Shown piece after piece: positions 1 to 56,727 of a stretch of DNA of 56,727 nt (the first letter of the stretch is position 1; each line of letters begins with the position of its first letter). Location of the stretch: assembly GCA_903904685.1 (NCBI GenBank), contig CAIVDS010000049.1:1-56727 (forward strand), given 5' to 3'. The notes beneath the pieces are model-generated. The model was not told where the DNA came from, made no database searches, and saw only the letters and a list, made by a program, of their open reading frames with translations. The DNA comes from an uncultured Verrucomicrobiota bacterium. Lineage in GTDB: Bacteria; Verrucomicrobiota; Verrucomicrobiia; Opitutales; Opitutaceae. The translations under genes and the position numbers were made by a program.

Positions 1-3
1 GCG

Positions 4-303
4 TGCGGTGACAAGAAAGTCTAGTGCGGTCGGATAAAAAGCGAGTGCGGTAGAATAAAAACCTAGTGCGGTGATAATAAAAGTTAGTGCGGTGATAATA
101 AAACCGATTGCGGTGATAAGAAAAACTAGCGCGGTAGTCGTAAAAGAGATTGCGGCAATAGGAAAAACTAGCGCGGCGATAAGAAAACCGATTGCGGCGA
201 TAATAAAAGTTAGCGCGGTAGGAGTAAAAACTAGCGCGGAGATAATAAAACCTATCTCGGTAATAGTAAAAAGTATCGCGGTAATCGTAAAACCGATTGC
301 GGT
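4..303. repeat. 21-bp tandem repeat array, at least 14 units
   Basis: Fourteen full 21-bp units (starting at 4, 25, 46 and so on to 277-297) and a partial fifteenth occupy the left edge. Each unit has a nearly fixed block YGCGGT, a variable stretch of about six bases, a fixed AAAA run, a variable triplet and a closing AG or AT. The window starts inside or just before the array, so its true length is unknown. The 21-bp period is about two helical turns, so the A-runs lie on one face and the DNA may be curved. One frame (71-316) is open with a seven-residue period, but the first units carry stops in it and its third positions are AT-rich, unlike the genes here, so I treat the array as noncoding. 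No CRISPR or insertion-sequence signature is visible. Confidence 0.9.
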
Positions 304-320
304 CGGGTCAATTTGACCCG
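304..320. promoter_or_regulatory. Perfect 17-bp palindrome ending the repeat array
   Basis: Arms CGGGTCAA (304-311) and TTGACCCG (313-320) flank a single T. It begins exactly where the last partial 21-bp unit stops, so it marks the array boundary. It could be an operator-like site, a recombination boundary or chance. No T-run follows, so it is not a terminator. The function is unknown. Confidence 0.5.
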
Positions 321-504
321 AAAACACGCCAAAATCGGTCGAAAACACGGGAAAACCACCCCCAACCCTCTCAAAAGCACCGAAATCCACACGGTGAGTG
401 ATCGCCGCAAGATCCAGTTCGCGGTGGATGGGATCTGGCCCGAGCTGATCCCGGCCAACGCGGGCATCCGCGTCGAGTTCAAGCTCTCGGCCTCCACGCG
501 TTGA
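313..504 (+). CDS. Hypothetical protein, probably the 3' remnant of a longer gene
   Basis: A 63-codon open frame starts from an ATG inside the palindrome (313). The same frame is open without a start back to 235, inside the repeat array. The last 35 codons (about 397-504) show the strong G/C third-position bias of real genes in this window, and the stop is followed within about 60 bases by a strong intrinsic terminator on the same strand. Both facts suggest a genuine gene end. The first part is low-complexity and basic, read through sequence next to the array, and does not look like a normal N-terminus. I infer that the original 5' part was lost or displaced. The short C-terminal peptide matches no family I recognise, and a small intact gene remains possible. 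Confidence 0.35.
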   Translation: MTRKHAKIGRKHGKTTPNPLKSTEIHTVSDRRKIQFAVDGIWPELIPANAGIRVEFKLSASTR

Positions 505-515
505 ACTGAACGCAG

Positions 516-566
516 GTCGGGGCGAACCCCGACGCGAGGCCCGGCCTAATTGGTCGGGCCTTTTTC
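516..566 (+). terminator. Tandem hairpins with intrinsic terminator
   Basis: A first hairpin (GTCGGGG, loop CGAA, CCCCGAC; 516-533) is followed by a 10-bp stem with one G-T wobble (537-546 with 552-561, loop TAATT). Five Ts at 561-565 follow the second stem. This is a textbook Rho-independent terminator for + strand transcription ending after the stop at 504. Confidence 0.85.
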
Positions 567-701
567 GCGCGCGGCGTTCAGACTGCGTGATCGCAAAAAA
601 ATGAGAGGGGAGCGCGGGGAAGCAGGCTGGAAACGATGTCAGGCGGGCTGGGAAACTCAGGATTAACGAAACTCGCGGCAATCCCTGCGGCTAAAACGAG
701 G

Positions 702-1550
702 TCAACGCGCTCCAGAGTGTTTCAACATACCACGGCAGCGAGGGTAGGTGGAGCAACCCCAGAACGGAGTGAAATCACCGGTGCGCCAGACCATGGGCGA
801 TTCGCATTTGGGGCAGTGGTGCTCACGGGAACTTAGCAATGAGGTGAGTTCGCTGTCGGCCAAGCGGTCACTGGCTCGGGAGGACAAGGTCTGTCCGGTC
901 ACGATATCTATGCCGTGATGGGTGGCAAAGGCCTCGGCAGGGCGGGTAGCCCCTTTCAGCACATAAAGGGAGCCTCGTTTCACCTGATAGTGTGTCATGC
1001 TGCCCAGCAACTCTCGAATGACCTTTTCCTGCACCACCCATGTTTTCCAGTGTTTGCACTGCACGAGCATGGGCTCGCCGTTCTTGGTGGCGATAAGGTC
1101 TACGCCGCCATCGGGCTGGGCGCCGCCCTTGCGTTCCACGGAAAATCCTTCGCTGCGAAGAAGAGCCGCGCAGAACTTCTCAAATTGATACCAGTCGATT
1201 TCACCGAGAGCCTCCTCGATACGTCTCTGATTCCAGACTGGTTCAACCCGAGGAGGAACCGCCGCCGCACGATAGCTTGGGGTTACGTTCCGAATAGGAG
1301 AGGAGACGGCCTCATTGAAATGGGCGTCCTCCATGGCCTTGGCCCTGTAAAGACGATAGACAAGGTAACCGAGTCCGCCAACCAAGACAGCGCCAAGAAC
1401 CCAAAAGATGAGGACGAAGATGGAGCTAAGAACCTTCGCGAATCCTCCGATGCCGCCAATGACGAGCGCGAGCATGACCACGCCAAACAACACCATCTTG
1501 CCTACGAATTCAAAGAGATCGGCTTCCTTATTGCGGCGGCGACGGCTCAT
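702..1550 (-). CDS. Membrane-anchored Mrr-like restriction endonuclease with topoisomerase-type zinc ribbon
   Basis: The 282-residue protein has three parts. Two hydrophobic segments (about residues 17-35 and 39-66) follow a basic N-terminus. An Mrr-type PD-(D/E)xK nuclease domain spans about 118-215, with catalytic-type residues in PDGGVDLI (Asp151) and VQCKHW (Gln164, Lys166). A C-terminal four-cysteine ribbon (C246, C249, C266, C272) resembles topoisomerase I zinc fingers. Mrr-family proteins cleave DNA, often modified DNA. Membrane tethering plus a DNA-binding ribbon suggests action on DNA at the envelope, which is inference. It is the last gene of a - strand operon, 15 bases after the GIY-YIG gene, so a DNA-defence or DNA-uptake-control role is plausible. 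Family assignment is firm; biological role is not. Confidence 0.85.
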   Translation of the reverse strand: MSRRRRNKEADLFEFVGKMVLFGVVMLALVIGGIGGFAKVLSSIFVLIFWVLGAVLVGGLGYLVYRLYRAKAMEDAHFNEAVSSPIRNVTPSYRAAAVPPRVEPVWNQRRIEEALGEIDWYQFEKFCAALLRSEGFSVERKGGAQPDGGVDLIATKNGEPMLVQCKHWKTWVVQEKVIRELLGSMTHYQVKRGSLYVLKGATRPAEAFATHHGIDIVTGQTLSSRASDRLADSELTSLLSSREHHCPKCESPMVWRTGDFTPFWGCSTYPRCRGMLKHSGAR

Positions 1551-1565
1551 ATAGATTTGATCCCT

Positions 1566-2378
1566 TCAGTTGGCGTTGAGGCCGTGGATGCGGGTCAGGA
1601 ATTTTTGTTTCCAACGATTCTCCATCCGAATGAGTTCCTCGGCGGTAGCCGCTGACGACGCGACTTCCAGGATACTGACTTGGTAATCGGATGCCGGCAG
1701 GTCCATCATGCGTTTATTGCCTCCGTGCCCGCTGGCGACGTAGTCCTCCCAGCGCCCCCATAAGCCGCGTTCACCGCCAGCCGAGCCGACGTAGTTCATT
1801 CCGGTTTTTGGGCAGGAAAGGAGGTAGACACCGCGAACCGCCGAAAGCGCCTGACGCCACGACAAGGGCAGTGAAACAAGAGTGCTCAGGCGTTCGCAGA
1901 AATCCAGAAAACCGGGGAAGGGGGGATCGCCCGCACTGCGACGGAGCTCCAGAATCTGCTTGTCCTGTAGGTGGGCACGTTGCACCCAGCTGCGTTTGCC
2001 CGGACCCCATTCGATGATGAGCTTTGCGCGATACTCGGCCAGCGCGGCCATCAACTGCAGATCATAGAAATGGCTTCCGGTTTCGTCGCTGCCCGATGCT
2101 GGATCTACCGTCCCGGCGGGAGCAATCCCTGCACTGGCGACACGATAGAGGCCGACAAACAAAGTCTCATTGAGCGGTGTGGCTACAAAGGAGGCCGCGT
2201 AGTCAATATCGCGAAACCACGGGTTTCTCTGGATGCGCTGGTAGAGTTCGAAGCTGCCGTCATTGGCCCGCCAAAGTTGGTAAGGGCTCTTGTCGAAGCG
2301 ATGATCTTGATTCCGGACCAGTTTGACGCGGGCTGGATCGAGCGATGCCTCTGCGAGGAGTGTGTTAAAGGTTATCAT
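1566..2378 (-). CDS. GIY-YIG nuclease-domain protein
   Basis: The GIY-YIG domain is in the C-terminal third of 270 residues: GVYLL (183-187), YVGSA (196-200), an Arg (209) on the following helix and a likely metal-binding Glu at about 253. The first 180 residues form a domain I do not recognise. In related proteins such N-terminal regions often position the nuclease on its target. The gene lies 24 bases after the upstream unknown gene and 15 bases before the Mrr-like gene, so the three are almost certainly co-transcribed. Family knowledge supports DNA cleavage; the target is unknown. Stand-alone GIY-YIG proteins also occur in homing elements and repair, but no intron or intein is seen here. 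Confidence 0.8.
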   Translation of the reverse strand: MITFNTLLAEASLDPARVKLVRNQDHRFDKSPYQLWRANDGSFELYQRIQRNPWFRDIDYAASFVATPLNETLFVGLYRVASAGIAPAGTVDPASGSDETGSHFYDLQLMAALAEYRAKLIIEWGPGKRSWVQRAHLQDKQILELRRSAGDPPFPGFLDFCERLSTLVSLPLSWRQALSAVRGVYLLSCPKTGMNYVGSAGGERGLWGRWEDYVASGHGGNKRMMDLPASDYQVSILEVASSAATAEELIRMENRWKQKFLTRIHGLNAN

Positions 2379-2402
2379 TTTTCTTAGCTCAGTGCGCTCC
2401 GG

Positions 2403-3071
2403 CTATCGGGAACGGAAGCGAGGCACGATTTCGGCAACATCACGTAGCACGACGCGGTTCTTTCTATGGTTGTAGTAATCGCGAACCGAGGGGAATCGAT
2501 CAGCGTATTTCTCACGGAAGGCGTCACCTAGTTTCTTGTTCCCTTTCAAGATAGAGGCAATGCCGCGACCGCTTTCGAAGAACTGCCGAGGCAACTCGGT
2601 TCCTATGGTATAAAGCTCTTTCTTCTTCGGAGATTCATCCTCGGCTAGAAAGAAAAAGTCCTTAAAAATTTTATTTTGGCGGATTACCTCGGCGCCACCT
2701 TGCCAGTTAATGAAGGTGAACTCCGCTATCCGTCGGTTTGTGCAAAGGTCGAATCCGCGTCCGGTATTGCCCGCCGCGAGTGAAACCGACTGCACGCACT
2801 CTCCCTGTTCAAGAATGTGAGGCAGGGCTAGCAATATGCCCGCAGCATGAACGATCTCGTCTATCTGCCGTGAATGCCACTTCATCAAAAGCGCTGCTGA
2901 TAGCAGGGCATCGGTAATACCGTTTTGTTGAAGATTACTGCCAGCGTTATCTCCTGAATATGTGGAGCAGTTCTTTTCAATACGTGCGATCGTATCGCGA
3001 AACGAGGATGCGCGAAATTCTTCTAAAGTTGCAGCGGCAAAATTGAGATCGATTGGTGACTTCGATTCCAT
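2403..3071 (-). CDS. Unknown 222-residue protein, possible degenerate PD-(D/E)xK fold
   Basis: I cannot name this soluble protein with confidence. Near the middle, the segment around Asp108 and Glu117 (GFDL, then AEFTF and INWQGG) resembles the beta-hairpin core of PD-(D/E)xK nucleases, except that the expected lysine two residues after the Glu is Thr119. The C-terminal half is helical and charged. Coding sequence is clearly more AT-rich than in most neighbours, which suits acquired DNA. A 32-codon ORF ends 3 bases before its ATG, and that ORF's last codons supply the ribosome-binding site (AAGGAG), implying translational coupling. With the GIY-YIG and Mrr-like genes downstream it forms a putative three-component nuclease operon. 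Confidence 0.7.
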   Translation of the reverse strand: MESKSPIDLNFAAATLEEFRASSFRDTIARIEKNCSTYSGDNAGSNLQQNGITDALLSAALLMKWHSRQIDEIVHAAGILLALPHILEQGECVQSVSLAAGNTGRGFDLCTNRRIAEFTFINWQGGAEVIRQNKIFKDFFFLAEDESPKKKELYTIGTELPRQFFESGRGIASILKGNKKLGDAFREKYADRFPSVRDYYNHRKNRVVLRDVAEIVPRFRSR

Positions 3072-3074
3072 CGT

Positions 3075-3173
3075 TTACTCCTTCAGATCGGTTTCGATCT
3101 CGCCGAATTGTTCGAGAGCGGCGCGGCGGGCGTCGATCTGTTGGCGGGCGAGGGCTTCGGGGGCGGACGACAT
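3075..3173 (-). CDS. Small leader ORF (32 residues), possible type I restriction gene scar
   Basis: ATG at 3173 opens 32 codons with the G/C-rich third positions of a real gene, ending TAA at 3075, three bases before the ATG of the next gene. Its penultimate codons AAG GAG form that gene's Shine-Dalgarno, so translation is probably coupled. The start, with EALARQQID, recalls the N-terminus of type I restriction HsdR subunits, and the rest is a charged helix. The match is short, so this is suggestive only. It may be a functional leader peptide, a small antitoxin-like protein, or the joined remains of a deleted restriction-modification locus. Its composition contrasts with the AT-richer gene that follows. 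Confidence 0.45.
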   Translation of the reverse strand: MSSAPEALARQQIDARRAALEQFGEIETDLKE

Positions 3174-3284
3174 GCGGGAACCCCGAAGGTTGTGAAGACC
3201 GCCAAGAGCGGGCGCAACGCCGGTTTCGGGGAAAGTGCGGCGAAACCAAAGGCGGCGGGCGAGGAGGGAGAATCGTGACGATGC

Positions 3285-4073
3285 TTACCCGCCTTGACGT
3301 TCGCTGGACCGATACCAGCGGTAAAAGACCGTCATGAAGGCGAGGAAGGTGACGCCCATGCCGCCGAGCTTCATGATGACCGCCCCGAGGAGTTGATCAT
3401 TGGCCGGGGAGAAGTCGGGGAACAGGCGCGGCGCGTATTCGTAGGTGGCGTAGAGGATGTCGTCGGAAAACGCGATGTAGGCGAAGACGGGCGTCATGCC
3501 GATGACGACGGCGACGAGGTAAAGCATCTGGGTGGCCGGGCGGGCGGGCGGAAACTCGGCGGACGGGCTGAGCAGCGGCCACCAGTAAAAGAGAGCCGCC
3601 CCGAAAAACATGAGGTGTTCGGCGATGTGAACCCAGCGGTCTTGCAACGCCCAGTCGTAGAGCGCGGGCACATGCCAGAGGGAGTAGGTGAGGATGTAAA
3701 CGAGGCCGCAGACGACGGGTTTGGTGAGAAAGCCGAACAGGTGGCGGAGAGAGGGGCGCGAGGTCAGCGGACTCACCAGCCAGCCGGGCAGGCCGAGGAG
3801 GAAGAGCACGGCGGCGGGATAGATGAGCAGGGCGTGTTGCACCATGTGGGCGCTCAGGAGGAAGCGTTCGCCGGCCTGATCGAGCGGCGAGCCGACCGCC
3901 AAATAGAAGAGCACGAGGGCACCGTAGAACTTGAGCGCATGGCTGCGCGGATAGGCGGCGCCGGGGGCGATCCTGTCGCGCAGCGGCCCCGTGAGCACGG
4001 CGTAGAGCCAGCCCAAGAGGATGAGCCCGCCGATGAGGTGGGGCTCGTTATGCCAATGGCGCCAGTCGATCAT
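3285..4073 (-). CDS. ctaG: Cytochrome c oxidase assembly protein, caa3_CtaG family
   Basis: A 262-residue polytopic membrane protein with about seven hydrophobic segments. It has the histidine-rich signatures of the CtaG family found with caa3 oxidases: HMVQHALL, LWHVPALYDWALQ and IAEHLMFF. CtaG is needed for maturation of caa3 oxidase, probably copper delivery to subunit I. This is the Bacillus-type CtaG, unrelated in sequence to proteobacterial Cox11. It follows the oxidase subunits on the same strand, but a strong terminator sits just upstream of its start (4090-4118), so its expression may depend on readthrough or its own promoter. The ATG at 4073 gives a normal family length. Confidence 0.9.
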   Translation of the reverse strand: MIDWRHWHNEPHLIGGLILLGWLYAVLTGPLRDRIAPGAAYPRSHALKFYGALVLFYLAVGSPLDQAGERFLLSAHMVQHALLIYPAAVLFLLGLPGWLVSPLTSRPSLRHLFGFLTKPVVCGLVYILTYSLWHVPALYDWALQDRWVHIAEHLMFFGAALFYWWPLLSPSAEFPPARPATQMLYLVAVVIGMTPVFAYIAFSDDILYATYEYAPRLFPDFSPANDQLLGAVIMKLGGMGVTFLAFMTVFYRWYRSSERQGG

Positions 4074-4089
4074 GGGACGTCATAGACGC

Positions 4090-4118
4090 AAAAAAAGGCG
4101 GCCATGGGAAGCCGCCTT
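4090..4118 (-). terminator. Intrinsic terminator between ctaF and ctaG
   Basis: On the - strand an 8-bp perfect stem (AAGGCGGC with GCCGCCTT, 8-base loop) is followed by seven Ts (4090-4096). It lies after the subunit IV gene and 17 bases before the ctaG start, so it should end most oxidase transcripts and reduce ctaG expression. Confidence 0.8.
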
Positions 4119-4145
4119 GATGCAGGAAGAGGATTTAATCCGCCG

Positions 4146-4526
4146 TCAGCCGGTCCGGAGCGCGGGCGCGACGGTCACGGAGGCCGCCTGTTGCGAGGTG
4201 AGCGGAACGCTGTCGGAGTTCTTGAAGAGCGCCAGCAGCGAGAGCGCGATGCCGAGGGCCAGAATCAGGCCGATGAGAAACAGGATCGTGCAAAAAACCT
4301 TGTCCCACTTCAGGTGCATGAAGAGGTAGATGCCGAGGGTGAACTTCACGCTTAGCATGACGAGAAGCGCGCCGACGATCACGCCCTTGGGGAGCGGCAG
4401 ATAGACCGTGAGAACCTCAAGACCGGTGATGACCGCGAGAACCATCGCAATCTTCACGAGCAGGTGGAACTTGTTTTCCGGGGGCGGGCCTTGATCGGTC
4501 GCGGGGGCGGGAGAGGGAGCGCTCAT
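4146..4526 (-). CDS. ctaF: Cytochrome c oxidase subunit IV
   Basis: A 126-residue protein with a Pro-rich N-terminus and three hydrophobic segments (about residues 22-43, 49-70 and 77-100), including the motif GIYLFMHLKWDK typical of bacterial oxidase subunit IV (COX4_pro/CyoD-like). This subunit supports assembly and stability of the heme-copper oxidase and has no redox centre. The start at 4526 follows the subunit III stop by 8 bases, which fits co-translation. A longer open frame reaches upstream to 5522 but overlaps subunit III and is not real. The C-terminal tail beyond the last membrane segment is unremarkable. Confidence 0.85.
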   Translation of the reverse strand: MSAPSPAPATDQGPPPENKFHLLVKIAMVLAVITGLEVLTVYLPLPKGVIVGALLVMLSVKFTLGIYLFMHLKWDKVFCTILFLIGLILALGIALSLLALFKNSDSVPLTSQQAASVTVAPALRTG

Positions 4527-4534
4527 GGAGGGAA

Positions 4535-5377
4535 TCAAAGGAATTCGAACAGGTAGACGACGGTGAAGATCACGATCCAGACGATGTCGATGAAGTGCCA
4601 GTAAAGGCCGAGCGACTCGACATCGATGGCGTTGCCCTCGCCGAAATCGACGGCGGCTCGCGGGCGGGCAAACCACGACAGGATCGCGAGGCCGGCGGCG
4701 AAGACACCGGCCGCGACGGCGTTGTGCCGGACGGCATGGGCGAGGGAGCGAATGGCGAGCCCGTGATCCTCGACGGAGTGGGCCGCGCTCACGAGAAGCG
4801 TAACCCCCGCCACCACGACACCGGCGAAGACGATCAGGTGGGCGAGCGAGCGCAGCACCCAAGGGCTTTCGTCGGCGGGCTTGAAGGTGCGGATATACAT
4901 GAGCGTCAGCCAGAGCACGCCGATGCCGACGTGGCAGCCGTGCGTGCCGGTGAGCGTGTAGAACGTCGTGCCGAACATGCTGCCGGAGGGCGTGAGGCCT
5001 TCGGCGAGGAAGTTGCCGTATTCGAAGACCTGGCAGGAGAGGAAGGTGAGGCCGAAGACGATCGTGCCGAGGAGCAGGCGGCGCACGCTCTTGAGGTTGC
5101 CCTTCTGGCAGGCGTTGACGGCGAGCGCGACGAACAGCGATGAAACGAGCAGGACGAAGGTCGCGAAGAGCGTGAGGTCGATCGAAAAAAGCTTCTTCGG
5201 GTCCGGCGAGCCGGGCATCGGGTGCAGGCGGTAGATCAGGTGCGTCGAGATGAGCGCGCCGAAGAACATGCAGTCCGAGGCGAGAAACGCCCACATGAAG
5301 AGCTTCTTGTTGGGAATGCCCGTCGACGTGGCGTGGTCGTGATGGTGGTCGATGGCGCCGGTGGCGTGATTGCTCAT
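4535..5377 (-). CDS. ctaE: Cytochrome c oxidase subunit III
   Basis: 280 residues, with a histidine-rich N-terminal tail and about seven membrane segments. Family motifs include FLASDCMFFGALI near the first helix and the TGTHGCHVGIG region, close to the family's usual TGxHGxHV. Subunit III does not carry metals; it stabilises the oxidase and its oxygen/proton channel. The ATG at 5377 lies 24 bases after the subunit I stop and the stop is 8 bases before subunit IV, so the four structural genes form one transcript in the order II-I-III-IV. Length and order match bacterial caa3 and aa3 operons. Confidence 0.92.
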   Translation of the reverse strand: MSNHATGAIDHHHDHATSTGIPNKKLFMWAFLASDCMFFGALISTHLIYRLHPMPGSPDPKKLFSIDLTLFATFVLLVSSLFVALAVNACQKGNLKSVRRLLLGTIVFGLTFLSCQVFEYGNFLAEGLTPSGSMFGTTFYTLTGTHGCHVGIGVLWLTLMYIRTFKPADESPWVLRSLAHLIVFAGVVVAGVTLLVSAAHSVEDHGLAIRSLAHAVRHNAVAAGVFAAGLAILSWFARPRAAVDFGEGNAIDVESLGLYWHFIDIVWIVIFTVVYLFEFL

Positions 5378-5401
5378 GCTGGAAAGAGTAAGGTGAGAAA
5401 C

Positions 5402-7342
5402 TTAGTGCCTGCCGTCGCCGTGGTCGTCGTGTTTTTCGAGATGGACGTGGTAGCCGCCGGGGCCTTCGGACGCCCAGAAGTAGATGCCGAGAACCATGAT
5501 CCCGCCGCCGATGATCGCCCAAAGGAAGAGATGGTTGACGAACAAAATGGCCCCGATGAGCAGACCGGAGGCCGCGAGGAGCGGGAACCAGGACTGGCTG
5601 GGCATGTGGATGCCGCCGTGGGCCGTCTCGGACTTGGCGTGCTCGGCGGTTTCCTTGGCGATCTCGTCCTTGTGGGTCTTCTCATACCAGAAGGCGTCGC
5701 GGGCGTGGATGGTCGGGATGACGTCGTAATTGTGTTCGGGAGGAGGCGTGGGCAACGACCACTCCAGCGTGCGGGCATCCCAAGGATCGCGCCCGACCTT
5801 CTCGCCCTTGAAGTAGGTGCGGATCATCACGGTGAAGTAAACGGCGATGCCAACGCCAAGGATGAAGGCGCCGACGGTCGAGACGAGGTTGGCGTCGCTC
5901 CAACCCATGTTGCCGTCGTAAACGGCGGTGCGGCGGGGCATGCCGTTCAGGCCGAGGAAATGCATCGGGAAGAAGGTGACGTTGAACCCGACGAAGATGA
6001 GCCAGAAGGAGAGCTTGCCCCAAAACTCGGAGACCTTGCGGCCAAAGATGAGAGGGAACCAGTAGTGAATGCCGGCGAGGAGGGCGAAGACCGAACCGCC
6101 GATGAGCACGTAGTGGAAGTGGGCGACGACGAAGTAGCTGTTATGCTGCTGGGAGTCGGCCGGGGCGGCGGCATGCATGATGCCGGAGAAGCCGCCGAAC
6201 ATGAACATCCATACGAAGCCAAGGGCGAACATCATGGGCGTGCTCATGCGGAGCTGGCCGCCCCAGAGGGTGCCGATCCAGTTGAAGATCTTGACGCCGG
6301 TGGGCACCGCGATCGCCATCGTCATGAGCGAAAAGGCGGCGGTCGCGACCGAGCCCATTCCCGTGGTGAACATATGGTGGGACCACACGCCGAAGCCGAG
6401 GAAGCCGATGCATGCGCCGGAGAAAACGATGATGGGATAACCGAAGAGAGGCTTGCGCGAAAAGGTGGGCAGGATTTCGGAAATGATGCCCATCGCCGGA
6501 AGGATAAGGATATAAACCTCGGGGTGGCCGAAGATCCAGAAGAGGTGCGACCAGAGGATGGGCAGACCGCCGTTGGCGGCCTCGAAGAAGTTGGTGTTGA
6601 AAGAGCGGTCCATCATCAACTCGACGAGGGCGATGGTGATCGCAGGGAAGGAGAGGATGATGAGGAAGGCGGTGATGAGGGTCATCCACGTGAAAACCGG
6701 GAGGCGCATCATCGTCATGCCGGGTGCGCGCAGGTTGATGATGGTGACGATGAAGTTGAGCGAGCCGACCACGGAGGAGACGCCGAGAATCTGCAGGCCC
6801 ATGACCCAGAGGTCGGTGGACATGTCGCCGGCGAATTGATCGGAGTAGGCCTTCGAGGTGAGCGGGGCGTAGCCGAACCAACCGGCGTCGGGAGAGCCTG
6901 ATTTCACAAACCAGCCGATGTTGATGACGATGGCCCCGACGATGAAGACCCAGAAGGCGAACCCGTTGAGCCGGGGAAAGGCGACGTCGCGCGCGCCGAT
7001 TTGCAGCGGCATGATGTAATTGAAGAACGCCGCCGAGAGAGGCATGACCGCGAGGAAGACCATCGTGGTCGCGTGCATCGTGAACATCTCGTTGTAGGTC
7101 TGATGCGAGATGAACGTGTTGTTGGGAACGGCCAGCTGGATGCGGATAAGAAGCGCCTCAAAACCGCCGACAAGGAAGAAGAACAGGGCGGAGATGCCGT
7201 AGAGCATGCCGATGCGTTTGTGGTCAACGGTGGTGAGCCAGCTCACGATGCCGGTCTTGGCGGTGGGGCGGGTGAACAGCCACGAACGTTTCCCTGCGTG
7301 AGTTTCGGCGCCGGGATGGCCGGCATTGGCGATTGCTTCCAT
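5402..7342 (-). CDS. ctaD: Cytochrome c oxidase subunit I, caa3 type
   Basis: The catalytic heme-copper subunit, 646 residues. Visible ligands are His90 (low-spin heme, MHATTM), His273 with Glu275 and Tyr277 in HPEVY, the CuB pair His322-His323, and the heme ligands His408 and His410 in AHFHYV. Lys351 (VPTGVK) of the K channel and Asp119 of the D-channel entry are present. HPEVY with a Glu marks an A1-type oxidase. The protein is longer than the minimal 12-helix core: two extra hydrophobic stretches lie near the C-terminus before a His/Asp-rich tail, as in Bacillus-type caa3 subunit I. It reduces oxygen to water while pumping protons and follows ctaC by 20 bases. Confidence 0.97.
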   Translation of the reverse strand: MEAIANAGHPGAETHAGKRSWLFTRPTAKTGIVSWLTTVDHKRIGMLYGISALFFFLVGGFEALLIRIQLAVPNNTFISHQTYNEMFTMHATTMVFLAVMPLSAAFFNYIMPLQIGARDVAFPRLNGFAFWVFIVGAIVINIGWFVKSGSPDAGWFGYAPLTSKAYSDQFAGDMSTDLWVMGLQILGVSSVVGSLNFIVTIINLRAPGMTMMRLPVFTWMTLITAFLIILSFPAITIALVELMMDRSFNTNFFEAANGGLPILWSHLFWIFGHPEVYILILPAMGIISEILPTFSRKPLFGYPIIVFSGACIGFLGFGVWSHHMFTTGMGSVATAAFSLMTMAIAVPTGVKIFNWIGTLWGGQLRMSTPMMFALGFVWMFMFGGFSGIMHAAAPADSQQHNSYFVVAHFHYVLIGGSVFALLAGIHYWFPLIFGRKVSEFWGKLSFWLIFVGFNVTFFPMHFLGLNGMPRRTAVYDGNMGWSDANLVSTVGAFILGVGIAVYFTVMIRTYFKGEKVGRDPWDARTLEWSLPTPPPEHNYDVIPTIHARDAFWYEKTHKDEIAKETAEHAKSETAHGGIHMPSQSWFPLLAASGLLIGAILFVNHLFLWAIIGGGIMVLGIYFWASEGPGGYHVHLEKHDDHGDGRH

Positions 7343-7362
7343 GATGAGAGACGGTGTGGAGA

Positions 7363-8646
7363 TTACTTCAGGCTTTGCAGATAAGCGACAATCGCGGGGG
7401 CTTCTTCATCGGAGACGACGATGTGCGGGACGAGTTTGTCGTCCTGCATCATCATGTAGCCGGGCATGCCATTGATCCCGAGATACATTTTGTTGCCGGG
7501 CTTGACCTCATTCGGACGGGTTATCCAGCGGTGGAGATTGACGGAATTATTCTCAAGCAGACCGGCGGCGATGGTGGTGCGGCTGCCGATGTGAGTGAGG
7601 TCCGGGGCAAACGGCGCGCCGCCCATGTTGTTGCCTCGAACGACATGGCAGGTGACGCAGGACTTGGCGGTGAAAAGGTCGTGGCCCTGGGCGATGAGCA
7701 CGGGATTTTCGTTGGCCGCGGGCTTTTGCTGTTTCAACCAAGCTGCGAGCGGGTCGGTATCAAAGGCGGAGCTGTAGCCAGGTGCGTTGCGCCCGGGGTT
7801 TTTGAAGGCGTAGCCTGCGGGCTGGGTTTTGGCGAGGGCTCCGTCGGAAGGCGGAGTCAAGGCACGGGCGGGAGCTTTCTGAGCGATGATCCATTCGGCA
7901 TAATCTTTTTGAGCGAGCGCGATGAGGCGGAAGCGCATGACCGCGTGGCTTTCGCCGCAATACTCGGCGCATTGGCCCCAAAAATATCCCGGGGCGTCGG
8001 CCTTCAGCCAGAGGTGGTTCCCTCGGTTGGGGATCATGTCGACCTTGCCGGCAAGCTTGGGCACCCAGAAGGAGTGCATGACGTCGTTGGCGCGCAGGTT
8101 GATTCGGATGGCGCGGCCGACGGGGATCACAAGTTCGTTGGCGGTGGTGAGCGGACCGACGCCGTCGATCTGCTCGGAAGGGTATTCAAATTTGAACCAC
8201 CATTGGTAGCCGGTGGCGTTTACCTCCAGTGCGTTTGTTTTCTCGGCGGCGGGCACATCGTAGGCATACCAGATGGCGCGAAGGGTCGGGATGGCGATGA
8301 ACACCAGTGCGAGCACCGATGCGGCGATCAGGCCGAGTTCGATGAAGGGATTACCGTGGCCTTGCGGAGGAGTCGGGGTCTGCTCGTCGCTGTCGTTGCG
8401 GGCCTTGTATTTGAGGGTCGCGTAGGTGAGGACACTCGCAACCAAGACGAAGATGATGCCGGTGACCCAGACGGTGACGTAAAAGACGTGGCGTTGGGAC
8501 TCGGCCACGGGACCGGCGACATCGATGGTCGATTGCGGGCCGGTCAGCCAGTTCAACCAACCGCCAAAAAAGAGAGGCATGCTGGCTACAGCCGCGCAAG
8601 GGAGGATGCGTCGCTTGAATAAGCGGGAAGGGAAAAAATGACTCAT
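7363..8646 (-). CDS. ctaC: Cytochrome c oxidase subunit II fused to cytochrome c
   Basis: A 427-residue two-domain protein. After a signal-like segment and two membrane helices, the cupredoxin domain carries a complete CuA site: His191, Cys226, Glu228, Cys230, His234 and Met237 (CAEYCGESHAVM). The C-terminal domain has a c-type heme motif CVTCH (330-334) with a probable distal Met in the GMPGYMMM region. The fusion defines a caa3 oxidase, which can take electrons straight from a quinol:cytochrome c pathway without a separate soluble cytochrome c. It is first in the operon. The 247 bases between its start and mpl must hold divergent promoters, but I see no convincing consensus boxes. Confidence 0.96.
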   Translation of the reverse strand: MSHFFPSRLFKRRILPCAAVASMPLFFGGWLNWLTGPQSTIDVAGPVAESQRHVFYVTVWVTGIIFVLVASVLTYATLKYKARNDSDEQTPTPPQGHGNPFIELGLIAASVLALVFIAIPTLRAIWYAYDVPAAEKTNALEVNATGYQWWFKFEYPSEQIDGVGPLTTANELVIPVGRAIRINLRANDVMHSFWVPKLAGKVDMIPNRGNHLWLKADAPGYFWGQCAEYCGESHAVMRFRLIALAQKDYAEWIIAQKAPARALTPPSDGALAKTQPAGYAFKNPGRNAPGYSSAFDTDPLAAWLKQQKPAANENPVLIAQGHDLFTAKSCVTCHVVRGNNMGGAPFAPDLTHIGSRTTIAAGLLENNSVNLHRWITRPNEVKPGNKMYLGINGMPGYMMMQDDKLVPHIVVSDEEAPAIVAYLQSLK

Positions 8647-8893
8647 GTGGCCGGATGCGAAATGACCCGTCGATTACACGAGTCTTGGGGGGAGAGAGTC
8701 CGCAACAAAAGGGCCATTTCAAGCTATAAAACTACAAGCAGTGTTTATAGAAGCTAAAGCCTCCGTGAATAGATGAGGGGGCCGACGTTAAGGTAACTGC
8801 GGTTCAAATTTTATCGAGAGTGAGATTTGGTTGGGGGACGGATCACTGGTGAGATGCACCTAATCCCAAATAGCGCTGGTTTTTACAGGCAGG

Positions 8894-10339
8894 ATGGATT
8901 GGCTGGTTTTGATGAGAGTTTATTTCATGGGAATCTGCGGGACGGCGATGGGCAACGCGGCGTTGCTCGCGCGCGCGGCCGGGCATGAGGTGCTCGGTGC
9001 CGATACCGGGGTATATCCTCCGATGAGCACCGTGCTTGCCGACGCGGGGATAACATTGCACGAGGGCTACGATCCCGTGCGGCTCGCCAAGCTCGCTCCC
9101 GATCTCGTCGTCATTGGCAACGCCATGTCGCGCGGGAATCCCGAGGTTGAGTGGCTTCTGGACGAGCGGACGCTGCCGTTCACCTCGCTGCCGGCTCTCC
9201 TGCACGACACGATTCTCAAGACACGCCAAAACATCGTCGTCGCGGGCACGCACGGGAAAACCACGACCACGTCGCTCACGGCTTTTCTGCTGCGCGAGAA
9301 CGGGCTCGATCCTGGCTTCCTCATCGGCGGCGTGCCGATTGATCCGCCGATGGGCAACCACCTCGGCACGGTGGGTGATCCGTTCGTGATCGAGGGCGAC
9401 GAATACGACAGCGCATTTTTCGACAAGCGGTCGAAGTTTATCCACTACGCGCCGCATATCGCCGTGTTGAATAATCTGGAGTTCGACCACGCGGATATCT
9501 TCCGCGATCTGGCCGACGTGCAGCGGACGTTCAGCCACCTTACGCGTATCGTGCCGCGCAACGGCTTCGTCGTCATGAACGGCGACGACGAGAACCTCAA
9601 GGCCCTCGGGCCGCTTCCGTGGACGCGGGTGGTGCGCGTCGGCATCGGCGAGGTCAACGACGTGAGGATCGTGGATTTTGTCGAGACGCCAGACGGCGTG
9701 AGTTTCAAGCTGCTTTGGCAGGGGCGGACATGGCATGAGGTGAAGTGGTCCACTCCCGGCCTCTACAATGCCCGCAACGCGGCCATGGCGGCGGCGGCGG
9801 CGGGATTGGCGCTCGATGCGAAAAATCCGACCGTGCTCAAGCTCGATGCGCTGGCGCGTTTCCGCGGAGTGAAGCGCAGGCAGGAGGTGTTGGCGGCGAC
9901 GCCTGCGCTGACGGTGATCGAGGACTTCGGCCATCATCCGACGGCGCTGGCGGAGACGCTCAAGTCGTTTCGAAACCGTTTCCCGGAGGCGGTGCTTACG
10001 GCGGTGTTTGAGCCGCGCAGCAACACGGCGCGCACCAATACCCTGCAGGCGGGCTTCATGGCGGCGCTGGCGCTGGCCGATGAGGTTTATCTCGGAGCGG
10101 TGAACCGTGCCGACAAGCTCAAGACGGAGGAGAGGTTCGATACCGAGGCGGTCATCAAGCACCTGTCTTCTCAAGGTGTGGCGGGGCGCACGGGGGCGAC
10201 GAATGCGGATGTGCTGGCCAAACTTGTGGCGGCGACGCTGCCGGTGAAGACAGGAACCAAACAGCGCGTAGTGGTTTTTTTCTCCAACGGGAGCTTCGAC
10301 GGCATCATCGCCAAGTATGCCGCGGCGCTGGGTGGGTGA
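8894..10339 (+). CDS. mpl: UDP-N-acetylmuramate:L-alanyl-gamma-D-glutamyl-meso-DAP ligase
   Basis: A Mur-ligase family protein. The N-terminal Rossmann domain begins FMGICGTAMG, the P-loop is GTHGKTTTT, and later motifs are EGDEYDSAFFD and the EDFGHHPTA region; the RSNT motif near the C-terminal domain fits Mpl rather than MurC. Mpl joins recycled murein tripeptide to UDP-MurNAc in the cytosol, bypassing de novo synthesis. Two starts are possible: ATG at 8894 (481 residues) or ATG at 8912, which matches usual family N-termini better. Neither has a clear ribosome-binding site. The gene is divergent from ctaC and stands alone, convergent with rimO. Confidence 0.9.
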   Translation: MDWLVLMRVYFMGICGTAMGNAALLARAAGHEVLGADTGVYPPMSTVLADAGITLHEGYDPVRLAKLAPDLVVIGNAMSRGNPEVEWLLDERTLPFTSLPALLHDTILKTRQNIVVAGTHGKTTTTSLTAFLLRENGLDPGFLIGGVPIDPPMGNHLGTVGDPFVIEGDEYDSAFFDKRSKFIHYAPHIAVLNNLEFDHADIFRDLADVQRTFSHLTRIVPRNGFVVMNGDDENLKALGPLPWTRVVRVGIGEVNDVRIVDFVETPDGVSFKLLWQGRTWHEVKWSTPGLYNARNAAMAAAAAGLALDAKNPTVLKLDALARFRGVKRRQEVLAATPALTVIEDFGHHPTALAETLKSFRNRFPEAVLTAVFEPRSNTARTNTLQAGFMAALALADEVYLGAVNRADKLKTEERFDTEAVIKHLSSQGVAGRTGATNADVLAKLVAATLPVKTGTKQRVVVFFSNGSFDGIIAKYAAALGG

Positions 10340-10369
10340 CGGTGCGAAGGCTTTGCGCCATCACCGTCA
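10337..10369. terminator. Possible bidirectional hairpin between mpl and rimO
   Basis: The mpl stop lies in an 8-bp arm TGACGGTG (10337-10344) that pairs with CACCGTCA (10362-10369) across a 17-base loop. It sits between convergent gene ends where a shared terminator would be expected, but there is no T-run, so this is tentative. Confidence 0.35.
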
Positions 10370-10386
10370 GTCGTTGAGGGCAACGT

Positions 10387-11799
10387 TTATTGCGCCTGCT
10401 TGGCGACCTTGTATTCCTTGGGCTCGACGCCTTTCGGGAGGGCGAGGAGGTCGTAGTCGTGGTGGCCGGTGATGGTCACGTCGATGAATTCACCGACGGG
10501 CAGTTTCTTGTCGATATAGACGCGGCCGTCGATGTCGGGGGCATCGGCTTCGCCGCGGGCGACGCCGGGTTCCTCGACGAGGACGCGGAGGGTTTTGCCG
10601 ACGAAGGTGGCGCTGACCGCGCCGGAGACTTCCTGCTGGAGCGCCATGGTCTTGTGCCAGCGGGCTTCCTTGGTCTTGGCGGGAATCTGGTCGGGCATCT
10701 TCGCGCCGCGCGTGCCGTCTTCCTGCGAGTAGCGAAAAACGCCGAGGCGCTCGAACTTGGTCTCGCGGATGAACTGGCAGAGTTCCTCGACGTCGGCGTC
10801 GGTCTCGCCGGGGAAGCCGACGATGAAGGTGGTGCGGACGGCGATGCCGGGAATGCCGGTACGGATGCGCTTGATGAGGTCGCGGATGTAGTCGCCGCTG
10901 GTCTCGCGCTGCATCAGGCCGAGCATACGGTCGCTGATGTGCTGGAGGGGGATGTCGATGTAGCGGGCGACCTTGGGGCACTCGGCGATGGTCTTGATGA
11001 GTTCGTCGGACCAGTGCGCGGGATGCGTGTAGAGGAGGCGGATCCAGAAGTCGCCCTCGATGGCGTTGAGCTGGCGGAGGAGGGTGGTCAACGCGGTGCC
11101 GCGCGAGGAATCGACGGGCGTGCGCGGGTTGGGGCGCTGCTCCCAGGTGTCCATGCCGAAGTAAGTCGTGTCCTGGGAAATCAGGTTGATCTCCTTCACG
11201 CCCTCGGCGACGAGACGGCGGGCCTCGGCGACGACGCTCTCGACGGTGCGGCTGCGATGGCGTCCGCGGATCTGCGGGATGATGCAGAAGGTGCACGGGT
11301 GGTTGCAGCCCTCGGCGATCTTGAGATAGGCGAAATGTTTTGGCGTGAGCCGGAAACGAGGCGTGTCGTAGTCGGGAATCCAGGTGGATTTGCCCTCGAT
11401 GAACGACTTGGGAGCCTCGTTTTTGCCGCGTTCCTTGGCGTAGATTTCCTCGATGACGGGAACGATCTTGGTGATCTGGTCGAGGCCGATGAAGGCGTCC
11501 ACCTCGGGGAGCGCATCGGGGAGATCCTTGGAGAAACGCTGCGACATGCAGCCGGCGACGATGAGCTTCTGGTGCTTGTTGCGCTTCCGCATGCCGCGGT
11601 TCTTGTTCACCTCGAGGATGTGCCCGATGGATTCTTCCTTGGACGAGTCGATGAAAGAGCAGGTGTTGACGATGACGACGTCGGCCTTCTCGGCGTCGGG
11701 GATCACGCTCATGCCGGCTTGATGGAGGTGGCCGATCATCATCTCGCTATCGACGAGGTTCTTGGCGCAACCGAGGGAAATGAGGCTGACGGTGATCAT
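10387..11799 (-). CDS. rimO: Ribosomal protein S12 methylthiotransferase
   Basis: 470 residues from the ATG at 11799. An upstream in-frame ATG (11868) would add 23 unconserved residues over the intergenic terminator, so I reject it. The N-terminal UPF0004 domain (SLGCAKNLVDSE) supplies cysteines for one iron-sulfur cluster. The radical-SAM core has GCNHPCTFC, the CxxxCxxC motif, followed by IIPQIRGRHRSR. A C-terminal TRAM domain follows. RimO adds a methylthio group to an Asp of ribosomal protein S12; the GCNHPC and RGRHRSR stretches favour RimO over the tRNA enzyme MiaB. It is preceded on the same strand by a small basic protein gene and a terminator, so it is probably transcribed separately. 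Confidence 0.93.
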   Translation of the reverse strand: MITVSLISLGCAKNLVDSEMMIGHLHQAGMSVIPDAEKADVVIVNTCSFIDSSKEESIGHILEVNKNRGMRKRNKHQKLIVAGCMSQRFSKDLPDALPEVDAFIGLDQITKIVPVIEEIYAKERGKNEAPKSFIEGKSTWIPDYDTPRFRLTPKHFAYLKIAEGCNHPCTFCIIPQIRGRHRSRTVESVVAEARRLVAEGVKEINLISQDTTYFGMDTWEQRPNPRTPVDSSRGTALTTLLRQLNAIEGDFWIRLLYTHPAHWSDELIKTIAECPKVARYIDIPLQHISDRMLGLMQRETSGDYIRDLIKRIRTGIPGIAVRTTFIVGFPGETDADVEELCQFIRETKFERLGVFRYSQEDGTRGAKMPDQIPAKTKEARWHKTMALQQEVSGAVSATFVGKTLRVLVEEPGVARGEADAPDIDGRVYIDKKLPVGEFIDVTITGHHDYDLLALPKGVEPKEYKVAKQAQ

Positions 11800-11849
11800 G
11801 GCGTGGGACGGTGGACGAACGGGGAACTTAAGCGCAGGCTGTGGGAAAA

Positions 11850-11881
11850 CACAAAAACCGCGGCCCAAAGGCCGCGGTTTT
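11850..11881 (-). terminator. Intrinsic terminator after the small basic protein gene
   Basis: A perfect 12-bp stem (11854-11865 with 11870-11881, loop of four) is very G/C-rich and, read on the - strand, runs into a T-rich tail. It lies 27 bases after the stop of the 37-residue gene and about 50 bases before rimO, separating the two units. Confidence 0.85.
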
Positions 11882-11907
11882 AAAAGGAGTCGGGGGAAGC
11901 GAAACGT

Positions 11908-12021
11908 TTACTTCTTCCCCTTGGAGGCGGTCTTCTTGGCAAGCGCGGCGGCGGCTTTGCGACGTTTGTGGTAAGCGACCCGGCGCTTCTTCTTGATGAT
12001 CTTGTTGAGTTGTTGGCCCAT
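11908..12021 (-). CDS. Small very basic protein, ribosomal-protein-like
   Basis: A 37-residue protein that is almost entirely Lys, Arg and Ala, starting MGQQLNKIIKKKRR. The KKKRR...HKRRKAA pattern resembles the COX24/AURKAIP1 (mS38-like) C-terminal peptide and other tiny ribosomal proteins, but the sequence is too short for a secure family call. ATG at 12021 is reasonable and the gene is followed at once by a strong terminator, which supports it being real and highly expressed. It sits 49 bases after the Rsm22-like gene on the same strand. I infer a component bound to rRNA; a nucleoid or antimicrobial peptide is less likely given the neighbours. Confidence 0.7.
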   Translation of the reverse strand: MGQQLNKIIKKKRRVAYHKRRKAAAALAKKTASKGKK

Positions 12022-12070
12022 AGGTTTTGTAAAGTTAAAGGGTGAGAGTGCGGGAAACCCGCGGGACGAG

Positions 12071-13129
12071 TCAAGCGTGAGGATGAGGTTCGTCAACTTG
12101 GGGCGGTTCGTCGGCGACAAGCGGCTCCATGGAGGAGACATGGTGGCCGTCGTGGACGAGGGCGTAGAGCGGCACGGGCGGGTTTTTGTCGAGGCGCTTG
12201 ATGAGGGCGGGAGCGGTGCGCTTGGAGAGTTCGAGCGCGTGCAGGCCGGTGGCGTCGCAGCCGAGGAAGCGGGCGTAGGGCTTGAAAACCTCGATGCGGC
12301 CGAGGAGACGCGTGGGCGAGGCGGCGAGATGGGCTGAGAGTTGCAGGTTAAGAGCTGAGAGATCGGAGGGGGCGTGGGCGCGATCGAGGACGAGGCAACT
12401 GTAGGCCTGGCTGCGCAGGTCGAGGCCGGCGCGATGGGAGAAGCGGACCCAGTCGGGATCGTTTTGGATGCCGGCGGGTGGCGGCGCGAAGAAATGGCAC
12501 CAGTGGTGCTCGTTGGCGGCCAGGAAAAGCGGGCAATCTTCGCGGTGGGTGCAGGGGGCGACGATGGCGTGCGTGGCGCGGACTTCGTCGCGCACGGCGG
12601 CGAGGGCGCGGCTGTCAGCGTGCGTGCCGGGTTCGACCCAGATGACGGCTTCGGCGCGGGCGACGAGCGCGAGGAGGCCGGCGCGCTGGTCGGCGGCGAG
12701 CTCGTTGAGCACGTGGCTGACGAGGAGCAGTCCGATGGGTTGGCCGGTGTCGGCAAATTCGGAGACGGCGAGCGCGGGGAACGTCTCGCGGGCGCGGCCG
12801 ATGGCAAACTCGCGGGCGAGCGGCGAGTGGTCCCAGACATGGAGCGTATCGAAGTTATCCGCGCCGAAAGCGGCGAGCGCGCGGCGTCCGGCGACGCCGC
12901 TGCCGCAGCCCCAGTCGAGGACGGTGGTTCGGGCGCGGGGTTGCCAGTGACGTTGGGTGAGCTCACGCAGGACAGCATCCCACTTCCAGCCGATGCGCTC
13001 GGCGTAGGTGAGGTCGTAGTTCGCGAGATCGGCGGGCGACTGCCAATAGGGGCCTTGCGCGGCGGCGCCGTTCAAGAAACCTTCGCGCAGGCGGTCGAGC
13101 GCACCCCAGTCGAGTTGCTCACAGTTCAT
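12071..13129 (-). CDS. Rsm22-family SAM-dependent methyltransferase
   Basis: 352 residues with a class I methyltransferase fold: motif I is VLDWGCGSG, followed by the acidic LHVWDHS strand. Cysteines in APCTHREDCPLF and HHWCHFF, with one more in a YSC segment, are placed as in the Rsm22/METTL17 family, whose eukaryotic members bind an iron-sulfur cluster and assist maturation of the mitochondrial small ribosomal subunit. A related bacterial role on 16S rRNA or the 30S subunit is inferred. The gene lies just before the small ribosomal-like protein, and rimO follows beyond the terminator. The family call is good; the substrate is not known. Confidence 0.8.
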   Translation of the reverse strand: MNCEQLDWGALDRLREGFLNGAAAQGPYWQSPADLANYDLTYAERIGWKWDAVLRELTQRHWQPRARTTVLDWGCGSGVAGRRALAAFGADNFDTLHVWDHSPLAREFAIGRARETFPALAVSEFADTGQPIGLLLVSHVLNELAADQRAGLLALVARAEAVIWVEPGTHADSRALAAVRDEVRATHAIVAPCTHREDCPLFLAANEHHWCHFFAPPPAGIQNDPDWVRFSHRAGLDLRSQAYSCLVLDRAHAPSDLSALNLQLSAHLAASPTRLLGRIEVFKPYARFLGCDATGLHALELSKRTAPALIKRLDKNPPVPLYALVHDGHHVSSMEPLVADEPPQVDEPHPHA

Positions 13130-13347
13130 AGGTGGAGAATAGGATAAAACGTCAAAGGCAGAATGATTTACCGCGCCACGTCAAAGCGCATGAGCGCAAG
13201 CATCCCTAATCCAACACTGTAACAACCACCAATGACGGTGGTTTCCACGTGACAGGAAGGCTCTGTGTTTCCTTGCCGCAAGAGAAAGCGCCGCGACGTG
13301 CAGCGCTGGCTTGCGCTGGTATGCCTTGTCGATGCAAGGTCGGGACA

Positions 13348-14025
13348 GTGAAATCCGCCGACTTTTTTACTCTGCCGCCGTCGCTGGTCCGCTTTGCCGG
13401 ACATTTTCGTGCCGACGTGGCTCCATGGGAGTGGTTGCGGCATATCGGTCCGGCGTTGCAAATGCTGCCACCTGTCGAGCGTCCGGTCGTGCCGCCGGGA
13501 GTGCGGATCGAGGGCGCGGTGTGGATAGACCCGACGGTGAAACTGCCCGCCTACGCCACGATTATAGGCCCGGCGTGGATCGGTGCGAAAACCGAAATCC
13601 GCCCGGGTGCATTCATCCGTGGCAACGTCATTGTGGGCGAAGGTTGCGTGCTCGGCAACGCCTGTGAATTTAAGAACTGTCTGCTCATGGATGGCGTGCA
13701 GGTGCCGCATTTCAGTTATGTGGGCGACGCCATTCTCGGCAACGGGGCGCATCTCGGCGCCGGCGTGATTTGTTCCAACCTGCGCTTAGATCAGCGGCCC
13801 GTTACTCTGCGGATCGACGGTCAAGTGATCGAGACCGGCTTGCGCAAGTTCAGCGCCATCGTGGGCGACCAAGCCGAGGTGGGCTGCAACGCCGTGCTCA
13901 ACCCCGGCACGCTTCTCGGCAAGCGAGCGCTGGTGATGCCGACGGTGGCGTTCACCGGGTTTCTGCCGGCGGGCATGATCGCCCGCATTCGCGGAACGAT
14001 CACCCAGATCCCTCGTCGGGATTGA
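13348..14025 (+). CDS. Left-handed beta-helix (hexapeptide) protein, nucleotidyltransferase/acyltransferase-like
   Basis: Repeated hexapeptides ([LIV]-G-x-x-x-x), for example in AWIGAKTEI, FIRGNVIVGEG and VGDAILGNGAHLG, form a left-handed beta-helix like that of GlmU or LpxA. A pyrophosphorylase domain is absent, so it resembles the C-terminal half of GlmU-type sugar nucleotidyltransferases. The exact acyl acceptor is unknown. GTG at 13348, preceded by AAGGT at good spacing, gives 225 residues starting at a plausible N-terminus. ATG starts at 13249 and 13321 would add sequence that looks untranslated. It lies 38 bases before trpS and is probably co-transcribed with it. Confidence 0.75.
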   Translation: MKSADFFTLPPSLVRFAGHFRADVAPWEWLRHIGPALQMLPPVERPVVPPGVRIEGAVWIDPTVKLPAYATIIGPAWIGAKTEIRPGAFIRGNVIVGEGCVLGNACEFKNCLLMDGVQVPHFSYVGDAILGNGAHLGAGVICSNLRLDQRPVTLRIDGQVIETGLRKFSAIVGDQAEVGCNAVLNPGTLLGKRALVMPTVAFTGFLPAGMIARIRGTITQIPRRD

Positions 14026-14063
14026 CGACTGGCGTCTGCAACCAGCACCCTTCACGTCTCGTC

Positions 14064-15029
14064 ATGCGCATCCTCACCGGCATCCAGCCATCCGGCCAGC
14101 TCCACATCGGCAACTATTTCGGCGCGATCAAGCCCGCCGTCGATCTGCAGAGCCGGGGCGATTGCACCTATTTCATCGCCGACTACCATTCGATGACCTC
14201 GCTCACCGATGCCGTGGCCCGTCGTAAAAATACGTTTGATGTCGCGCTCGACTGGCTCGCCTGCGGCCTCGATCCGAAGAAAAACGTCCTCTTTCGCCAG
14301 AGCGATGTGCCCGAGGTGTGCGAGCTCATGTGGATTCTCGGCACGTTGACGCCGATGGGTCTTTTGGAGCGCGCCCACAGTTACAAGGACAAGACCGCCA
14401 AGGGCATTTCTCCCAACTTCGGCCTCTTCGCCTATCCGGTGCTCATGGCCGCCGACATCCTGCTCTACGATACCAACATCGTTCCGGTCGGCCGCGACCA
14501 GAAGCAGCATGTCGAGATGACGCGCGACATCGCCATCAAGTTCAACCACGCCTACGGAGAGACGTTTGTGGTGCCCGAGCCTGAGATTCGCGACGAGACG
14601 GCGATCGTGCCCGGTCTCGACGGCCAGAAGATGAGCAAGAGCTATGGCAACACCCTGGAGATTTTCGGAGAAGAAAAGGCGACGCGAAAAAAAATCATGG
14701 GTATCGTGATGGACTCTCGCACGCCTGCCGAACCCAAGCCGGATGCGAAAAAAAATCTCGCCATCCAGATGCTCAAACTTGTCGCACCCGCCGATGTAGC
14801 GGCCGATTACGAAAACCGTTTGTGTGCGGGAGGACTTGGTTACGGTGACTTAAAGAAGGCGCTGTTCGAGCACTACTGGACTTTCTTCGCTCCTTATCGC
14901 GCGAAACGCGCCGAGTTGGTGGCGAATCCCGACTACGTTCACGGCGTGCTGCGCGATGGCGCGGCGCGGGCGCGGGTCACGGCTGGCGGTGTGCTGGGTC
15001 GTGCGCGCAAGGCGAGTGGGTTGGCGTGA
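14064..15029 (+). CDS. trpS: Tryptophanyl-tRNA synthetase
   Basis: A class I aminoacyl-tRNA synthetase of 321 residues that charges tRNA-Trp in the cytosol. It shows the HIGH-type signature LHIGNYFGAI near the N-terminus, TPMGLLERAHSYKDK in the middle and a KMSKS loop (QKMSKSYGN). The start at 14064 (MRILTGIQPSG) is the family's usual one; the frame is open much further upstream but overlaps the previous gene. Size is typical for the compact bacterial form. No leader or attenuator is evident in the 38 bases before it. Confidence 0.95.
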   Translation: MRILTGIQPSGQLHIGNYFGAIKPAVDLQSRGDCTYFIADYHSMTSLTDAVARRKNTFDVALDWLACGLDPKKNVLFRQSDVPEVCELMWILGTLTPMGLLERAHSYKDKTAKGISPNFGLFAYPVLMAADILLYDTNIVPVGRDQKQHVEMTRDIAIKFNHAYGETFVVPEPEIRDETAIVPGLDGQKMSKSYGNTLEIFGEEKATRKKIMGIVMDSRTPAEPKPDAKKNLAIQMLKLVAPADVAADYENRLCAGGLGYGDLKKALFEHYWTFFAPYRAKRAELVANPDYVHGVLRDGAARARVTAGGVLGRARKASGLA

Positions 15030-15055
15030 CTCCGCGTTTATCGACTGGATTGCCT

Positions 15056-15715
15056 TTACACCACCGTCACCGGCCGCTCCTTCAAGGCGGCGATGACCGA
15101 CATGATTTTTTCGGAGGCGCGTTGGTAGCGCTCCTTGCGAGCCGAGGGATCATCGTAGTCCGCAGGCTGGATTAGCGGGCCGAAAGTGATGGAGACTGGC
15201 GTGCCGAAGCGGATTTCCCCGTCTCGACCGAAGGCGACGTGAGAGTTGAAAATACGCACGGGCAACACCGGCACCTGGGTCTTGCAGGCGATCAAACCGA
15301 CTCCTGCCTTCGGTGGCTGAAGGACGCCGTCGGGCGAACGCGTGCCTTCGGGAAAAAGAACGACGGCTTTGCCGGCATGAAGCGACTGGAGCACGCGTTT
15401 GATGGCCGACACATCGGAGCCGCCGTCGCGGTCAACGGGGATGCATCCTATGCCATTCATCCACCATGTCGCGAAACCGGGTTTCCAGAGAGTTTTACGG
15501 GCAAAAAAGGCGATCTGGCGCGGCACCTGAGCACCGATGAAAGGCGGATCGAGATGGCTGGCGTGGTTGGCTGCGACCAGGAATGGGCCGGTGCGTGGAA
15601 TGTTTTCCAGCCCGATGATCTCGCCGCGAAAAGCGGCATCGTAGATTCCGATGACGATGTAGTGGCCAAGCCCGTAGAGCCAATCCATTGAGGCGTGCTG
15701 GTAACGGCGGTTCAT
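15056..15715 (-). CDS. plsC: 1-acyl-sn-glycerol-3-phosphate acyltransferase
   Basis: A 219-residue LPLAT-family acyltransferase with the HX4D motif in NHASHLDP and the substrate-binding FPEGTRSPDG, plus a hydrophobic N-terminal segment for membrane association. PlsC acylates lysophosphatidic acid to phosphatidic acid. ATG at 15715 lies 10 bases after the cmk stop; an internal ATG at 15688 is the alternative. It is last in the tyrA-aroA-cmk-plsC set. The cmk-plsC pairing is common in bacteria, frequently followed by rpsA, which here lies elsewhere in the window. Confidence 0.88.
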   Translation of the reverse strand: MNRRYQHASMDWLYGLGHYIVIGIYDAAFRGEIIGLENIPRTGPFLVAANHASHLDPPFIGAQVPRQIAFFARKTLWKPGFATWWMNGIGCIPVDRDGGSDVSAIKRVLQSLHAGKAVVLFPEGTRSPDGVLQPPKAGVGLIACKTQVPVLPVRIFNSHVAFGRDGEIRFGTPVSITFGPLIQPADYDDPSARKERYQRASEKIMSVIAALKERPVTVV

Positions 15716-15725
15716 GCGAAGCGGC

Positions 15726-16388
15726 TCAGCGGAGTTTTTGCGCGATGGCGGCGGCGATTTTTTCCACGACCTGTTCGAGGTTAAGGAAAGTGCTGTCGAT
15801 GTCGGTTGCCCCCTCGGGAATTTTAAGCGGGGCGGTCGTGCGCGAGGTGTCGAGGCGGTCGCGCTCGGCGACGGCGTCGGCGCGGCCCTCGAGCTCGCGG
15901 CGCTTGGCGCGGGCGACGGGGTCGGCGTGCAGAAAGAACCGCAGGTCGGCAGTGGGGAAAATGACCGAGCCGATGTCCCTACCTTCCATGATGAGGCCGT
16001 GAAAACCATGAGCTTGGGCGACGTCGATCTGGCCTCGCTGATAGGTGAGGAGGGCCGTGCGGACTTCGGGAATGGCGGCGAAATAGGACACGGCGGCGGT
16101 GACCTCGGGGCCGCGAATCTCCGACTCCGGCACGACGCGGCCGCCGATCTGCATGCGGGCGGTGCGGCCGTCTATTTGCGTGCCGAATGCGAGCGAAGGC
16201 AGGGCGGCCTTGACCTCGTTGATTTGGTCGATGCGCAATCCGCGACGGAGAAATTCGGCGGTGATGGCACGGTAGTAGGAGCCGGTGTCAACATGGAGGA
16301 AATTGAACCGTTCGCTCAGGGCGCGAGAGGTGGAGGATTTGCCGGAGGCTGCTCCGCCGTCGATGGCGACGATGAGAAAGGAGGACAT
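15726..16388 (-). CDS. cmk: Cytidylate kinase
   Basis: 220 residues. The P-loop is DGGAASGKSS near the N-terminus, GRDIGSVIFP is the conserved central motif and DRLDTSRTTAPLK corresponds to the family's DxxDxxRxxxPL lid region. Cmk phosphorylates CMP and dCMP with ATP. The ATG at 16388 overlaps the aroA stop by one base (TGATG), which indicates translational coupling. A longer open frame upstream is inside aroA and is not used. Confidence 0.93.
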   Translation of the reverse strand: MSSFLIVAIDGGAASGKSSTSRALSERFNFLHVDTGSYYRAITAEFLRRGLRIDQINEVKAALPSLAFGTQIDGRTARMQIGGRVVPESEIRGPEVTAAVSYFAAIPEVRTALLTYQRGQIDVAQAHGFHGLIMEGRDIGSVIFPTADLRFFLHADPVARAKRRELEGRADAVAERDRLDTSRTTAPLKIPEGATDIDSTFLNLEQVVEKIAAAIAQKLR

Positions 16389-17764
16389 CAGGAAAGGAGT
16401 GATTGTTGACGCAGACTCTCGAGCACATCGAAGAAATCGGGAAAGGTCTTTGCGCAGCAGGCGGGGTCTTTGATAGAGAGCCACGGGCGGCCATCGCCGT
16501 GAAGATCGTGGCAACCGAGGATACCGAAGCTCATGGCGAAACGATGGTCGCCGTAGGTCTCGATTTCGACGCCGGACTTGATCGGGCGGGGCGTGATGGT
16601 GAGGCCGTCGCCGTCCTCGTGTTCGTGGACGTCCTGACCGAGCTTGCGCAGTTCGCGCACCATGCCAGAGACGCGGTCGGTCTCCTGTTTGCGCGTGTGA
16701 GCGATGCCGGTGATGCACGTCGGACTGGAGAGAAGAGGCGCGATGGCCGCGAGAGTGAGGAAGGTGTCGGAGAATTCGTTGAAGTTGGCTGTGAGACCGG
16801 CGCGAGACGCACCACGAGAGATACGTTGGTTGGACGTTGAGGGGTTTAACGGACCTATCAAGCCGTGCGTCTCCAAGAGTCGTCCAAAACGTACATCGCC
16901 TTGCAGTCCATCAAGCGCGTAGCCCTGGATGTTAAGTTCCCCGCCGGTTACGAATGGCAACGCTAGGTAGTAACTGGCGGCACTGGCGTCGGCTTCAATG
17001 GCATAGGAGGTGTCAGGAAGCTGGTAATCGGAGCCGGATTTGATAGTGAAGCTAGCTCCATCGTCAATCGGTTCGGGCTGCCCAAATTGTCCCATCTGAA
17101 GGATGGTCATGGCTACGAAGGGTGTGCGCACCTGACCAATCAACGTGATGTGCATCGGCTCTCGGGCAAGCGGCGCGACCATCAGCAGGGCAGACAACAT
17201 CTGGCTGCTTTCGCTCGCGTCGATGGAAACGGAGCCCCCGCGCAGGCCCTTGGCGTGAATCTCCAGCGGGAAAAATCCTTCGCCGCCCGTGCAGCGCACG
17301 TCCGCGCCGAGCGAGCGCAGGGCATCGATCAGGCCCTTCATCGGGCGTTTGCGCATCTGAGGTATGCCGTCGATGCGATAGACGCCTCGCGGCGCGGCGG
17401 CGCAGAGCGACGTGAGAAAACGGGCGGCGGTGCCGGCGAGGCCAACGAAGATGTCGACAGGTTTTTCGCTTTTGAATCCGTTGGCCTGCCCGGAGACTTT
17501 AATGGTGTGCGCTTTTGCGTTGGCGTTGATGGTGAACCCGAGCACCTTGAGCGCCTCGGTCATCAGGTTGGTATCTTCGCTGAAGAGCGCGCCGGTGAGT
17601 GTCACCTTGTCTTTGCAGAGGGCGGCGAGCAGGAGGGCTCGGTTGGTGAGACTCTTCGAGCCGGGCAGCGTCACTTCGCCGCGCACCGGACGGGTGAAAG
17701 GCGTGATTGGGAGGATGGCAGACAGCGGCGGCAACATGAAGTGATGACGGTCAGGCAAAGGCAT
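16388..17764 (-). CDS. aroA: 3-phosphoshikimate 1-carboxyvinyltransferase (EPSP synthase)
   Basis: 458 residues with the family's conserved blocks: LPGSKSLTNRALLLAAL (substrate binding), GLAGTAARFLTSL, RKRPMKGLIDAL, SSQMLSALL, KQETDR and DHRFAMSF. The enzyme joins phosphoenolpyruvate and shikimate-3-phosphate in the sixth step of aromatic synthesis. The start at 17764 adds a short extension before the core; ATG at 17737 is a reasonable alternative. It follows tyrA by 29 bases and shares one base with cmk, so these genes form an operon combining aromatic synthesis with nucleotide and lipid metabolism. Confidence 0.95.
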   Translation of the reverse strand: MPLPDRHHFMLPPLSAILPITPFTRPVRGEVTLPGSKSLTNRALLLAALCKDKVTLTGALFSEDTNLMTEALKVLGFTINANAKAHTIKVSGQANGFKSEKPVDIFVGLAGTAARFLTSLCAAAPRGVYRIDGIPQMRKRPMKGLIDALRSLGADVRCTGGEGFFPLEIHAKGLRGGSVSIDASESSQMLSALLMVAPLAREPMHITLIGQVRTPFVAMTILQMGQFGQPEPIDDGASFTIKSGSDYQLPDTSYAIEADASAASYYLALPFVTGGELNIQGYALDGLQGDVRFGRLLETHGLIGPLNPSTSNQRISRGASRAGLTANFNEFSDTFLTLAAIAPLLSSPTCITGIAHTRKQETDRVSGMVRELRKLGQDVHEHEDGDGLTITPRPIKSGVEIETYGDHRFAMSFGILGCHDLHGDGRPWLSIKDPACCAKTFPDFFDVLESLRQQSLLS

Positions 17765-17793
17765 GAAGCCGCCAAGGCGATTTTGAAGTCGGC

Positions 17794-18642
17794 TTACGGG
17801 CGGAAGCCGTCGCGCCAGGTTTTGCCGCGTTCGAGGCGGGCGCGTACTTCGGGCCAGTCGCGATTGGAGAGAGCGGATTGGAAGCCTTGCAGCTCATGCT
17901 GGAATTGACTGAGCGCCCGCAGGACTTCGTCGCGGTTCTGCTGGAAAATCTCGATCCACATGGTGGCGTCGCTCGCGGCGATGCGGGTGGTATCACGGAG
18001 GCCACCGCCGGCGAGGTTGCGCCAACCGGGCGATTTGGTCGCAAGGACATCGGCCAGCGTGGTGGCGAGCGCCTGCGGGAGATGACTGATATGAGCGACG
18101 ATCTCGTCATGCTGATCAGGCGTGACGGTGGTGACTTCGCCGCCGAGATCGTGCCAGAAGTGCGCAACGGTTTCGATTGCGGTCGCGTTGGTGGTTTCAA
18201 GCGGGGTGACGAAGCAGATCCGGCGATCAAAGAGGTTTTCGGTGGCGTTTTCCCAGCCGTTTTTTTCACCGCCGGCCATCGGATGCGCACCGACAAAATG
18301 ACGGTCTGCAAGCATGACGGCATGGCAGGACCGGCACAATTCGCCTTTCACGCTGCCGACGTCGGTGACGATGGCCCCAGCGGGCAGGTGTGGCGCGATC
18401 TGACGGGCGAGCCCGATGATTTTTTCTACGGGTGCGGCGAGCACCACCAGCGAGGCGTCGTGCACGGCGGTCTCCGGAGTTTCGGCCACCGTGGTGCACC
18501 ATGGTTGATCGGCGAGTTTGAGTCGGACTTCGGGGCGGCGTGCCCACACGGTGATGCGGCGGGCCAGCCCGCGGGCATGGGCAGCCTTGGCGACCGAGCC
18601 GCCGAGCAGGCCGGGAGCGAGGATGACGAGGTGATCAAGCAC
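17794..18642 (-). CDS. tyrA: Prephenate dehydrogenase
   Basis: An NAD(P)-dependent dehydrogenase of 282 residues if translation begins at GTG 18642. The Rossmann motif is unusual, LAPGLLGGSV rather than GxGLxGGS, while AHPMAGGEKNG, the conserved prephenate-binding block, is intact. An in-frame ATG far upstream (18774) would add 44 residues of AT-richer, uncharacteristic sequence, so I prefer the GTG start. TyrA oxidatively decarboxylates prephenate to 4-hydroxyphenylpyruvate in tyrosine synthesis. It is first in the operon with aroA and is transcribed divergently from the gene at 18748, so a promoter should lie in the roughly 105 bases between them. Confidence 0.87.
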   Translation of the reverse strand: MLDHLVILAPGLLGGSVAKAAHARGLARRITVWARRPEVRLKLADQPWCTTVAETPETAVHDASLVVLAAPVEKIIGLARQIAPHLPAGAIVTDVGSVKGELCRSCHAVMLADRHFVGAHPMAGGEKNGWENATENLFDRRICFVTPLETTNATAIETVAHFWHDLGGEVTTVTPDQHDEIVAHISHLPQALATTLADVLATKSPGWRNLAGGGLRDTTRIAASDATMWIEIFQQNRDEVLRALSQFQHELQGFQSALSNRDWPEVRARLERGKTWRDGFRP

Positions 18643-18747
18643 GTAGTGTGAAAACGACAACAATCGGCTGATGTCGAGTTTATCGGTGTTTTGGCAGGGA
18701 TCGCATTGCATTTTGTCCACGCTGTATTTTTGCTTACATTTCATCGT

Positions 18748-20472
18748 ATGCCGGCCCACCGAAGCAAAATTCATTTTGGCGCATTATGGCTCATCGTGCG
18801 CCCGTGGTTTTTTGGTTTTTTGGGGGTCGCCGCGTTTGGATACCTGCTTTATTTCATTTCTACGATGGGGCCTCGTCGCGTGGGGTCGGCTCAAATTGTG
18901 ATGAAGGCTTTGGATGATCCGGTGGTGGATAAGCTCTTGCATGAAATCGGCGAGCTGGAGAAGAAGTTCCGGAGCGCGGACGCCGCCAACCTGATGACGC
19001 CCGAAGCACTCGATGCCCTGGCCCAGGCGCTGGACAAGCAACGCGAGCTCATTCGTGTCTGTCCGTCCGCTGGCACGGATCAGACCACGCGCCTGATGCG
19101 GCTGGATACGGAACTCGCCAGTGCGCGCGCCAGGGATAAAATAAGTCGCATCGACCGCTTGGAACGAGAAGGCGAAGAGATGTTATCAGGTTCGGAGGCC
19201 GATCAAGCCGTAGAGAAACTGCGGGAGGCGTTGCGTTTGCAGCGTGAGGTCAACAGCAGTTCGGCCAGTTCATTGTATAAGAACTATGTGCGCGAAACTT
19301 CGCTCTCACAGACGATTTCTTCGATTGAAGCCGCACCGCTCAAGAAGGAAATGGACGTCTTCCTTGAGAAAGCACGGAAGGCCACCGTCGAGCAACGCTG
19401 GTCCGACGCGCTGTCGGCCTATACCTCGGCGCGAGATATGCAGACCCGGATTAATCGTGAGTTTGGCCGGACCCGTTATGCCAATCTTGCCGACGAGGAT
19501 AATCTGGATGCCGAGATAGAGTCTCTCAACGCCGCCGGGATTGTTGCCGATATCGATGCGAAGGAGAAGGCGGGCGACGAGGCGATGGCCAAAAAACGCG
19601 TCGTCGAAGCGGCGGCGTTTTTCGCCGATGCCGGCGCACTCCAGCTGCGGGTCAATCAAACCTTCAAGCGCAGCCGGTTTGTTTCATCGCAACGTATCGA
19701 AGACATGGAGGTCAAGCGCCAGACTGCGCTTTCCTCGGATATTGCGGATGTGTTGGCCGACACGGATCGTGCCATCGAGGAATATCTCAAAAAACGCCAG
19801 ATTGTGGCCGCCGAGCAAAAAATTCAGGAGGCGGTGAAACTGGTGAATAAATTATTCGCTGATTTTCCAAAGAGTCTGCGGCTTGATGGGGCGTTGAAAA
19901 TTAAGCTGACCTACCTGTCCTTGCGCTTGGGGGTTTTCCGAAAATTGCAGGATGAAGTTTATGAGGGTTTGCTGCCGCTTCCCGGTGCGGCGGAGCGCAT
20001 GTTGTTCAAGACCGAAGTGCCACAGTCGCTTTACGTCATGGTCATGAACATCAATCCCAGTCGTAATCCTGGGCGTACGTTCCCAGTCGATTCTGTCAAC
20101 TGGAACGATGCTCAGGAATTTTGCACGCGGCTTTCTTGGTTGCTGGGCACAAAGGTGCGCCTGCCTTCATTAGATGAGTTACACATGGCTATGGGCCGGT
20201 GTGATTCCGAGATGTGGAGCAAGCAAAACAGCGAGGGACACAGTCACGAGGTCGGCCGTCTCAAACCGAATGCAGGCGGCTTTTATGATCTGGCCGGGAA
20301 TCTAGCTGAATGGACGTCGGCAGAGAACGCCGCAGATAAAGCGTTGGTGTTTGGCGGCAGTTACCTGGATGAGCCGGAGGTTTTGATCAAAGCACCGCAA
20401 GAATCCAGGCTCAAAAGCGACCGCGCCCGCCATGTGGGCTTTCGTATTATCGTTGAATTGCCTTCGTCGTGA
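18748..20472 (+). CDS. Membrane coiled-coil protein with formylglycine-enzyme-like domain
   Basis: 574 residues from ATG 18748, with one N-terminal membrane helix (about residues 12-32), a long charged helical and coiled-coil region (about 50-390) and a C-terminal FGE-sulfatase-type domain. The last is recognised from PVDSVNWNDAQEFC, VRLPSLDELHMA, FYDLAGNLAEWTS, VFGGSYLDEP and a final HVGFRI. The cysteines near the GGS and GFR motifs that make formylglycine in true enzymes are not visible, so it is probably a binding or scaffold version. The domain faces outside the cytoplasm if the helix is a signal anchor. I cannot assign a pathway. A start at ATG 18691 is also open. Confidence 0.7.
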   Translation: MPAHRSKIHFGALWLIVRPWFFGFLGVAAFGYLLYFISTMGPRRVGSAQIVMKALDDPVVDKLLHEIGELEKKFRSADAANLMTPEALDALAQALDKQRELIRVCPSAGTDQTTRLMRLDTELASARARDKISRIDRLEREGEEMLSGSEADQAVEKLREALRLQREVNSSSASSLYKNYVRETSLSQTISSIEAAPLKKEMDVFLEKARKATVEQRWSDALSAYTSARDMQTRINREFGRTRYANLADEDNLDAEIESLNAAGIVADIDAKEKAGDEAMAKKRVVEAAAFFADAGALQLRVNQTFKRSRFVSSQRIEDMEVKRQTALSSDIADVLADTDRAIEEYLKKRQIVAAEQKIQEAVKLVNKLFADFPKSLRLDGALKIKLTYLSLRLGVFRKLQDEVYEGLLPLPGAAERMLFKTEVPQSLYVMVMNINPSRNPGRTFPVDSVNWNDAQEFCTRLSWLLGTKVRLPSLDELHMAMGRCDSEMWSKQNSEGHSHEVGRLKPNAGGFYDLAGNLAEWTSAENAADKALVFGGSYLDEPEVLIKAPQESRLKSDRARHVGFRIIVELPSS

Positions 20473-20989
20473 GGGTGGCCGCCGCCTCTTTCGCATCGCG
20501 CCAAGGCTGCCGATTTTCCAAGAGATCAAGAAACTACCTTCCCCTAAATCTGATAAAACCTGTCTAAAATCGGGAACAGTTGTCCAAAGTGATTTTGTCC
20601 GGTGGTCTTCGGAATCTCCGTTTTGAGAGGAGAAAAGCCGCTTTTGACCGCACCTGTCCAACCGGGGCCAAACGCAAAACTGGCGGAGAGGGAGGGATTC
20701 GAACCCCCGGAACCTTGCGGTTCACGCGCTTTCCAAGCGCGCGCATTCGACCACTCTGCCACCTCTCCGGAAGTGTTCGTCCGGCCACCTTGCAGTGACG
20801 CGTCCGTCGGGCGAAGGGGCCTAAGAAGAGGAGTCCTGCTGCATCGGTCAATGGCGAAAATCCGCAGTCTGGCCTTACACTTGCTAACACGTCTCCTAAG
20901 AGAGCGATAGTTTTCTTAAAAGCGCTTGCGCGACTCCGCTCCACTGCTACGTTCCAACTTTTCCAAACTTCGACGAGTGATTTAAAATC
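20473..20989. other. Intergenic region around tRNA-Ser, upstream of nuo
   Basis: This 517-base stretch contains the tRNA-Ser gene on the - strand and no protein gene that I can support. The 221 bases after the tRNA must include the nuo promoter, but I see no convincing -35/-10 pair. I looked for a nuoA gene or remnant here and found none. Confidence 0.7.
20681..20768 (-). tRNA. tRNA-Ser (anticodon GGA)
   Basis: On the - strand the sequence folds as a class II tRNA: acceptor GGAGAGG pairs with CCTCTCC, an anticodon arm with loop TTGGAAA (anticodon GGA) follows, then a long variable arm (GAACC...GGTTC) and a T-loop GGTTCGAATC. The 3' CCA is encoded (20681-20683). It reads UCC and UCU serine codons. 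Confidence 0.95.
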
Positions 20990-21502
20990 ATGGTTTCCGC
21001 TAACACCGAACTGGCTTACAATACAAAGATTGAAGGGGACATCGTTGTCACCAAGGCAGATGCCGTGATCAACTGGTTGCGCAGTAACTCCGTGTGGCCC
21101 ATGCCGATGGGGCTCGCCTGCTGCGCCATCGAGCTGATGGGTGTGGCCGCTTCCCGCTTTGATATCGCCCGTTTTGGCGCCGAGGTTTTTCGTTTTTCTC
21201 CCCGGCAGGCCGACTGCATGATCGTCGCCGGCACCGTGACCTACAAGATGGCTCCGCATGTTCGCCGCATCTATGATCAGATGGCCGAGCCGAAGTGGGT
21301 CATCGCCATGGGTGCCTGCGCCAGCACCGGCGGTATGTATCGCAGCTATGCCACCATGCAGGGCGTCGATCAGATCATACCGGTCGACGTTTATATCAGC
21401 GGCTGTCCTCCTCGTCCGGAAGCATTGCTCGACGCCTTGATCAAACTGCAGGCCAAGATCGGCCACGAGCACTCCGCCAAGAAGTTGTTAGCTTCCGCCT
21501 AA
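20990..21502 (+). CDS. nuoB: NADH-quinone oxidoreductase subunit B
   Basis: 170 residues. The four ligands of the N2 [4Fe-4S] cluster are visible: Cys44 and Cys45 ([10 protein letters not shown]), Cys110 (GACAST) and Cys139 (SGCPPRP). N2 is the last cluster of the chain and passes electrons to quinone at the NuoB-NuoD interface. The gene opens a 13-gene operon that runs to nuoN; the usual first gene, nuoA, is not upstream. The N-terminus is of normal length, starting [10 protein letters not shown]. Confidence 0.95.
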
Positions 21503-21529
21503 CTCTTCGTCTACCGCCGCTCTTCTTCC

Positions 21530-22159
21530 ATGACCGCGCTCGCCGACGTCCCCACCACTCTTCAGTCCAAGTTTCCTCAAATCACCCTGCGTCCCAGCGG
21601 TGATCATCCCGCCGTCAACGTGCCTCCCTCCGAGGCTGTGGCCGTATTGAAATACCTGCGCGACGAGTTCGCCTGCGATTTTCTCGTGGACATCACGGCG
21701 GTCGATTGGGGTGTGGAGGCATCACCTCGTTTTACTGTTATCTGGCACCTCTATTCGACCACGCAGCATGGTTATGTGCGCGTGGCGGCGGATTGCGCGA
21801 GCGACGCCGAGCCCGTCGCCCCGACGGTGACCGGTCTTTGGCTGGGGGCCAACTGGCACGAGCGCGAGACCTACGATCTTCTCGGTGTTAAATTCACCGG
21901 CCATCCCGACCTGCGCCGCATTCTCATGTGGGACGGCTATCCGTATCACCCGTTGCGCAAAGATTTCCCGCTGGCCGGCATCGAGGTGCCGCTGCATGAT
22001 ATCGAGGTGGCAGAGCTGACCGGAGCCTCCGCCAAGCCTGCGCCGATGATGGGCGGGCCGTTCGTCGCTTCCGTCGGCGAGATGAACCTCACCGACGCCG
22101 AGCCGCGCGCCAAGGACGAGAGCTGGACCGAGCGCAAAGCAAAACCCGCCGGCGAATAA
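21530..22159 (+). CDS. nuoC: NADH-quinone oxidoreductase subunit C
   Basis: 209 residues of the 30-kDa subunit family, part of the peripheral arm that connects with NuoD. The signature WHERETYDLLGVKFTGHPDLRR (shown in part: ERETYDLLGV) and YPYHPLRKDFPL are intact. NuoC is separate from NuoD here, unlike the fused NuoCD of E. coli. The C-terminal tail beyond the core is short and charged. The gene lies 27 bases after nuoB and 32 before nuoD. Confidence 0.93.
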   Translation: MTALADVPTTLQSKFPQITLRPSGDHPAVNVPPSEAVAVLKYLRDEFACDFLVDITAVDWGVEASPRFTVIWHLYSTTQHGYVRVAADCASDAEPVAPTVTGLWLGANWHERETYDLLGVKFTGHPDLRRILMWDGYPYHPLRKDFPLAGIEVPLHDIEVAELTGASAKPAPMMGGPFVASVGEMNLTDAEPRAKDESWTERKAKPAGE

Positions 22160-22191
22160 CACGGCACACCCAACCCATTTACCGACGCACC

Positions 22192-23424
22192 ATGGCGACC
22201 GAATATGCATTTCCCGACAGCGCTGCCAAAGCCGCGAGCGCCTCGCAGGAGTTCCAGACCGAGAAGATGTCCCTTGCGATGGGGCCTTCCCATCCGTCCA
22301 CCCACGGCGTGCTCCGCCTTTCGCTCGAACTCGACGGCGAGATCGTGACCAGTTGCGACCCGGTCCTTGGTTATCTGCACCGCGGCGACGAGAAGATCGC
22401 CGAGAACATGACCTACAACCAGTTCGTGCCCTACACGGACCGGTTGGACTACCTCGCCCCGCTCGCCAACAACGTCGCCTACGCCATCGCTGTCGAAAAA
22501 CTCGCCAAGCTCGAGGTGCCCGCCCGCTGCCAGGCCATCCGCGTCATCTGCAGCGAACTCGCCCGCATCTCGGCCCACCTCCTCGGGCTCGGCGCCTACG
22601 GCATCGATATCGGCGCGTGGACGGTGTTCCTCTATTCCTTCGAGGAGCGCGAAAAACTCTACAAGCTGTTCGAGGAACTCACCGGCGCGCGTTTCACCAC
22701 CAGTTACACGCGCATCGGCGGCGTTTCCCGCGACGTGCCGGAGGGCTGGCTCGGTCGCGTCGATGCGTTTTGCGAACAGTTCCTGCCGATTCTGGAAGAA
22801 ACCCTTGCATTGCTGACGCGTAACAAGATTTTCCAAGACCGCACCGCCGGCGTGGGGATTATCTCCAAGGAAGACGCCATCGCCTACGGCCTTACCGGCC
22901 CCAACGCCCGCGGCTCCGGCATCACCGTCGATCTGCGCAAGGACAAGCCCTACTCCGGCTATGAGCAGTATGAGTTCGATGTGCCCGTGGGTGCGAAGGG
23001 CGACTGCTACGACCGCTACCTCTGCCGCGGCGAGGAAATGCGTCAGTCCGTCCGCATCGTCCGCCAGGCGATCAAGAAATTCCCCTCCGGCGCTTGGTAT
23101 GCCGAGGATGCGAAGAAGATCTTCGCTCCGCAGAAGGCCAAGGTCCTTTCTTCGATGGAGGAGTTGATCAATAACTTCATGATCGTGACCGAGGGCCCGC
23201 AGATGCCTGCCGGCGAGGTCTATTTCGAGGCGGAAGTGCCGAAGGGACTGCTCGGCTTCTTCATCGTGAGCAAGGGCGGCGGCGTGCCTTACCGCATGAA
23301 GATCCGCAGCCCCTCGTTCTGCAACCTCTCCATCCTGCCCAAGGTCTGCAAGGGCAACCTCGTTTCCGACGTCGTCTCCATCCTAGGCTCGCTCGACTTC
23401 GTCATGGGCGAGTGCGACCGCTAA
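22192..23424 (+). CDS. nuoD: NADH-quinone oxidoreductase subunit D
   Basis: The 49-kDa quinone-site subunit, 410 residues, related to hydrogenase large subunits but without nickel ligands. Conserved blocks are GPSHPSTHGVLR, HRGDEKIAE, TYNQFVPYTDRLDYL and the C-terminal GSLDFVMGECDR. The C-terminus DFVMGECDR is the family's typical end, so the protein is complete. Together with NuoB it forms the quinone-reducing chamber. It is preceded by a 32-base gap and followed by nuoE after 14 bases. Confidence 0.96.
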   Translation: MATEYAFPDSAAKAASASQEFQTEKMSLAMGPSHPSTHGVLRLSLELDGEIVTSCDPVLGYLHRGDEKIAENMTYNQFVPYTDRLDYLAPLANNVAYAIAVEKLAKLEVPARCQAIRVICSELARISAHLLGLGAYGIDIGAWTVFLYSFEEREKLYKLFEELTGARFTTSYTRIGGVSRDVPEGWLGRVDAFCEQFLPILEETLALLTRNKIFQDRTAGVGIISKEDAIAYGLTGPNARGSGITVDLRKDKPYSGYEQYEFDVPVGAKGDCYDRYLCRGEEMRQSVRIVRQAIKKFPSGAWYAEDAKKIFAPQKAKVLSSMEELINNFMIVTEGPQMPAGEVYFEAEVPKGLLGFFIVSKGGGVPYRMKIRSPSFCNLSILPKVCKGNLVSDVVSILGSLDFVMGECDR

Positions 23425-23438
23425 AAAATTTCGCCTCG

Positions 23439-23933
23439 ATGAATCTCAAGCCCGAAACCCTCAAGCGTATTGACGAAGTAATCACGCATTATCCGGTGAA
23501 GCGCAGCGCCACGCTGCCGCTGCTGCATCTTGTGCAGGAGGACGCCGGCTACATCTCTGACGAAGCCATCGCGTGGATCGCGAAGAAGCTCGAACTCGAG
23601 CTCATCAACGTGCTCGAAGTCGTGACGTTCTACCCGATGTTCAAGCGCAAGCCCATCGGACGCCGCCACATCAAGGTCTGCCGCACGCTGTCCTGCGCCC
23701 TCGTCGGCGGCTACAAGACCTGCGAGACCTTCGAAAAGGAATTCCTCACCCACGCCGGCCCGACCGAGGTCTCGCCCGACGGCGAGGTGACGGTCGAGTT
23801 CGTCGAGTGCCTCGCCTCCTGCGGCACCGCTCCCGTCGTCCTTATCGATGATGTTCTCCACGAGAAGGTCGACTGCGCGAAAGCCAAGCAGCTCGCCGCC
23901 CAGATCAAGGCCGAGGCCGCCGCCCGCAAGTAA
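23439..23933 (+). CDS. nuoE: NADH-quinone oxidoreductase subunit E
   Basis: 164 residues, thioredoxin-like subunit holding the [2Fe-2S] cluster N1a. Ligands are Cys81 and Cys86 (CRTLSC) and Cys124 and Cys128 (CLASC). ATG at 23439 gives the normal N-terminus MNLKPETLKRID; an upstream in-frame ATG (23412) overlaps the end of nuoD and adds nine odd residues, so I reject it. NuoE, NuoF and NuoG form the NADH-oxidising module. Confidence 0.93.
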   Translation: MNLKPETLKRIDEVITHYPVKRSATLPLLHLVQEDAGYISDEAIAWIAKKLELELINVLEVVTFYPMFKRKPIGRRHIKVCRTLSCALVGGYKTCETFEKEFLTHAGPTEVSPDGEVTVEFVECLASCGTAPVVLIDDVLHEKVDCAKAKQLAAQIKAEAAARK

Positions 23934-23950
23934 TCCTTACGCTCATCGCC

Positions 23951-25309
23951 ATGTCCGCTCCCGCCCAAAAACGCATCATTTTCCAGCACATCGACGAGCC
24001 CGGCTACACCAACGACCTCGCGTGCTACCTCAAGCACGGCGGTTATGAGGTGATGAAGCGCTCCTTTGCCCGCCCGCCCCAGGAACTCATCGACGAGGTC
24101 AAGAAGTCCGGCCTGCGCGGCCGCGGCGGTGCCGGTTTCCCCTGCGGCGTGAAGTGGGGTCTTGTTGATCGTAAGAGCGGCAAGCCGATCTATCTCATCG
24201 TCAACGCCGACGAGTCCGAACCCGGCACCTTCAAGGACCGCTACATCATGCAGCAGGACCCGCATCAGTTGATCGAGGGCACGATTATCTCGTGCTTCGC
24301 GAACAACGTGAAGCAGGCCTACATCTACATCCGCGGCGAGATGGCCGAGGGTGCCCGCATCCTCGAAAAGGCCATCGCCGAAGCCCGCGCTACCAACTTC
24401 GTCGGACCGAACATCCTTGGCTCCAGCTACAGCTGCGAAATCTTCGTCCACCGCGGCGCCGGCGCCTACATTTGCGGCGAGGAAACCGGCCTCATCGAGT
24501 CACTCGAAGGCAAGCGCGCCAACCCGCGTATCAAGCCCCCGTATTTCCCGGCCGTCCTCGGCCTCTACCAGTGCCCGACGATCGTGAACAACGTCGAGAC
24601 GCTCTGCCATGTTAAGTATATCGCAGACGTCGGCGGCGAGGCTTTCACGAAGATCGGCACGCCCAACCACACCGGCCCGCGCATCTTCTGCGTCTCCGGC
24701 CACGTGCAGCGCCCAGGCTACTACGAGTTCCCCGCCGGCACCGTCACGATGGGCCAGCTCCTCAACGACGTTTGCGGCGGCCCGCTGCCCGGGCGCACCT
24801 TCAAGGCCGTGATCCCCGGCGGCTCGTCCGCCAAGGTCATGCGCTTCGGCGAACGCTACAAGGGCAAGCGCAAGGTTGGCACCGACATGGTTGATTACGA
24901 CTGGGGCGTCGAGGACGTGCCCATGGATTTCGATTCCCTCGGCATGATCGGCACGATGGGCGGCTCCGGTGGCGTCATCGTCATGGACGACTCCGTCAAC
25001 ATGGTCGAGGCCCTCGCCAACATCAACGCGTTCTACTCCCACGAGTCCTGCGGACAGTGCACGCCTTGTCGCGAAGGTTCCCTGTGGATGAAGAAAATCT
25101 CCACCCGCATGGTCCACGGCGACGCCCGTCCCGAAGACGCCGCTCTCCTCAAGAGCGTGGCCGACCAGATTCCCGGCCGCACCATCTGCGCGTTCGGTGA
25201 AGCCTGCTCGTGGCCCACCCAGAGCTTCTATCTCAAGTTCAAGGACGAGTTCGACTCCTACTCGGAGGCCAAAAAGACCCTTCCCGCCGATCGCCGCGTC
25301 CTCGTCTGA
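23951..25309 (+). CDS. nuoF: NADH-quinone oxidoreductase subunit F
   Basis: 452 residues that bind NADH, FMN and cluster N3. The glycine-rich loop GLRGRGGAGFP, the GAYICGEETGLIESLEG region and the iron-sulfur motif ESCGQCTPCREG are all present, with a further cysteine in the CAFGEAC segment. NuoF takes hydride from NADH and passes electrons one at a time to the clusters. The gene is 17 bases after nuoE and 22 before nuoG. Confidence 0.95.
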   Translation: MSAPAQKRIIFQHIDEPGYTNDLACYLKHGGYEVMKRSFARPPQELIDEVKKSGLRGRGGAGFPCGVKWGLVDRKSGKPIYLIVNADESEPGTFKDRYIMQQDPHQLIEGTIISCFANNVKQAYIYIRGEMAEGARILEKAIAEARATNFVGPNILGSSYSCEIFVHRGAGAYICGEETGLIESLEGKRANPRIKPPYFPAVLGLYQCPTIVNNVETLCHVKYIADVGGEAFTKIGTPNHTGPRIFCVSGHVQRPGYYEFPAGTVTMGQLLNDVCGGPLPGRTFKAVIPGGSSAKVMRFGERYKGKRKVGTDMVDYDWGVEDVPMDFDSLGMIGTMGGSGGVIVMDDSVNMVEALANINAFYSHESCGQCTPCREGSLWMKKISTRMVHGDARPEDAALLKSVADQIPGRTICAFGEACSWPTQSFYLKFKDEFDSYSEAKKTLPADRRVLV

Positions 25310-25331
25310 TCCACTTCGACCACCTTCCGCA

Positions 25332-27017
25332 ATGATCCAGCCTGCCAAACCCGAGCTCGTCACCGTCAACATCGACGGCAAGGAGATCGCCGTGCCGAAG
25401 GGCACCAACGTCATCGAAGCCGCGCGCATGGTGAACGTTGACGTGCCCCACTACTGCTACCACCCGAAGCTCGCGGTGGTCGGCAACTGCCGCATGTGCC
25501 TCATCGAAATGGGCATGCCCGCCGTCGATCCCGCCACCAAGGCGCCGGTCATCGACCCCGCCACCGGCAAGCAGAAGATCAACTGGATTCCCCGCCCCCA
25601 GATCGGTTGCGGCACCAACGTCTCCCCCGGCCTCCACGTCAGGACGACCAGCCCGATGGTCAAGGACGCCCGTGAAGGCGTGATGGAGTTCCTCCTAATC
25701 AATCACCCGCTCGACTGCCCGATCTGCGACCAGGCCGGCGAATGCAAACTTCAGGAGCAGGCCACCGGCTACGGCCGCGGTTACTCCCGCTTTGTCGAGC
25801 AGAAGAACGTGAAGCCTAAGCGCACCCAGCTCGGGCCGCGCGTCACCCTCGACGACGAGCGCTGCGTGCTCTGCTCGCGCTGCATCCGTTTCTCCCGCGA
25901 CATCGCCGGCAAGGACGTCCTCGGCTTCGTGGATCGCGGCAGCTACTCCACGCTGACTTGCCACCCCGACAAAAAGCTCGATCACAATTATTCTCTCAAC
26001 ACGGTCGATATCTGCCCGGTCGGCGCGCTCACTTCGACGGATTTCCGCTTCAAGATGCGCGTCTGGTTCCTCAAGCAGACGAACACCATCGACACCGAGT
26101 CCTCGGTTGGCGTGAACACCGTCGCCTGGTCCCGCGAAGGCGTGCTCTACCGCATCACTCCGCGCCAGAACGACGAGGTCAACGACACCTGGATGGCCGA
26201 CTCCGGCCGCGTCCTCTATAAGCAGGTCGCCGCCGCCGATCGCCTCTCCAGCAAGGAAGCGCTCGACGCGCTCGTCGCGAAAGCCGCCGCGCTCTTCGCC
26301 GCTGGTTCCGTCTCCATCGTCGGCTCCGGTCGCAGCTCGGTCGAGGAACAGTTCCTGACCAAGAAGCTTGCCACCGCGCTCAAAGCACAGGGCCATCTCG
26401 TCAACCGCACCGCTCAGGGTGACAAGCTCCTCATCTCCGCCGACCGCAACCCCAACCTCCGCGGCGCCTTGGTGACCGGTTTGATTTCGCAGCTTCCCTG
26501 CTCCGAGCTCAAGCAGCTCTCCCGTGAAATTGACGCCGGCACGATCAAGACCGTCGTCGCCATCAACGAAGACCTGACCGCCGCCGGTCTCACCTCCACG
26601 CAGCTCGCCAAGGTTTCCATCGTCTATCTCGGCACCCACGCCAACGCCACCAGCGCCGCTGCGAAGGTCGTTATCCCGACGCTCACCGTTTTTGAAAAGG
26701 CCGGCACGTTCGTGAACCAGCAGTTCCGCATCCAGAAGTTCGCCAAGGCCGTCCCCGGTCTCGCAGGCGCTAACGACGATCTCGTAGTCCTCTCGAAGCT
26801 GGTCGCCGCCGCCGGTGGTTCGGTTATTTCCGAGCTTAACGCGCTCTGGACCGCCATCGCCGCCGAGGTGCCGGTGCTCTCCACGATTCTCTACCGCAAT
26901 CTGCCCGACACCGGCCTGCTGCTCGATGGCACCGCTTGGGCCGGCTTGCCCTTTGTTGAGAGTGAGACGCTTCACTACAAACCCGCGCAACCTGCCGTTG
27001 CCGCTGCGACCGCCTAA
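25332..27017 (+). CDS. nuoG: NADH-quinone oxidoreductase subunit G, short form
   Basis: 561 residues from ATG 25332; the frame is open further upstream inside nuoF but is not used. Ligands for three clusters are visible: [2Fe-2S] by Cys42, Cys53, Cys56 and Cys93; one [4Fe-4S] by His125, Cys129, Cys132 and Cys138; a second by Cys178, Cys181, Cys184 and Cys228. The molybdopterin-like C-terminal part is much shorter and more degenerate than in the roughly 900-residue E. coli protein, and I see no extra N7-type cysteine set. The protein still provides the electron wire from NuoF. Codon use is normal for the operon. Confidence 0.92.
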   Translation: MIQPAKPELVTVNIDGKEIAVPKGTNVIEAARMVNVDVPHYCYHPKLAVVGNCRMCLIEMGMPAVDPATKAPVIDPATGKQKINWIPRPQIGCGTNVSPGLHVRTTSPMVKDAREGVMEFLLINHPLDCPICDQAGECKLQEQATGYGRGYSRFVEQKNVKPKRTQLGPRVTLDDERCVLCSRCIRFSRDIAGKDVLGFVDRGSYSTLTCHPDKKLDHNYSLNTVDICPVGALTSTDFRFKMRVWFLKQTNTIDTESSVGVNTVAWSREGVLYRITPRQNDEVNDTWMADSGRVLYKQVAAADRLSSKEALDALVAKAAALFAAGSVSIVGSGRSSVEEQFLTKKLATALKAQGHLVNRTAQGDKLLISADRNPNLRGALVTGLISQLPCSELKQLSREIDAGTIKTVVAINEDLTAAGLTSTQLAKVSIVYLGTHANATSAAAKVVIPTLTVFEKAGTFVNQQFRIQKFAKAVPGLAGANDDLVVLSKLVAAAGGSVISELNALWTAIAAEVPVLSTILYRNLPDTGLLLDGTAWAGLPFVESETLHYKPAQPAVAAATA

Positions 27018-27033
27018 CCCAGACGCGACCGCC

Positions 27034-28206
27034 ATGTTCGACTTCTACTTCAACCTCCCGCTCATCGTCCGCCTCGTCGTGCAGGCCGGTGCGGTGATCC
27101 TCGTATTGTTTCCCATCGCTGCCGCGTGCTCGATGGCCGAGCGCAAAATCTCCGCGTGGATTCAGGGCCGCCCCGGCCCAAATCGCACCGTCCCTCCCTT
27201 CCTCGCGTGGGTGCCCGTGTTCGTGCCATTCTTGCAACGACTCGGTGTCTTCCAGTTGGCGGCCGACGGCGGCAAGTTTGTCTTCAAGCAAGACCCGGTC
27301 CCGGGTCACGTGAACAAAGTCTATTTCATCCTCGCCCCGATCATCGCGATGATTCCGGCGCTTTCCACCATCGTGGTGGTGCCATTTGGCGCGTATGTTG
27401 ATTCGGCCGGCAAACTCGTTCCGATCGTCCTCGCGAATCTCGACATCGGCCTGCTCGCCGTCTTTGCGGTTTCCTCGCTCGGCGTTTATTCGGTGATCCT
27501 CGCCGGTTGGGCCTCCAATTCGAAATACTCCTTCCTCGGCGGCGTGCGCGCCTCGGCCCAGCTCGTCTCCTACGAGTTGGCCATGACGCTTTCCGTGCTG
27601 CCGGTTTTCCTCTGGGTCAACGCGCCCGGCGGGCAGGGCACGCTCAGTCTTTTCGACGTCGTGCAGTTGCAGTCCGGAGTCGGACTCCATTGGAATAGCG
27701 TCTGGTTTATCGGCTATTTCCCTGTGTCGGCTTTCATCTTCCTCGTTGCGCTTTTCGCCGAAACAAACCGCGCACCGTTCGACATGCCCGAATCCGAGTC
27801 CGAATTGGTCGGCGGTTTTCATACCGAATACGGGGCGTTCAAGTGGTCGCTCTTCTTCGTGGCGGAGTATTGCCACATGGTTGTCGGTTCCGGCGTGTTC
27901 ATCCTTCTGTTCTTGGGCGGATGGAATCCATTGCCGGGCCTGCCGTTGACCGCGCTGGTTGACTTGTTGCACGGGGTTATTCCCTTTGCGACGCATCCGC
28001 TCTTCATGGGACTGCTCGGCATCGGTATTTTCATCGGCAAGGTTATCCTTTCGATTTTCTTCTTTATGTGGGTGCGCTGGACTCTGCCGCGTTTCCGTTA
28101 TGACCAGGTGATGGACCTCGGCTGGACGAAGCTCCTTCCGCTCTCCATCGCGAACCTCGTCATCTACACGCTCGGCATCGCCGGGCTGGCCCTGCTGCAA
28201 AAGTAA
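27034..28206 (+). CDS. nuoH: NADH-quinone oxidoreductase subunit H
   Basis: A 390-residue membrane subunit with about eight helices at the junction of the two arms, forming part of the quinone tunnel. Family motifs are AERKISAWIQGRPGPNR near the N-terminus and LFAETNRAPFDMPESESELVGG in the middle (a conserved acidic loop), with the C-terminal RWTLPRFRYDQ. ATG at 27034 starts MFDFYFNLP and lies 16 bases after nuoG; the longer open frame overlaps nuoG. Confidence 0.95.
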   Translation: MFDFYFNLPLIVRLVVQAGAVILVLFPIAAACSMAERKISAWIQGRPGPNRTVPPFLAWVPVFVPFLQRLGVFQLAADGGKFVFKQDPVPGHVNKVYFILAPIIAMIPALSTIVVVPFGAYVDSAGKLVPIVLANLDIGLLAVFAVSSLGVYSVILAGWASNSKYSFLGGVRASAQLVSYELAMTLSVLPVFLWVNAPGGQGTLSLFDVVQLQSGVGLHWNSVWFIGYFPVSAFIFLVALFAETNRAPFDMPESESELVGGFHTEYGAFKWSLFFVAEYCHMVVGSGVFILLFLGGWNPLPGLPLTALVDLLHGVIPFATHPLFMGLLGIGIFIGKVILSIFFFMWVRWTLPRFRYDQVMDLGWTKLLPLSIANLVIYTLGIAGLALLQK

Positions 28207-28228
28207 TTTCCCCCAACTCTCCCGCGCC

Positions 28229-28768
28229 ATGGCCGTCATTCCAGTCGATCGCAAACCGCTCACCTTCGCCGAGCGCACCTATATCCCGCAGATCATCGGC
28301 GGGCTGCGCACCACGCTGAAGCATTTCTTCCGGCCCACCGTCACACTTCAGTATCCCGAGCAGCGCCCGGAGATCCCAAAGGGTTATCGCGGTGTGCCGA
28401 CGCTCGTGAAAGATCCCAACGGCCGTGAGAAATGCGTCTCCTGCCAGCTTTGCGAATTCGTCTGCCCGCCCAAGGCCATTCGCATCGCGCCCGGCGAGCT
28501 TCCGGCCGATTCCGCCAACGCCCATGTCGAGAAAGGCCCGCAGGCTTTCGACATCGACATGTTGCGCTGCATCTATTGCGGCCTTTGCCAGGAAGTCTGC
28601 CCCGAGGAGGCCATTTTCCTCCAGAACCAGTTCTCCATGTCCGGTTACACCCGCGCCGAGATGGTCAACAACAAGGCTCGCCTCTACGAACTCGGCGGCA
28701 CGTTGCCCGACCAGCATTTCAAGTGGGACAAAAAAAAGGCCGCCGAAGAACACGGCAACGCCCACTAA
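28229..28768 (+). CDS. nuoI: NADH-quinone oxidoreductase subunit I
   Basis: 179 residues with two ferredoxin-type [4Fe-4S] motifs: CVSCQLCEFVCP and CIYCGLCQEVCP. These are clusters N6a and N6b, carrying electrons from NuoG to NuoB. The charged C-terminal tail is ordinary for the family. It lies 22 bases after nuoH and 36 before nuoJ, keeping the canonical nuoH-I-J-K order. Confidence 0.95.
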   Translation: MAVIPVDRKPLTFAERTYIPQIIGGLRTTLKHFFRPTVTLQYPEQRPEIPKGYRGVPTLVKDPNGREKCVSCQLCEFVCPPKAIRIAPGELPADSANAHVEKGPQAFDIDMLRCIYCGLCQEVCPEEAIFLQNQFSMSGYTRAEMVNNKARLYELGGTLPDQHFKWDKKKAAEEHGNAH

Positions 28769-28804
28769 GCCAGCAACGCCTCCCCACCAAACACCTAGCC
28801 GTTT

Positions 28805-29326
28805 ATGCCAATGGCCGATCTCATTTTCTATATCTTCGCCGCTTTCACGGCGGGCTCCGCCTTGGCGGTGGTGCTCACCAAAAACACCGTCGCCGCGGCA
28901 TTGGCCCTGCTCCTCTGTCTCGTCGGGGTGGCTGGCATCTTCGTGCTGCTCGACGCCTTTCTCTTGGCCGCGCTGATGGTGTTCGTTTACGCCGGCGCGG
29001 TCGTGGCGTTGTTCCTGTTCATCGTCATGTTGCTCGACGTGCAGGGCGGCGTGCGCAAGCCCTTCAAAAAGGCGACCATCGTCTCCAGTGTATTTGCGTT
29101 CATCCTACTCCTGCTCGGGCTGGCCTCCTTTGCCCATAAAGGCGTGCAGACGACGGGTGATCTTGGCGCCGCCGCTCCTGTCGGGGCGACGCTCAAGAGC
29201 TACGGTGAACAACTCTTCACCACCTATCTGCTGCCCGTCCAGATCGTGGGCTTCCTTCTGCTTATCGCCATGCTCGGTGTCATCGTGCTCAGCAAAAAAT
29301 TTGAAGGCTTGGAGGATATCAAATGA
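28805..29326 (+). CDS. nuoJ: NADH-quinone oxidoreductase subunit J
   Basis: A 173-residue membrane subunit of about five helices that takes part in coupling quinone chemistry to proton movement. The block [19 protein letters not shown] (third helix) is characteristic of NuoJ. Two ATGs lie near the start (28805 and 28811); I list the first. Its last codons overlap nuoK by four bases (ATGA), implying coupled translation. Confidence 0.92.
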
Positions 29327-29628
29327 CCGTCGGCCTCAACGAATACCTTTATCTCAGCGCCGTGTTGTTCGCCATCGGCTTCTTTGGCGTGCTGCTTCGG
29401 AAAAACACGCTGGTGATCTACATGTGCCTGGAGCTCATGCTGGTCGCCTCGACCGTCGCGCTGGTGGCGTTCTCGCGCTTCAACGGCACGATGGACGGCA
29501 ACGTTTTCGTCTTCTTCATTCTCACTGTCGCCGCGGCCGAGGTCGCGGTCGGGCTGGCGATCATCGTGGCGCTCTTCCGCCGCCGCCAGACCATCCAGGT
29601 CGAGGAACTCAACGCGCTGAAAAACTGA
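29323..29628 (+). CDS. nuoK: NADH-quinone oxidoreductase subunit K
   Basis: 101 residues and three membrane helices, the usual NuoK size. Conserved membrane glutamates occur in [10 protein letters not shown] and [10 protein letters not shown], the residues thought to take part in proton transfer. The ATG overlaps the nuoJ stop and the stop lies four bases before nuoL, so J-K-L are tightly coupled. Confidence 0.93.
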
Positions 29629-29632
29629 CGCC

Positions 29633-31516
29633 ATGACGCCTTCCTGCATCGCTCTCCTCACTCTGCTCACGCCGCTCGCCTCCGCTGCGGTCATCGCGAT
29701 TTTCCTGCGCAAGCAGGGCACGCTGGCGCAGACGGTCTCCGTGCTGGCCGCTGCCATCGTGGCTGTCGGCGCGCTCACGCTGGCTTTCGGCGGCCATCGT
29801 GATGCCGCGGTCAACGTCTCCTTCGAGTGGCTCAAGCTCGGTAGCTTCACGTTCGCTCTGGGCATCAAGTTCGACGATCTCGCCGCGCTGATGCTCTCGG
29901 TCGTCGGCGTGGTCGGCCTGTGCGTCCACGTGTTTTCGATCGGCTACATGCATGACGACGGAGCACGGGCCCGTTTCTTCGGCGGCCTCTCGATCTTCAT
30001 GTTTTCCATGATCGGCATCGTTCTCGCGGACAACCTGCTCATGATTTTTGTATTCTGGGAGCTCGTCGGCTTCAGCTCCTACGTCCTCATCAACCACTAC
30101 CACGAGAAGCAGTCGGCGTCCGACGCGTCAAAGAAGGCCTTTATCGTCAATCGCGTGGGCGACTTCGGTTTCCTCATCGGTATCGTGATGTGCTACTGGG
30201 CCAACGGCACGGTCAACCTGACCGAGCTGGGCGCCGGTCATCATGTTTACAGCACGCTGATCCCGCTGCTCCTGTTCTGCGGCGCGGTCGGCAAGTCGGC
30301 CCAGTTGCCGTTGCAGGTCTGGTTGCCGGATGCGATGGAAGGCCCGACGCCAGTCTCTGCTCTCATCCATGCCGCGACCATGGTGGCCGCCGGTATCTAC
30401 ATGCTGTGCCGCATCAATGTTCTCATGGTGCCTAATGCGCTCACGGTGATCATGTGGGTCGGCACGCTGACCGCGTTTTACGCCACGCTTTGCGCGATCA
30501 CCCAGCGCGACATCAAAAAGGTCCTGGCCTACTCCACGCTTTCCCAACTCGGCTACATGGTCGCGGCCTTTGGGCTCGGCTCGCTGGAGATTCCGCCCGA
30601 CGGCAAGGTTGGTGAGCTCGTCGTTCTTTCCGCTGGCGTTGGTGCGGCGATGTTCCACCTCACCACCCACGCTTTTTTCAAGGCGCTGCTCTTCCTCGGT
30701 TCCGGTTCCGTGATATACGGATGCCACCACGAGCAGGACATCTTCAAGATGGGAGGGCTGGCGAAGAAGATGCCGGTTACGTTTATCACTTTCACGATCG
30801 GCGTACTTGCCATCTGTGGCCTGCCTTTCCTCTCCGGCTTTTACTCGAAGGATGCGATTCTCCATCTGGCTCAAGAAAATAACAAACCCGTGTTCGTGAT
30901 CCTCGCGGTGACCGCCGTGCTGACGGCTTTTTACATGGTGCGCATGTGGAATCTCGTTTTTCGCGGCGAGCCTCGCAGTCACGAGGCCGAGCACGCCCAC
31001 GAGAGCGGGCTGTCGATGACCGCGCCACTCTTCGTTCTCGCCGTGTTGGCCGTCATCGGTGGCTATGCCGGGCACTCGTTTAATATCTACGGTCACGCCT
31101 TCGAGGGCGTTTGGTCGCAGATTCCGTTTGCCGAAGGAGTCGAACCTTTCGTGATGAGCCTCGCGATTCTTGTGATCGGCGCCGGGGCGGCGATCTTCCT
31201 CTACAAGCCCGCCGCGACCGACGCGCTGGAGGACAAGTCCCCGGCGCTCTTTGGTTTCCTTAGCGTGGTCAAGGGATCGCCCGACACGGCTTACGATTGG
31301 TATGTCGCCAAGGTTCAGCAACGCTTCGCGCTCGTACTGGAGTTTATCGAGCGCATTTTCCTCTCCGGTCTGATCATCCGTGGTTGTTCCGGAGTCGTCG
31401 GCCTCATCGGCATCGGGGCGCGTGCGCTCCATGTCGGAAGCCTCCACGCCTATGTTTACTGGTTCCTGTTCGGCACGGCCCTGCTGTGGGCTTATGCGGC
31501 CGGCTGGCTCAACTAA
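29633..31516 (+). CDS. nuoL: NADH-quinone oxidoreductase subunit L
   Basis: The largest antiporter-like subunit at 627 residues, with a long C-terminal region that would include the lateral helix. Motifs include FVFWELVGFSSYVLI (conserved Glu), LPDAMEGPTPVSALIHAATMVAAG and the lysine-containing helices around KVLAYSTLSQLG. It forms the distal proton pump of the membrane arm. Start ATG 29633 is supported by the operon spacing. Confidence 0.95.
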   Translation: MTPSCIALLTLLTPLASAAVIAIFLRKQGTLAQTVSVLAAAIVAVGALTLAFGGHRDAAVNVSFEWLKLGSFTFALGIKFDDLAALMLSVVGVVGLCVHVFSIGYMHDDGARARFFGGLSIFMFSMIGIVLADNLLMIFVFWELVGFSSYVLINHYHEKQSASDASKKAFIVNRVGDFGFLIGIVMCYWANGTVNLTELGAGHHVYSTLIPLLLFCGAVGKSAQLPLQVWLPDAMEGPTPVSALIHAATMVAAGIYMLCRINVLMVPNALTVIMWVGTLTAFYATLCAITQRDIKKVLAYSTLSQLGYMVAAFGLGSLEIPPDGKVGELVVLSAGVGAAMFHLTTHAFFKALLFLGSGSVIYGCHHEQDIFKMGGLAKKMPVTFITFTIGVLAICGLPFLSGFYSKDAILHLAQENNKPVFVILAVTAVLTAFYMVRMWNLVFRGEPRSHEAEHAHESGLSMTAPLFVLAVLAVIGGYAGHSFNIYGHAFEGVWSQIPFAEGVEPFVMSLAILVIGAGAAIFLYKPAATDALEDKSPALFGFLSVVKGSPDTAYDWYVAKVQQRFALVLEFIERIFLSGLIIRGCSGVVGLIGIGARALHVGSLHAYVYWFLFGTALLWAYAAGWLN

Positions 31517-31534
31517 CGCCCTGTTTTTAACGTC

Positions 31535-33061
31535 ATGTTCACCCATCTTCTTCTGTTCTCCATCGTGGCCCCTCTCGCGGCTGCGGCGGTGATCTCCGCA
31601 GGTCTCCCTGTGCGCATTGCCAAGGTTGCCGCTGCCCTTGGTTTCGCGTTGCCCGCGCTCATCGCGTTGCACGCCTGGTATCACTTCGCCGAATCCGCGC
31701 AGGATCATGGCTATGCGTTCCTCGCCAAATACGACACCGGCCTCCAGAGCCTTGGCATCAAGCTCACGCTGGGACTGAACGGCATCGCGCTTCCGCTCTT
31801 CGTGCTTGCCGGTCTGGTCGGTCTCGCCGCCGGACTCTACGCAATCCAGTCCAACGCCGAACGGCTCAAGACCTACCTCGTCCTTCTGCTCGTCATGCAA
31901 GGTGGACTCATGGGTGTTTTTGCCAGTGTCGATATTTTCTTCTTCTATTTCTTTCACGAACTCGCGCTCATCCCGACCTTCATCATGGTAGGCATCTGGG
32001 GCGGACGTGACCGCAGCTACGCCGCGATGAAGATGACCATTTACCTCACGCTCGGCGCGATGCTTTCGCTGATCGGTCTGATCGCCATCTATTATAAGAG
32101 CCACGTCGACAGTTTCGACCTCATCACCCTGCGCGAAGAACTGCTCGCCAACGGCCTCAAGGCCGGTGTGCAAAACAATATTTTCGGCCTTCTGATGTTC
32201 GGCTTCGGTATTCTCGTTTCACTCTGGCCGTTTCACACGTGGGCTCCTCTCGGCTACGGCGCCGCTCCCAGTTCGGCTGCCATGCTCCATGCCGGCGTGC
32301 TCAAAAAATTCGGTCTCTATGGCCTGATCCAGATCGCGCTGCCGCTGCTTCCCTTGGGTGCGGCCCACTGGGCGTGGACGCTCGCCGTGCTGGCCGTTGT
32401 CGGCAACATCATGGTCATCGGGTTCATAACCATCGCCCAGCGCGACCTCAAGCAACTCGTCGGTTACAGCTCGGTCATGCATATGGGCTACGCCTTCCTC
32501 GGCATTGCTACGTTCACGGCGGCCGGCATTGGCGGCGTTGTCATCATGATGGTGGCGCACGGCTTCTCGGTCGCGCTGCTGTTCCTGCTTTCGACAAGCA
32601 TCTACCACCGCACGCAGACTTTCGACATGACGGAAATGGGCGGGCTCGCGCAAAAGACCCCGGTGCTCGCGGCGTTCTTCGTCACCGCCACCATGGCCAG
32701 CATCGGTCTGCCGGGTTTTGCCAATTTCTGGGGCGAACTGACGATCTTCGTGGCGGCGTGGAAATTCTCCCCGCTCCTTACCGTGCTCGCCATTTCCGGT
32801 GTGATCATCTCGGCCGTTTACGGACTGCGTTCGGCCGCCCGCGTGTTCTTCGGCCAGCCGACCGAGGCCTTCGCCAAGGTATCCGCTGAAAAACCTCCGG
32901 TGGATCTTGTCTGGAGCGAAAAGTTCCCGGCGCTGATCTTGATCGTCGCACTCCTGTTCATCGGTTTCTGGCCGAAATCGATTTCCACGCCGCTCAATTC
33001 CGCGCTCGGGGTGATCTATCCCGCGCCCACGGCCCAGCTTCCCGCTGACAACGCCAAATAA
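31535..33061 (+). CDS. nuoM: NADH-quinone oxidoreductase subunit M
   Basis: A 508-residue antiporter-like subunit of about 14 helices. FHELALIPTFIMVGIWGGRDR carries the conserved Glu, and DLKQLVGYSSVMHMGY and the GFANFWGELTIF block are typical of NuoM. In place of the common LPDAH loop it has HTWAPLGYGAAPSSAAMLHA, a normal variant. It lies 18 bases after nuoL and 14 before nuoN and forms one of three proton-pumping modules. Confidence 0.95.
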   Translation: MFTHLLLFSIVAPLAAAAVISAGLPVRIAKVAAALGFALPALIALHAWYHFAESAQDHGYAFLAKYDTGLQSLGIKLTLGLNGIALPLFVLAGLVGLAAGLYAIQSNAERLKTYLVLLLVMQGGLMGVFASVDIFFFYFFHELALIPTFIMVGIWGGRDRSYAAMKMTIYLTLGAMLSLIGLIAIYYKSHVDSFDLITLREELLANGLKAGVQNNIFGLLMFGFGILVSLWPFHTWAPLGYGAAPSSAAMLHAGVLKKFGLYGLIQIALPLLPLGAAHWAWTLAVLAVVGNIMVIGFITIAQRDLKQLVGYSSVMHMGYAFLGIATFTAAGIGGVVIMMVAHGFSVALLFLLSTSIYHRTQTFDMTEMGGLAQKTPVLAAFFVTATMASIGLPGFANFWGELTIFVAAWKFSPLLTVLAISGVIISAVYGLRSAARVFFGQPTEAFAKVSAEKPPVDLVWSEKFPALILIVALLFIGFWPKSISTPLNSALGVIYPAPTAQLPADNAK

Positions 33062-33075
33062 ACCGTTTTCCCGCG

Positions 33076-34614
33076 ATGCCTCATCTCGATATTCTCAAGG
33101 CCGCCGCCTCCTCCAACCAGTGGATGGCGATTTACCCCGAGCTTCTGCTCGGCAGTCTCGCCCTGGTGCTGCTTGCGCTGGAGATCATCCTGCCAAAGAA
33201 GCAGCATGCTGTCATTCCCTCGGTGGCGATCATCGGCCAGATTGGCGTGCTGATCTGGTTGGCTTTCAATTTCCACACGGTTTTCCTCAAGCCGGAGCAT
33301 GCCTATACGTTCAGCGGCCTGCTGCATCACTCAGAAGTGGGGCAGTTCATGCGGGTGTTTTTCCTGCTCGCCTCGATTCTCGTATGCGTGCTCGGCACCA
33401 TCGCGCTGGCAAAGCAGAAAATGCCGCGCATCGAGTTTTTCCACATCGTCCTCGTGGTGTCGGCGGCGATGATGCTGCTCGCCCAGAGCAACAACTTTAT
33501 CCTGCTCTTTGTCGCGCTGGAGACGGTCACGGTCGGTTTTTATATTCTCGTCAGTTATTTCCGCACCAACCCGCTTTCACTGGAAGCCGGCCTGAAATAT
33601 CTGATCATGGGCGCCCTTAGCTCGGGCCTGCTCCTTTTCGGCATCGTTCTGCTCTACGGCGTGGCGGGCAATCCTACGCTCCCCGGTTCCTCCGCCAACC
33701 CGATGGACTTTACGGCGCTGCACACGTTCCTGCTGGCCAATCCCAACAACTTCCTCGCCAGCATCGGCATCGTCCTTGTGCTCTCCGGAGTGGCCTTCAA
33801 GATCGGCGCGGTTCCGTTCCAAATCTGGATTCCCGACGTTTATCAAGGTGCTCCTACGCCGGTGACGGCCTTCCTCGCCGTCGCCTCCAAGGCCGCCGGT
33901 TTCTCCCTGCTGCTCATTCTCACCCAGAATGTTTTCACGCCCTACGAAAAACTGACCACGCCTGTGCTCGCGATCATGGCGGCGGCGACGATTCTTTTCG
34001 GCAATCTCGCGGCCCTCACCCAGCATAACGTCAAGCGACTCATCGGTCTTTCCGGCGTGTCGCACGCCGGTTATCTGCTTATCGGCGTGGTGGCCGCCGG
34101 CAGCCAGCCTCTCGCGATCGGTGCGATTTATTTCTACCTTTTCGCCTACCTGCTGGCATCGTTTGCGGTGTTCGGCGTCATGACGCACGTCGCCGGCGGT
34201 GACGATGCGGATCAGGATCTCGCGCACTATTCCGACCTCGCCAAGACGCATCCCTTCCTCGGCGCGGTGCTGGCCATCGGCCTCGGTTCGCTGGCGGGCA
34301 TCCCACCGCTCGCGGGGTTCATGGGTAAGCTGCTCATCTTTGTCGCCGCCTTCAAGGCCGGCCTCCACGTCCTGCTGGTGGTGGCGATCGTGGGCGTGGT
34401 GATCTCGATCTACTACTACTTCGGCTGGATCAAGGCCGCGTTCTTTGAGACTTGGCGCGCGCCTTTGCTGGAGGGTGAAACCGATCTCCGTCCCATGTGC
34501 ACGCCGGTGGGCATCATGGCGGGGGTTGCGCTTGCCATGCTGGCGCTCGCCACGGTGGTCCTCGGATGCTATCAGGGGGCCTTTGGCGACTGGCTGCTTG
34601 CGCTCAAGTTTTGA
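33076..34614 (+). CDS. nuoN: NADH-quinone oxidoreductase subunit N
   Basis: 512 residues, the third antiporter-like subunit and last gene of the operon. IPDVYQGAPTPVTAFLAVASKAAGF and the NVKRLIGLSGVSHAGY helix are diagnostic. No clear intrinsic terminator follows in the 31 bases before the esterase gene, so readthrough into that gene is possible. Confidence 0.94.
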   Translation: MPHLDILKAAASSNQWMAIYPELLLGSLALVLLALEIILPKKQHAVIPSVAIIGQIGVLIWLAFNFHTVFLKPEHAYTFSGLLHHSEVGQFMRVFFLLASILVCVLGTIALAKQKMPRIEFFHIVLVVSAAMMLLAQSNNFILLFVALETVTVGFYILVSYFRTNPLSLEAGLKYLIMGALSSGLLLFGIVLLYGVAGNPTLPGSSANPMDFTALHTFLLANPNNFLASIGIVLVLSGVAFKIGAVPFQIWIPDVYQGAPTPVTAFLAVASKAAGFSLLLILTQNVFTPYEKLTTPVLAIMAAATILFGNLAALTQHNVKRLIGLSGVSHAGYLLIGVVAAGSQPLAIGAIYFYLFAYLLASFAVFGVMTHVAGGDDADQDLAHYSDLAKTHPFLGAVLAIGLGSLAGIPPLAGFMGKLLIFVAAFKAGLHVLLVVAIVGVVISIYYYFGWIKAAFFETWRAPLLEGETDLRPMCTPVGIMAGVALAMLALATVVLGCYQGAFGDWLLALKF

Positions 34615-34645
34615 CCTTTCCGCGCCGGGCCCAGGTCTTCTGTAA

Positions 34646-35713
34646 ATGACAACACCCCTTTGCGCGGTCTTTTGTGTTATCCTGACGATTGCTGCATTTG
34701 TCGGAGATGATTTGAAAGCCGCCGATGCCGTCCCCATTATGAATCCGATAGCATTCTCCGGTCGCTGGGATCTACGTTCGCCTGCGCGAGCGATCACCGT
34801 GAATAGCGGCAGCTACTTCCGGGTCCGTTTCTCCGGCCCTTCCATCACTGCGAATTTTGATCTCTCCCTGAATAAAGAGCCCTTTCCTACTATCGCTTGG
34901 CGAATCGACGAGGGTGACTGGAAGGAATCTGAAATTGCTGGAAAGGTCGGTCTGACTGACGGTCTGCCCAATGGATCTCATACCTTATGGCTGATGGTTC
35001 GAGGGCTCGATGAGCACCAGAATCGATGGACGACGCCCTTGGTGGGAAGCGTCACATTCATCGGGTTGGATCTGCCCAAAGGAGGCAAACTACTGCCGCC
35101 GCTCGAAGCTTGGACTAAGCCCGCGCTGAAGCTCGAATTTCTCGGCGACAGCATCACCGAGGGGGTGCTGGTTCAGGCTGGTGGACGGGGTGTTGGGAAA
35201 AATAGCTGGCCATGGCAGACGGACGCCTTGCATTCCTATGCCTGCCGGACCGCCATGCTATTGAGCGCCGCTTGGCGACAGGTGGGCTTTGGAGCCACCG
35301 GTATCAACCACGGGGGAAGCGGCGGAGCCTTGAGCGCCCTGAAAACCTTTGATTATTTCTATCAAGGTTGCCCGCGCGATGGCTGGCAGCCCGACGTGGT
35401 CGTTATCAACCAAGGCACCAACGATGCCGGTGCTCCGTCTGAGGCGTATGCTCTTCTTTATGCGAAATACCTCGCGCTGGTGAGGCAGGCTTATCCGAAG
35501 GCAAAAATCGCGGCCGTCCGGCCCTTTGGCGGCGCGCAGGCAGCGAGCATCAGTCAGGAAGTGTCAAAGGCCCGTGAGAAGGGGGATCACGCTGTTTATT
35601 ACATTGATACGACGGGCTGGTATTCCGGCCCTCTTCATCCCGGAGCCGCCGCCAGCATCGGTCTCGCCGACAAATTGGCTGCCGCGCTTAAATCCGAAGT
35701 GCTCGGTCCGTAA
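34646..35713 (+). CDS. SGNH-family esterase, CE2-like carbohydrate deacetylase
   Basis: 355 residues with an N-terminal secretion signal (about 1-26), a beta-sandwich-like domain (about 30-145) and a C-terminal SGNH hydrolase domain. The nucleophile is Ser169 in FLGDSITEG, the GTND block (NQGTNDAG) follows and the catalytic His331 is in GPLHPG. The aspartate normally three residues before this His is not there. The two-domain architecture and lack of the Asp resemble carbohydrate esterase family 2, some members of which work with a Ser-His dyad. The likely role is deacetylation of plant polysaccharides outside the cytoplasm. It is less GC-rich than nuo and was probably not originally part of that operon. 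Confidence 0.75.
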   Translation: MTTPLCAVFCVILTIAAFVGDDLKAADAVPIMNPIAFSGRWDLRSPARAITVNSGSYFRVRFSGPSITANFDLSLNKEPFPTIAWRIDEGDWKESEIAGKVGLTDGLPNGSHTLWLMVRGLDEHQNRWTTPLVGSVTFIGLDLPKGGKLLPPLEAWTKPALKLEFLGDSITEGVLVQAGGRGVGKNSWPWQTDALHSYACRTAMLLSAAWRQVGFGATGINHGGSGGALSALKTFDYFYQGCPRDGWQPDVVVINQGTNDAGAPSEAYALLYAKYLALVRQAYPKAKIAAVRPFGGAQAASISQEVSKAREKGDHAVYYIDTTGWYSGPLHPGAAASIGLADKLAAALKSEVLGP

Positions 35714-35788
35714 AGCTGTCCTGAAAGGCAGGACGAGTCGTTGATCCGAAGCTGGCAGAATGTGTTTCAGCGGTCGGGTTTGAAATAT

Positions 35789-35814
35789 CACATTCAAATT
35801 GATTCTTGAATGTG
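35789..35814. terminator. Perfect inverted repeat between convergent genes
   Basis: Nine-base arms CACATTCAA (35789-35797) and TTGAATGTG (35806-35814) flank an 8-base loop. It lies between the esterase gene and the convergent end of pdhC, where a bidirectional terminator would be useful. The stem is AT-rich and no T-run follows, so a protein-binding site is also possible. Confidence 0.4.
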
Positions 35815-35866
35815 TCGGTCTGCTGCGAAATCCGCACGGGAACATGTCGCGTTCAGGTCGTCATCC

Positions 35867-37168
35867 TCACACCAGCAGCAGCGCGGGGCTTTCCAGGATG
35901 ACCTTAAGGGCGGCGAGGAACTGCGCACCGACGGCGCCGTCCACCACGCGGTGGTCGGCGGAAAGGGTCAGCGTAAGCGTCTGACCGACGACGATCCGGC
36001 CATTCTTCACCACCGGCTTCGCGACCGTGGCGCCGACGCCGAGAATGGCGGCGTTGGGCGGGTTGATGATCGCGTAAAACTTCGGGATGCCCATCATTCC
36101 GAGGTTGGACACGCAGAAAGTGCCGCCGGTAAACTGATCGGGCTTGAGCTTTTTGTCCTTGGCCAGTTTGCCGAGGGATTTGGCCTCGGTGCTGATCTGG
36201 AAGATGGATTTGTCGTGGGCGTCTTTCACCACGGGGGTGATGAGGCCGTCGGGCAGAGCGACGGCGAAGGAGACGTGGGCGGCGCCGTGATAGCGGACGT
36301 GCGAGCCTTCCCAAGACGCGTTGACATCGGGAACCCGGCGGAGGGCCTCGGCGCTGCCTTTGAGGATGAAATCGTTGACGGAGAGTTTAACGCCGGCCTT
36401 TTCGAGGCCTTGGTTGAGCTGCTCGCGGAGGGCAAGGAGAGGTTCGGCATCGATCTCGATGTCGAGGTAGAAGTGTGGGATGGCGGTCTTCGACTCGATC
36501 AGGCGCTTGGCGATGATGCCGCGCAGGGTGGAGACGGCGACGGCGCGTTCTTCTTGGATCGGGCCTTTGGAGCCGACTGCGCCGCCGGCAAAGGAGGCGT
36601 TGCCACCGGACTTCGCCGCGGGGCCGGCTTTGGCGGAACTGGATTTTTCGGCGGCAAGGATGTCTTCGCGAATGATGCGTCCGTGGGGGCCGGTGCCTTT
36701 GATCAGGGAGGAATCGATGCCTTTTTCGGAGGCGAGCTTCTTGGCGAGAGGGGAAATCTTCAGGCGGTCGCCGAGGGCGACGGGAGCGGTCGGAGCGACG
36801 GCGGGTTGCGCGGCAACCGGAGCCGGGGAGGCGGCGTGAACAGGGGCGGGAGTTTCCTGTTTGGGCGCGGCCGACCTGGGGGCAGCGGGGACGGCGATGG
36901 GCGCGGCGGCGGGGATGACGACTTTTTCGCCGGGCTTGCCGACGGCGCAGAGAGGGGCGCCGAGCGCGACCTGGGAACCGGCGGGAGAGAAGATTTTAAG
37001 GAGGGTGCCGTCGAAAAAGCACTCAAGCTCCATGGTCGCCTTGTCGGTTTCGACTTCGGCAAGCATGTCGCCGGACTTGACGACGTCTCCTTCTTTTTTG
37101 AGCCATTTTGCCAGCGTGCCCACCGTCATGGTGTCGCTGAGTTTCGGCATTTCGATGATGTTAGCCAT
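35867..37168 (-). CDS. pdhC: Pyruvate dehydrogenase E2, dihydrolipoamide acetyltransferase
   Basis: 433 residues in three domains. The lipoyl domain (1-75) carries the lipoyl lysine Lys43 in ETDKATME. A peripheral subunit-binding domain (about 140-180) has SPLAKKLASEKGID. The catalytic domain ends with DHRVVDG, containing the active His405. Between them lie Ala/Pro-rich linkers that make a swinging arm. E2 transfers the acetyl group to CoA. It is third in pdhA-pdhB-pdhC; the E3 gene is not in the window. Pyruvate specificity is inferred from neighbours; a branched-chain or acetoin enzyme is less likely. Confidence 0.9.
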   Translation of the reverse strand: MANIIEMPKLSDTMTVGTLAKWLKKEGDVVKSGDMLAEVETDKATMELECFFDGTLLKIFSPAGSQVALGAPLCAVGKPGEKVVIPAAAPIAVPAAPRSAAPKQETPAPVHAASPAPVAAQPAVAPTAPVALGDRLKISPLAKKLASEKGIDSSLIKGTGPHGRIIREDILAAEKSSSAKAGPAAKSGGNASFAGGAVGSKGPIQEERAVAVSTLRGIIAKRLIESKTAIPHFYLDIEIDAEPLLALREQLNQGLEKAGVKLSVNDFILKGSAEALRRVPDVNASWEGSHVRYHGAAHVSFAVALPDGLITPVVKDAHDKSIFQISTEAKSLGKLAKDKKLKPDQFTGGTFCVSNLGMMGIPKFYAIINPPNAAILGVGATVAKPVVKNGRIVVGQTLTLTLSADHRVVDGAVGAQFLAALKVILESPALLLV

Positions 37169-37192
37169 GGGGAAGGTTGAGAGCGGGCAGGT

Positions 37193-38173
37193 TTAGGCGA
37201 CGGCGGCGAGGGCGGCCTTGAGAACGCGCTGAGGGTTGGGCAGCTGTTCGGTTTCGACGGGCGGGCTGTAGATCGCGGGGGCGTCGATGGTGGCTAGGCG
37301 GTGGATCGGGCCGTCGAGATCGTCGAAAGCTTCGCGCTGGATCATGAAGGCGAGTTGCGAGCCGACGCTGGCGAAGGGTTTTTGTTCTTCGACGATGAGG
37401 ACGCGGTGGGTCTTTTTAACCGAGGCGAGCACAGTGTCGATATCGAGCGGACGGATGGTGCGGAGGTCAATCACCTCGACGGAGATGTCATGGTCATTTT
37501 CGAGGATTTCGGCGGCGGCGAGGGAGTGGAGGACGCAGCGGCCGTAGGTGACGATGGTGAGGTCGATGCCCTGGCGTTTCACGTCGGCGAGGCCGAGGGG
37601 AATGAGCAGTTCGGGATCTGCGGAGACCTCGCCTTTCTCACCGTAGAGAATGGTGTTCTCAAGAAACATGACCGGGTCGTTGTCGCGGATGGCGGACTTA
37701 AGCAGACCTTTGGCGTCGGCGGCGGTGGCAGGGACGACGACCTTGATGCCGGGGTGGTTGGCGAGGACGTTTTCCGGGGTGTGCGAATGAGTGGCCCCGA
37801 CGTTGGTGCCGCCATTGGCCGGGCCGCGGATAACGATGGGACAGTTGATGAGGCCGCCGCTCATGTAGCGGACGTTGGCGGCGTTGTTGAGGATTTGGTC
37901 GAAGGCGACGGAGTAGAACGACCAGAACATGAGCTCCATCACGGGACGGATGCCGAGCATGGAGGCACCGACGCCCATGCCGATGAAGCCGGCTTCTGAA
38001 ATGGGGGTGTCAACGATGCGCTTGGGACCGAATTTTTCGAGGAGGCCTTCGGAGACCTTGTAGGCGCCGTGGAACTGGGCGACTTCCTCGCCCATGAGGA
38101 CGACGTTTTCGTCGCGTGCGAGTTCCTCGGAGAGAGCGGCGCGGATAGCTTCGCGGTAGGTGAGAACAGCCAT
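37193..38173 (-). CDS. pdhB: Pyruvate dehydrogenase E1 component beta subunit
   Basis: 326 residues of the transketolase-like E1 beta family. Visible blocks include VVLMGEEVAQFHGAYKVSEGL, with the catalytic-site Glu, ADTPISEAGF-type sequence (VDTPISEAGFIG) and RGPANGGTNVGATHS. The start at 38173 (MAVLTYREA) is the family's usual one; the open frame reaches 38224 but adds 17 residues of atypical sequence. With E1 alpha it decarboxylates pyruvate using thiamine diphosphate. It lies 51 bases after pdhA and 24 before pdhC. Confidence 0.93.
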   Translation of the reverse strand: MAVLTYREAIRAALSEELARDENVVLMGEEVAQFHGAYKVSEGLLEKFGPKRIVDTPISEAGFIGMGVGASMLGIRPVMELMFWSFYSVAFDQILNNAANVRYMSGGLINCPIVIRGPANGGTNVGATHSHTPENVLANHPGIKVVVPATAADAKGLLKSAIRDNDPVMFLENTILYGEKGEVSADPELLIPLGLADVKRQGIDLTIVTYGRCVLHSLAAAEILENDHDISVEVIDLRTIRPLDIDTVLASVKKTHRVLIVEEQKPFASVGSQLAFMIQREAFDDLDGPIHRLATIDAPAIYSPPVETEQLPNPQRVLKAALAAVA

Positions 38174-38224
38174 TGGAAATTTGCGTTTTTTATTTACGAC
38201 TTCAGATTTCTCGGAGTGCCGCAT

Positions 38225-39337
38225 TCAGTCGAAGAAGAGCCGGCCTTTCGAGGTGCGCCGGTCGGGGTGGTCGCTTTCCCAGTAAACATCCTTTTGGATG
38301 TCATCGGTGGTGGGGAAGGGGCTTGCCTCGGCAAAATCGGCGGCGAGATCGGCCTCGGCCTTTGCCTCGGTGTCGATCTGTTCGACGAAAACATCAGTGA
38401 GAACGCCTTCGGCAATGAGCTTTTGCTGGAAAACCTGGATGGGATCCTTGGTGCGGCGGTATTCCTCGATCTCGTCGCGGGTGCGGTAGGTCTTGTCGGG
38501 GTCGGCGACGGAGTGGCCGCGGTAACGGTAGGTGTCGATCTCCACGACGGAGGGCTTGGACTCGTCGCGGGCGAGTTTAAGGAACTTGTCCATCGTGGCG
38601 CGGACCTCGTAGATGTCGTGACCGAAGCATGTGCCCCAGTTCATGCCGTAGGCCTCGGCGCGCTGGGCGAGACCGGGGCCGGCGGAGGAACGATCTTGGC
38701 TGGTCCCCATGGAATAACCGTTATTCTCGACGACGAAGATCACAGGGAGATCCCAAAGAGCTGCGAGATTGTAGGCTTCGTGCACGGCACCTTGGTTGAC
38801 CGCACCATCACCCATGAAAGCCATCGAGGCACCTTTGAGCCCCCTGTATTTGAGTGCGTAGGCGAGTCCGGTTCCGAGCGGGATTTGTCCGCCGACAATA
38901 CCGTGACCGCCCCAGTAGTTAAGAGAGGGTGCGAAGTAGTGCATGGAACCCCCTTTGCCTTTGGAGCAACCAGTGACTTTGCCGTAAAGTTCGGCCATGA
39001 GGGCTTTCGTATCCATGCCGACGGCGATGGCGTGACCATGGTCACGGTAGGCGGTGATGACATGGTCGTTCTTGCCCATGAGAGAGCAGCAACCGACGGC
39101 CACGGCTTCTTGGCCGATGTAGAGATGGAGGAAGCCACCGATCTTTTTACCTTGATAGGCGCGTAGGCTGCGTTCCTCAAACCGACGGATGCGCAACATC
39201 TTGCGATAGAGATCGATTCTCTCGCCTTTGGTTAGATCTGCGTTGATCTGGGCTTGTGCGAATGAGCTGCCAATGGGGGCGGCATCCTTCTTTTCAATGG
39301 TGGAGGTGGCTTTTTTGCTCACAGGAAATGCATTCAA
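38225..39337 (-). CDS. pdhA: Pyruvate dehydrogenase E1 component alpha subunit
   Basis: 370 residues. The thiamine-diphosphate motif is GDGAVNQGAVHEAYNLAALW followed by VVENN (GDG to NN spacing as in the family), and the phosphorylation-loop-like region YRYRGHSVADPDKTYR is conserved. The N-terminal 35 residues are a charged, probably flexible extension. It is first in its operon, so the promoter should lie in the roughly 100 AT-rich bases upstream of 39337. The alpha/beta type of E1 is found in Gram-positives, alpha-proteobacteria and mitochondria, unlike the single-chain E. coli enzyme. Confidence 0.94.
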   Translation of the reverse strand: MNAFPVSKKATSTIEKKDAAPIGSSFAQAQINADLTKGERIDLYRKMLRIRRFEERSLRAYQGKKIGGFLHLYIGQEAVAVGCCSLMGKNDHVITAYRDHGHAIAVGMDTKALMAELYGKVTGCSKGKGGSMHYFAPSLNYWGGHGIVGGQIPLGTGLAYALKYRGLKGASMAFMGDGAVNQGAVHEAYNLAALWDLPVIFVVENNGYSMGTSQDRSSAGPGLAQRAEAYGMNWGTCFGHDIYEVRATMDKFLKLARDESKPSVVEIDTYRYRGHSVADPDKTYRTRDEIEEYRRTKDPIQVFQQKLIAEGVLTDVFVEQIDTEAKAEADLAADFAEASPFPTTDDIQKDVYWESDHPDRRTSKGRLFFD

Positions 39338-39439
39338 ACAGTTTAAAATTCGGAGTGTTCGTCAGAAGCTTAATAAATCAAGTGTTTACTAGGCTTGAGC
39401 AGTTTTCGAAATGGTGGGTGGACGGCTTTTGAACGTGTG

Positions 39440-39964
39440 TCACTGATGCTCCGACGATTGATGAGGCGTGATCTGTTCCACTTCCACGTGCGCTGCTGGC
39501 CCTTGAGTGCAGTCCAAACGTAACGCGACGAAGCTGTCGTGATAGCGATCGTAAATCGGCCACAAGGCCGTGCGGTCAGTCTCCGGCAAAGGCAGGATGC
39601 TGACGTTATTTCTGGAGAAAAATCCAAAGCGCCCCTCTTTCATGACTGGGGGTAGCACATTGATCGGACGCCGACATTTGAAGAGAAATAGCAGCCAATG
39701 GGCGGCGCCTTCGTAGGCTTTTTCCGCCACCATGGAGAAGAGATGCAGATCGGATGTCGTGATAACGTGGCCGGTTTCCTCGTGGGTTTCACGAATGGCG
39801 CACTCGAAGGGGGATTCACCGGTCGAGGTTTCAAGCTTCCCGCCGATGGGGCTCCATGAACCGAGATTGGGCGGCTTGGCGCGCAACAGCAACAGATGTT
39901 CGCCGCTGTCATTGTTCATGAAGACAAGCACGGCGATTTTGTAGTCGAGAAGAGGTTCCATCAA
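39440..39964 (-). CDS. Nudix hydrolase
   Basis: 174 residues with a full Nudix box, GX5EX7REUXEEXGU, reading GGKLETSTGE to ETHEETGH (about residues 41-66). These enzymes hydrolyse nucleoside diphosphates linked to another group, and the substrate cannot be told from the sequence. It has two adjacent start codons (39964 and 39961). It is transcribed away from the pilus-like block, leaving about 85 bases for divergent promoters. It may be co-oriented with pdhA but is separated by about 100 bases. Confidence 0.85.
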   Translation of the reverse strand: MMEPLLDYKIAVLVFMNNDSGEHLLLLRAKPPNLGSWSPIGGKLETSTGESPFECAIRETHEETGHVITTSDLHLFSMVAEKAYEGAAHWLLFLFKCRRPINVLPPVMKEGRFGFFSRNNVSILPLPETDRTALWPIYDRYHDSFVALRLDCTQGPAAHVEVEQITPHQSSEHQ

Positions 39965-40048
39965 AAAGAGAGAATAGAAAATACGTGAACGAAGACTTTT
40001 AGCGTGACGGGCGCGTAGAGATGCTCAATGTTTTGTTATTCCCCTAGC

Positions 40049-40681
40049 ATGAAATCCCTCACAAGTCGTGTTCTCTTGTATGTGGTGGCCCTCTCGGCCG
40101 TCGCGCCTGCTTTTTCCCAGACCCCTCCGCCCCCGGTTATCGAGGTGTCCAGCGTTAAGTTCAACTCCGTCCACGTGGGCGGTTCCTCCGATGTTTGGTA
40201 TGAGGTTGAGATTGGAATCCAAGGTCGCCCTGGCTCCGCTGCGAACAACAAGCAGTTCATCAACCGCGTCAAGGTCACGCTCAACCTAGGTGTGTTCAGC
40301 GTGAAGGCTCCTGTCGGAGTCAAAATTCCAGACACCTACTACCGAGCCTCAGCCGAGGCGGTTGCCATTGAGGCAACGGGTAGCAAGATGGCTTTTCGTT
40401 TCTATTTGCCTCCCGAGATAGTCAAGCGCGACCAACTCACCGGCGACCAGAAGTTCTATTCTGTCGAACTCAGTGCTGATGGGAAAACTTTGCCGCCCAC
40501 CAAGACAAGCGTGTCGTTCGCCACACTGGGCACCTCGCAGGCGCTGGACAGCTTTCGCGCCAAGATATCATCCGATGCCTCGGTCAACGATGGTATTCTC
40601 GTGCCGCAGTATCTGACTCTTTTCGCCTTCGATACGTCGCGACCCGGCCCCTCTTTTATTCGCAGCGAAGGTGTCCGTTAA
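40049..40681 (+). CDS. Secreted protein, Amuc_1102-like, first gene of secretin block
   Basis: 210 residues from ATG 40049; an earlier ATG (40028) would add seven residues before the signal sequence. An N-terminal signal peptide (about 1-24) ends at a likely site after SAVAPAFS. The rest is predicted mostly beta, and I find no catalytic motif. Position, signal, size and beta-rich character match the protein at the start of the Akkermansia Amuc_1098-1102 locus (Amuc_1102), with which I identify it by gene order rather than by alignment. It probably stays in the periplasm or outer membrane, associated with the pilus-like machine that follows. Confidence 0.6.
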   Translation: MKSLTSRVLLYVVALSAVAPAFSQTPPPPVIEVSSVKFNSVHVGGSSDVWYEVEIGIQGRPGSAANNKQFINRVKVTLNLGVFSVKAPVGVKIPDTYYRASAEAVAIEATGSKMAFRFYLPPEIVKRDQLTGDQKFYSVELSADGKTLPPTKTSVSFATLGTSQALDSFRAKISSDASVNDGILVPQYLTLFAFDTSRPGPSFIRSEGVR

Positions 40682-40745
40682 GCATCCGTGATGAAATTCG
40701 GCTTGCCCGCATTGCACGGTTCTGAAATCGACTCATCTCTTCCCT

Positions 40746-42455
40746 ATGTCTTCCTCTCGCGTCCTTGCTGTTGACAGTGGCGCCAGCCATGTTGCTTGCG
40801 GCGTATTCACATTCGCTCAGAAAACAGGGCGGCTCGCCTTGGATCAGTTTGCTTTGGAATCTTTCAATCCCGACGCCGCCTTGGAGTCGCAGTGGAGCGA
40901 ATTCGTTTCCCAGTCCCTGATGTCGGCGGCCAAGCTAGCCAGCCTGTCGGGCCCCGCTGTGTTTGCGCTGCCTGGTCACCAGACGCTGACAAAGTTCGTC
41001 AAAACCCCTGAGGTCGACAAGACCAAGCGCGACAAGGTCATTCAATTTGAAGCCCAGCAAAACATCCCGTATCCTCTGGAGGAGGTGGTCTGGGATCATC
41101 TCACCGTCAATGATGATGGACTTGATCTCGAGGTGATGCTCGCTGCTGTGAAGCTCGACGTGACCGAGGCCTTTTGCCGTTCCGTCAAGGAGGCTGGCTT
41201 ATCCGCCCGATCAATCTGCCCCTCGGCTCTGGCGCTGTTCCGTGCATTCAAATACAATTACCCCGAGGTCGCCGAAGGTGTTGTGGTGGTAAATATCGGT
41301 GCGCGTTCGACCAATCTGCTGTTCATCCATGGCGCGCGTTTTTTCGTTCGCACCATCGCTCTGGCTGGCAACAGCGTCACTCAGACGATCGCCGACGAAA
41401 TCAAACAGGACTTCTCGCACGCCGAGTCCCTCAAGGTTCAGGTGCTGAGCGGGCGCAGCGAGCTTCCAGAGGCCTCGCCTAGCCGCGCGACTGTCCTGAA
41501 TGCATCGCACTCTTTTGCCGCGCGCCTCCATCTGGAAATCACCCGCTCCACGGTTAATTATCGCCGTCAAAGCGGTGCCGAGCAGCCTGCGTGCGTTTAT
41601 GTCACTGGTGGTGGCTCTCTCGTGCCGGACATCGTTTCCATTCTGGCTGAAAAATTGAAAATTCGCGTGGAGCGTTTCGACGCCCTGCGTAATGTCGATG
41701 TGAGCGCCTCCGCCGAGGGCGCACGGGAGCATTTTGCCGTTCTGGCCGATCTCGTTGGTCTGGCCACTCGTTTGGCGGACAAACATGAGCCCGAGTTCAC
41801 GTTGTTGCCTCCCTCGATCACACAAGCGCTTGCCTTCCGCAAACAACAACCCTTCTACGTGGGAGCGGCGGCCCTTGTTGCGGTTGCACTGGCCTTGCCG
41901 GTCTGGCAATTCCATCAGCGGGGAGAGGTTGCCTCCGCCCAGTCCAAGATTCTCGAAGCACGTATGCAGCCTCTGCGGGCATTAAAGGCTGCCAACCTCG
42001 CGAATCTTGAAAAGATCGAGATGACCAAAAAAGAAGTCGCTGCTCTCCAAAGCTTGGTCGAATCAAAATCAAACTGGATTAATTTCCTGACGGATTTACA
42101 GGAACGTCTCGTCAAGGTTGAAGATGTCTGGCTGCAAAAACTCCAGGTGCTGCGTCCCGCGGCTGCAGGTTCGGCCGCTTCAACAGAGGCGGTTTCAGAG
42201 CCTGCGGTCAATGGAGGTGCCGCCCAATCGACGGGGCCGGTATTGCGTCTTAATGTGAGTGGACGTTTGCTCGACAAAAACAACCCGGTTTCCAAGGTGA
42301 GCCAAGACTCCTACAATCGGGTAAAGTTGTTGCTGGCGAGCTTTACGGGATCACAGTTTATCGCGTCGGTTGAAAAAGAAAACTTCGATCCCAGCCAACC
42401 CGGTATTCTAAGCTTCGACTTTATTTTGGTGGTTAATCCCGACAAACCACTCTGA
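40746..42455 (+). CDS. PilM-PilN-like fusion, actin-like ATPase with membrane anchor
   Basis: 569 residues. The first about 345 form a PilM/FtsA-type actin-like ATPase: VDSGASHVACGV (phosphate loop 1), VVNIGARSTNLLFI (about 181-194) and VTGGGSLVP (about 286-294). Then comes LLPPSI, a typical PilN-like start, one membrane helix (about 370-388), a coiled coil (about 395-445) and a globular tail. In other type IV pilus systems PilM and PilN are separate proteins that bind each other; here they are one chain. That would tie the cytoplasmic ring to the inner membrane and the periplasmic parts. It lies 65 bases after the previous gene and 15 before the next. Confidence 0.8.
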   Translation: MSSSRVLAVDSGASHVACGVFTFAQKTGRLALDQFALESFNPDAALESQWSEFVSQSLMSAAKLASLSGPAVFALPGHQTLTKFVKTPEVDKTKRDKVIQFEAQQNIPYPLEEVVWDHLTVNDDGLDLEVMLAAVKLDVTEAFCRSVKEAGLSARSICPSALALFRAFKYNYPEVAEGVVVVNIGARSTNLLFIHGARFFVRTIALAGNSVTQTIADEIKQDFSHAESLKVQVLSGRSELPEASPSRATVLNASHSFAARLHLEITRSTVNYRRQSGAEQPACVYVTGGGSLVPDIVSILAEKLKIRVERFDALRNVDVSASAEGAREHFAVLADLVGLATRLADKHEPEFTLLPPSITQALAFRKQQPFYVGAAALVAVALALPVWQFHQRGEVASAQSKILEARMQPLRALKAANLANLEKIEMTKKEVAALQSLVESKSNWINFLTDLQERLVKVEDVWLQKLQVLRPAAAGSAASTEAVSEPAVNGGAAQSTGPVLRLNVSGRLLDKNNPVSKVSQDSYNRVKLLLASFTGSQFIASVEKENFDPSQPGILSFDFILVVNPDKPL

Positions 42456-42469
42456 CCCCTTGATCTTCT

Positions 42470-43543
42470 ATGGCCAGTTTTAAGTCCTATCCAGTTTTTG
42501 GCACCCTGCTTATCGTTATAGGCGTAGTCGTCGCCGGCGAAGCTTGGCTTTCCTATAACCGATTTGAGGCAGCCAAAAAAAGCGCCGTCGCTCTGAATCA
42601 GAAGCGCAACGAACTTACTTCCCTTCAAGCGGTGCAACCCTTTCCGAGCGAGGAAAACAAGGCTGCGGTAGAAGCGGATCTTCGTCGCACGCAGGTTGCC
42701 CTCGCCGCCATGCGCGAGGGACTCAAAGGACGCGGACCGGCAGCCGAGGAGCTGTTGAAAGCTCGCACGGCCTATATTCGCGCAGAAGGCATGACGCCGG
42801 AAGAACGGACCAAATTATTGCATGAAGCCAATGTGCCGGCCGAGCCTACGGACATGTTTTTTGATCTGGCGTCATTTACCGAAAAAACGCGCGACAAGGT
42901 CCAGCAGGCAAAGATCACGATTAAGACCGATGAGCGGTTTAGTTTTGCCACTTATGCCAATGCCGGTCCCGAGCGTGATTTGATCCCGCAGGTTTTTCGC
43001 CAGCGCCAGATAGTGGAATACCTTGTCGATGCCTTGATTAATGCGCATCCCAGCCAGTTGCTTTCATTGCAGCGGGAACGTCCTCTGACCAAGGCGCAAC
43101 GTGCGTTGCTCGCCGCCGGACAGCAATTGCCACCGGCACCGCGTGGCGCCGCTCCGGGAGCGGAGTCCGATCTGTTTGAAATCGATCCGCGTATTTCCGC
43201 CCGTGTGCCAGGGTTTGTGGTCGTCACGAGTTTTCGGCTCGATTTTATCGGTGATACGGAGGCCCTTCGCACTTTCCTTAACAAATTGGCGACCTTTGAA
43301 CTCCCTCTGGTGGTTCGAAGCGTCGAAGTAGAGCCAGCCCCGGCAACGACACCGGGCGGATCGGTGCCAGTCAATCCCACGACCCTTGGTGCGATTTTTG
43401 GCACTGAGGACACCACTACGGCTGCGCCGGTCGCCAAGCCGAAGGCGCTTGTGGAAAAGGTCCTCTCTAAATTTACGGTTACAGTGGAGTTTATTGATCT
43501 CGTAGCCACCACAACCGCTGCTGGAGCCACCTCGACTTCCTGA
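42470..43543 (+). CDS. PilO-like membrane protein, Amuc_1100-like
   Basis: 357 residues with an N-terminal membrane helix (about 9-27), a coiled coil (about 30-85) and a periplasmic region ending with a KVLSKFTVTVEFIDL strand. This architecture and its place directly after the PilM-PilN gene match PilO-type proteins and the Akkermansia outer-surface protein Amuc_1100. The family is diverse in sequence, so the call rests on architecture and order. Regions near residues 280-325 are Pro/Ala/Thr-rich linkers. It likely pairs with PilN through its coiled coil to build the inner-membrane platform. Confidence 0.65.
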   Translation: MASFKSYPVFGTLLIVIGVVVAGEAWLSYNRFEAAKKSAVALNQKRNELTSLQAVQPFPSEENKAAVEADLRRTQVALAAMREGLKGRGPAAEELLKARTAYIRAEGMTPEERTKLLHEANVPAEPTDMFFDLASFTEKTRDKVQQAKITIKTDERFSFATYANAGPERDLIPQVFRQRQIVEYLVDALINAHPSQLLSLQRERPLTKAQRALLAAGQQLPPAPRGAAPGAESDLFEIDPRISARVPGFVVVTSFRLDFIGDTEALRTFLNKLATFELPLVVRSVEVEPAPATTPGGSVPVNPTTLGAIFGTEDTTTAAPVAKPKALVEKVLSKFTVTVEFIDLVATTTAAGATSTS

Positions 43544-43544
43544 T

Positions 43545-44462
43545 ATGGGCACCAAAATTCAAGATAAGGTATTTTTTGGTATTGCATCGCTGGTCTTGCT
43601 GGCAACGGCAGGTTGGGTGGTGATTTTTGAGCAGCCCAAATTGGCCGCTCTAAGCAAGCCTCCCTCAGTGAGCAAATCCAGCGGTCAGTATGTGCCCGTC
43701 GGCGTTGATGCCCCGCAAGTAAGAACCATGACTTGGGCCCCCCCCGGCTCGCAGACGCGCGGTGCCGAATGGGTTTACGATGTCTTCACTCCTCCGGAAA
43801 TCTACTACAACGTTGCGAATAAAGAGTTCACGGTCACACCGCCGATGGTCGGATTACCACCGCCGCCACCGCCGCCGCCACCCTTTGGCGTCGAACTCAT
43901 GCAGGTTAAACCGGATGTCTTCCGTCTCCAGTTGGTCGGTTATGTTGGCAATGAAAAAGACTATCGTGGCACCTTTGAAAATGCCGTCACCGGGGATACC
44001 CTGCTGGCCCGTTCCGGTAAGAAAATTCCTGATCTCGGTCTCACCGTTCTCAGTTTTGAAGTGAAGCGCAACAGGATCGAATCGACGACCAGCATGCCGA
44101 TTTATGATACGGTCGCCACCGCCGTTGTCGTTGACGACAAGACCGGGGAAAAGGTCACCCTTACCAACAAGTCCCGCTTCGTCACGGGCACGCCTTTCGC
44201 AGTGATCAAGGCCACCGATTCCGACAAACTTTTCGAGCAAAAAGCCGGTACTTCCTTTGATGTTGGCGATGCTCATTATACCATCCGCGCCATCACGGTA
44301 GAGCCGGCTTCGGTGGAAATAAGCAAAGAGGCGCCCGATCTGAAGGTGGCCGAAATTAAGACACTTTTGATTACGGCCCCCGCACCGCCTGTGCAGACAT
44401 CGGTGAAACCTGTGGCTCCTCTCAAATCAACTGCTCCAGTTACACCGTCCGTTTCTCCTTAA
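43545..44462 (+). CDS. Periplasmic protein with polyproline run, Amuc_1099-like, possible PilP counterpart
   Basis: 305 residues, starting two bases after the previous stop. One N-terminal membrane helix (about 9-27), then a mainly beta periplasmic region. A run of nine prolines (about residues 105-113) separates two parts, and the tail is Pro/Ala/Thr-rich. In type IV pilus operons the gene between PilO and the secretin encodes PilP, a lipoprotein linking platform and secretin. This protein has the right position but a membrane anchor instead of a lipobox. I see no catalytic motif. Confidence 0.6.
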   Translation: MGTKIQDKVFFGIASLVLLATAGWVVIFEQPKLAALSKPPSVSKSSGQYVPVGVDAPQVRTMTWAPPGSQTRGAEWVYDVFTPPEIYYNVANKEFTVTPPMVGLPPPPPPPPPFGVELMQVKPDVFRLQLVGYVGNEKDYRGTFENAVTGDTLLARSGKKIPDLGLTVLSFEVKRNRIESTTSMPIYDTVATAVVVDDKTGEKVTLTNKSRFVTGTPFAVIKATDSDKLFEQKAGTSFDVGDAHYTIRAITVEPASVEISKEAPDLKVAEIKTLLITAPAPPVQTSVKPVAPLKSTAPVTPSVSP

Positions 44463-44530
44463 AAAATTCCTTTCCTTCCTTTCAACTATAACATCCCCTC
44501 CTAGTCTCAATCAGAAGAGCATCCCCCTAA

Positions 44531-47401
44531 ATGAAAAAGATACAGTTCCCCAAATCCCTCCTTGTTCTGCTGGTGGCACCGGCAATGTTGGCGCTCGTGT
44601 TGCCGACAACTCAACTTCTGGCCCAAAGCCAGACCGAAACTAAAATCCGCCTTATGGCGGATGGGCTTCGAGCACGGGACAGTGGAGACCTCGATGCTGC
44701 CAAGAAAGATTTTGAGGAGCTTCTCTCGCTGGCTCCCAACGATGTCACGGTTCAGCGTCTGCTGGGTGGTGTGAATACTACGCTTGCCGCCCGTTCTGCG
44801 GCACCGACGGCCGCCGTCGCGACCGTCACCCCGGCTACCGCCACACCGGCGGCAACCGAGCCGGTTGAGGTCACGCTTCCGAAGCCTGGTGCAGTTGCCA
44901 AAGCGCAAACCCCAGAGCAGGCGGCCGCCGCCCAAGCCGATTTGTTGGCTAAGCAAGAAAATCAACGGATAAAAGCGGCTGCCGCCCAAGCCGACTTGCT
45001 GGCCAAGCAGGAAAATCAACGCATGAAAGCGGCTGACGCCCAGGCTGCCGCTCAAGTGGACATGGTCGCCAAACAGGAAAACCAGAAGCAGAAGAGCTTG
45101 ATCGCCGCCGCCCGCGCCAAGCGTGATGAGGCGCGCAGTCAGGTGAAAGAGGATCGTTTTGACGATGCGATTGCCACGTTTGACGCCGCCATTAAAATAC
45201 TCCCAGTAAATCCGGCGACCACGAAAACCATCGCCGATTTCGAGGCCGAAAAGAACGGTTTGCTCCTTCAAAAAGCCCAGTTTCTCCTGCGCAAGGGAGA
45301 CACGGAGGGAGCCCGTTCCGCGCTTGAGGCTTATTCTCAAGTCGCGTCGTCTGACGCGAACAAAGCGAACAGCGTAGCCAGGTCGATCGATCACGTTGAG
45401 CTTACCCCTCCGATGCCGCTCCTCGATCCCAAGTCCAAGTTCGTCGCCGATCAAAAAGAGATCGCCAAGCTTAACGCCAAGGGACGCAGTCAATACCTTG
45501 CGGGTGATTCCGCCGGCGCCCAGGAAACCTTTCGCTTGGTCGAGTCGATCGATTCCGGCAATGCCGAGGCCAAAAGCATGATGGCCCGCATTGCCAATGA
45601 AAACGCCCAGAATGGCGTTTTGAATCGCGAAAAAACCCGTGCCCAGATGGTCGAGGAAGTTGCCAAATCCTGGCAGCGCCCCGCCGTCTATTTGGATCCC
45701 AAGAAAACCACGGATATTCCTGTCGAGTCCAAACTGCTGGCAAAAAAGTTGAACGCAATTTTGCTGCCCAGCGTCAATTTCACCGGCGTCGAACTGAACA
45801 AGGTTGTCAGCACGCTGACGAATCTCACCGTTGAATATGACAAGAGCGAAGGCGCCGATAAGGGCATTAACATTATGCTGCTCGATCCGAGCAACAAGAA
45901 CCCCCCTGTCAACATCACCATAAAGAGTGGAACATCTCTAAAACGCACCCTCGATTTTATTACGGAGTCGATCGGCTACCAATATGAAATCCAAACCGAT
46001 GCGGTGGTGATTCGTCCGGGTGGCGAGACAACCGCGCTCGACACGGTTTTCTTCCCTGTAAACCGGGCTACGGTCACCCGCATGACCGGTATGGGCAGTG
46101 CGGCTGCAGCGGCCACTCCGGCGACAGCGGCCGATCCCTTCGCGGCGACAGCCACAGCCGGGGCCGCCGGCGGCGGTGGTGCGGGCGGTGAATCCCAGTC
46201 ATTGAAGGCTTTTCTCCAGCAGGCGGGCGTTGATTTTGATGGCACACCCAAGTCCAACCTAGTCTACGACGGAGCGGCGATCATCGTCACCCAAACTTCC
46301 CGTAATGTTGAGCGCATTCGCAATATCTTGAATCGCTACAACGATGTGAAGCAGGTCGAAATCGAGACCAAGTTCATGGAGGTTGCTGAAGGAGCACTTG
46401 ATGAACTCGGGGTGAACTGGAGCGCCACGAATACTAACGCAAATAATGTTCAGACCTATGGTTCTGCTAATCGTTCACTGTCCGGAGCCTTTAGTGGTGC
46501 GACTACCTCGGCGGCAGGTGCGATTGTGTCTGGCGGTGTGACTACGCCCATCACAGATGTTGCCCCGACGCTTCCTGGCGGTTCCTATCTTGCCACGGCT
46601 AGCTCGGGGAGTGGTGGTTATAGCAATGCGATAAGTAACGATCTTGCGGTTTTAACCCATACTTTTGGAGCCTTTTACGTCCAAGCCACTATTCGTGCTC
46701 TGTCACAGAAATCCGGCACTGATTTACTCAGTGCGCCCAAGGTGACTGTATTGTCAGGCAACTCGGCCAATATCGTCATTGCCCAAGAAATGCGTTATCC
46801 TCAAAGCTACGGTGCCGTTACAAGCACACCTCCCAGTGGCAACGCGACGACCAGTGCCATAGCCATCACGGCGGGCACGCCCCAAGAGTTTACGATGCGC
46901 AACGTCGGTGTTGAACTGAAGGTCACTCCTACGGTCGAAGAAGATGACTATAGCATCAGCCTCGATCTTGCACCAAAGGTCACTGAATTTGAGGGCTTTA
47001 TCGAATATGGCGGTCAAAGTATTGCTATTTCTGGTACTACTTCGGTCACGGTTCCCTCCGGTTTCTTCCAGCCGATCTTCTCGACCCGTGAAATCACCAC
47101 CAAGGTGACCGTCTGGGATGGGGCAACTCTCGTTATGGGTGGACTGACTCGTGAAGAAGTCAAAAAAACCAGCGACAAAGTTCCTGTTTTAGGAGACATT
47201 CCTTTCATCGGACGCGCCTTCCGTTCCAAGGGTGAAACGACCCAAAAGCGCAATCTGCTCATTTTTGTGACGGCCAATCTTGTCAGCCCCGGTGGCTCGC
47301 CTAAGAAACAGCAATTGAAGAGTGTTGCGCCCAGCTCGATGTTTCAAAATCCCACCATGGTTACACCTGCGAGTTCCGAGTCTCGCGTGCGGGCTAACTA
47401 A
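44531..47401 (+). CDS. PilQ/GspD-type secretin
   Basis: 956 residues with an N-terminal signal peptide (about 1-32). An Ala/Gln-rich helical N-terminal part includes TPR-like helices (about 35-85), a three-copy 18-residue repeat (about 132-187) and further helices to about 370. Small N-type ring domains follow (about 400-600), separated by an Ala/Gly-rich linker. The C-terminal secretin core (about 600-930) has FSTREI, DGATLVMGGLTREE and VPVLGDIPFIGRAF, the family signature. It forms the outer-membrane pore of a pilus or secretion machine. It is longer than most PilQ proteins because of the N-terminal helical part. A strong terminator follows. Confidence 0.88.
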   Translation: MKKIQFPKSLLVLLVAPAMLALVLPTTQLLAQSQTETKIRLMADGLRARDSGDLDAAKKDFEELLSLAPNDVTVQRLLGGVNTTLAARSAAPTAAVATVTPATATPAATEPVEVTLPKPGAVAKAQTPEQAAAAQADLLAKQENQRIKAAAAQADLLAKQENQRMKAADAQAAAQVDMVAKQENQKQKSLIAAARAKRDEARSQVKEDRFDDAIATFDAAIKILPVNPATTKTIADFEAEKNGLLLQKAQFLLRKGDTEGARSALEAYSQVASSDANKANSVARSIDHVELTPPMPLLDPKSKFVADQKEIAKLNAKGRSQYLAGDSAGAQETFRLVESIDSGNAEAKSMMARIANENAQNGVLNREKTRAQMVEEVAKSWQRPAVYLDPKKTTDIPVESKLLAKKLNAILLPSVNFTGVELNKVVSTLTNLTVEYDKSEGADKGINIMLLDPSNKNPPVNITIKSGTSLKRTLDFITESIGYQYEIQTDAVVIRPGGETTALDTVFFPVNRATVTRMTGMGSAAAAATPATAADPFAATATAGAAGGGGAGGESQSLKAFLQQAGVDFDGTPKSNLVYDGAAIIVTQTSRNVERIRNILNRYNDVKQVEIETKFMEVAEGALDELGVNWSATNTNANNVQTYGSANRSLSGAFSGATTSAAGAIVSGGVTTPITDVAPTLPGGSYLATASSGSGGYSNAISNDLAVLTHTFGAFYVQATIRALSQKSGTDLLSAPKVTVLSGNSANIVIAQEMRYPQSYGAVTSTPPSGNATTSAIAITAGTPQEFTMRNVGVELKVTPTVEEDDYSISLDLAPKVTEFEGFIEYGGQSIAISGTTSVTVPSGFFQPIFSTREITTKVTVWDGATLVMGGLTREEVKKTSDKVPVLGDIPFIGRAFRSKGETTQKRNLLIFVTANLVSPGGSPKKQQLKSVAPSSMFQNPTMVTPASSESRVRAN
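44924..45085 (+). repeat. 54-bp in-frame repeats in the secretin gene
   Basis: Two near-identical 18-codon units (about 44924-44977 and 44978-45031) are followed by a diverged third. The units encode AQADLLAKQENQR-type helices. They remain in frame, so copy number could change without frameshift and alter the length of the periplasmic stalk. Confidence 0.8.
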
Positions 47402-47461
47402 TGTTAAGATAGCCTGTGCTTCCGGGTGCTACCAGGCCGTCTGAAAGCATTTTCATCACTC

Positions 47462-47500
47462 AAAACCCTCGGGGCTCTCGCCCCGAGGGTTTTATTTTTT
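47462..47500 (+). terminator. Strong intrinsic terminator after the secretin gene
   Basis: A 9-bp perfect stem (CCCTCGGGG with CCCCGAGGG, loop of six), extended by A-T pairs, is followed by an almost unbroken T-run (47490-47500). It closes the secretin block on the + strand and separates it from the exonuclease gene. Confidence 0.9.
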
Positions 47501-47561
47501 ATGACGAATTGATAGTCGCGTAAGAGTGGTTTTTGTGGATACACAACGAGGATAATATACT

Positions 47562-48443
47562 ATGGCGAAGTGGCTTCTCATTGATGGTTTTAACCTGGCG
47601 TATCGTTGTTTTTTCGCAGTGCCGGAGCTGACGCGTGCGGATGGGTTTCCCACCAATGCGCTGCATGGTTGGGTCAAGTCCCTGTGGCGGCTCGCTGATC
47701 AGGAGAAGCCGTATGCCACCCTTGTTTTCTTTGATTTGGGCGGAGCACAGGAGCGTCTGGCGCTGCATCCGCAGTACAAGGCGCAGCGCGAGGAAATGCC
47801 CGAGGCGTTGCGAAAGCAGATCGAGCCATTGAAGGCGCTTACCCGCGCCATGGGCTACGTTGGCATTGAAGTCGACGGCGTGGAAAGTGATGATTTGCTG
47901 GCCTCACAGGCCGTTGCATTGGCCGGACAGGGGCACGACGTGCTGATTGTAAGTGCAGACAAAGATTTCGCGCAGATTGTCGGCGAGCGGATCAATATTC
48001 TGCTCCCTCCGCCATCGGCCAACCCCAAGTTGGGGTGGCGTCTTATGGACAAAGCGGGTGTCATCGAAAAATTTGGCGTGTCGCCGAGGCAAATCGCCGA
48101 TTATCTGGCCATAGTGGGGGACAGTTCGGATAATATTCCAGGGATTTCGGGCGTGGGTCCGAAGACCGCCGTCAAGTGGCTGGGGCAATTCGGCAATGTC
48201 GAGGGTGTGATCGAGCACGCGAGTGAACTTGCCCCGGAGCGGTTCCGTGACGCGGTGCGCGACCAAGCCGACGATCTGCGACGCAACCTGAAGCTCACAA
48301 CATTGAACCTTACCTTGCCCACGGTTGCCGCCGAGCAGACGTGCGTCGATGTCGACCGGTTGTTGGCCTTGCTTGAGGGTTTCGAGATGAAAGGTAGCCT
48401 GAACGAGGCGCGGATGCGCTATTGCCAATTGGAGCTGCTATGA
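47562..48443 (+). CDS. Stand-alone 5'-3' exonuclease, PolA N-terminal-like
   Basis: 293 residues of the FEN/5'-nuclease superfamily. The start LLIDGFNLAYR carries the first metal-binding Asp, GVESDDLLAS and VSADKDFAQIV hold further acidic ligands, and GDSSDNIPGISGVGPKTAVKWL is the helix-hairpin-helix that binds DNA. It resembles the 5' nuclease domain of DNA polymerase I or the Xni (ExoIX) type, with no polymerase part. It should trim flaps during replication and repair. Its stop overlaps the next gene's ATG by four bases (ATGA), coupling two unrelated functions. Confidence 0.9.
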   Translation: MAKWLLIDGFNLAYRCFFAVPELTRADGFPTNALHGWVKSLWRLADQEKPYATLVFFDLGGAQERLALHPQYKAQREEMPEALRKQIEPLKALTRAMGYVGIEVDGVESDDLLASQAVALAGQGHDVLIVSADKDFAQIVGERINILLPPPSANPKLGWRLMDKAGVIEKFGVSPRQIADYLAIVGDSSDNIPGISGVGPKTAVKWLGQFGNVEGVIEHASELAPERFRDAVRDQADDLRRNLKLTTLNLTLPTVAAEQTCVDVDRLLALLEGFEMKGSLNEARMRYCQLELL

Positions 48444-50875
48444 GCGAAGCGTCGACAACTCAGGCTGACGGCGGGGGGATTCGTAAATCGCCGATGTGTG
48501 CAACCCAATCCCGCCGGGCGCGTGTTCTGGTCGTGGGACTGGTGTTGGCAGTCGTGGTGGCGTTTCTCGGGTTGCACGCCTGGGCGGTGAGCAATTATCT
48601 GCGGCGGGTGAGCGACACGAGGTTTACCGAGCATCCGGTGCCGGTCCCTCGCATGCAAGTGCAGCAGGGTTTCGCCGTAGATGGGCAAGTATGGATTCAT
48701 TATGCGTTGCAGCTGGCGGAGGGCGACTCGTGGCGAGTGCGGCATACCGATCTGGATAATCCGCCCACGGGACGCGAGGTGCACTGGAGCTCCGGTTGGG
48801 CCTGGTGGTTGCTGGGCTGGGGAAAACTGCGGGCGGCGATGACGGGCGAGCCCTTGACGGCGGCGGTGGAGCGGGCGGCCGTGTGGGCCAATTTGCCGCT
48901 TTTATTGGCAGGTATTGCTTTGTTGGCGACGTGGGGCGGCCGACGCTGGGGCGCGGCGGCGGTGATTTTGCTTGCGGTTGGCATGGCTGGACACCGCGAT
49001 TTCTACGAAGCGTTGTATCCAGGTTATCCCGACCACCACGGCGCCATCGTGGTGTGCCTTTTGGGTCTGTTGCTCGGCGTGCTGCTCATGGGGGTCGGCT
49101 GGTGGCAACCGACGGAGGGCGGGCGGCGGGTGGGCCTGCCGGGGGACGAGGCGACCGCTTTGCGGGCGGCGACGGTTTCGGCGTTCTTCGGGGCTGCAGG
49201 CATGTGGATCAGCGCAGCATCGCTGGTATTGCCGCTGGCGATGGCCGGTGTGGCGTCCATCGGAGCGACCTTCTGGCTGGCGCGTCCGTTGGCGACTGCG
49301 GGAGCGCAGTTTTCTCCAGCGGTGTGGCGGCGATGGGGCAGGGTGGGAGCGGTGTCCAGCCTGGGCTTTTATCTGCTCGAATACTTTCCATCCGGCTTGT
49401 CTTGCCAACTGGATACCAATCATCCGCTTTATGCCTTCGTGTGGTGGAGTGGAGCCGAGCTTGTGGCCGGTCTGGGCGCATGGGCGAGCGGTGCGCCCGT
49501 CCTGCGGCGCACGATCATCCGTTTGGCCGTGATCGGCTCGGGATTGGTCGCCATTTTTTTTGGGGGATTGGCGGGCAAAGAACGATTATTCATGTTCGCA
49601 CAGCCTTTTATGGAGCGGCTCTACCAGCATGTGGATGAGCTCAGGTCGCTGTGGTTTAACATCGTGCGAGACGGTTGGTGGTCGCATGCCGACCATGCCG
49701 GGCTTTACCTGCTGCCTTTGGGACTGGCGACTTGGTTGTTGGTGCGTCGAACGGATGCCGCAACGCGGTTGTTGCTGGCGGTGATCTTGCCGGTGGCGTT
49801 GGGGATGACCGCAATGGGCTGGTGGGAGTGTCGCTGGCTGCTCACCGCAGGGGCGGCGCAGATATTATTGTTGGTCGTAGTCGCGGGGTGCTGGCACGAC
49901 CGCGGTCGCGGGTTGAACGGTGTGCCTTCGTTGGCCGCGGCGGTGCTGGCGGCGGCGATTTTCTACTTGCCGACATCGTATGTTTTGGTGCGCGATCTGG
50001 CCAGAGTAGAGCGGGTGCGCGACGTGCGTTTGATAGAGACTTGGCAGTTGTTTTATCGCGACGTTGCCCAGCGGCTCGCAGCTGAATCGCCTCGGGGGAG
50101 GACCGTTTTGCTGGCCAGTCCCAATGCCTCGATTGCGGTGAGTTACTACGGCAATGTACGTTCGGTGGGCACGCTTTACTGGGAAAACCACGCCGGCCTG
50201 CGGCGGGCGGCCGAGATATGGATGGCTGGTTCCGACGACGAGGCGGCGCGTCTCATACACGAGAGCGGGATCACCTATGTGTTGGTCTCTTGGCCGGACG
50301 ATTTCTTGGCAGAGTATCATGATGCTCTGCGGCCAGATCGGCGGTTTGAATCGACACTGGGGTATCGGCTGCGTGCTTATCGATTGCCGACTTGGCTGCG
50401 ACCGATCGACTACCGGCCCCCGGCGGTGTTATCGCACCTGCATTTGCGCGGTGATTTGTATGCGGTGGATTTTAACCAGTCTCCGGCTGTTGCCGGGCTG
50501 AGACAGGGGCTTTTTTTGCGGGATCGGGGTGAACTGGCGCTGGCTCGCGACCACCTCGCGACAGCGGCCACCTCTGGGAATGCGGATGCGGCGGTCGAGC
50601 TCGCTTGGATGCTGGCTACCAACCGCGATGACGCTAGTCGCGATGCGGGTCGGGCCTTGTGGTGGGCGCAGCTGGCGGTGAAGGCCTGTCCGGCGGATGC
50701 GCACAGTCGTGAGGTGTTGGCGGCGGCGTTTGCGGAAAACAACCGATTCGCCGAGGCCAATGGGGCGATTTTACTGGCAATAGAGTTGGCCGAAAACGCC
50801 CACGACCCGGGGTTCGTGGCTCGCCTGCAACTGCAGTTTGATTCATATCAAGAACGCCGTCCGTGGCGCGAATAA
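48440..50875 (+). CDS. GT-C-type membrane glycosyltransferase, STT3-like, with repeat tail
   Basis: 811 residues from ATG 48440. About 10-13 hydrophobic segments occupy the first two thirds. A loop after the first helix with HTDLDNPPTG and PGYPDHHG has acidic clusters as in GT-C lipid-linked sugar transferases such as STT3/AglB. WWECRW and, further on, VSYYGNVRSVGTLYWEN recall conserved regions of that fold. The last about 120 residues form helical TPR/Sel1-like repeats. I infer transfer of sugar from a polyprenyl carrier outside the cytoplasm; the acceptor is unknown. The convergent neighbouring gene encodes a GT2 enzyme, a usual partner. An alternative ATG lies at 48422. Confidence 0.65.
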   Translation: MSEASTTQADGGGIRKSPMCATQSRRARVLVVGLVLAVVVAFLGLHAWAVSNYLRRVSDTRFTEHPVPVPRMQVQQGFAVDGQVWIHYALQLAEGDSWRVRHTDLDNPPTGREVHWSSGWAWWLLGWGKLRAAMTGEPLTAAVERAAVWANLPLLLAGIALLATWGGRRWGAAAVILLAVGMAGHRDFYEALYPGYPDHHGAIVVCLLGLLLGVLLMGVGWWQPTEGGRRVGLPGDEATALRAATVSAFFGAAGMWISAASLVLPLAMAGVASIGATFWLARPLATAGAQFSPAVWRRWGRVGAVSSLGFYLLEYFPSGLSCQLDTNHPLYAFVWWSGAELVAGLGAWASGAPVLRRTIIRLAVIGSGLVAIFFGGLAGKERLFMFAQPFMERLYQHVDELRSLWFNIVRDGWWSHADHAGLYLLPLGLATWLLVRRTDAATRLLLAVILPVALGMTAMGWWECRWLLTAGAAQILLLVVVAGCWHDRGRGLNGVPSLAAAVLAAAIFYLPTSYVLVRDLARVERVRDVRLIETWQLFYRDVAQRLAAESPRGRTVLLASPNASIAVSYYGNVRSVGTLYWENHAGLRRAAEIWMAGSDDEAARLIHESGITYVLVSWPDDFLAEYHDALRPDRRFESTLGYRLRAYRLPTWLRPIDYRPPAVLSHLHLRGDLYAVDFNQSPAVAGLRQGLFLRDRGELALARDHLATAATSGNADAAVELAWMLATNRDDASRDAGRALWWAQLAVKACPADAHSREVLAAAFAENNRFAEANGAILLAIELAENAHDPGFVARLQLQFDSYQERRPWRE

Positions 50876-51618
50876 GGTTCCTGTCGGCGTCTTGACTGGA
50901 ACGTGCGCAGACGGTGGATCAGGAGGAAACGCAGATGCCGGAAGCCGTCGCGCCAACTGCGCAGGTGAGGCGGGCGGCCTCGGCCATCCGGATGCAAGAC
51001 CACGGGGACTTCCGCGAAACGCAGGCCTGCGAGCTGGGCTTGCACAATCAATTCCGAGGCAAACTCCATACCGGTGGTGTGCAGTTCGAGTGATTGGACG
51101 GCCTCCCGCGAAAAAGCGCGCAGTCCGCAGTGAAAGTCATGCACAGGGCAACTATAAAGCACACGCCCTATCCATGTGAGTCCCGGATTGCCAATCCAAC
51201 GGTGCTTCCATGGCATGGCATTCGGCTCGATGCGACCGCCTCCGACGGGCAGGCGGCAACCCATGACAAAATCCGCGCCGTTGCGCAGTGCCGACACAAA
51301 CTGCGGCACGCTGGTGAAATCGTAGCTGGCGTCGGCATCGCCCATGAGAACCCAGCGGCCTCGGGCGGCGGCAATACCGGCGCGCAGTGCATGGCCGTAG
51401 CCGCGTGCCGCGACCGAGACCACCCGGGCACCTTCGGCCAAGGCAATTTCGGCGGAGCCATCGCTACTGCCGTTGTCTGCGACCACGAACTCGGCGATCA
51501 CCCCGGCGGTGCTGATACCTTGTCGAGCAGCGCGCAGGCAGGCGCGCAGCGTCGCTGCCTCATTCAAACAGGGCAGTAGAACGGTGAGTTCCAGTGTAGT
51601 GTCGTCGGGCATGGGCAT
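50848..51618 (-). CDS. Glycosyltransferase family 2, polyprenyl-phosphate sugar synthase-like
   Basis: 256 residues from ATG 51618 (or 254 from 51612); an ATG further upstream (51747) overlaps the regulator gene and is rejected. The GT-A fold is clear: TVLLPCLNEA at the start, VVADNGSSDGS and MGDADASYDF, where DAD is the metal/nucleotide-sugar motif. There are no membrane helices, as in short DPM1-type synthases that charge a polyprenyl phosphate with a sugar. The basic C-terminus (RSRRRQEP-like) might contact the membrane. It is tail to tail with the GT-C gene with a 28-base overlap, and the two may act in one pathway. Confidence 0.8.
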   Translation of the reverse strand: MPMPDDTTLELTVLLPCLNEAATLRACLRAARQGISTAGVIAEFVVADNGSSDGSAEIALAEGARVVSVAARGYGHALRAGIAAARGRWVLMGDADASYDFTSVPQFVSALRNGADFVMGCRLPVGGGRIEPNAMPWKHRWIGNPGLTWIGRVLYSCPVHDFHCGLRAFSREAVQSLELHTTGMEFASELIVQAQLAGLRFAEVPVVLHPDGRGRPPHLRSWRDGFRHLRFLLIHRLRTFQSRRRQEPYSRHGRRS

Positions 51619-51670
51619 TGCTTGTGGGCTCCAAGTGCCGTCGGACTTGGTGGGACACCCGCACGCGATC

Positions 51671-52411
51671 TTACTTCGAGTCCTCGTCGGCACCGAGGAT
51701 GTAACCGATACCATGCACGGTGCGGAAGGAATCCAAGCTGAGCCCATGACGTTTGAAAAGTTCCCGCACTTTCACGATGTATTGGTCGAGCGATCGGCTT
51801 TTCACGTCAGCGTGAATACCCCAAACCGCATGAATCAGGGCCTTGCGGGGAATCACGACACCGAGATTTTCGTGGATATGGGCCAGGATGCCCAGTTCTT
51901 TGCGCCCGATTTTTTCCTTCTTCCCCTTGGGGAATTCGATCTCAAGCCGGAGTGGCACGATATGGGCGCCGCAAAAATCAAAGGGCTCGTCCATGACCTT
52001 CACGTTTTTCGTGAGGTTCATATCGGTCTTGGCCTCGGTCCGGCGCAAGACGGCGCGAATGCGGGCCACGAGTTCGGGGAAACCGAAGGGCTTCGTGATG
52101 TAATCGTCGCCGCCCAGTTCCAACCCACGCACTTTATTTACCTCAAGGGCATTGCCCGTCAGGAAAATGGTGGGGATCGCAATGTCGTTGCTCTTGAGAT
52201 CTTCGAGTAGGGAAAAACCGGACTGGTCGGGCAGGTTGACATCAAGTAGCAGAAGATTGGCAAAATTCTTTTTCAAGAAGCGCAGAGCCAAGGTGCACCG
52301 ATTGCAAACTTGAGTCTGCATGCCAGCTTCTTCCAAGTGGAGACAGATCAGCTTGGTCAGCTCTTCCTCATCTTCAACGATAAGAATAAGCGGTTTTGAT
52401 TCTGGTCGCAT
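51671..52411 (-). CDS. OmpR-family response regulator
   Basis: 246 residues. The receiver domain (about 1-122) has the acidic pair VEDEEE, the phosphorylated Asp in LLLDVNLPDQSG, the switch Thr in IFLTGN and Lys in ITKPFG. The C-terminal winged helix (about 150-240) fits Trans_reg_C, with RSLDQYIVKVRELF as recognition helix and HGIGYIL as wing. No histidine kinase gene lies nearby, so its partner is elsewhere. It is followed by the GT2 gene on the same strand after 52 bases and may regulate it. Target genes are unknown. Confidence 0.9.
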   Translation of the reverse strand: MRPESKPLILIVEDEEELTKLICLHLEEAGMQTQVCNRCTLALRFLKKNFANLLLLDVNLPDQSGFSLLEDLKSNDIAIPTIFLTGNALEVNKVRGLELGGDDYITKPFGFPELVARIRAVLRRTEAKTDMNLTKNVKVMDEPFDFCGAHIVPLRLEIEFPKGKKEKIGRKELGILAHIHENLGVVIPRKALIHAVWGIHADVKSRSLDQYIVKVRELFKRHGLSLDSFRTVHGIGYILGADEDSK

Positions 52412-52570
52412 AAAAACAGGTATCGTGTGTGAAGACGGATTTGCCGATGGGTGACGACAATGTTTTTTACAAATAGGGTCATCTTGTCAAAGAAAACGTC
52501 CTGCGGGTTACCGAGGCTTGAGGTAGAGAATAAACTTGAAGGCTCTGCGTGCCGCGTCTCCCTTGGCCAC

Positions 52571-53455
52571 GTGTCTGCAAATGCTCCCTTGCTCATGCTC
52601 GGGCTGCCGAAGGGTAGCCTCGAGGAATCCACCAAAAACCTGTTTGCCAAGGCAGGTTGGAAAATCACCACGAGTTCGCGCTCTTACAAGCCGTCGATCG
52701 ACGATCCCGAACTGGATGGACGGTTTGTCCGCGCCCAGGAGGTGAGCCGTTATGTGGAGCATGGGTTCTTCGATTGCGGATTGACCGGCTATGACTGGGT
52801 GCAGGAAAATAACTCCGACGTCATCGAGGTGTGCGACCTTGTGTATAGCCGGGCGTCCACGCTCAAATCGCGCTGGGTGCTGTGCGTGCCTGAGTCTTCA
52901 TCGATTCAGAAGCCTGAAGACCTTGCAGGCAAGCGCGTCGCCACCGAACTGATGAACACGACGAAGCGCTATTTTGCCGAGAAGGGCATCGCTGTCGAAG
53001 TCGAATTTTCCTGGGGTGCGACCGAAGTGAAAGTCCCCGATCTGGTGGATGCCATCGTGGATATCACTGAAACCGGTTCATCGTTGCGCGCGAACAAGCT
53101 GCGCATCGTCGATACGCTGCTCTACACCAACACCAAGTTGATCGCCAACAAGGCGAGCTGGGCCAATGTCGCCAAGCGTAAGAAGATCGAGACCATTGCG
53201 CTGCTCCTCCGTGGAGCGCTCGAAGCCGGCAGCAAGGTGGGGCTCAAGCTCAACCTCCCCAAGGCTTCGCTTGCCGCCCTCATCAAGGCTCTGCCTTCGC
53301 TCCGCAACCCGACGATTTCACCGCTGAGTTCACCGGATTGGATCGCCGTCGAGACGATTATCGACGAGAGCGTTGTCCGAGAAATTATCCCTCAACTCAA
53401 GGAACTCGGAGCCGAAGGCATCGTTGAATATCCGCTCAACAAGGTCGTTTATTAG
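52571..53455 (+). CDS. hisG: ATP phosphoribosyltransferase, long form
   Basis: First enzyme of histidine synthesis. LGLPKGSLEE and the DVVITGTSLR-type region VDITETGSSLRANKLRI are diagnostic, and the C-terminal about 80 residues form the regulatory HisG_C domain of the long form, where histidine binds. I start at GTG 52571 (294 residues), just before the conserved core; ATG 52595 and a long upstream frame to 52451 are also open, but the latter's sequence looks noncoding. It is divergent from the response regulator. No T-box or attenuator is visible. It is the first of four + strand genes in this block. Confidence 0.9.
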   Translation: MSANAPLLMLGLPKGSLEESTKNLFAKAGWKITTSSRSYKPSIDDPELDGRFVRAQEVSRYVEHGFFDCGLTGYDWVQENNSDVIEVCDLVYSRASTLKSRWVLCVPESSSIQKPEDLAGKRVATELMNTTKRYFAEKGIAVEVEFSWGATEVKVPDLVDAIVDITETGSSLRANKLRIVDTLLYTNTKLIANKASWANVAKRKKIETIALLLRGALEAGSKVGLKLNLPKASLAALIKALPSLRNPTISPLSSPDWIAVETIIDESVVREIIPQLKELGAEGIVEYPLNKVVY

Positions 53456-53475
53456 GCGCGTCGCGTTTTTGAGTC

Positions 53476-54354
53476 ATGGCCAAAGTCACGCTCGGTCTTC
53501 TTCAGCACGCCTGCGGCTCCGCCCCTGGCGCCAACCTCAAGAAAACTCTCGCGCTGACCGAGAAGGCCGCGAAGCAGGGAGCCCGGATCATCTGCACGCA
53601 GGAGTTGTTTCGCTCCCAGTATTTTTGCCAGAGCGAAGAGCATAAGTATTTTGATTTGGCCGAGTCGATTCCCGGGCCGAGCACGAAGGCGTTCCAAAAG
53701 ATCGCCAGAAAATACAAGGTCGTGATCGTGGCGTCGCTGTTCGAGAAACGCGCCTCCGGCCTCTATCATAACACGGCGGTCATCATTGATGCCGATGGCA
53801 AGCTGCTCGGCATTTACAGGAAGATGCACATCCCGGACGATCCTCTCTTCTACGAGAAGTTTTACTTCACGCCAGGCGACACCGGCTTCAAGGCGTGGGA
53901 AACGAAATACGGCAAGATCGGCGTGCTCATCTGCTGGGACCAGTGGTATCCGGAAGGAGCGCGGCTTACAGCGATGCAAGGTGCGGAGATCCTTTTCTAT
54001 CCGACGGCCATCGGCTGGCATCCCTCGGAGAAAAAAAAAAACGGTATTGATCAGCATGGCGCTTGGGAGACGATCCAGCGCTCCCATGCCGTCGCCAACG
54101 GCTGCTACGTCGCCGCGGTCAATCGCATCGGCCTTGAACAACCCATCGGTGGCGACGGACTTGAGTTCTGGGGCCAGAGTTTTGTCGCCGGCACCAGTGG
54201 TCAGATTCTCGCCAAGGCGAGCATCGACAAAGAGGAAATGCTGCTCGTGCCGATCGAACTCGGCAAAGTGGACGTCACCCGCACGCACTGGCCGTTCCTG
54301 CGTGATCGCCGCATCGACGCCTACGGCGGCCTGACGAAACGTTTTATCGACTAA
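53476..54354 (+). CDS. aguB: N-carbamoylputrescine amidase
   Basis: 292 residues of the nitrilase/carbon-nitrogen hydrolase superfamily with its catalytic triad: Glu43 (TQELF), Lys116 (YRKMHIP) and Cys153 (LICWDQW). The segments HIPDDPLFYEKFYFTPGD and CWDQWYPEGAR are characteristic of AguB. It hydrolyses N-carbamoylputrescine to putrescine, CO2 and ammonia. It lies 20 bases after hisG and two bases before aguA, its pathway partner. Confidence 0.93.
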   Translation: MAKVTLGLLQHACGSAPGANLKKTLALTEKAAKQGARIICTQELFRSQYFCQSEEHKYFDLAESIPGPSTKAFQKIARKYKVVIVASLFEKRASGLYHNTAVIIDADGKLLGIYRKMHIPDDPLFYEKFYFTPGDTGFKAWETKYGKIGVLICWDQWYPEGARLTAMQGAEILFYPTAIGWHPSEKKKNGIDQHGAWETIQRSHAVANGCYVAAVNRIGLEQPIGGDGLEFWGQSFVAGTSGQILAKASIDKEEMLLVPIELGKVDVTRTHWPFLRDRRIDAYGGLTKRFID

Positions 54355-54356
54355 GC

Positions 54357-55409
54357 ATGGCCGCCAAGAAGTCGCACGACACTCCCGCTTTCCTCGGCTT
54401 TTGTATGCCCGCCGAGTGGGCGCCGCAGACGGCCGTGTGGCTTTCGTGGCCGCACAAGCGCGCATCATGGCCCGGCCGGTTCCGTTCGATTCCCTATGTG
54501 TTCGCCGGGATCGTCGCGCAGATTAGCCGTTTCGAGGAAGTTCGCATCAACATTGGGCAGTCGTTGCAAAAGCGCGCATGGTCGCTGATCGCCAAAGCTG
54601 GAGCCGATCTTTCAAAGGTTACTTTTTACGATCATCCGACCAACGATGCGTGGTGCCGTGATCACGGTCCGATTTTTGTTAAAAACAAGAGGACCGGCGA
54701 ACTCGCCGTGACCGATTGGGTGCATACCGCTTGGGGTGGCAAATACCCGCCCTACGATCTCGACAACACCATTCCTTTGTTCGTCGCGGAAAAACTCAAG
54801 CTGCGTCGTTTTGAAAACGACATGGTGCTCGAAGGCGGCTCCATTGAGGTCAACGGCGAGGGCCTGCTTCTCACCAGCGAGCAATGTCTGCTCAATAAGA
54901 ACCGCAACCCGCACCTGACCCGCGAGCAGATCGAGCAAAACCTGAAGGGCTACCTTGGCGTCAAGCGGGTGTTGTGGGTCGGTGACGGTATCATCGGCGA
55001 CGATACCGATGGGCACGTCGATGACATTACGCGTTTCTATAAGCCGGACGGCTTCATCACGGTAGTCGAGCGCAACAAGCGCGATCCGAACCATGCGATC
55101 CTCGCCGAAAACTCGGCGCGACTGGCGGCCTTCCGCACACCGAAAGGTAAGAAGTTCGACATCATCGAGCTGCCCATGCCGAAATCGTTCGCGTTCCAAG
55201 GCCAGACGGTGCCGGCGAGCTACGCGAATTTTCTTATCATCAACGGTGCGGTTCTCGTTCCGAATTTCAGGCAGAAGAAGCGTGACGCTGAGGCTAACGC
55301 CATTATTGCATCGTGTTTCCCTGACCGTGAGATCATCCCGGTTGACTGTTATGATCTTATATGGGGACTAGGCACCTTGCATTGTATCTCGCAACAGCAG
55401 CCCGCCTGA
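54357..55409 (+). CDS. aguA: Agmatine deiminase
   Basis: 350 residues of the peptidylarginine-deiminase-like (guanidine-modifying) superfamily. Conserved blocks are MPAEWAPQTAVWLSWP, NDAWCRDHGPIFV, VLEGGSIEVNG, DDTDGHVDDITRF and the C-terminal LGTLHCISQQQP with the nucleophile Cys344. It converts agmatine to N-carbamoylputrescine, the substrate of AguB. The two-base gap between aguB and aguA points to coupled expression. The agmatine source (arginine decarboxylase) is not in the window. Confidence 0.95.
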   Translation: MAAKKSHDTPAFLGFCMPAEWAPQTAVWLSWPHKRASWPGRFRSIPYVFAGIVAQISRFEEVRINIGQSLQKRAWSLIAKAGADLSKVTFYDHPTNDAWCRDHGPIFVKNKRTGELAVTDWVHTAWGGKYPPYDLDNTIPLFVAEKLKLRRFENDMVLEGGSIEVNGEGLLLTSEQCLLNKNRNPHLTREQIEQNLKGYLGVKRVLWVGDGIIGDDTDGHVDDITRFYKPDGFITVVERNKRDPNHAILAENSARLAAFRTPKGKKFDIIELPMPKSFAFQGQTVPASYANFLIINGAVLVPNFRQKKRDAEANAIIASCFPDREIIPVDCYDLIWGLGTLHCISQQQPA

Positions 55410-55419
55410 TTTTAATTTT

Positions 55420-55884
55420 ATGAAAACATTCTTCGTCCTCATTGTCTCCAGTGTCGTTCTGGTGTTGGCGGGTTGCGGGACGTCCGGGGCGGATTTTAAA
55501 ACCAGTGTCCGGGAAAAATTCGACGGCCCTACGTATCGTCTCAAGGTCGTGGTGGGCGACAGTCGTGCGGTTTACGAGGCCGCTCGGCGCGCGGTGGACA
55601 AACTTGGTTTTCGTTTTGTGAGCGGTGGCCCTTCCCAAGGTCGTATCGAGGCACTCAGTGGTGTGTCGGCTAACGATTCTCTCCAAGGCGCGCGCCAACT
55701 TGCGATGAAAGTCAGGCTCAGTCCGCTCGCCACCGGCGGCATCGAAGTCGCCGTGCTTTTTACCGAGCAAGTTCAGGATGATTTTAGCAAGGGAATGGGG
55801 CAGACCACTGAGTCCCCTTTGCGGGAAAGTGCGCTCTACGAGGTGTTTTTTAGGACATTGGAGCAGTCGTTGGCCGCCAAGTAG
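55420..55884 (+). CDS. Putative lipoprotein of unknown function
   Basis: 154 residues. The N-terminus is a lipoprotein signal with lipobox LAGC (Cys at about 19). The mature part is a small alpha/beta domain with no motif I recognise. It starts 10 bases after aguA and is probably transcribed with it. Its function is unknown; a link to polyamine metabolism is not supported by anything in the sequence. Confidence 0.7.
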   Translation: MKTFFVLIVSSVVLVLAGCGTSGADFKTSVREKFDGPTYRLKVVVGDSRAVYEAARRAVDKLGFRFVSGGPSQGRIEALSGVSANDSLQGARQLAMKVRLSPLATGGIEVAVLFTEQVQDDFSKGMGQTTESPLRESALYEVFFRTLEQSLAAK

Positions 55885-56106
55885 ACTGCGGCGAGTGGAT
55901 ATATGGGGGAGATTTTGCGCTTGCGGACGGGAGCGGCCTTAAGCGATTCTTTCCCTTCGCGGCATTTAGTCGGTTCCGGTCGGTGTCGTCGCGACGCTCC
56001 CATCGACCCTCAACGTCAGTCTAACCTTCAACCCACGGCGCCCTCATCGGCGTCATCGCGGACGGTCGGCGCTTCGGAGCAAGCGACGGCATTTCGCCCT
56101 GTTACA
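55885..56106 (+). promoter_or_regulatory. rpsA upstream region
   Basis: These 222 G/C-rich bases must hold the rpsA promoter and leader. I see no clear -35/-10 boxes, no intrinsic terminator for the lipoprotein gene, and no strong Shine-Dalgarno before the rpsA ATG. In other bacteria rpsA leaders can be structured and self-regulated, so a structured leader is possible here, but this is inference. Confidence 0.35.
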
Positions 56107-56727
56107 ATGAGTTCACTCATGCAAGAGCTGCTCGCTCAATCGGCCTTCGATAAGCTTAAAGAAGGCGCCATCGTATCCGCTGTTATCACCGAAATCCGCC
56201 AGAACGACGTGGTCGTTGACATCGGCGGCAAGTCGGAAGGTGTTATTCCCGCCAACGAATTCGTCGATATCGGCGAACTCCAGATCGGTTCGACCATCGA
56301 CGTTTACGTCGAGAAACTTGAGGACAAGAGCGGCGCGCCCGTTCTTTCCTTTGACAAGGCCGAACAAAAGAAAAACTGGGATAATATCCTCACCAAATTT
56401 CCCGAGGGTTCCATCGCCGCGGGTCGCGTGAAGGCCAAGGTCAAGGGCGGTCTGATTGTCTCGATCGGCGTCGATTCCTTCCTCCCCGCCTCGCACATCG
56501 ACATCCAGCCCCCCAAGAATCTCGATCAATACGTCGGCCAGACCTACGATTTCAAGGTTCTCAAAATCAATCTCGACCGGAAGAACATCGTTCTCTCCCG
56601 CCGCGAACTCATCGAGGAACAGCGCGCCAACAAGCGCAAGAGCCTCCTTGACTCCATCCAGCCCGGCCAGGTCCGCAAGGGCGTCGTCAAGAACATCACC
56701 GACTTCGGTGCATTCATCGACCTCGAC
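56107..56727 (+). CDS. rpsA: 30S ribosomal protein S1, 5' part only
   Basis: The gene opens at ATG 56107 and is cut by the window end after 207 codons without a stop. The visible part holds two full S1/OB-fold repeats (about residues 18-90 and 105-175) and the start of a third (VRKGVVKNITDFGAFIDLD, ending at the edge). VVVDIGGKSEGVIP and FKVLKINLDRKNIVLSRR are typical S1 segments. S1 helps mRNA bind the 30S subunit. The full protein should have four to six repeats. The weak ribosome-binding site is usual for rpsA. In many bacteria it follows cmk, but cmk here lies about 40 kb away. Confidence 0.95.
   Translation, partial: MSSLMQELLAQSAFDKLKEGAIVSAVITEIRQNDVVVDIGGKSEGVIPANEFVDIGELQIGSTIDVYVEKLEDKSGAPVLSFDKAEQKKNWDNILTKFPEGSIAAGRVKAKVKGGLIVSIGVDSFLPASHIDIQPPKNLDQYVGQTYDFKVLKINLDRKNIVLSRRELIEEQRANKRKSLLDSIQPGQVRKGVVKNITDFGAFIDLD

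Follow-up and report, generated by a model that had tools for sequence, protein, structure and literature searches.

Genes and features of the locus

The window analysed here, 56,727 nucleotides long, is an entire contig, and its left edge is therefore an assembly break. A repeat array at positions 3–303 is a minisatellite with a unit of ~21 bp. The ORF listing confirmed four minus-strand ORFs of 32, 222, 270 and 282 aa with intervening gaps of 3, 24 and 15 bases, the arrangement that an earlier note on this DNA had described, and the reading frames of all three nuclease-type genes are unbroken. The features are:

702–1550, minus strand: Mrr-type endonuclease, 282 aa (Mrr_cat, zinc ribbon, hydrophobic N-terminus)
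1566–2378, minus strand: UzuA (Uzume), 270 aa (PADLOC UzuA, E 2.9e-82 over residues 1–270)
2403–3071, minus strand: member of an unnamed PD-(D/E)xK-like family, 222 aa (44-member alignment, structure model, fold matches)
3075–3173, minus strand: 32-aa ORF, a deletion scar as judged by its homology with congener G010 and with the G021 type I operon
3078–3083, minus strand: AAGGAG before the 222-aa gene, a site of the ribosome-binding type, read from the sequence
3174–3258, minus strand: R-M leader element with the inverted repeat GGTTTCG-N12-CGAAACC at 3222–3247
3285–4073, minus strand: core neighbour, ctaG-like by reading, present in 13/13 genomes of the genus

The GC contents of the three nuclease-type genes are 0.495, 0.582 and 0.569 as compared to 0.646 for ctaG, so the locus is AT-richer in part, as had been claimed. 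A consensus scan gave 5 terminator-like sites in positions 1–4200, where 4.6 were expected, and no promoter-like site in the leader. The genes downstream of ctaG vary between the 10 congeners that were compared, and neither UzuA nor the 222-aa gene was found in the 12 congeners searched (completeness 77–99%).

Scar of a former type I restriction-modification operon

The 32-aa ORF, taken for a coupled leader ORF in the earlier note, is composed of about 15 first codons of hsdR fused in frame to about 17 last codons of hsdM. Its N-terminal half matches the hsdR start of congener G010 at 81%, with a local score of 63 where 100 shuffles gave at most 24; against G021 by itself this half is borderline (score 33, shuffle maximum 32). 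The C-terminal half matches the hsdM end of G021 at 77.8% over 45 nt (E 1.8e-5; score 40, shuffles at most 30) and scores 41 against G010 (shuffles at most 26). An origin of the C-terminal half from the end of hsdR was considered and ruled out, the hsdR terminus of G021 being different and the match being to hsdM. The operon genes of G021 carry Pfam HsdM_N / N6_Mtase and Methylase_S. Intact hsdR, hsdM and hsdS are absent from the locus in the window, and judging from these alignments the 32-codon scar is the sole remainder of the type I R-M operon genes.

The points matched by the two halves are separated by 9.6 kb in G021; in G010 the distance is about 5.9 kb. Between the two points G010 has a HATPase-domain gene, HamA1 (PADLOC E 1.2e-98) and HamB1 (PADLOC E 0); this congener thus carries Hachiman inside a comparable R-M remnant, at a different chromosomal place. 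None of the 10 congeners examined has an hsd operon after ctaG, and the G010 remnant is situated ~0.9 Mb away from the ctaG of that genome, so these comparisons do not show a fixed site of exchange next to ctaG.

The element upstream of the scar is present in 4 copies in the window's genome, and other copies sit before two genes, one HsdR-like and one of MmeI type. No plasmid copies of it were found. RptR was considered as its regulator and rejected, the RptR site described in PMC12255303, TAGCTA, differing from what the element shows. The AAGGAG site is contributed by the codons with which the hsdM remnant ends. A genuine role of the 32-aa ORF as leader peptide or small antitoxin for the downstream genes is very improbable: the frame is open, begins with ATG and lies 3 bases before the next gene, but its halves match two separate type I R-M genes and the element upstream of it is an R-M leader. 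A caution follows for similar loci, that a "leader ORF" next to defence genes may be a deletion scar.

The three nuclease-type proteins

Sequence searches with the 222-aa protein gave no notable match. Its structure model (pLDDT 93) has fold matches up to Z 5.5, mainly restriction-endonuclease-like, and the best rows are Cdn1, Card1, N.BspD6I, HindIII and Can2 at Z 4.0–5.5; the best Foldseek match was EcoO109I, with an E of 0.11. The family alignment retains 44 rows after removal of shifted ORFs, fragments and near-duplicates from the 66 + 3 loci, and D108 and E117 are conserved in all members. The position of the catalytic Lys is occupied by Lys in 42 of the 44 and by Thr in the other two, the window's protein (Thr119) and L024, and the complete Asp-Glu-Lys active site is thus missing in the window. 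The model and the conserved positions speak for the earlier assignment to the PD-(D/E)xK-like proteins. The loss of the Lys suggests altered or absent cutting, perhaps with a DNA-binding role instead.

The family of the 222-aa protein was found at 66 loci in 84,980 species genomes (among them L069 and L073, which share a contig, and the fragments L088 and L089) and in 10 plasmid records, and no phage record of it was found. Members from alphaproteobacteria often occupy the second position, with a different nuclease-like gene immediately before them (13 and 10 of the 73 loci). A 173-aa upstream partner in some alphaproteobacteria matches a PADLOC PD-Lambda-3 model at E 5.8e-18, and none of the 44 family members matches the PD-Lambda-3 models at E up to 1; background to the PD-systems is found in PMC9519451 and PMC10952713. 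The locus draws attention to this unannotated PD-(D/E)xK-like family and its frequent place behind other nuclease-type genes.

The 270-aa protein matches the UzuA profile PDLC03973 over positions 2–278 of 278 (274 bits). The Pfam GIY-YIG match is below threshold (E 4.8e-4, 20.8 bits, cut-off 22.6); the GIY-YIG nature proposed in the earlier note is borne out by the UzuA profile and by a fold match to I-TevI with Z 11.5. The nuclease domain is C-terminal, at about 180–270, and Y185, Y196, R209 and E253 are invariant in 17/17 aligned UzuA sequences, the window's included (the alignment, A5, excluded L186, which has an internal stop, as well as near-duplicates and partial rows). No membrane-type hydrophobic segment was seen in UzuA, and PDB sequences gave no match to it at E up to 1. 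Taken together, the 222-aa family, UzuA and the Mrr protein have no notable PDB sequence relatives, the one hit being Syn-F4-Link at E 0.025.

UzuA occurs in 387 plasmid records, 199 of them under Klebsiella, and in 11/288 genomes of the phylum sample. Searching with a seven-member alignment brought up 23 viral loci on IMG/VR contigs, where a single-protein query found nothing. Uzume is a known single-gene defence system, and by its profile match the window's protein is a full-length UzuA that is predicted to protect. The gene stands alone in the five plasmid regions inspected, whereas in the window it sits between two further nuclease-type genes.

The 282-aa protein has an Mrr_cat domain (PF04471, E 4.1e-25; GGVDL...QCK, with the QCK at 164) and, at the C-terminus, a C4 zinc ribbon of topoisomerase type (E 1.5e-9; Cys 246, 249, 266 and 272). 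Residues 10–67 are strongly hydrophobic and probably form two membrane helices. These features support its earlier description as a membrane-anchored Mrr-like enzyme with a zinc ribbon. In PADLOC it has partial matches only, to the ZorD and PDC-S02 models. It shares Mrr_cat with the QxK motif with the Mrr-type, or type IV, restriction endonucleases, and differs in having hydrophobic segments in front of Mrr_cat and a zinc ribbon after it; EcoKMrr is described with a winged helix at the N-terminus (PMC12707154).

Occurrence of the genes together

The comparison of neighbourhoods covered 73 loci of the 222-aa family (66 + 3 + 4 plasmid regions). For UzuA it took in 21 loci from 16 distinct bacterial or plasmid places together with 23 viral loci. 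Flanks were examined up to 8 kb where the contigs permit; for UzuA loci L098–L107 they were ~1.5 kb, and less for L103. Neither UzuA nor the Mrr protein was near the 222-aa family at any of the 73 loci, and no 222-aa gene was near UzuA at the 16 bacterial or plasmid places or the 23 viral loci. A second instance of the three-gene arrangement was found with neither family as starting point, and within this search the outcome is thus the lack of co-occurrence that the earlier note had named as refuting its reading. In G054 an Mrr-domain gene lies beside UzuA in another layout, behind an HsdR-like gene (by reading), and in G019 a UzuA copy containing two internal stops is followed by a lone zinc-ribbon ORF.

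The genome of the nearest 222-aa homologue also has UzuA, on a separate contig. UzuA is present in 2/2 genomes with the Thr form, the window's included, as compared to 3/49 genomes with the Lys form, in a check covering 50 of the 66 loci. A loose functional tie of the two proteins is possible. That only these two cooperate, with the 222-aa protein as DNA-binding partner or restraint of UzuA and the Mrr protein as a bystander, would fit the distribution of the Thr form, but we regard it as unlikely: one of the two Thr-form genomes is the window itself, in the genome of L024 the two genes are unlinked, and UzuA both stands alone in the five plasmid regions and far outnumbers the 222-aa family in plasmid records.

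A true three-component system is improbable; in it, DNA would be sensed or bound by the 222-aa protein and cut by UzuA and the membrane-held Mrr protein, and all would be required. The genes are co-oriented with gaps of 24 and 15 bases, and the place of the 222-aa family behind nuclease-like genes in alphaproteobacteria fits a nuclease partnership, but the lack of UzuA or Mrr at all 73 loci speaks against it. Apart from the Mrr-domain gene of G054 and the zinc ribbon of G019, the UzuA loci are without both partners, and GC3 is unlike across the three genes (0.525 vs 0.661 and 0.650). The earlier picture of a multi-component system acting at the membrane was not upheld, since membrane-type segments are seen in the Mrr protein alone and the genes do not co-occur in the loci searched. 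That the cassette is decaying cargo without present function is highly doubtful; the catalytic Lys of the 222-aa protein and the R-M operon are lost, but all three frames and the motifs of UzuA and the Mrr protein are intact.

Probable defence cargo in the operon remains

The locus is probably explained as defence cargo that occupies what is left of a type I R-M operon, with three proteins most likely acting separately. Its character as defence cargo, already suggested in the earlier note, agrees with the named defence protein UzuA, the absence from the 12 congeners and the operon remains. We do not regard a three-part system as demonstrated, because the families were not found together in the loci searched, and separate action is assumed for the same reason. 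Against this explanation, the tight spacing of three co-oriented genes is also typical of a functional operon.

By homology, the interior of the type I operon, from hsdR to hsdM and 9.6 kb between the matched points in the relative G021, is gone, leaving the leader and the end codons. This loss may have happened in place, or the scarred unit may have arrived together with the cargo. The three nuclease-type genes come next, the first one 3 bases past the scar. The former R-M promoter probably drives their transcription, and for ribosome binding the 222-aa gene probably uses the end of hsdM, where the site is seen in the sequence. UzuA would sense a base modification with its reader-like N-terminal domain and then cut the DNA with its GIY-YIG domain. 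The Mrr protein, from its Mrr_cat domain and hydrophobic segments, would be a membrane-held modification-dependent nuclease acting on incoming DNA, and the 222-aa protein a PD-(D/E)xK-fold protein with altered or no cutting, perhaps binding DNA.

In the immigration control region of E. coli and other type I R-M loci, hsd and other defence genes likewise swap (PMC12707154). The window differs in that its hsd is a 32-codon scar, in its content of UzuA, an Mrr-type gene and an unnamed family, and in being without a demonstrated fixed site between core genes. It shows at the sequence level how other defence genes can take the place of a restriction operon whose leader and ribosome site are retained. 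SNIPE is also a GIY-YIG defence nuclease, and is described with a membrane helix, DUF4041 and GIY-YIG within one protein (PMC13190303), whereas in the window GIY-YIG and membrane anchoring are found in separate proteins; UzuA has no hydrophobic segment and no DUF4041 match at E up to 1.

A possible base reader in UzuA

The mechanism of Uzume is listed as unknown in a genome survey and a review. In our structure model of UzuA (pLDDT 88), the N-terminal domain (model residues 1–150) is PUA/EVE/YTH-like by its fold matches. All 40 rows among the matches listed for this half are CMoRE, YTH, ASCH or small proteins, the last of which we take to be EVE/ASCH-type. These matches are middling (Z 4.9 to 7.2), and the top solved one is CMoRE/PD-T4-3 9u75, with Z 7.2 and 3.7 A over 110 aligned residues. 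With Foldseek the best reader row had an E of 0.20, below unrelated ribosome-assembly proteins (E 0.08–0.18). Since the N-terminal half models as a base reader, Uzume may be a modification-dependent restriction enzyme, and may cut chemically modified phage DNA. The proposal provides a testable mechanism for Uzume.

It is conceivable, although we would not call it probable, that the whole locus is to be read along these lines. Uzume would then be a modification-dependent restriction enzyme made of a reader and a GIY-YIG domain, in the order opposite to CMoRE. In what is left of a single operon, self-marking type I restriction would have been exchanged for enzymes that attack modified DNA. These would still depend on the promoter and ribosome site of the former R-M genes, and the catalytically altered PD-(D/E)xK protein might assist UzuA as a partner that senses DNA.

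CMoRE/PD-T4-3 is described as a type IV restriction enzyme of the GIY-YIG kind that acts on 5hmC and on its glucosylated form (PMC12923530). Both proteins would combine a GIY-YIG nuclease and a modification-sensing domain, predicted in the case of UzuA, in a single chain. The nuclease comes first in CMoRE and last in UzuA, and the GIYxY-YIG motif given for CMoRE in the same paper is not in UzuA, where the window reads GVYLL...YVG. The nuclease half of UzuA also matches 9u7z, with Z 7.0.

Composition of the locus

The window comprises all of contig C49, whose gene content and nearest named homologue point to Verrucomicrobiota. Four co-oriented ORFs with intergenic gaps of 3, 24 and 15 bases were reported in the earlier note, and the ORF listing confirms them, running from 3173 down to 702:

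3075-3173, minus strand, ORF of 32 residues
2403-3071, minus strand, gene of a 222-residue protein
1566-2378, minus strand, uzuA (270 residues)
702-1550, minus strand, mrr gene (282 residues)

The GC contents of the three long genes are 0.495, 0.582 and 0.569, as compared to 0.646 in the neighbouring core gene, and their third-position GC is 0.525, 0.661 and 0.650 against 0.755 to 0.870 in three core genes. The 222-residue gene and UzuA were found in none of the 12 congeners searched (completeness 77-99%), and Mrr-domain matches were present in two of them. Lower GC (0.52-0.58) is also seen at 39000-48000 and 52000-54000, which may be more acquired DNA.

Remains of a restriction-modification operon

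The 32-residue ORF had been taken for a coupled leader, a reading that is not borne out. Judged by its sequence, it is the scar of a type I restriction-modification (R-M) operon, the start of hsdR being joined in frame to the end of hsdM. From the leader as far as codon 15 the DNA is 81% identical to that of the congener G010, where the frame runs on as an hsdR N-terminus of 82 residues (HSDR_N, E 8.4e-5, under the cut-off); the counterpart of the ORF's second half lies some 5.9 kb farther along in G010. G021, of the same family and another genus, has a type I operon of hsdR (with one internal stop), hsdS, two more genes and hsdM; the first half of the scar resembles the start of that hsdR (79%, E 0.003) and the second half the end of that hsdM (77.8%, E 1.8e-5), two points separated by 9.6 kb. 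In shuffle controls the N-terminal half gave 63 against G010, with shuffles at most 24, and a borderline 33 against G021, with shuffles at most 32, while the C-terminal half gave 41 (at most 26) and 40 (at most 30), respectively. A ribosome site lies 6 bases 5' of the start codon of the 222-residue gene and consists of the final hsdM codons, AAG GAG.

Between the two match points G010 carries the Hachiman genes HamA1 (E 1.2e-98) and HamB1 (E 0), together with a HATPase-domain gene. The whole G010 region (L149, 9406-16474) holds these genes within type I operon remains, followed by a helicase-Mrr fusion. In the G021 operon (L166, reverse strand 5363-9319) an AAA-domain gene and a DUF262-like gene, DUF262 by reading, separate hsdS and hsdM.

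The locus is probably cargo within what is left of an R-M operon. A comparable case is the immigration control region of E. coli, where hsd and other defence genes are exchanged (PMC12707154). The R-M operon may have been lost at this locus, or the scarred unit may have come with the cargo. The genes behind the ctaG-like core gene (3285-4073, minus strand) differ among the 10 congeners looked at, and none of these has an hsd gene there. Given this, and the distance of about 0.9 Mb between remnant and ctaG in G010, the data do not show exchange at a fixed site next to ctaG.

Within the 85 bases before the scar (3174-3258) lies a 7-bp inverted repeat, GGTTTCG-N12-CGAAACC. A pattern derived from the element occurs at four places in the window's genome, with none for the reversed control, and a pattern search of 12 congeners gave no matches, the G010 copy, with a one-base gap, being seen by BLAST.

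Other copies of the leader element in the window's genome
Contig C88, 11399: precedes an HsdR-like gene
Contig C43, 13522: precedes an MmeI-type gene
Contig C47, 67707: precedes a short ORF near the contig end

The element looks like an R-M promoter region, and the three genes would be transcribed from this leader. Two of the three other copies precede R-M genes; the element is a candidate operator or promoter for a shared regulator of restriction genes.

The 222-residue family

Searches of Pfam, NCBIfam, PADLOC and PHROGs gave no notable match for the 222-residue protein, and likewise the aligned family of 44 had none in database searches. A scan of one genome per species (84,980 species) gave 66 loci, with 3 more in IMG/VR and 10 plasmid records; none was found in phage records, and among 288 phylum-sample genomes the gene occurs solely in the window's own. 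In the predicted structure (pLDDT 93) a helix is followed by three strands, a second helix and a further strand. VIA matched it mostly to nucleases of restriction-endonuclease-like type (best Z 5.5), with some unrelated rows among the matches, and Foldseek matches are weak (best E 0.11). D108 and E117 are present in all 44 members and the ExK lysine in 42. The window (Thr119) and its nearest homologue (L024, 55%, labelled 'Verrucomicrobia bacterium') have threonine instead, and the lysine is retained in L072 and L075, which are verrucomicrobial as well; the window's protein would thus have an altered activity.

The family is defence-associated, as its neighbours include AbiH-, AbiV-, TIR- and Tni-type genes. 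In alphaproteobacteria the gene often lies directly 3' of another nuclease-like gene. At 10 of 73 loci this is the gene of a 173-residue protein matching PD-Lambda-3_A (E 5.8e-18), and at 13 of the 73 loci (L031-L033, L043, L044, L050, L052, L053, L055, L057, L059, L060 and L070) a gene for a protein of about 514 residues, with a C-terminal PDDEXK_5 match at a weak E of 0.02, overlaps its start by 4 bases. This unnamed protein, with its C-terminal nuclease-like motif, and the 222-residue family are a candidate two-gene defence module.

UzuA and its possible mechanism

The GIY-YIG protein is identified as UzuA by a full-length match to the PADLOC model (E 2.9e-82); its Pfam GIY-YIG match falls just below the cut-off. 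All 17 aligned sequences, the window counted, share Y185, Y196, R209 and E253. UzuA is widespread, with 387 plasmid records, 23 IMG/VR contigs, 3 phage records and 11 of 288 phylum-sample genomes (the window's included), and its neighbours are unrelated to one another in the five plasmid regions read.

In a model built from 14 sequences (pLDDT 88, pTM 0.61), an alpha-beta domain at the N-terminus (1-150) is accompanied by a nuclease (180-270) resembling I-TevI (Z 11.5, 1.6 A, 85 aligned). The N-terminal half is covered by 40 of the 50 structure matches listed. They include the CMoRE/PD-T4-3 sensor domain (9u75, Z 7.2, 3.7 A, 110 aligned; 9u7u, Z 6.5), the small proteins 2p5d (Z 6.2), 1wmm (Z 5.8), 5y7d and 2gbs, of EVE or ASCH type, and domains of the YTH and ASCH families at a Z of about 5. 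Two points speak against a reader domain: Z values in this range can reflect no more than a common arrangement, and in Foldseek ribosome-assembly proteins, which are unrelated, score better (E 0.08-0.18) than the best reader match (E 0.20).

One genome survey and one review give the Uzume mechanism as unknown, and no paper combining Uzume, modified and GIY-YIG was found in the literature searched. CMoRE is described as a single-protein type IV GIY-YIG enzyme targeting 5hmC DNA (PMC12923530), and EVE-GIY-YIG fusions are on record (PMC7641849). Together with the fold matches, this suggests that UzuA may act like CMoRE with its domains in opposite order, the N-terminal domain reading a modified base. 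Membership of the CMoRE family is ruled out by the differing domain order and motif.

Relation between the three genes

The Mrr protein has an Mrr_cat domain, a zinc ribbon and N-terminal hydrophobic segments, and would cut at the membrane. Plasmids frequently carry relatives with Mrr and zinc ribbon: there are 199 records, and in none does the match reach 80% of the query.

In the sets searched, the three genes do not co-occur elsewhere, a check that the earlier note proposed. Neither UzuA (by tblastn, and by its own profile at E up to 1) nor the Mrr protein was found in the 73 loci of the 222-residue family, and a profile search for that family near UzuA gave none in 16 distinct bacterial or plasmid places and 23 viral-contig places, the positive control, the window, being the sole locus found. 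It is unlikely that the 222-residue protein and UzuA are tied as a two-gene unit. In favour of some tie, UzuA occurs somewhere in 4 of 50 genomes with the family, including that of the nearest homologue (G347), where it is alone on a contig other than that of the 222-residue gene. Sorted by residue 119, UzuA is present in 2 of 2 threonine genomes (the window counted) and 3 of 49 lysine genomes, a weak association that raised the odds of a tie slightly and, by keeping it alive, made us marginally less confident in cargo within R-M remains. On the preferred reading, the three proteins would act independently. For UzuA (62%) as for the 222-residue protein (55%, Thr119), the closest relative found is in the verrucomicrobial G347, each on a different contig.

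A minisatellite occupies 3-303 of the window (about 12 units of about 21 bp, about 70% alike). It is also found on contigs C24, C56, C91, C43, C99 and C114 of the same genome (72-92% identity), and matches the end of C108 at 100% over 88 bases. The segment at 395-612 (plus strand) is 84% identical to C24:21136-21354. There it forms the 3' end of a gene of unknown function, of which the genome has several more partial copies; in the window a terminator-like hairpin follows at 543-560.
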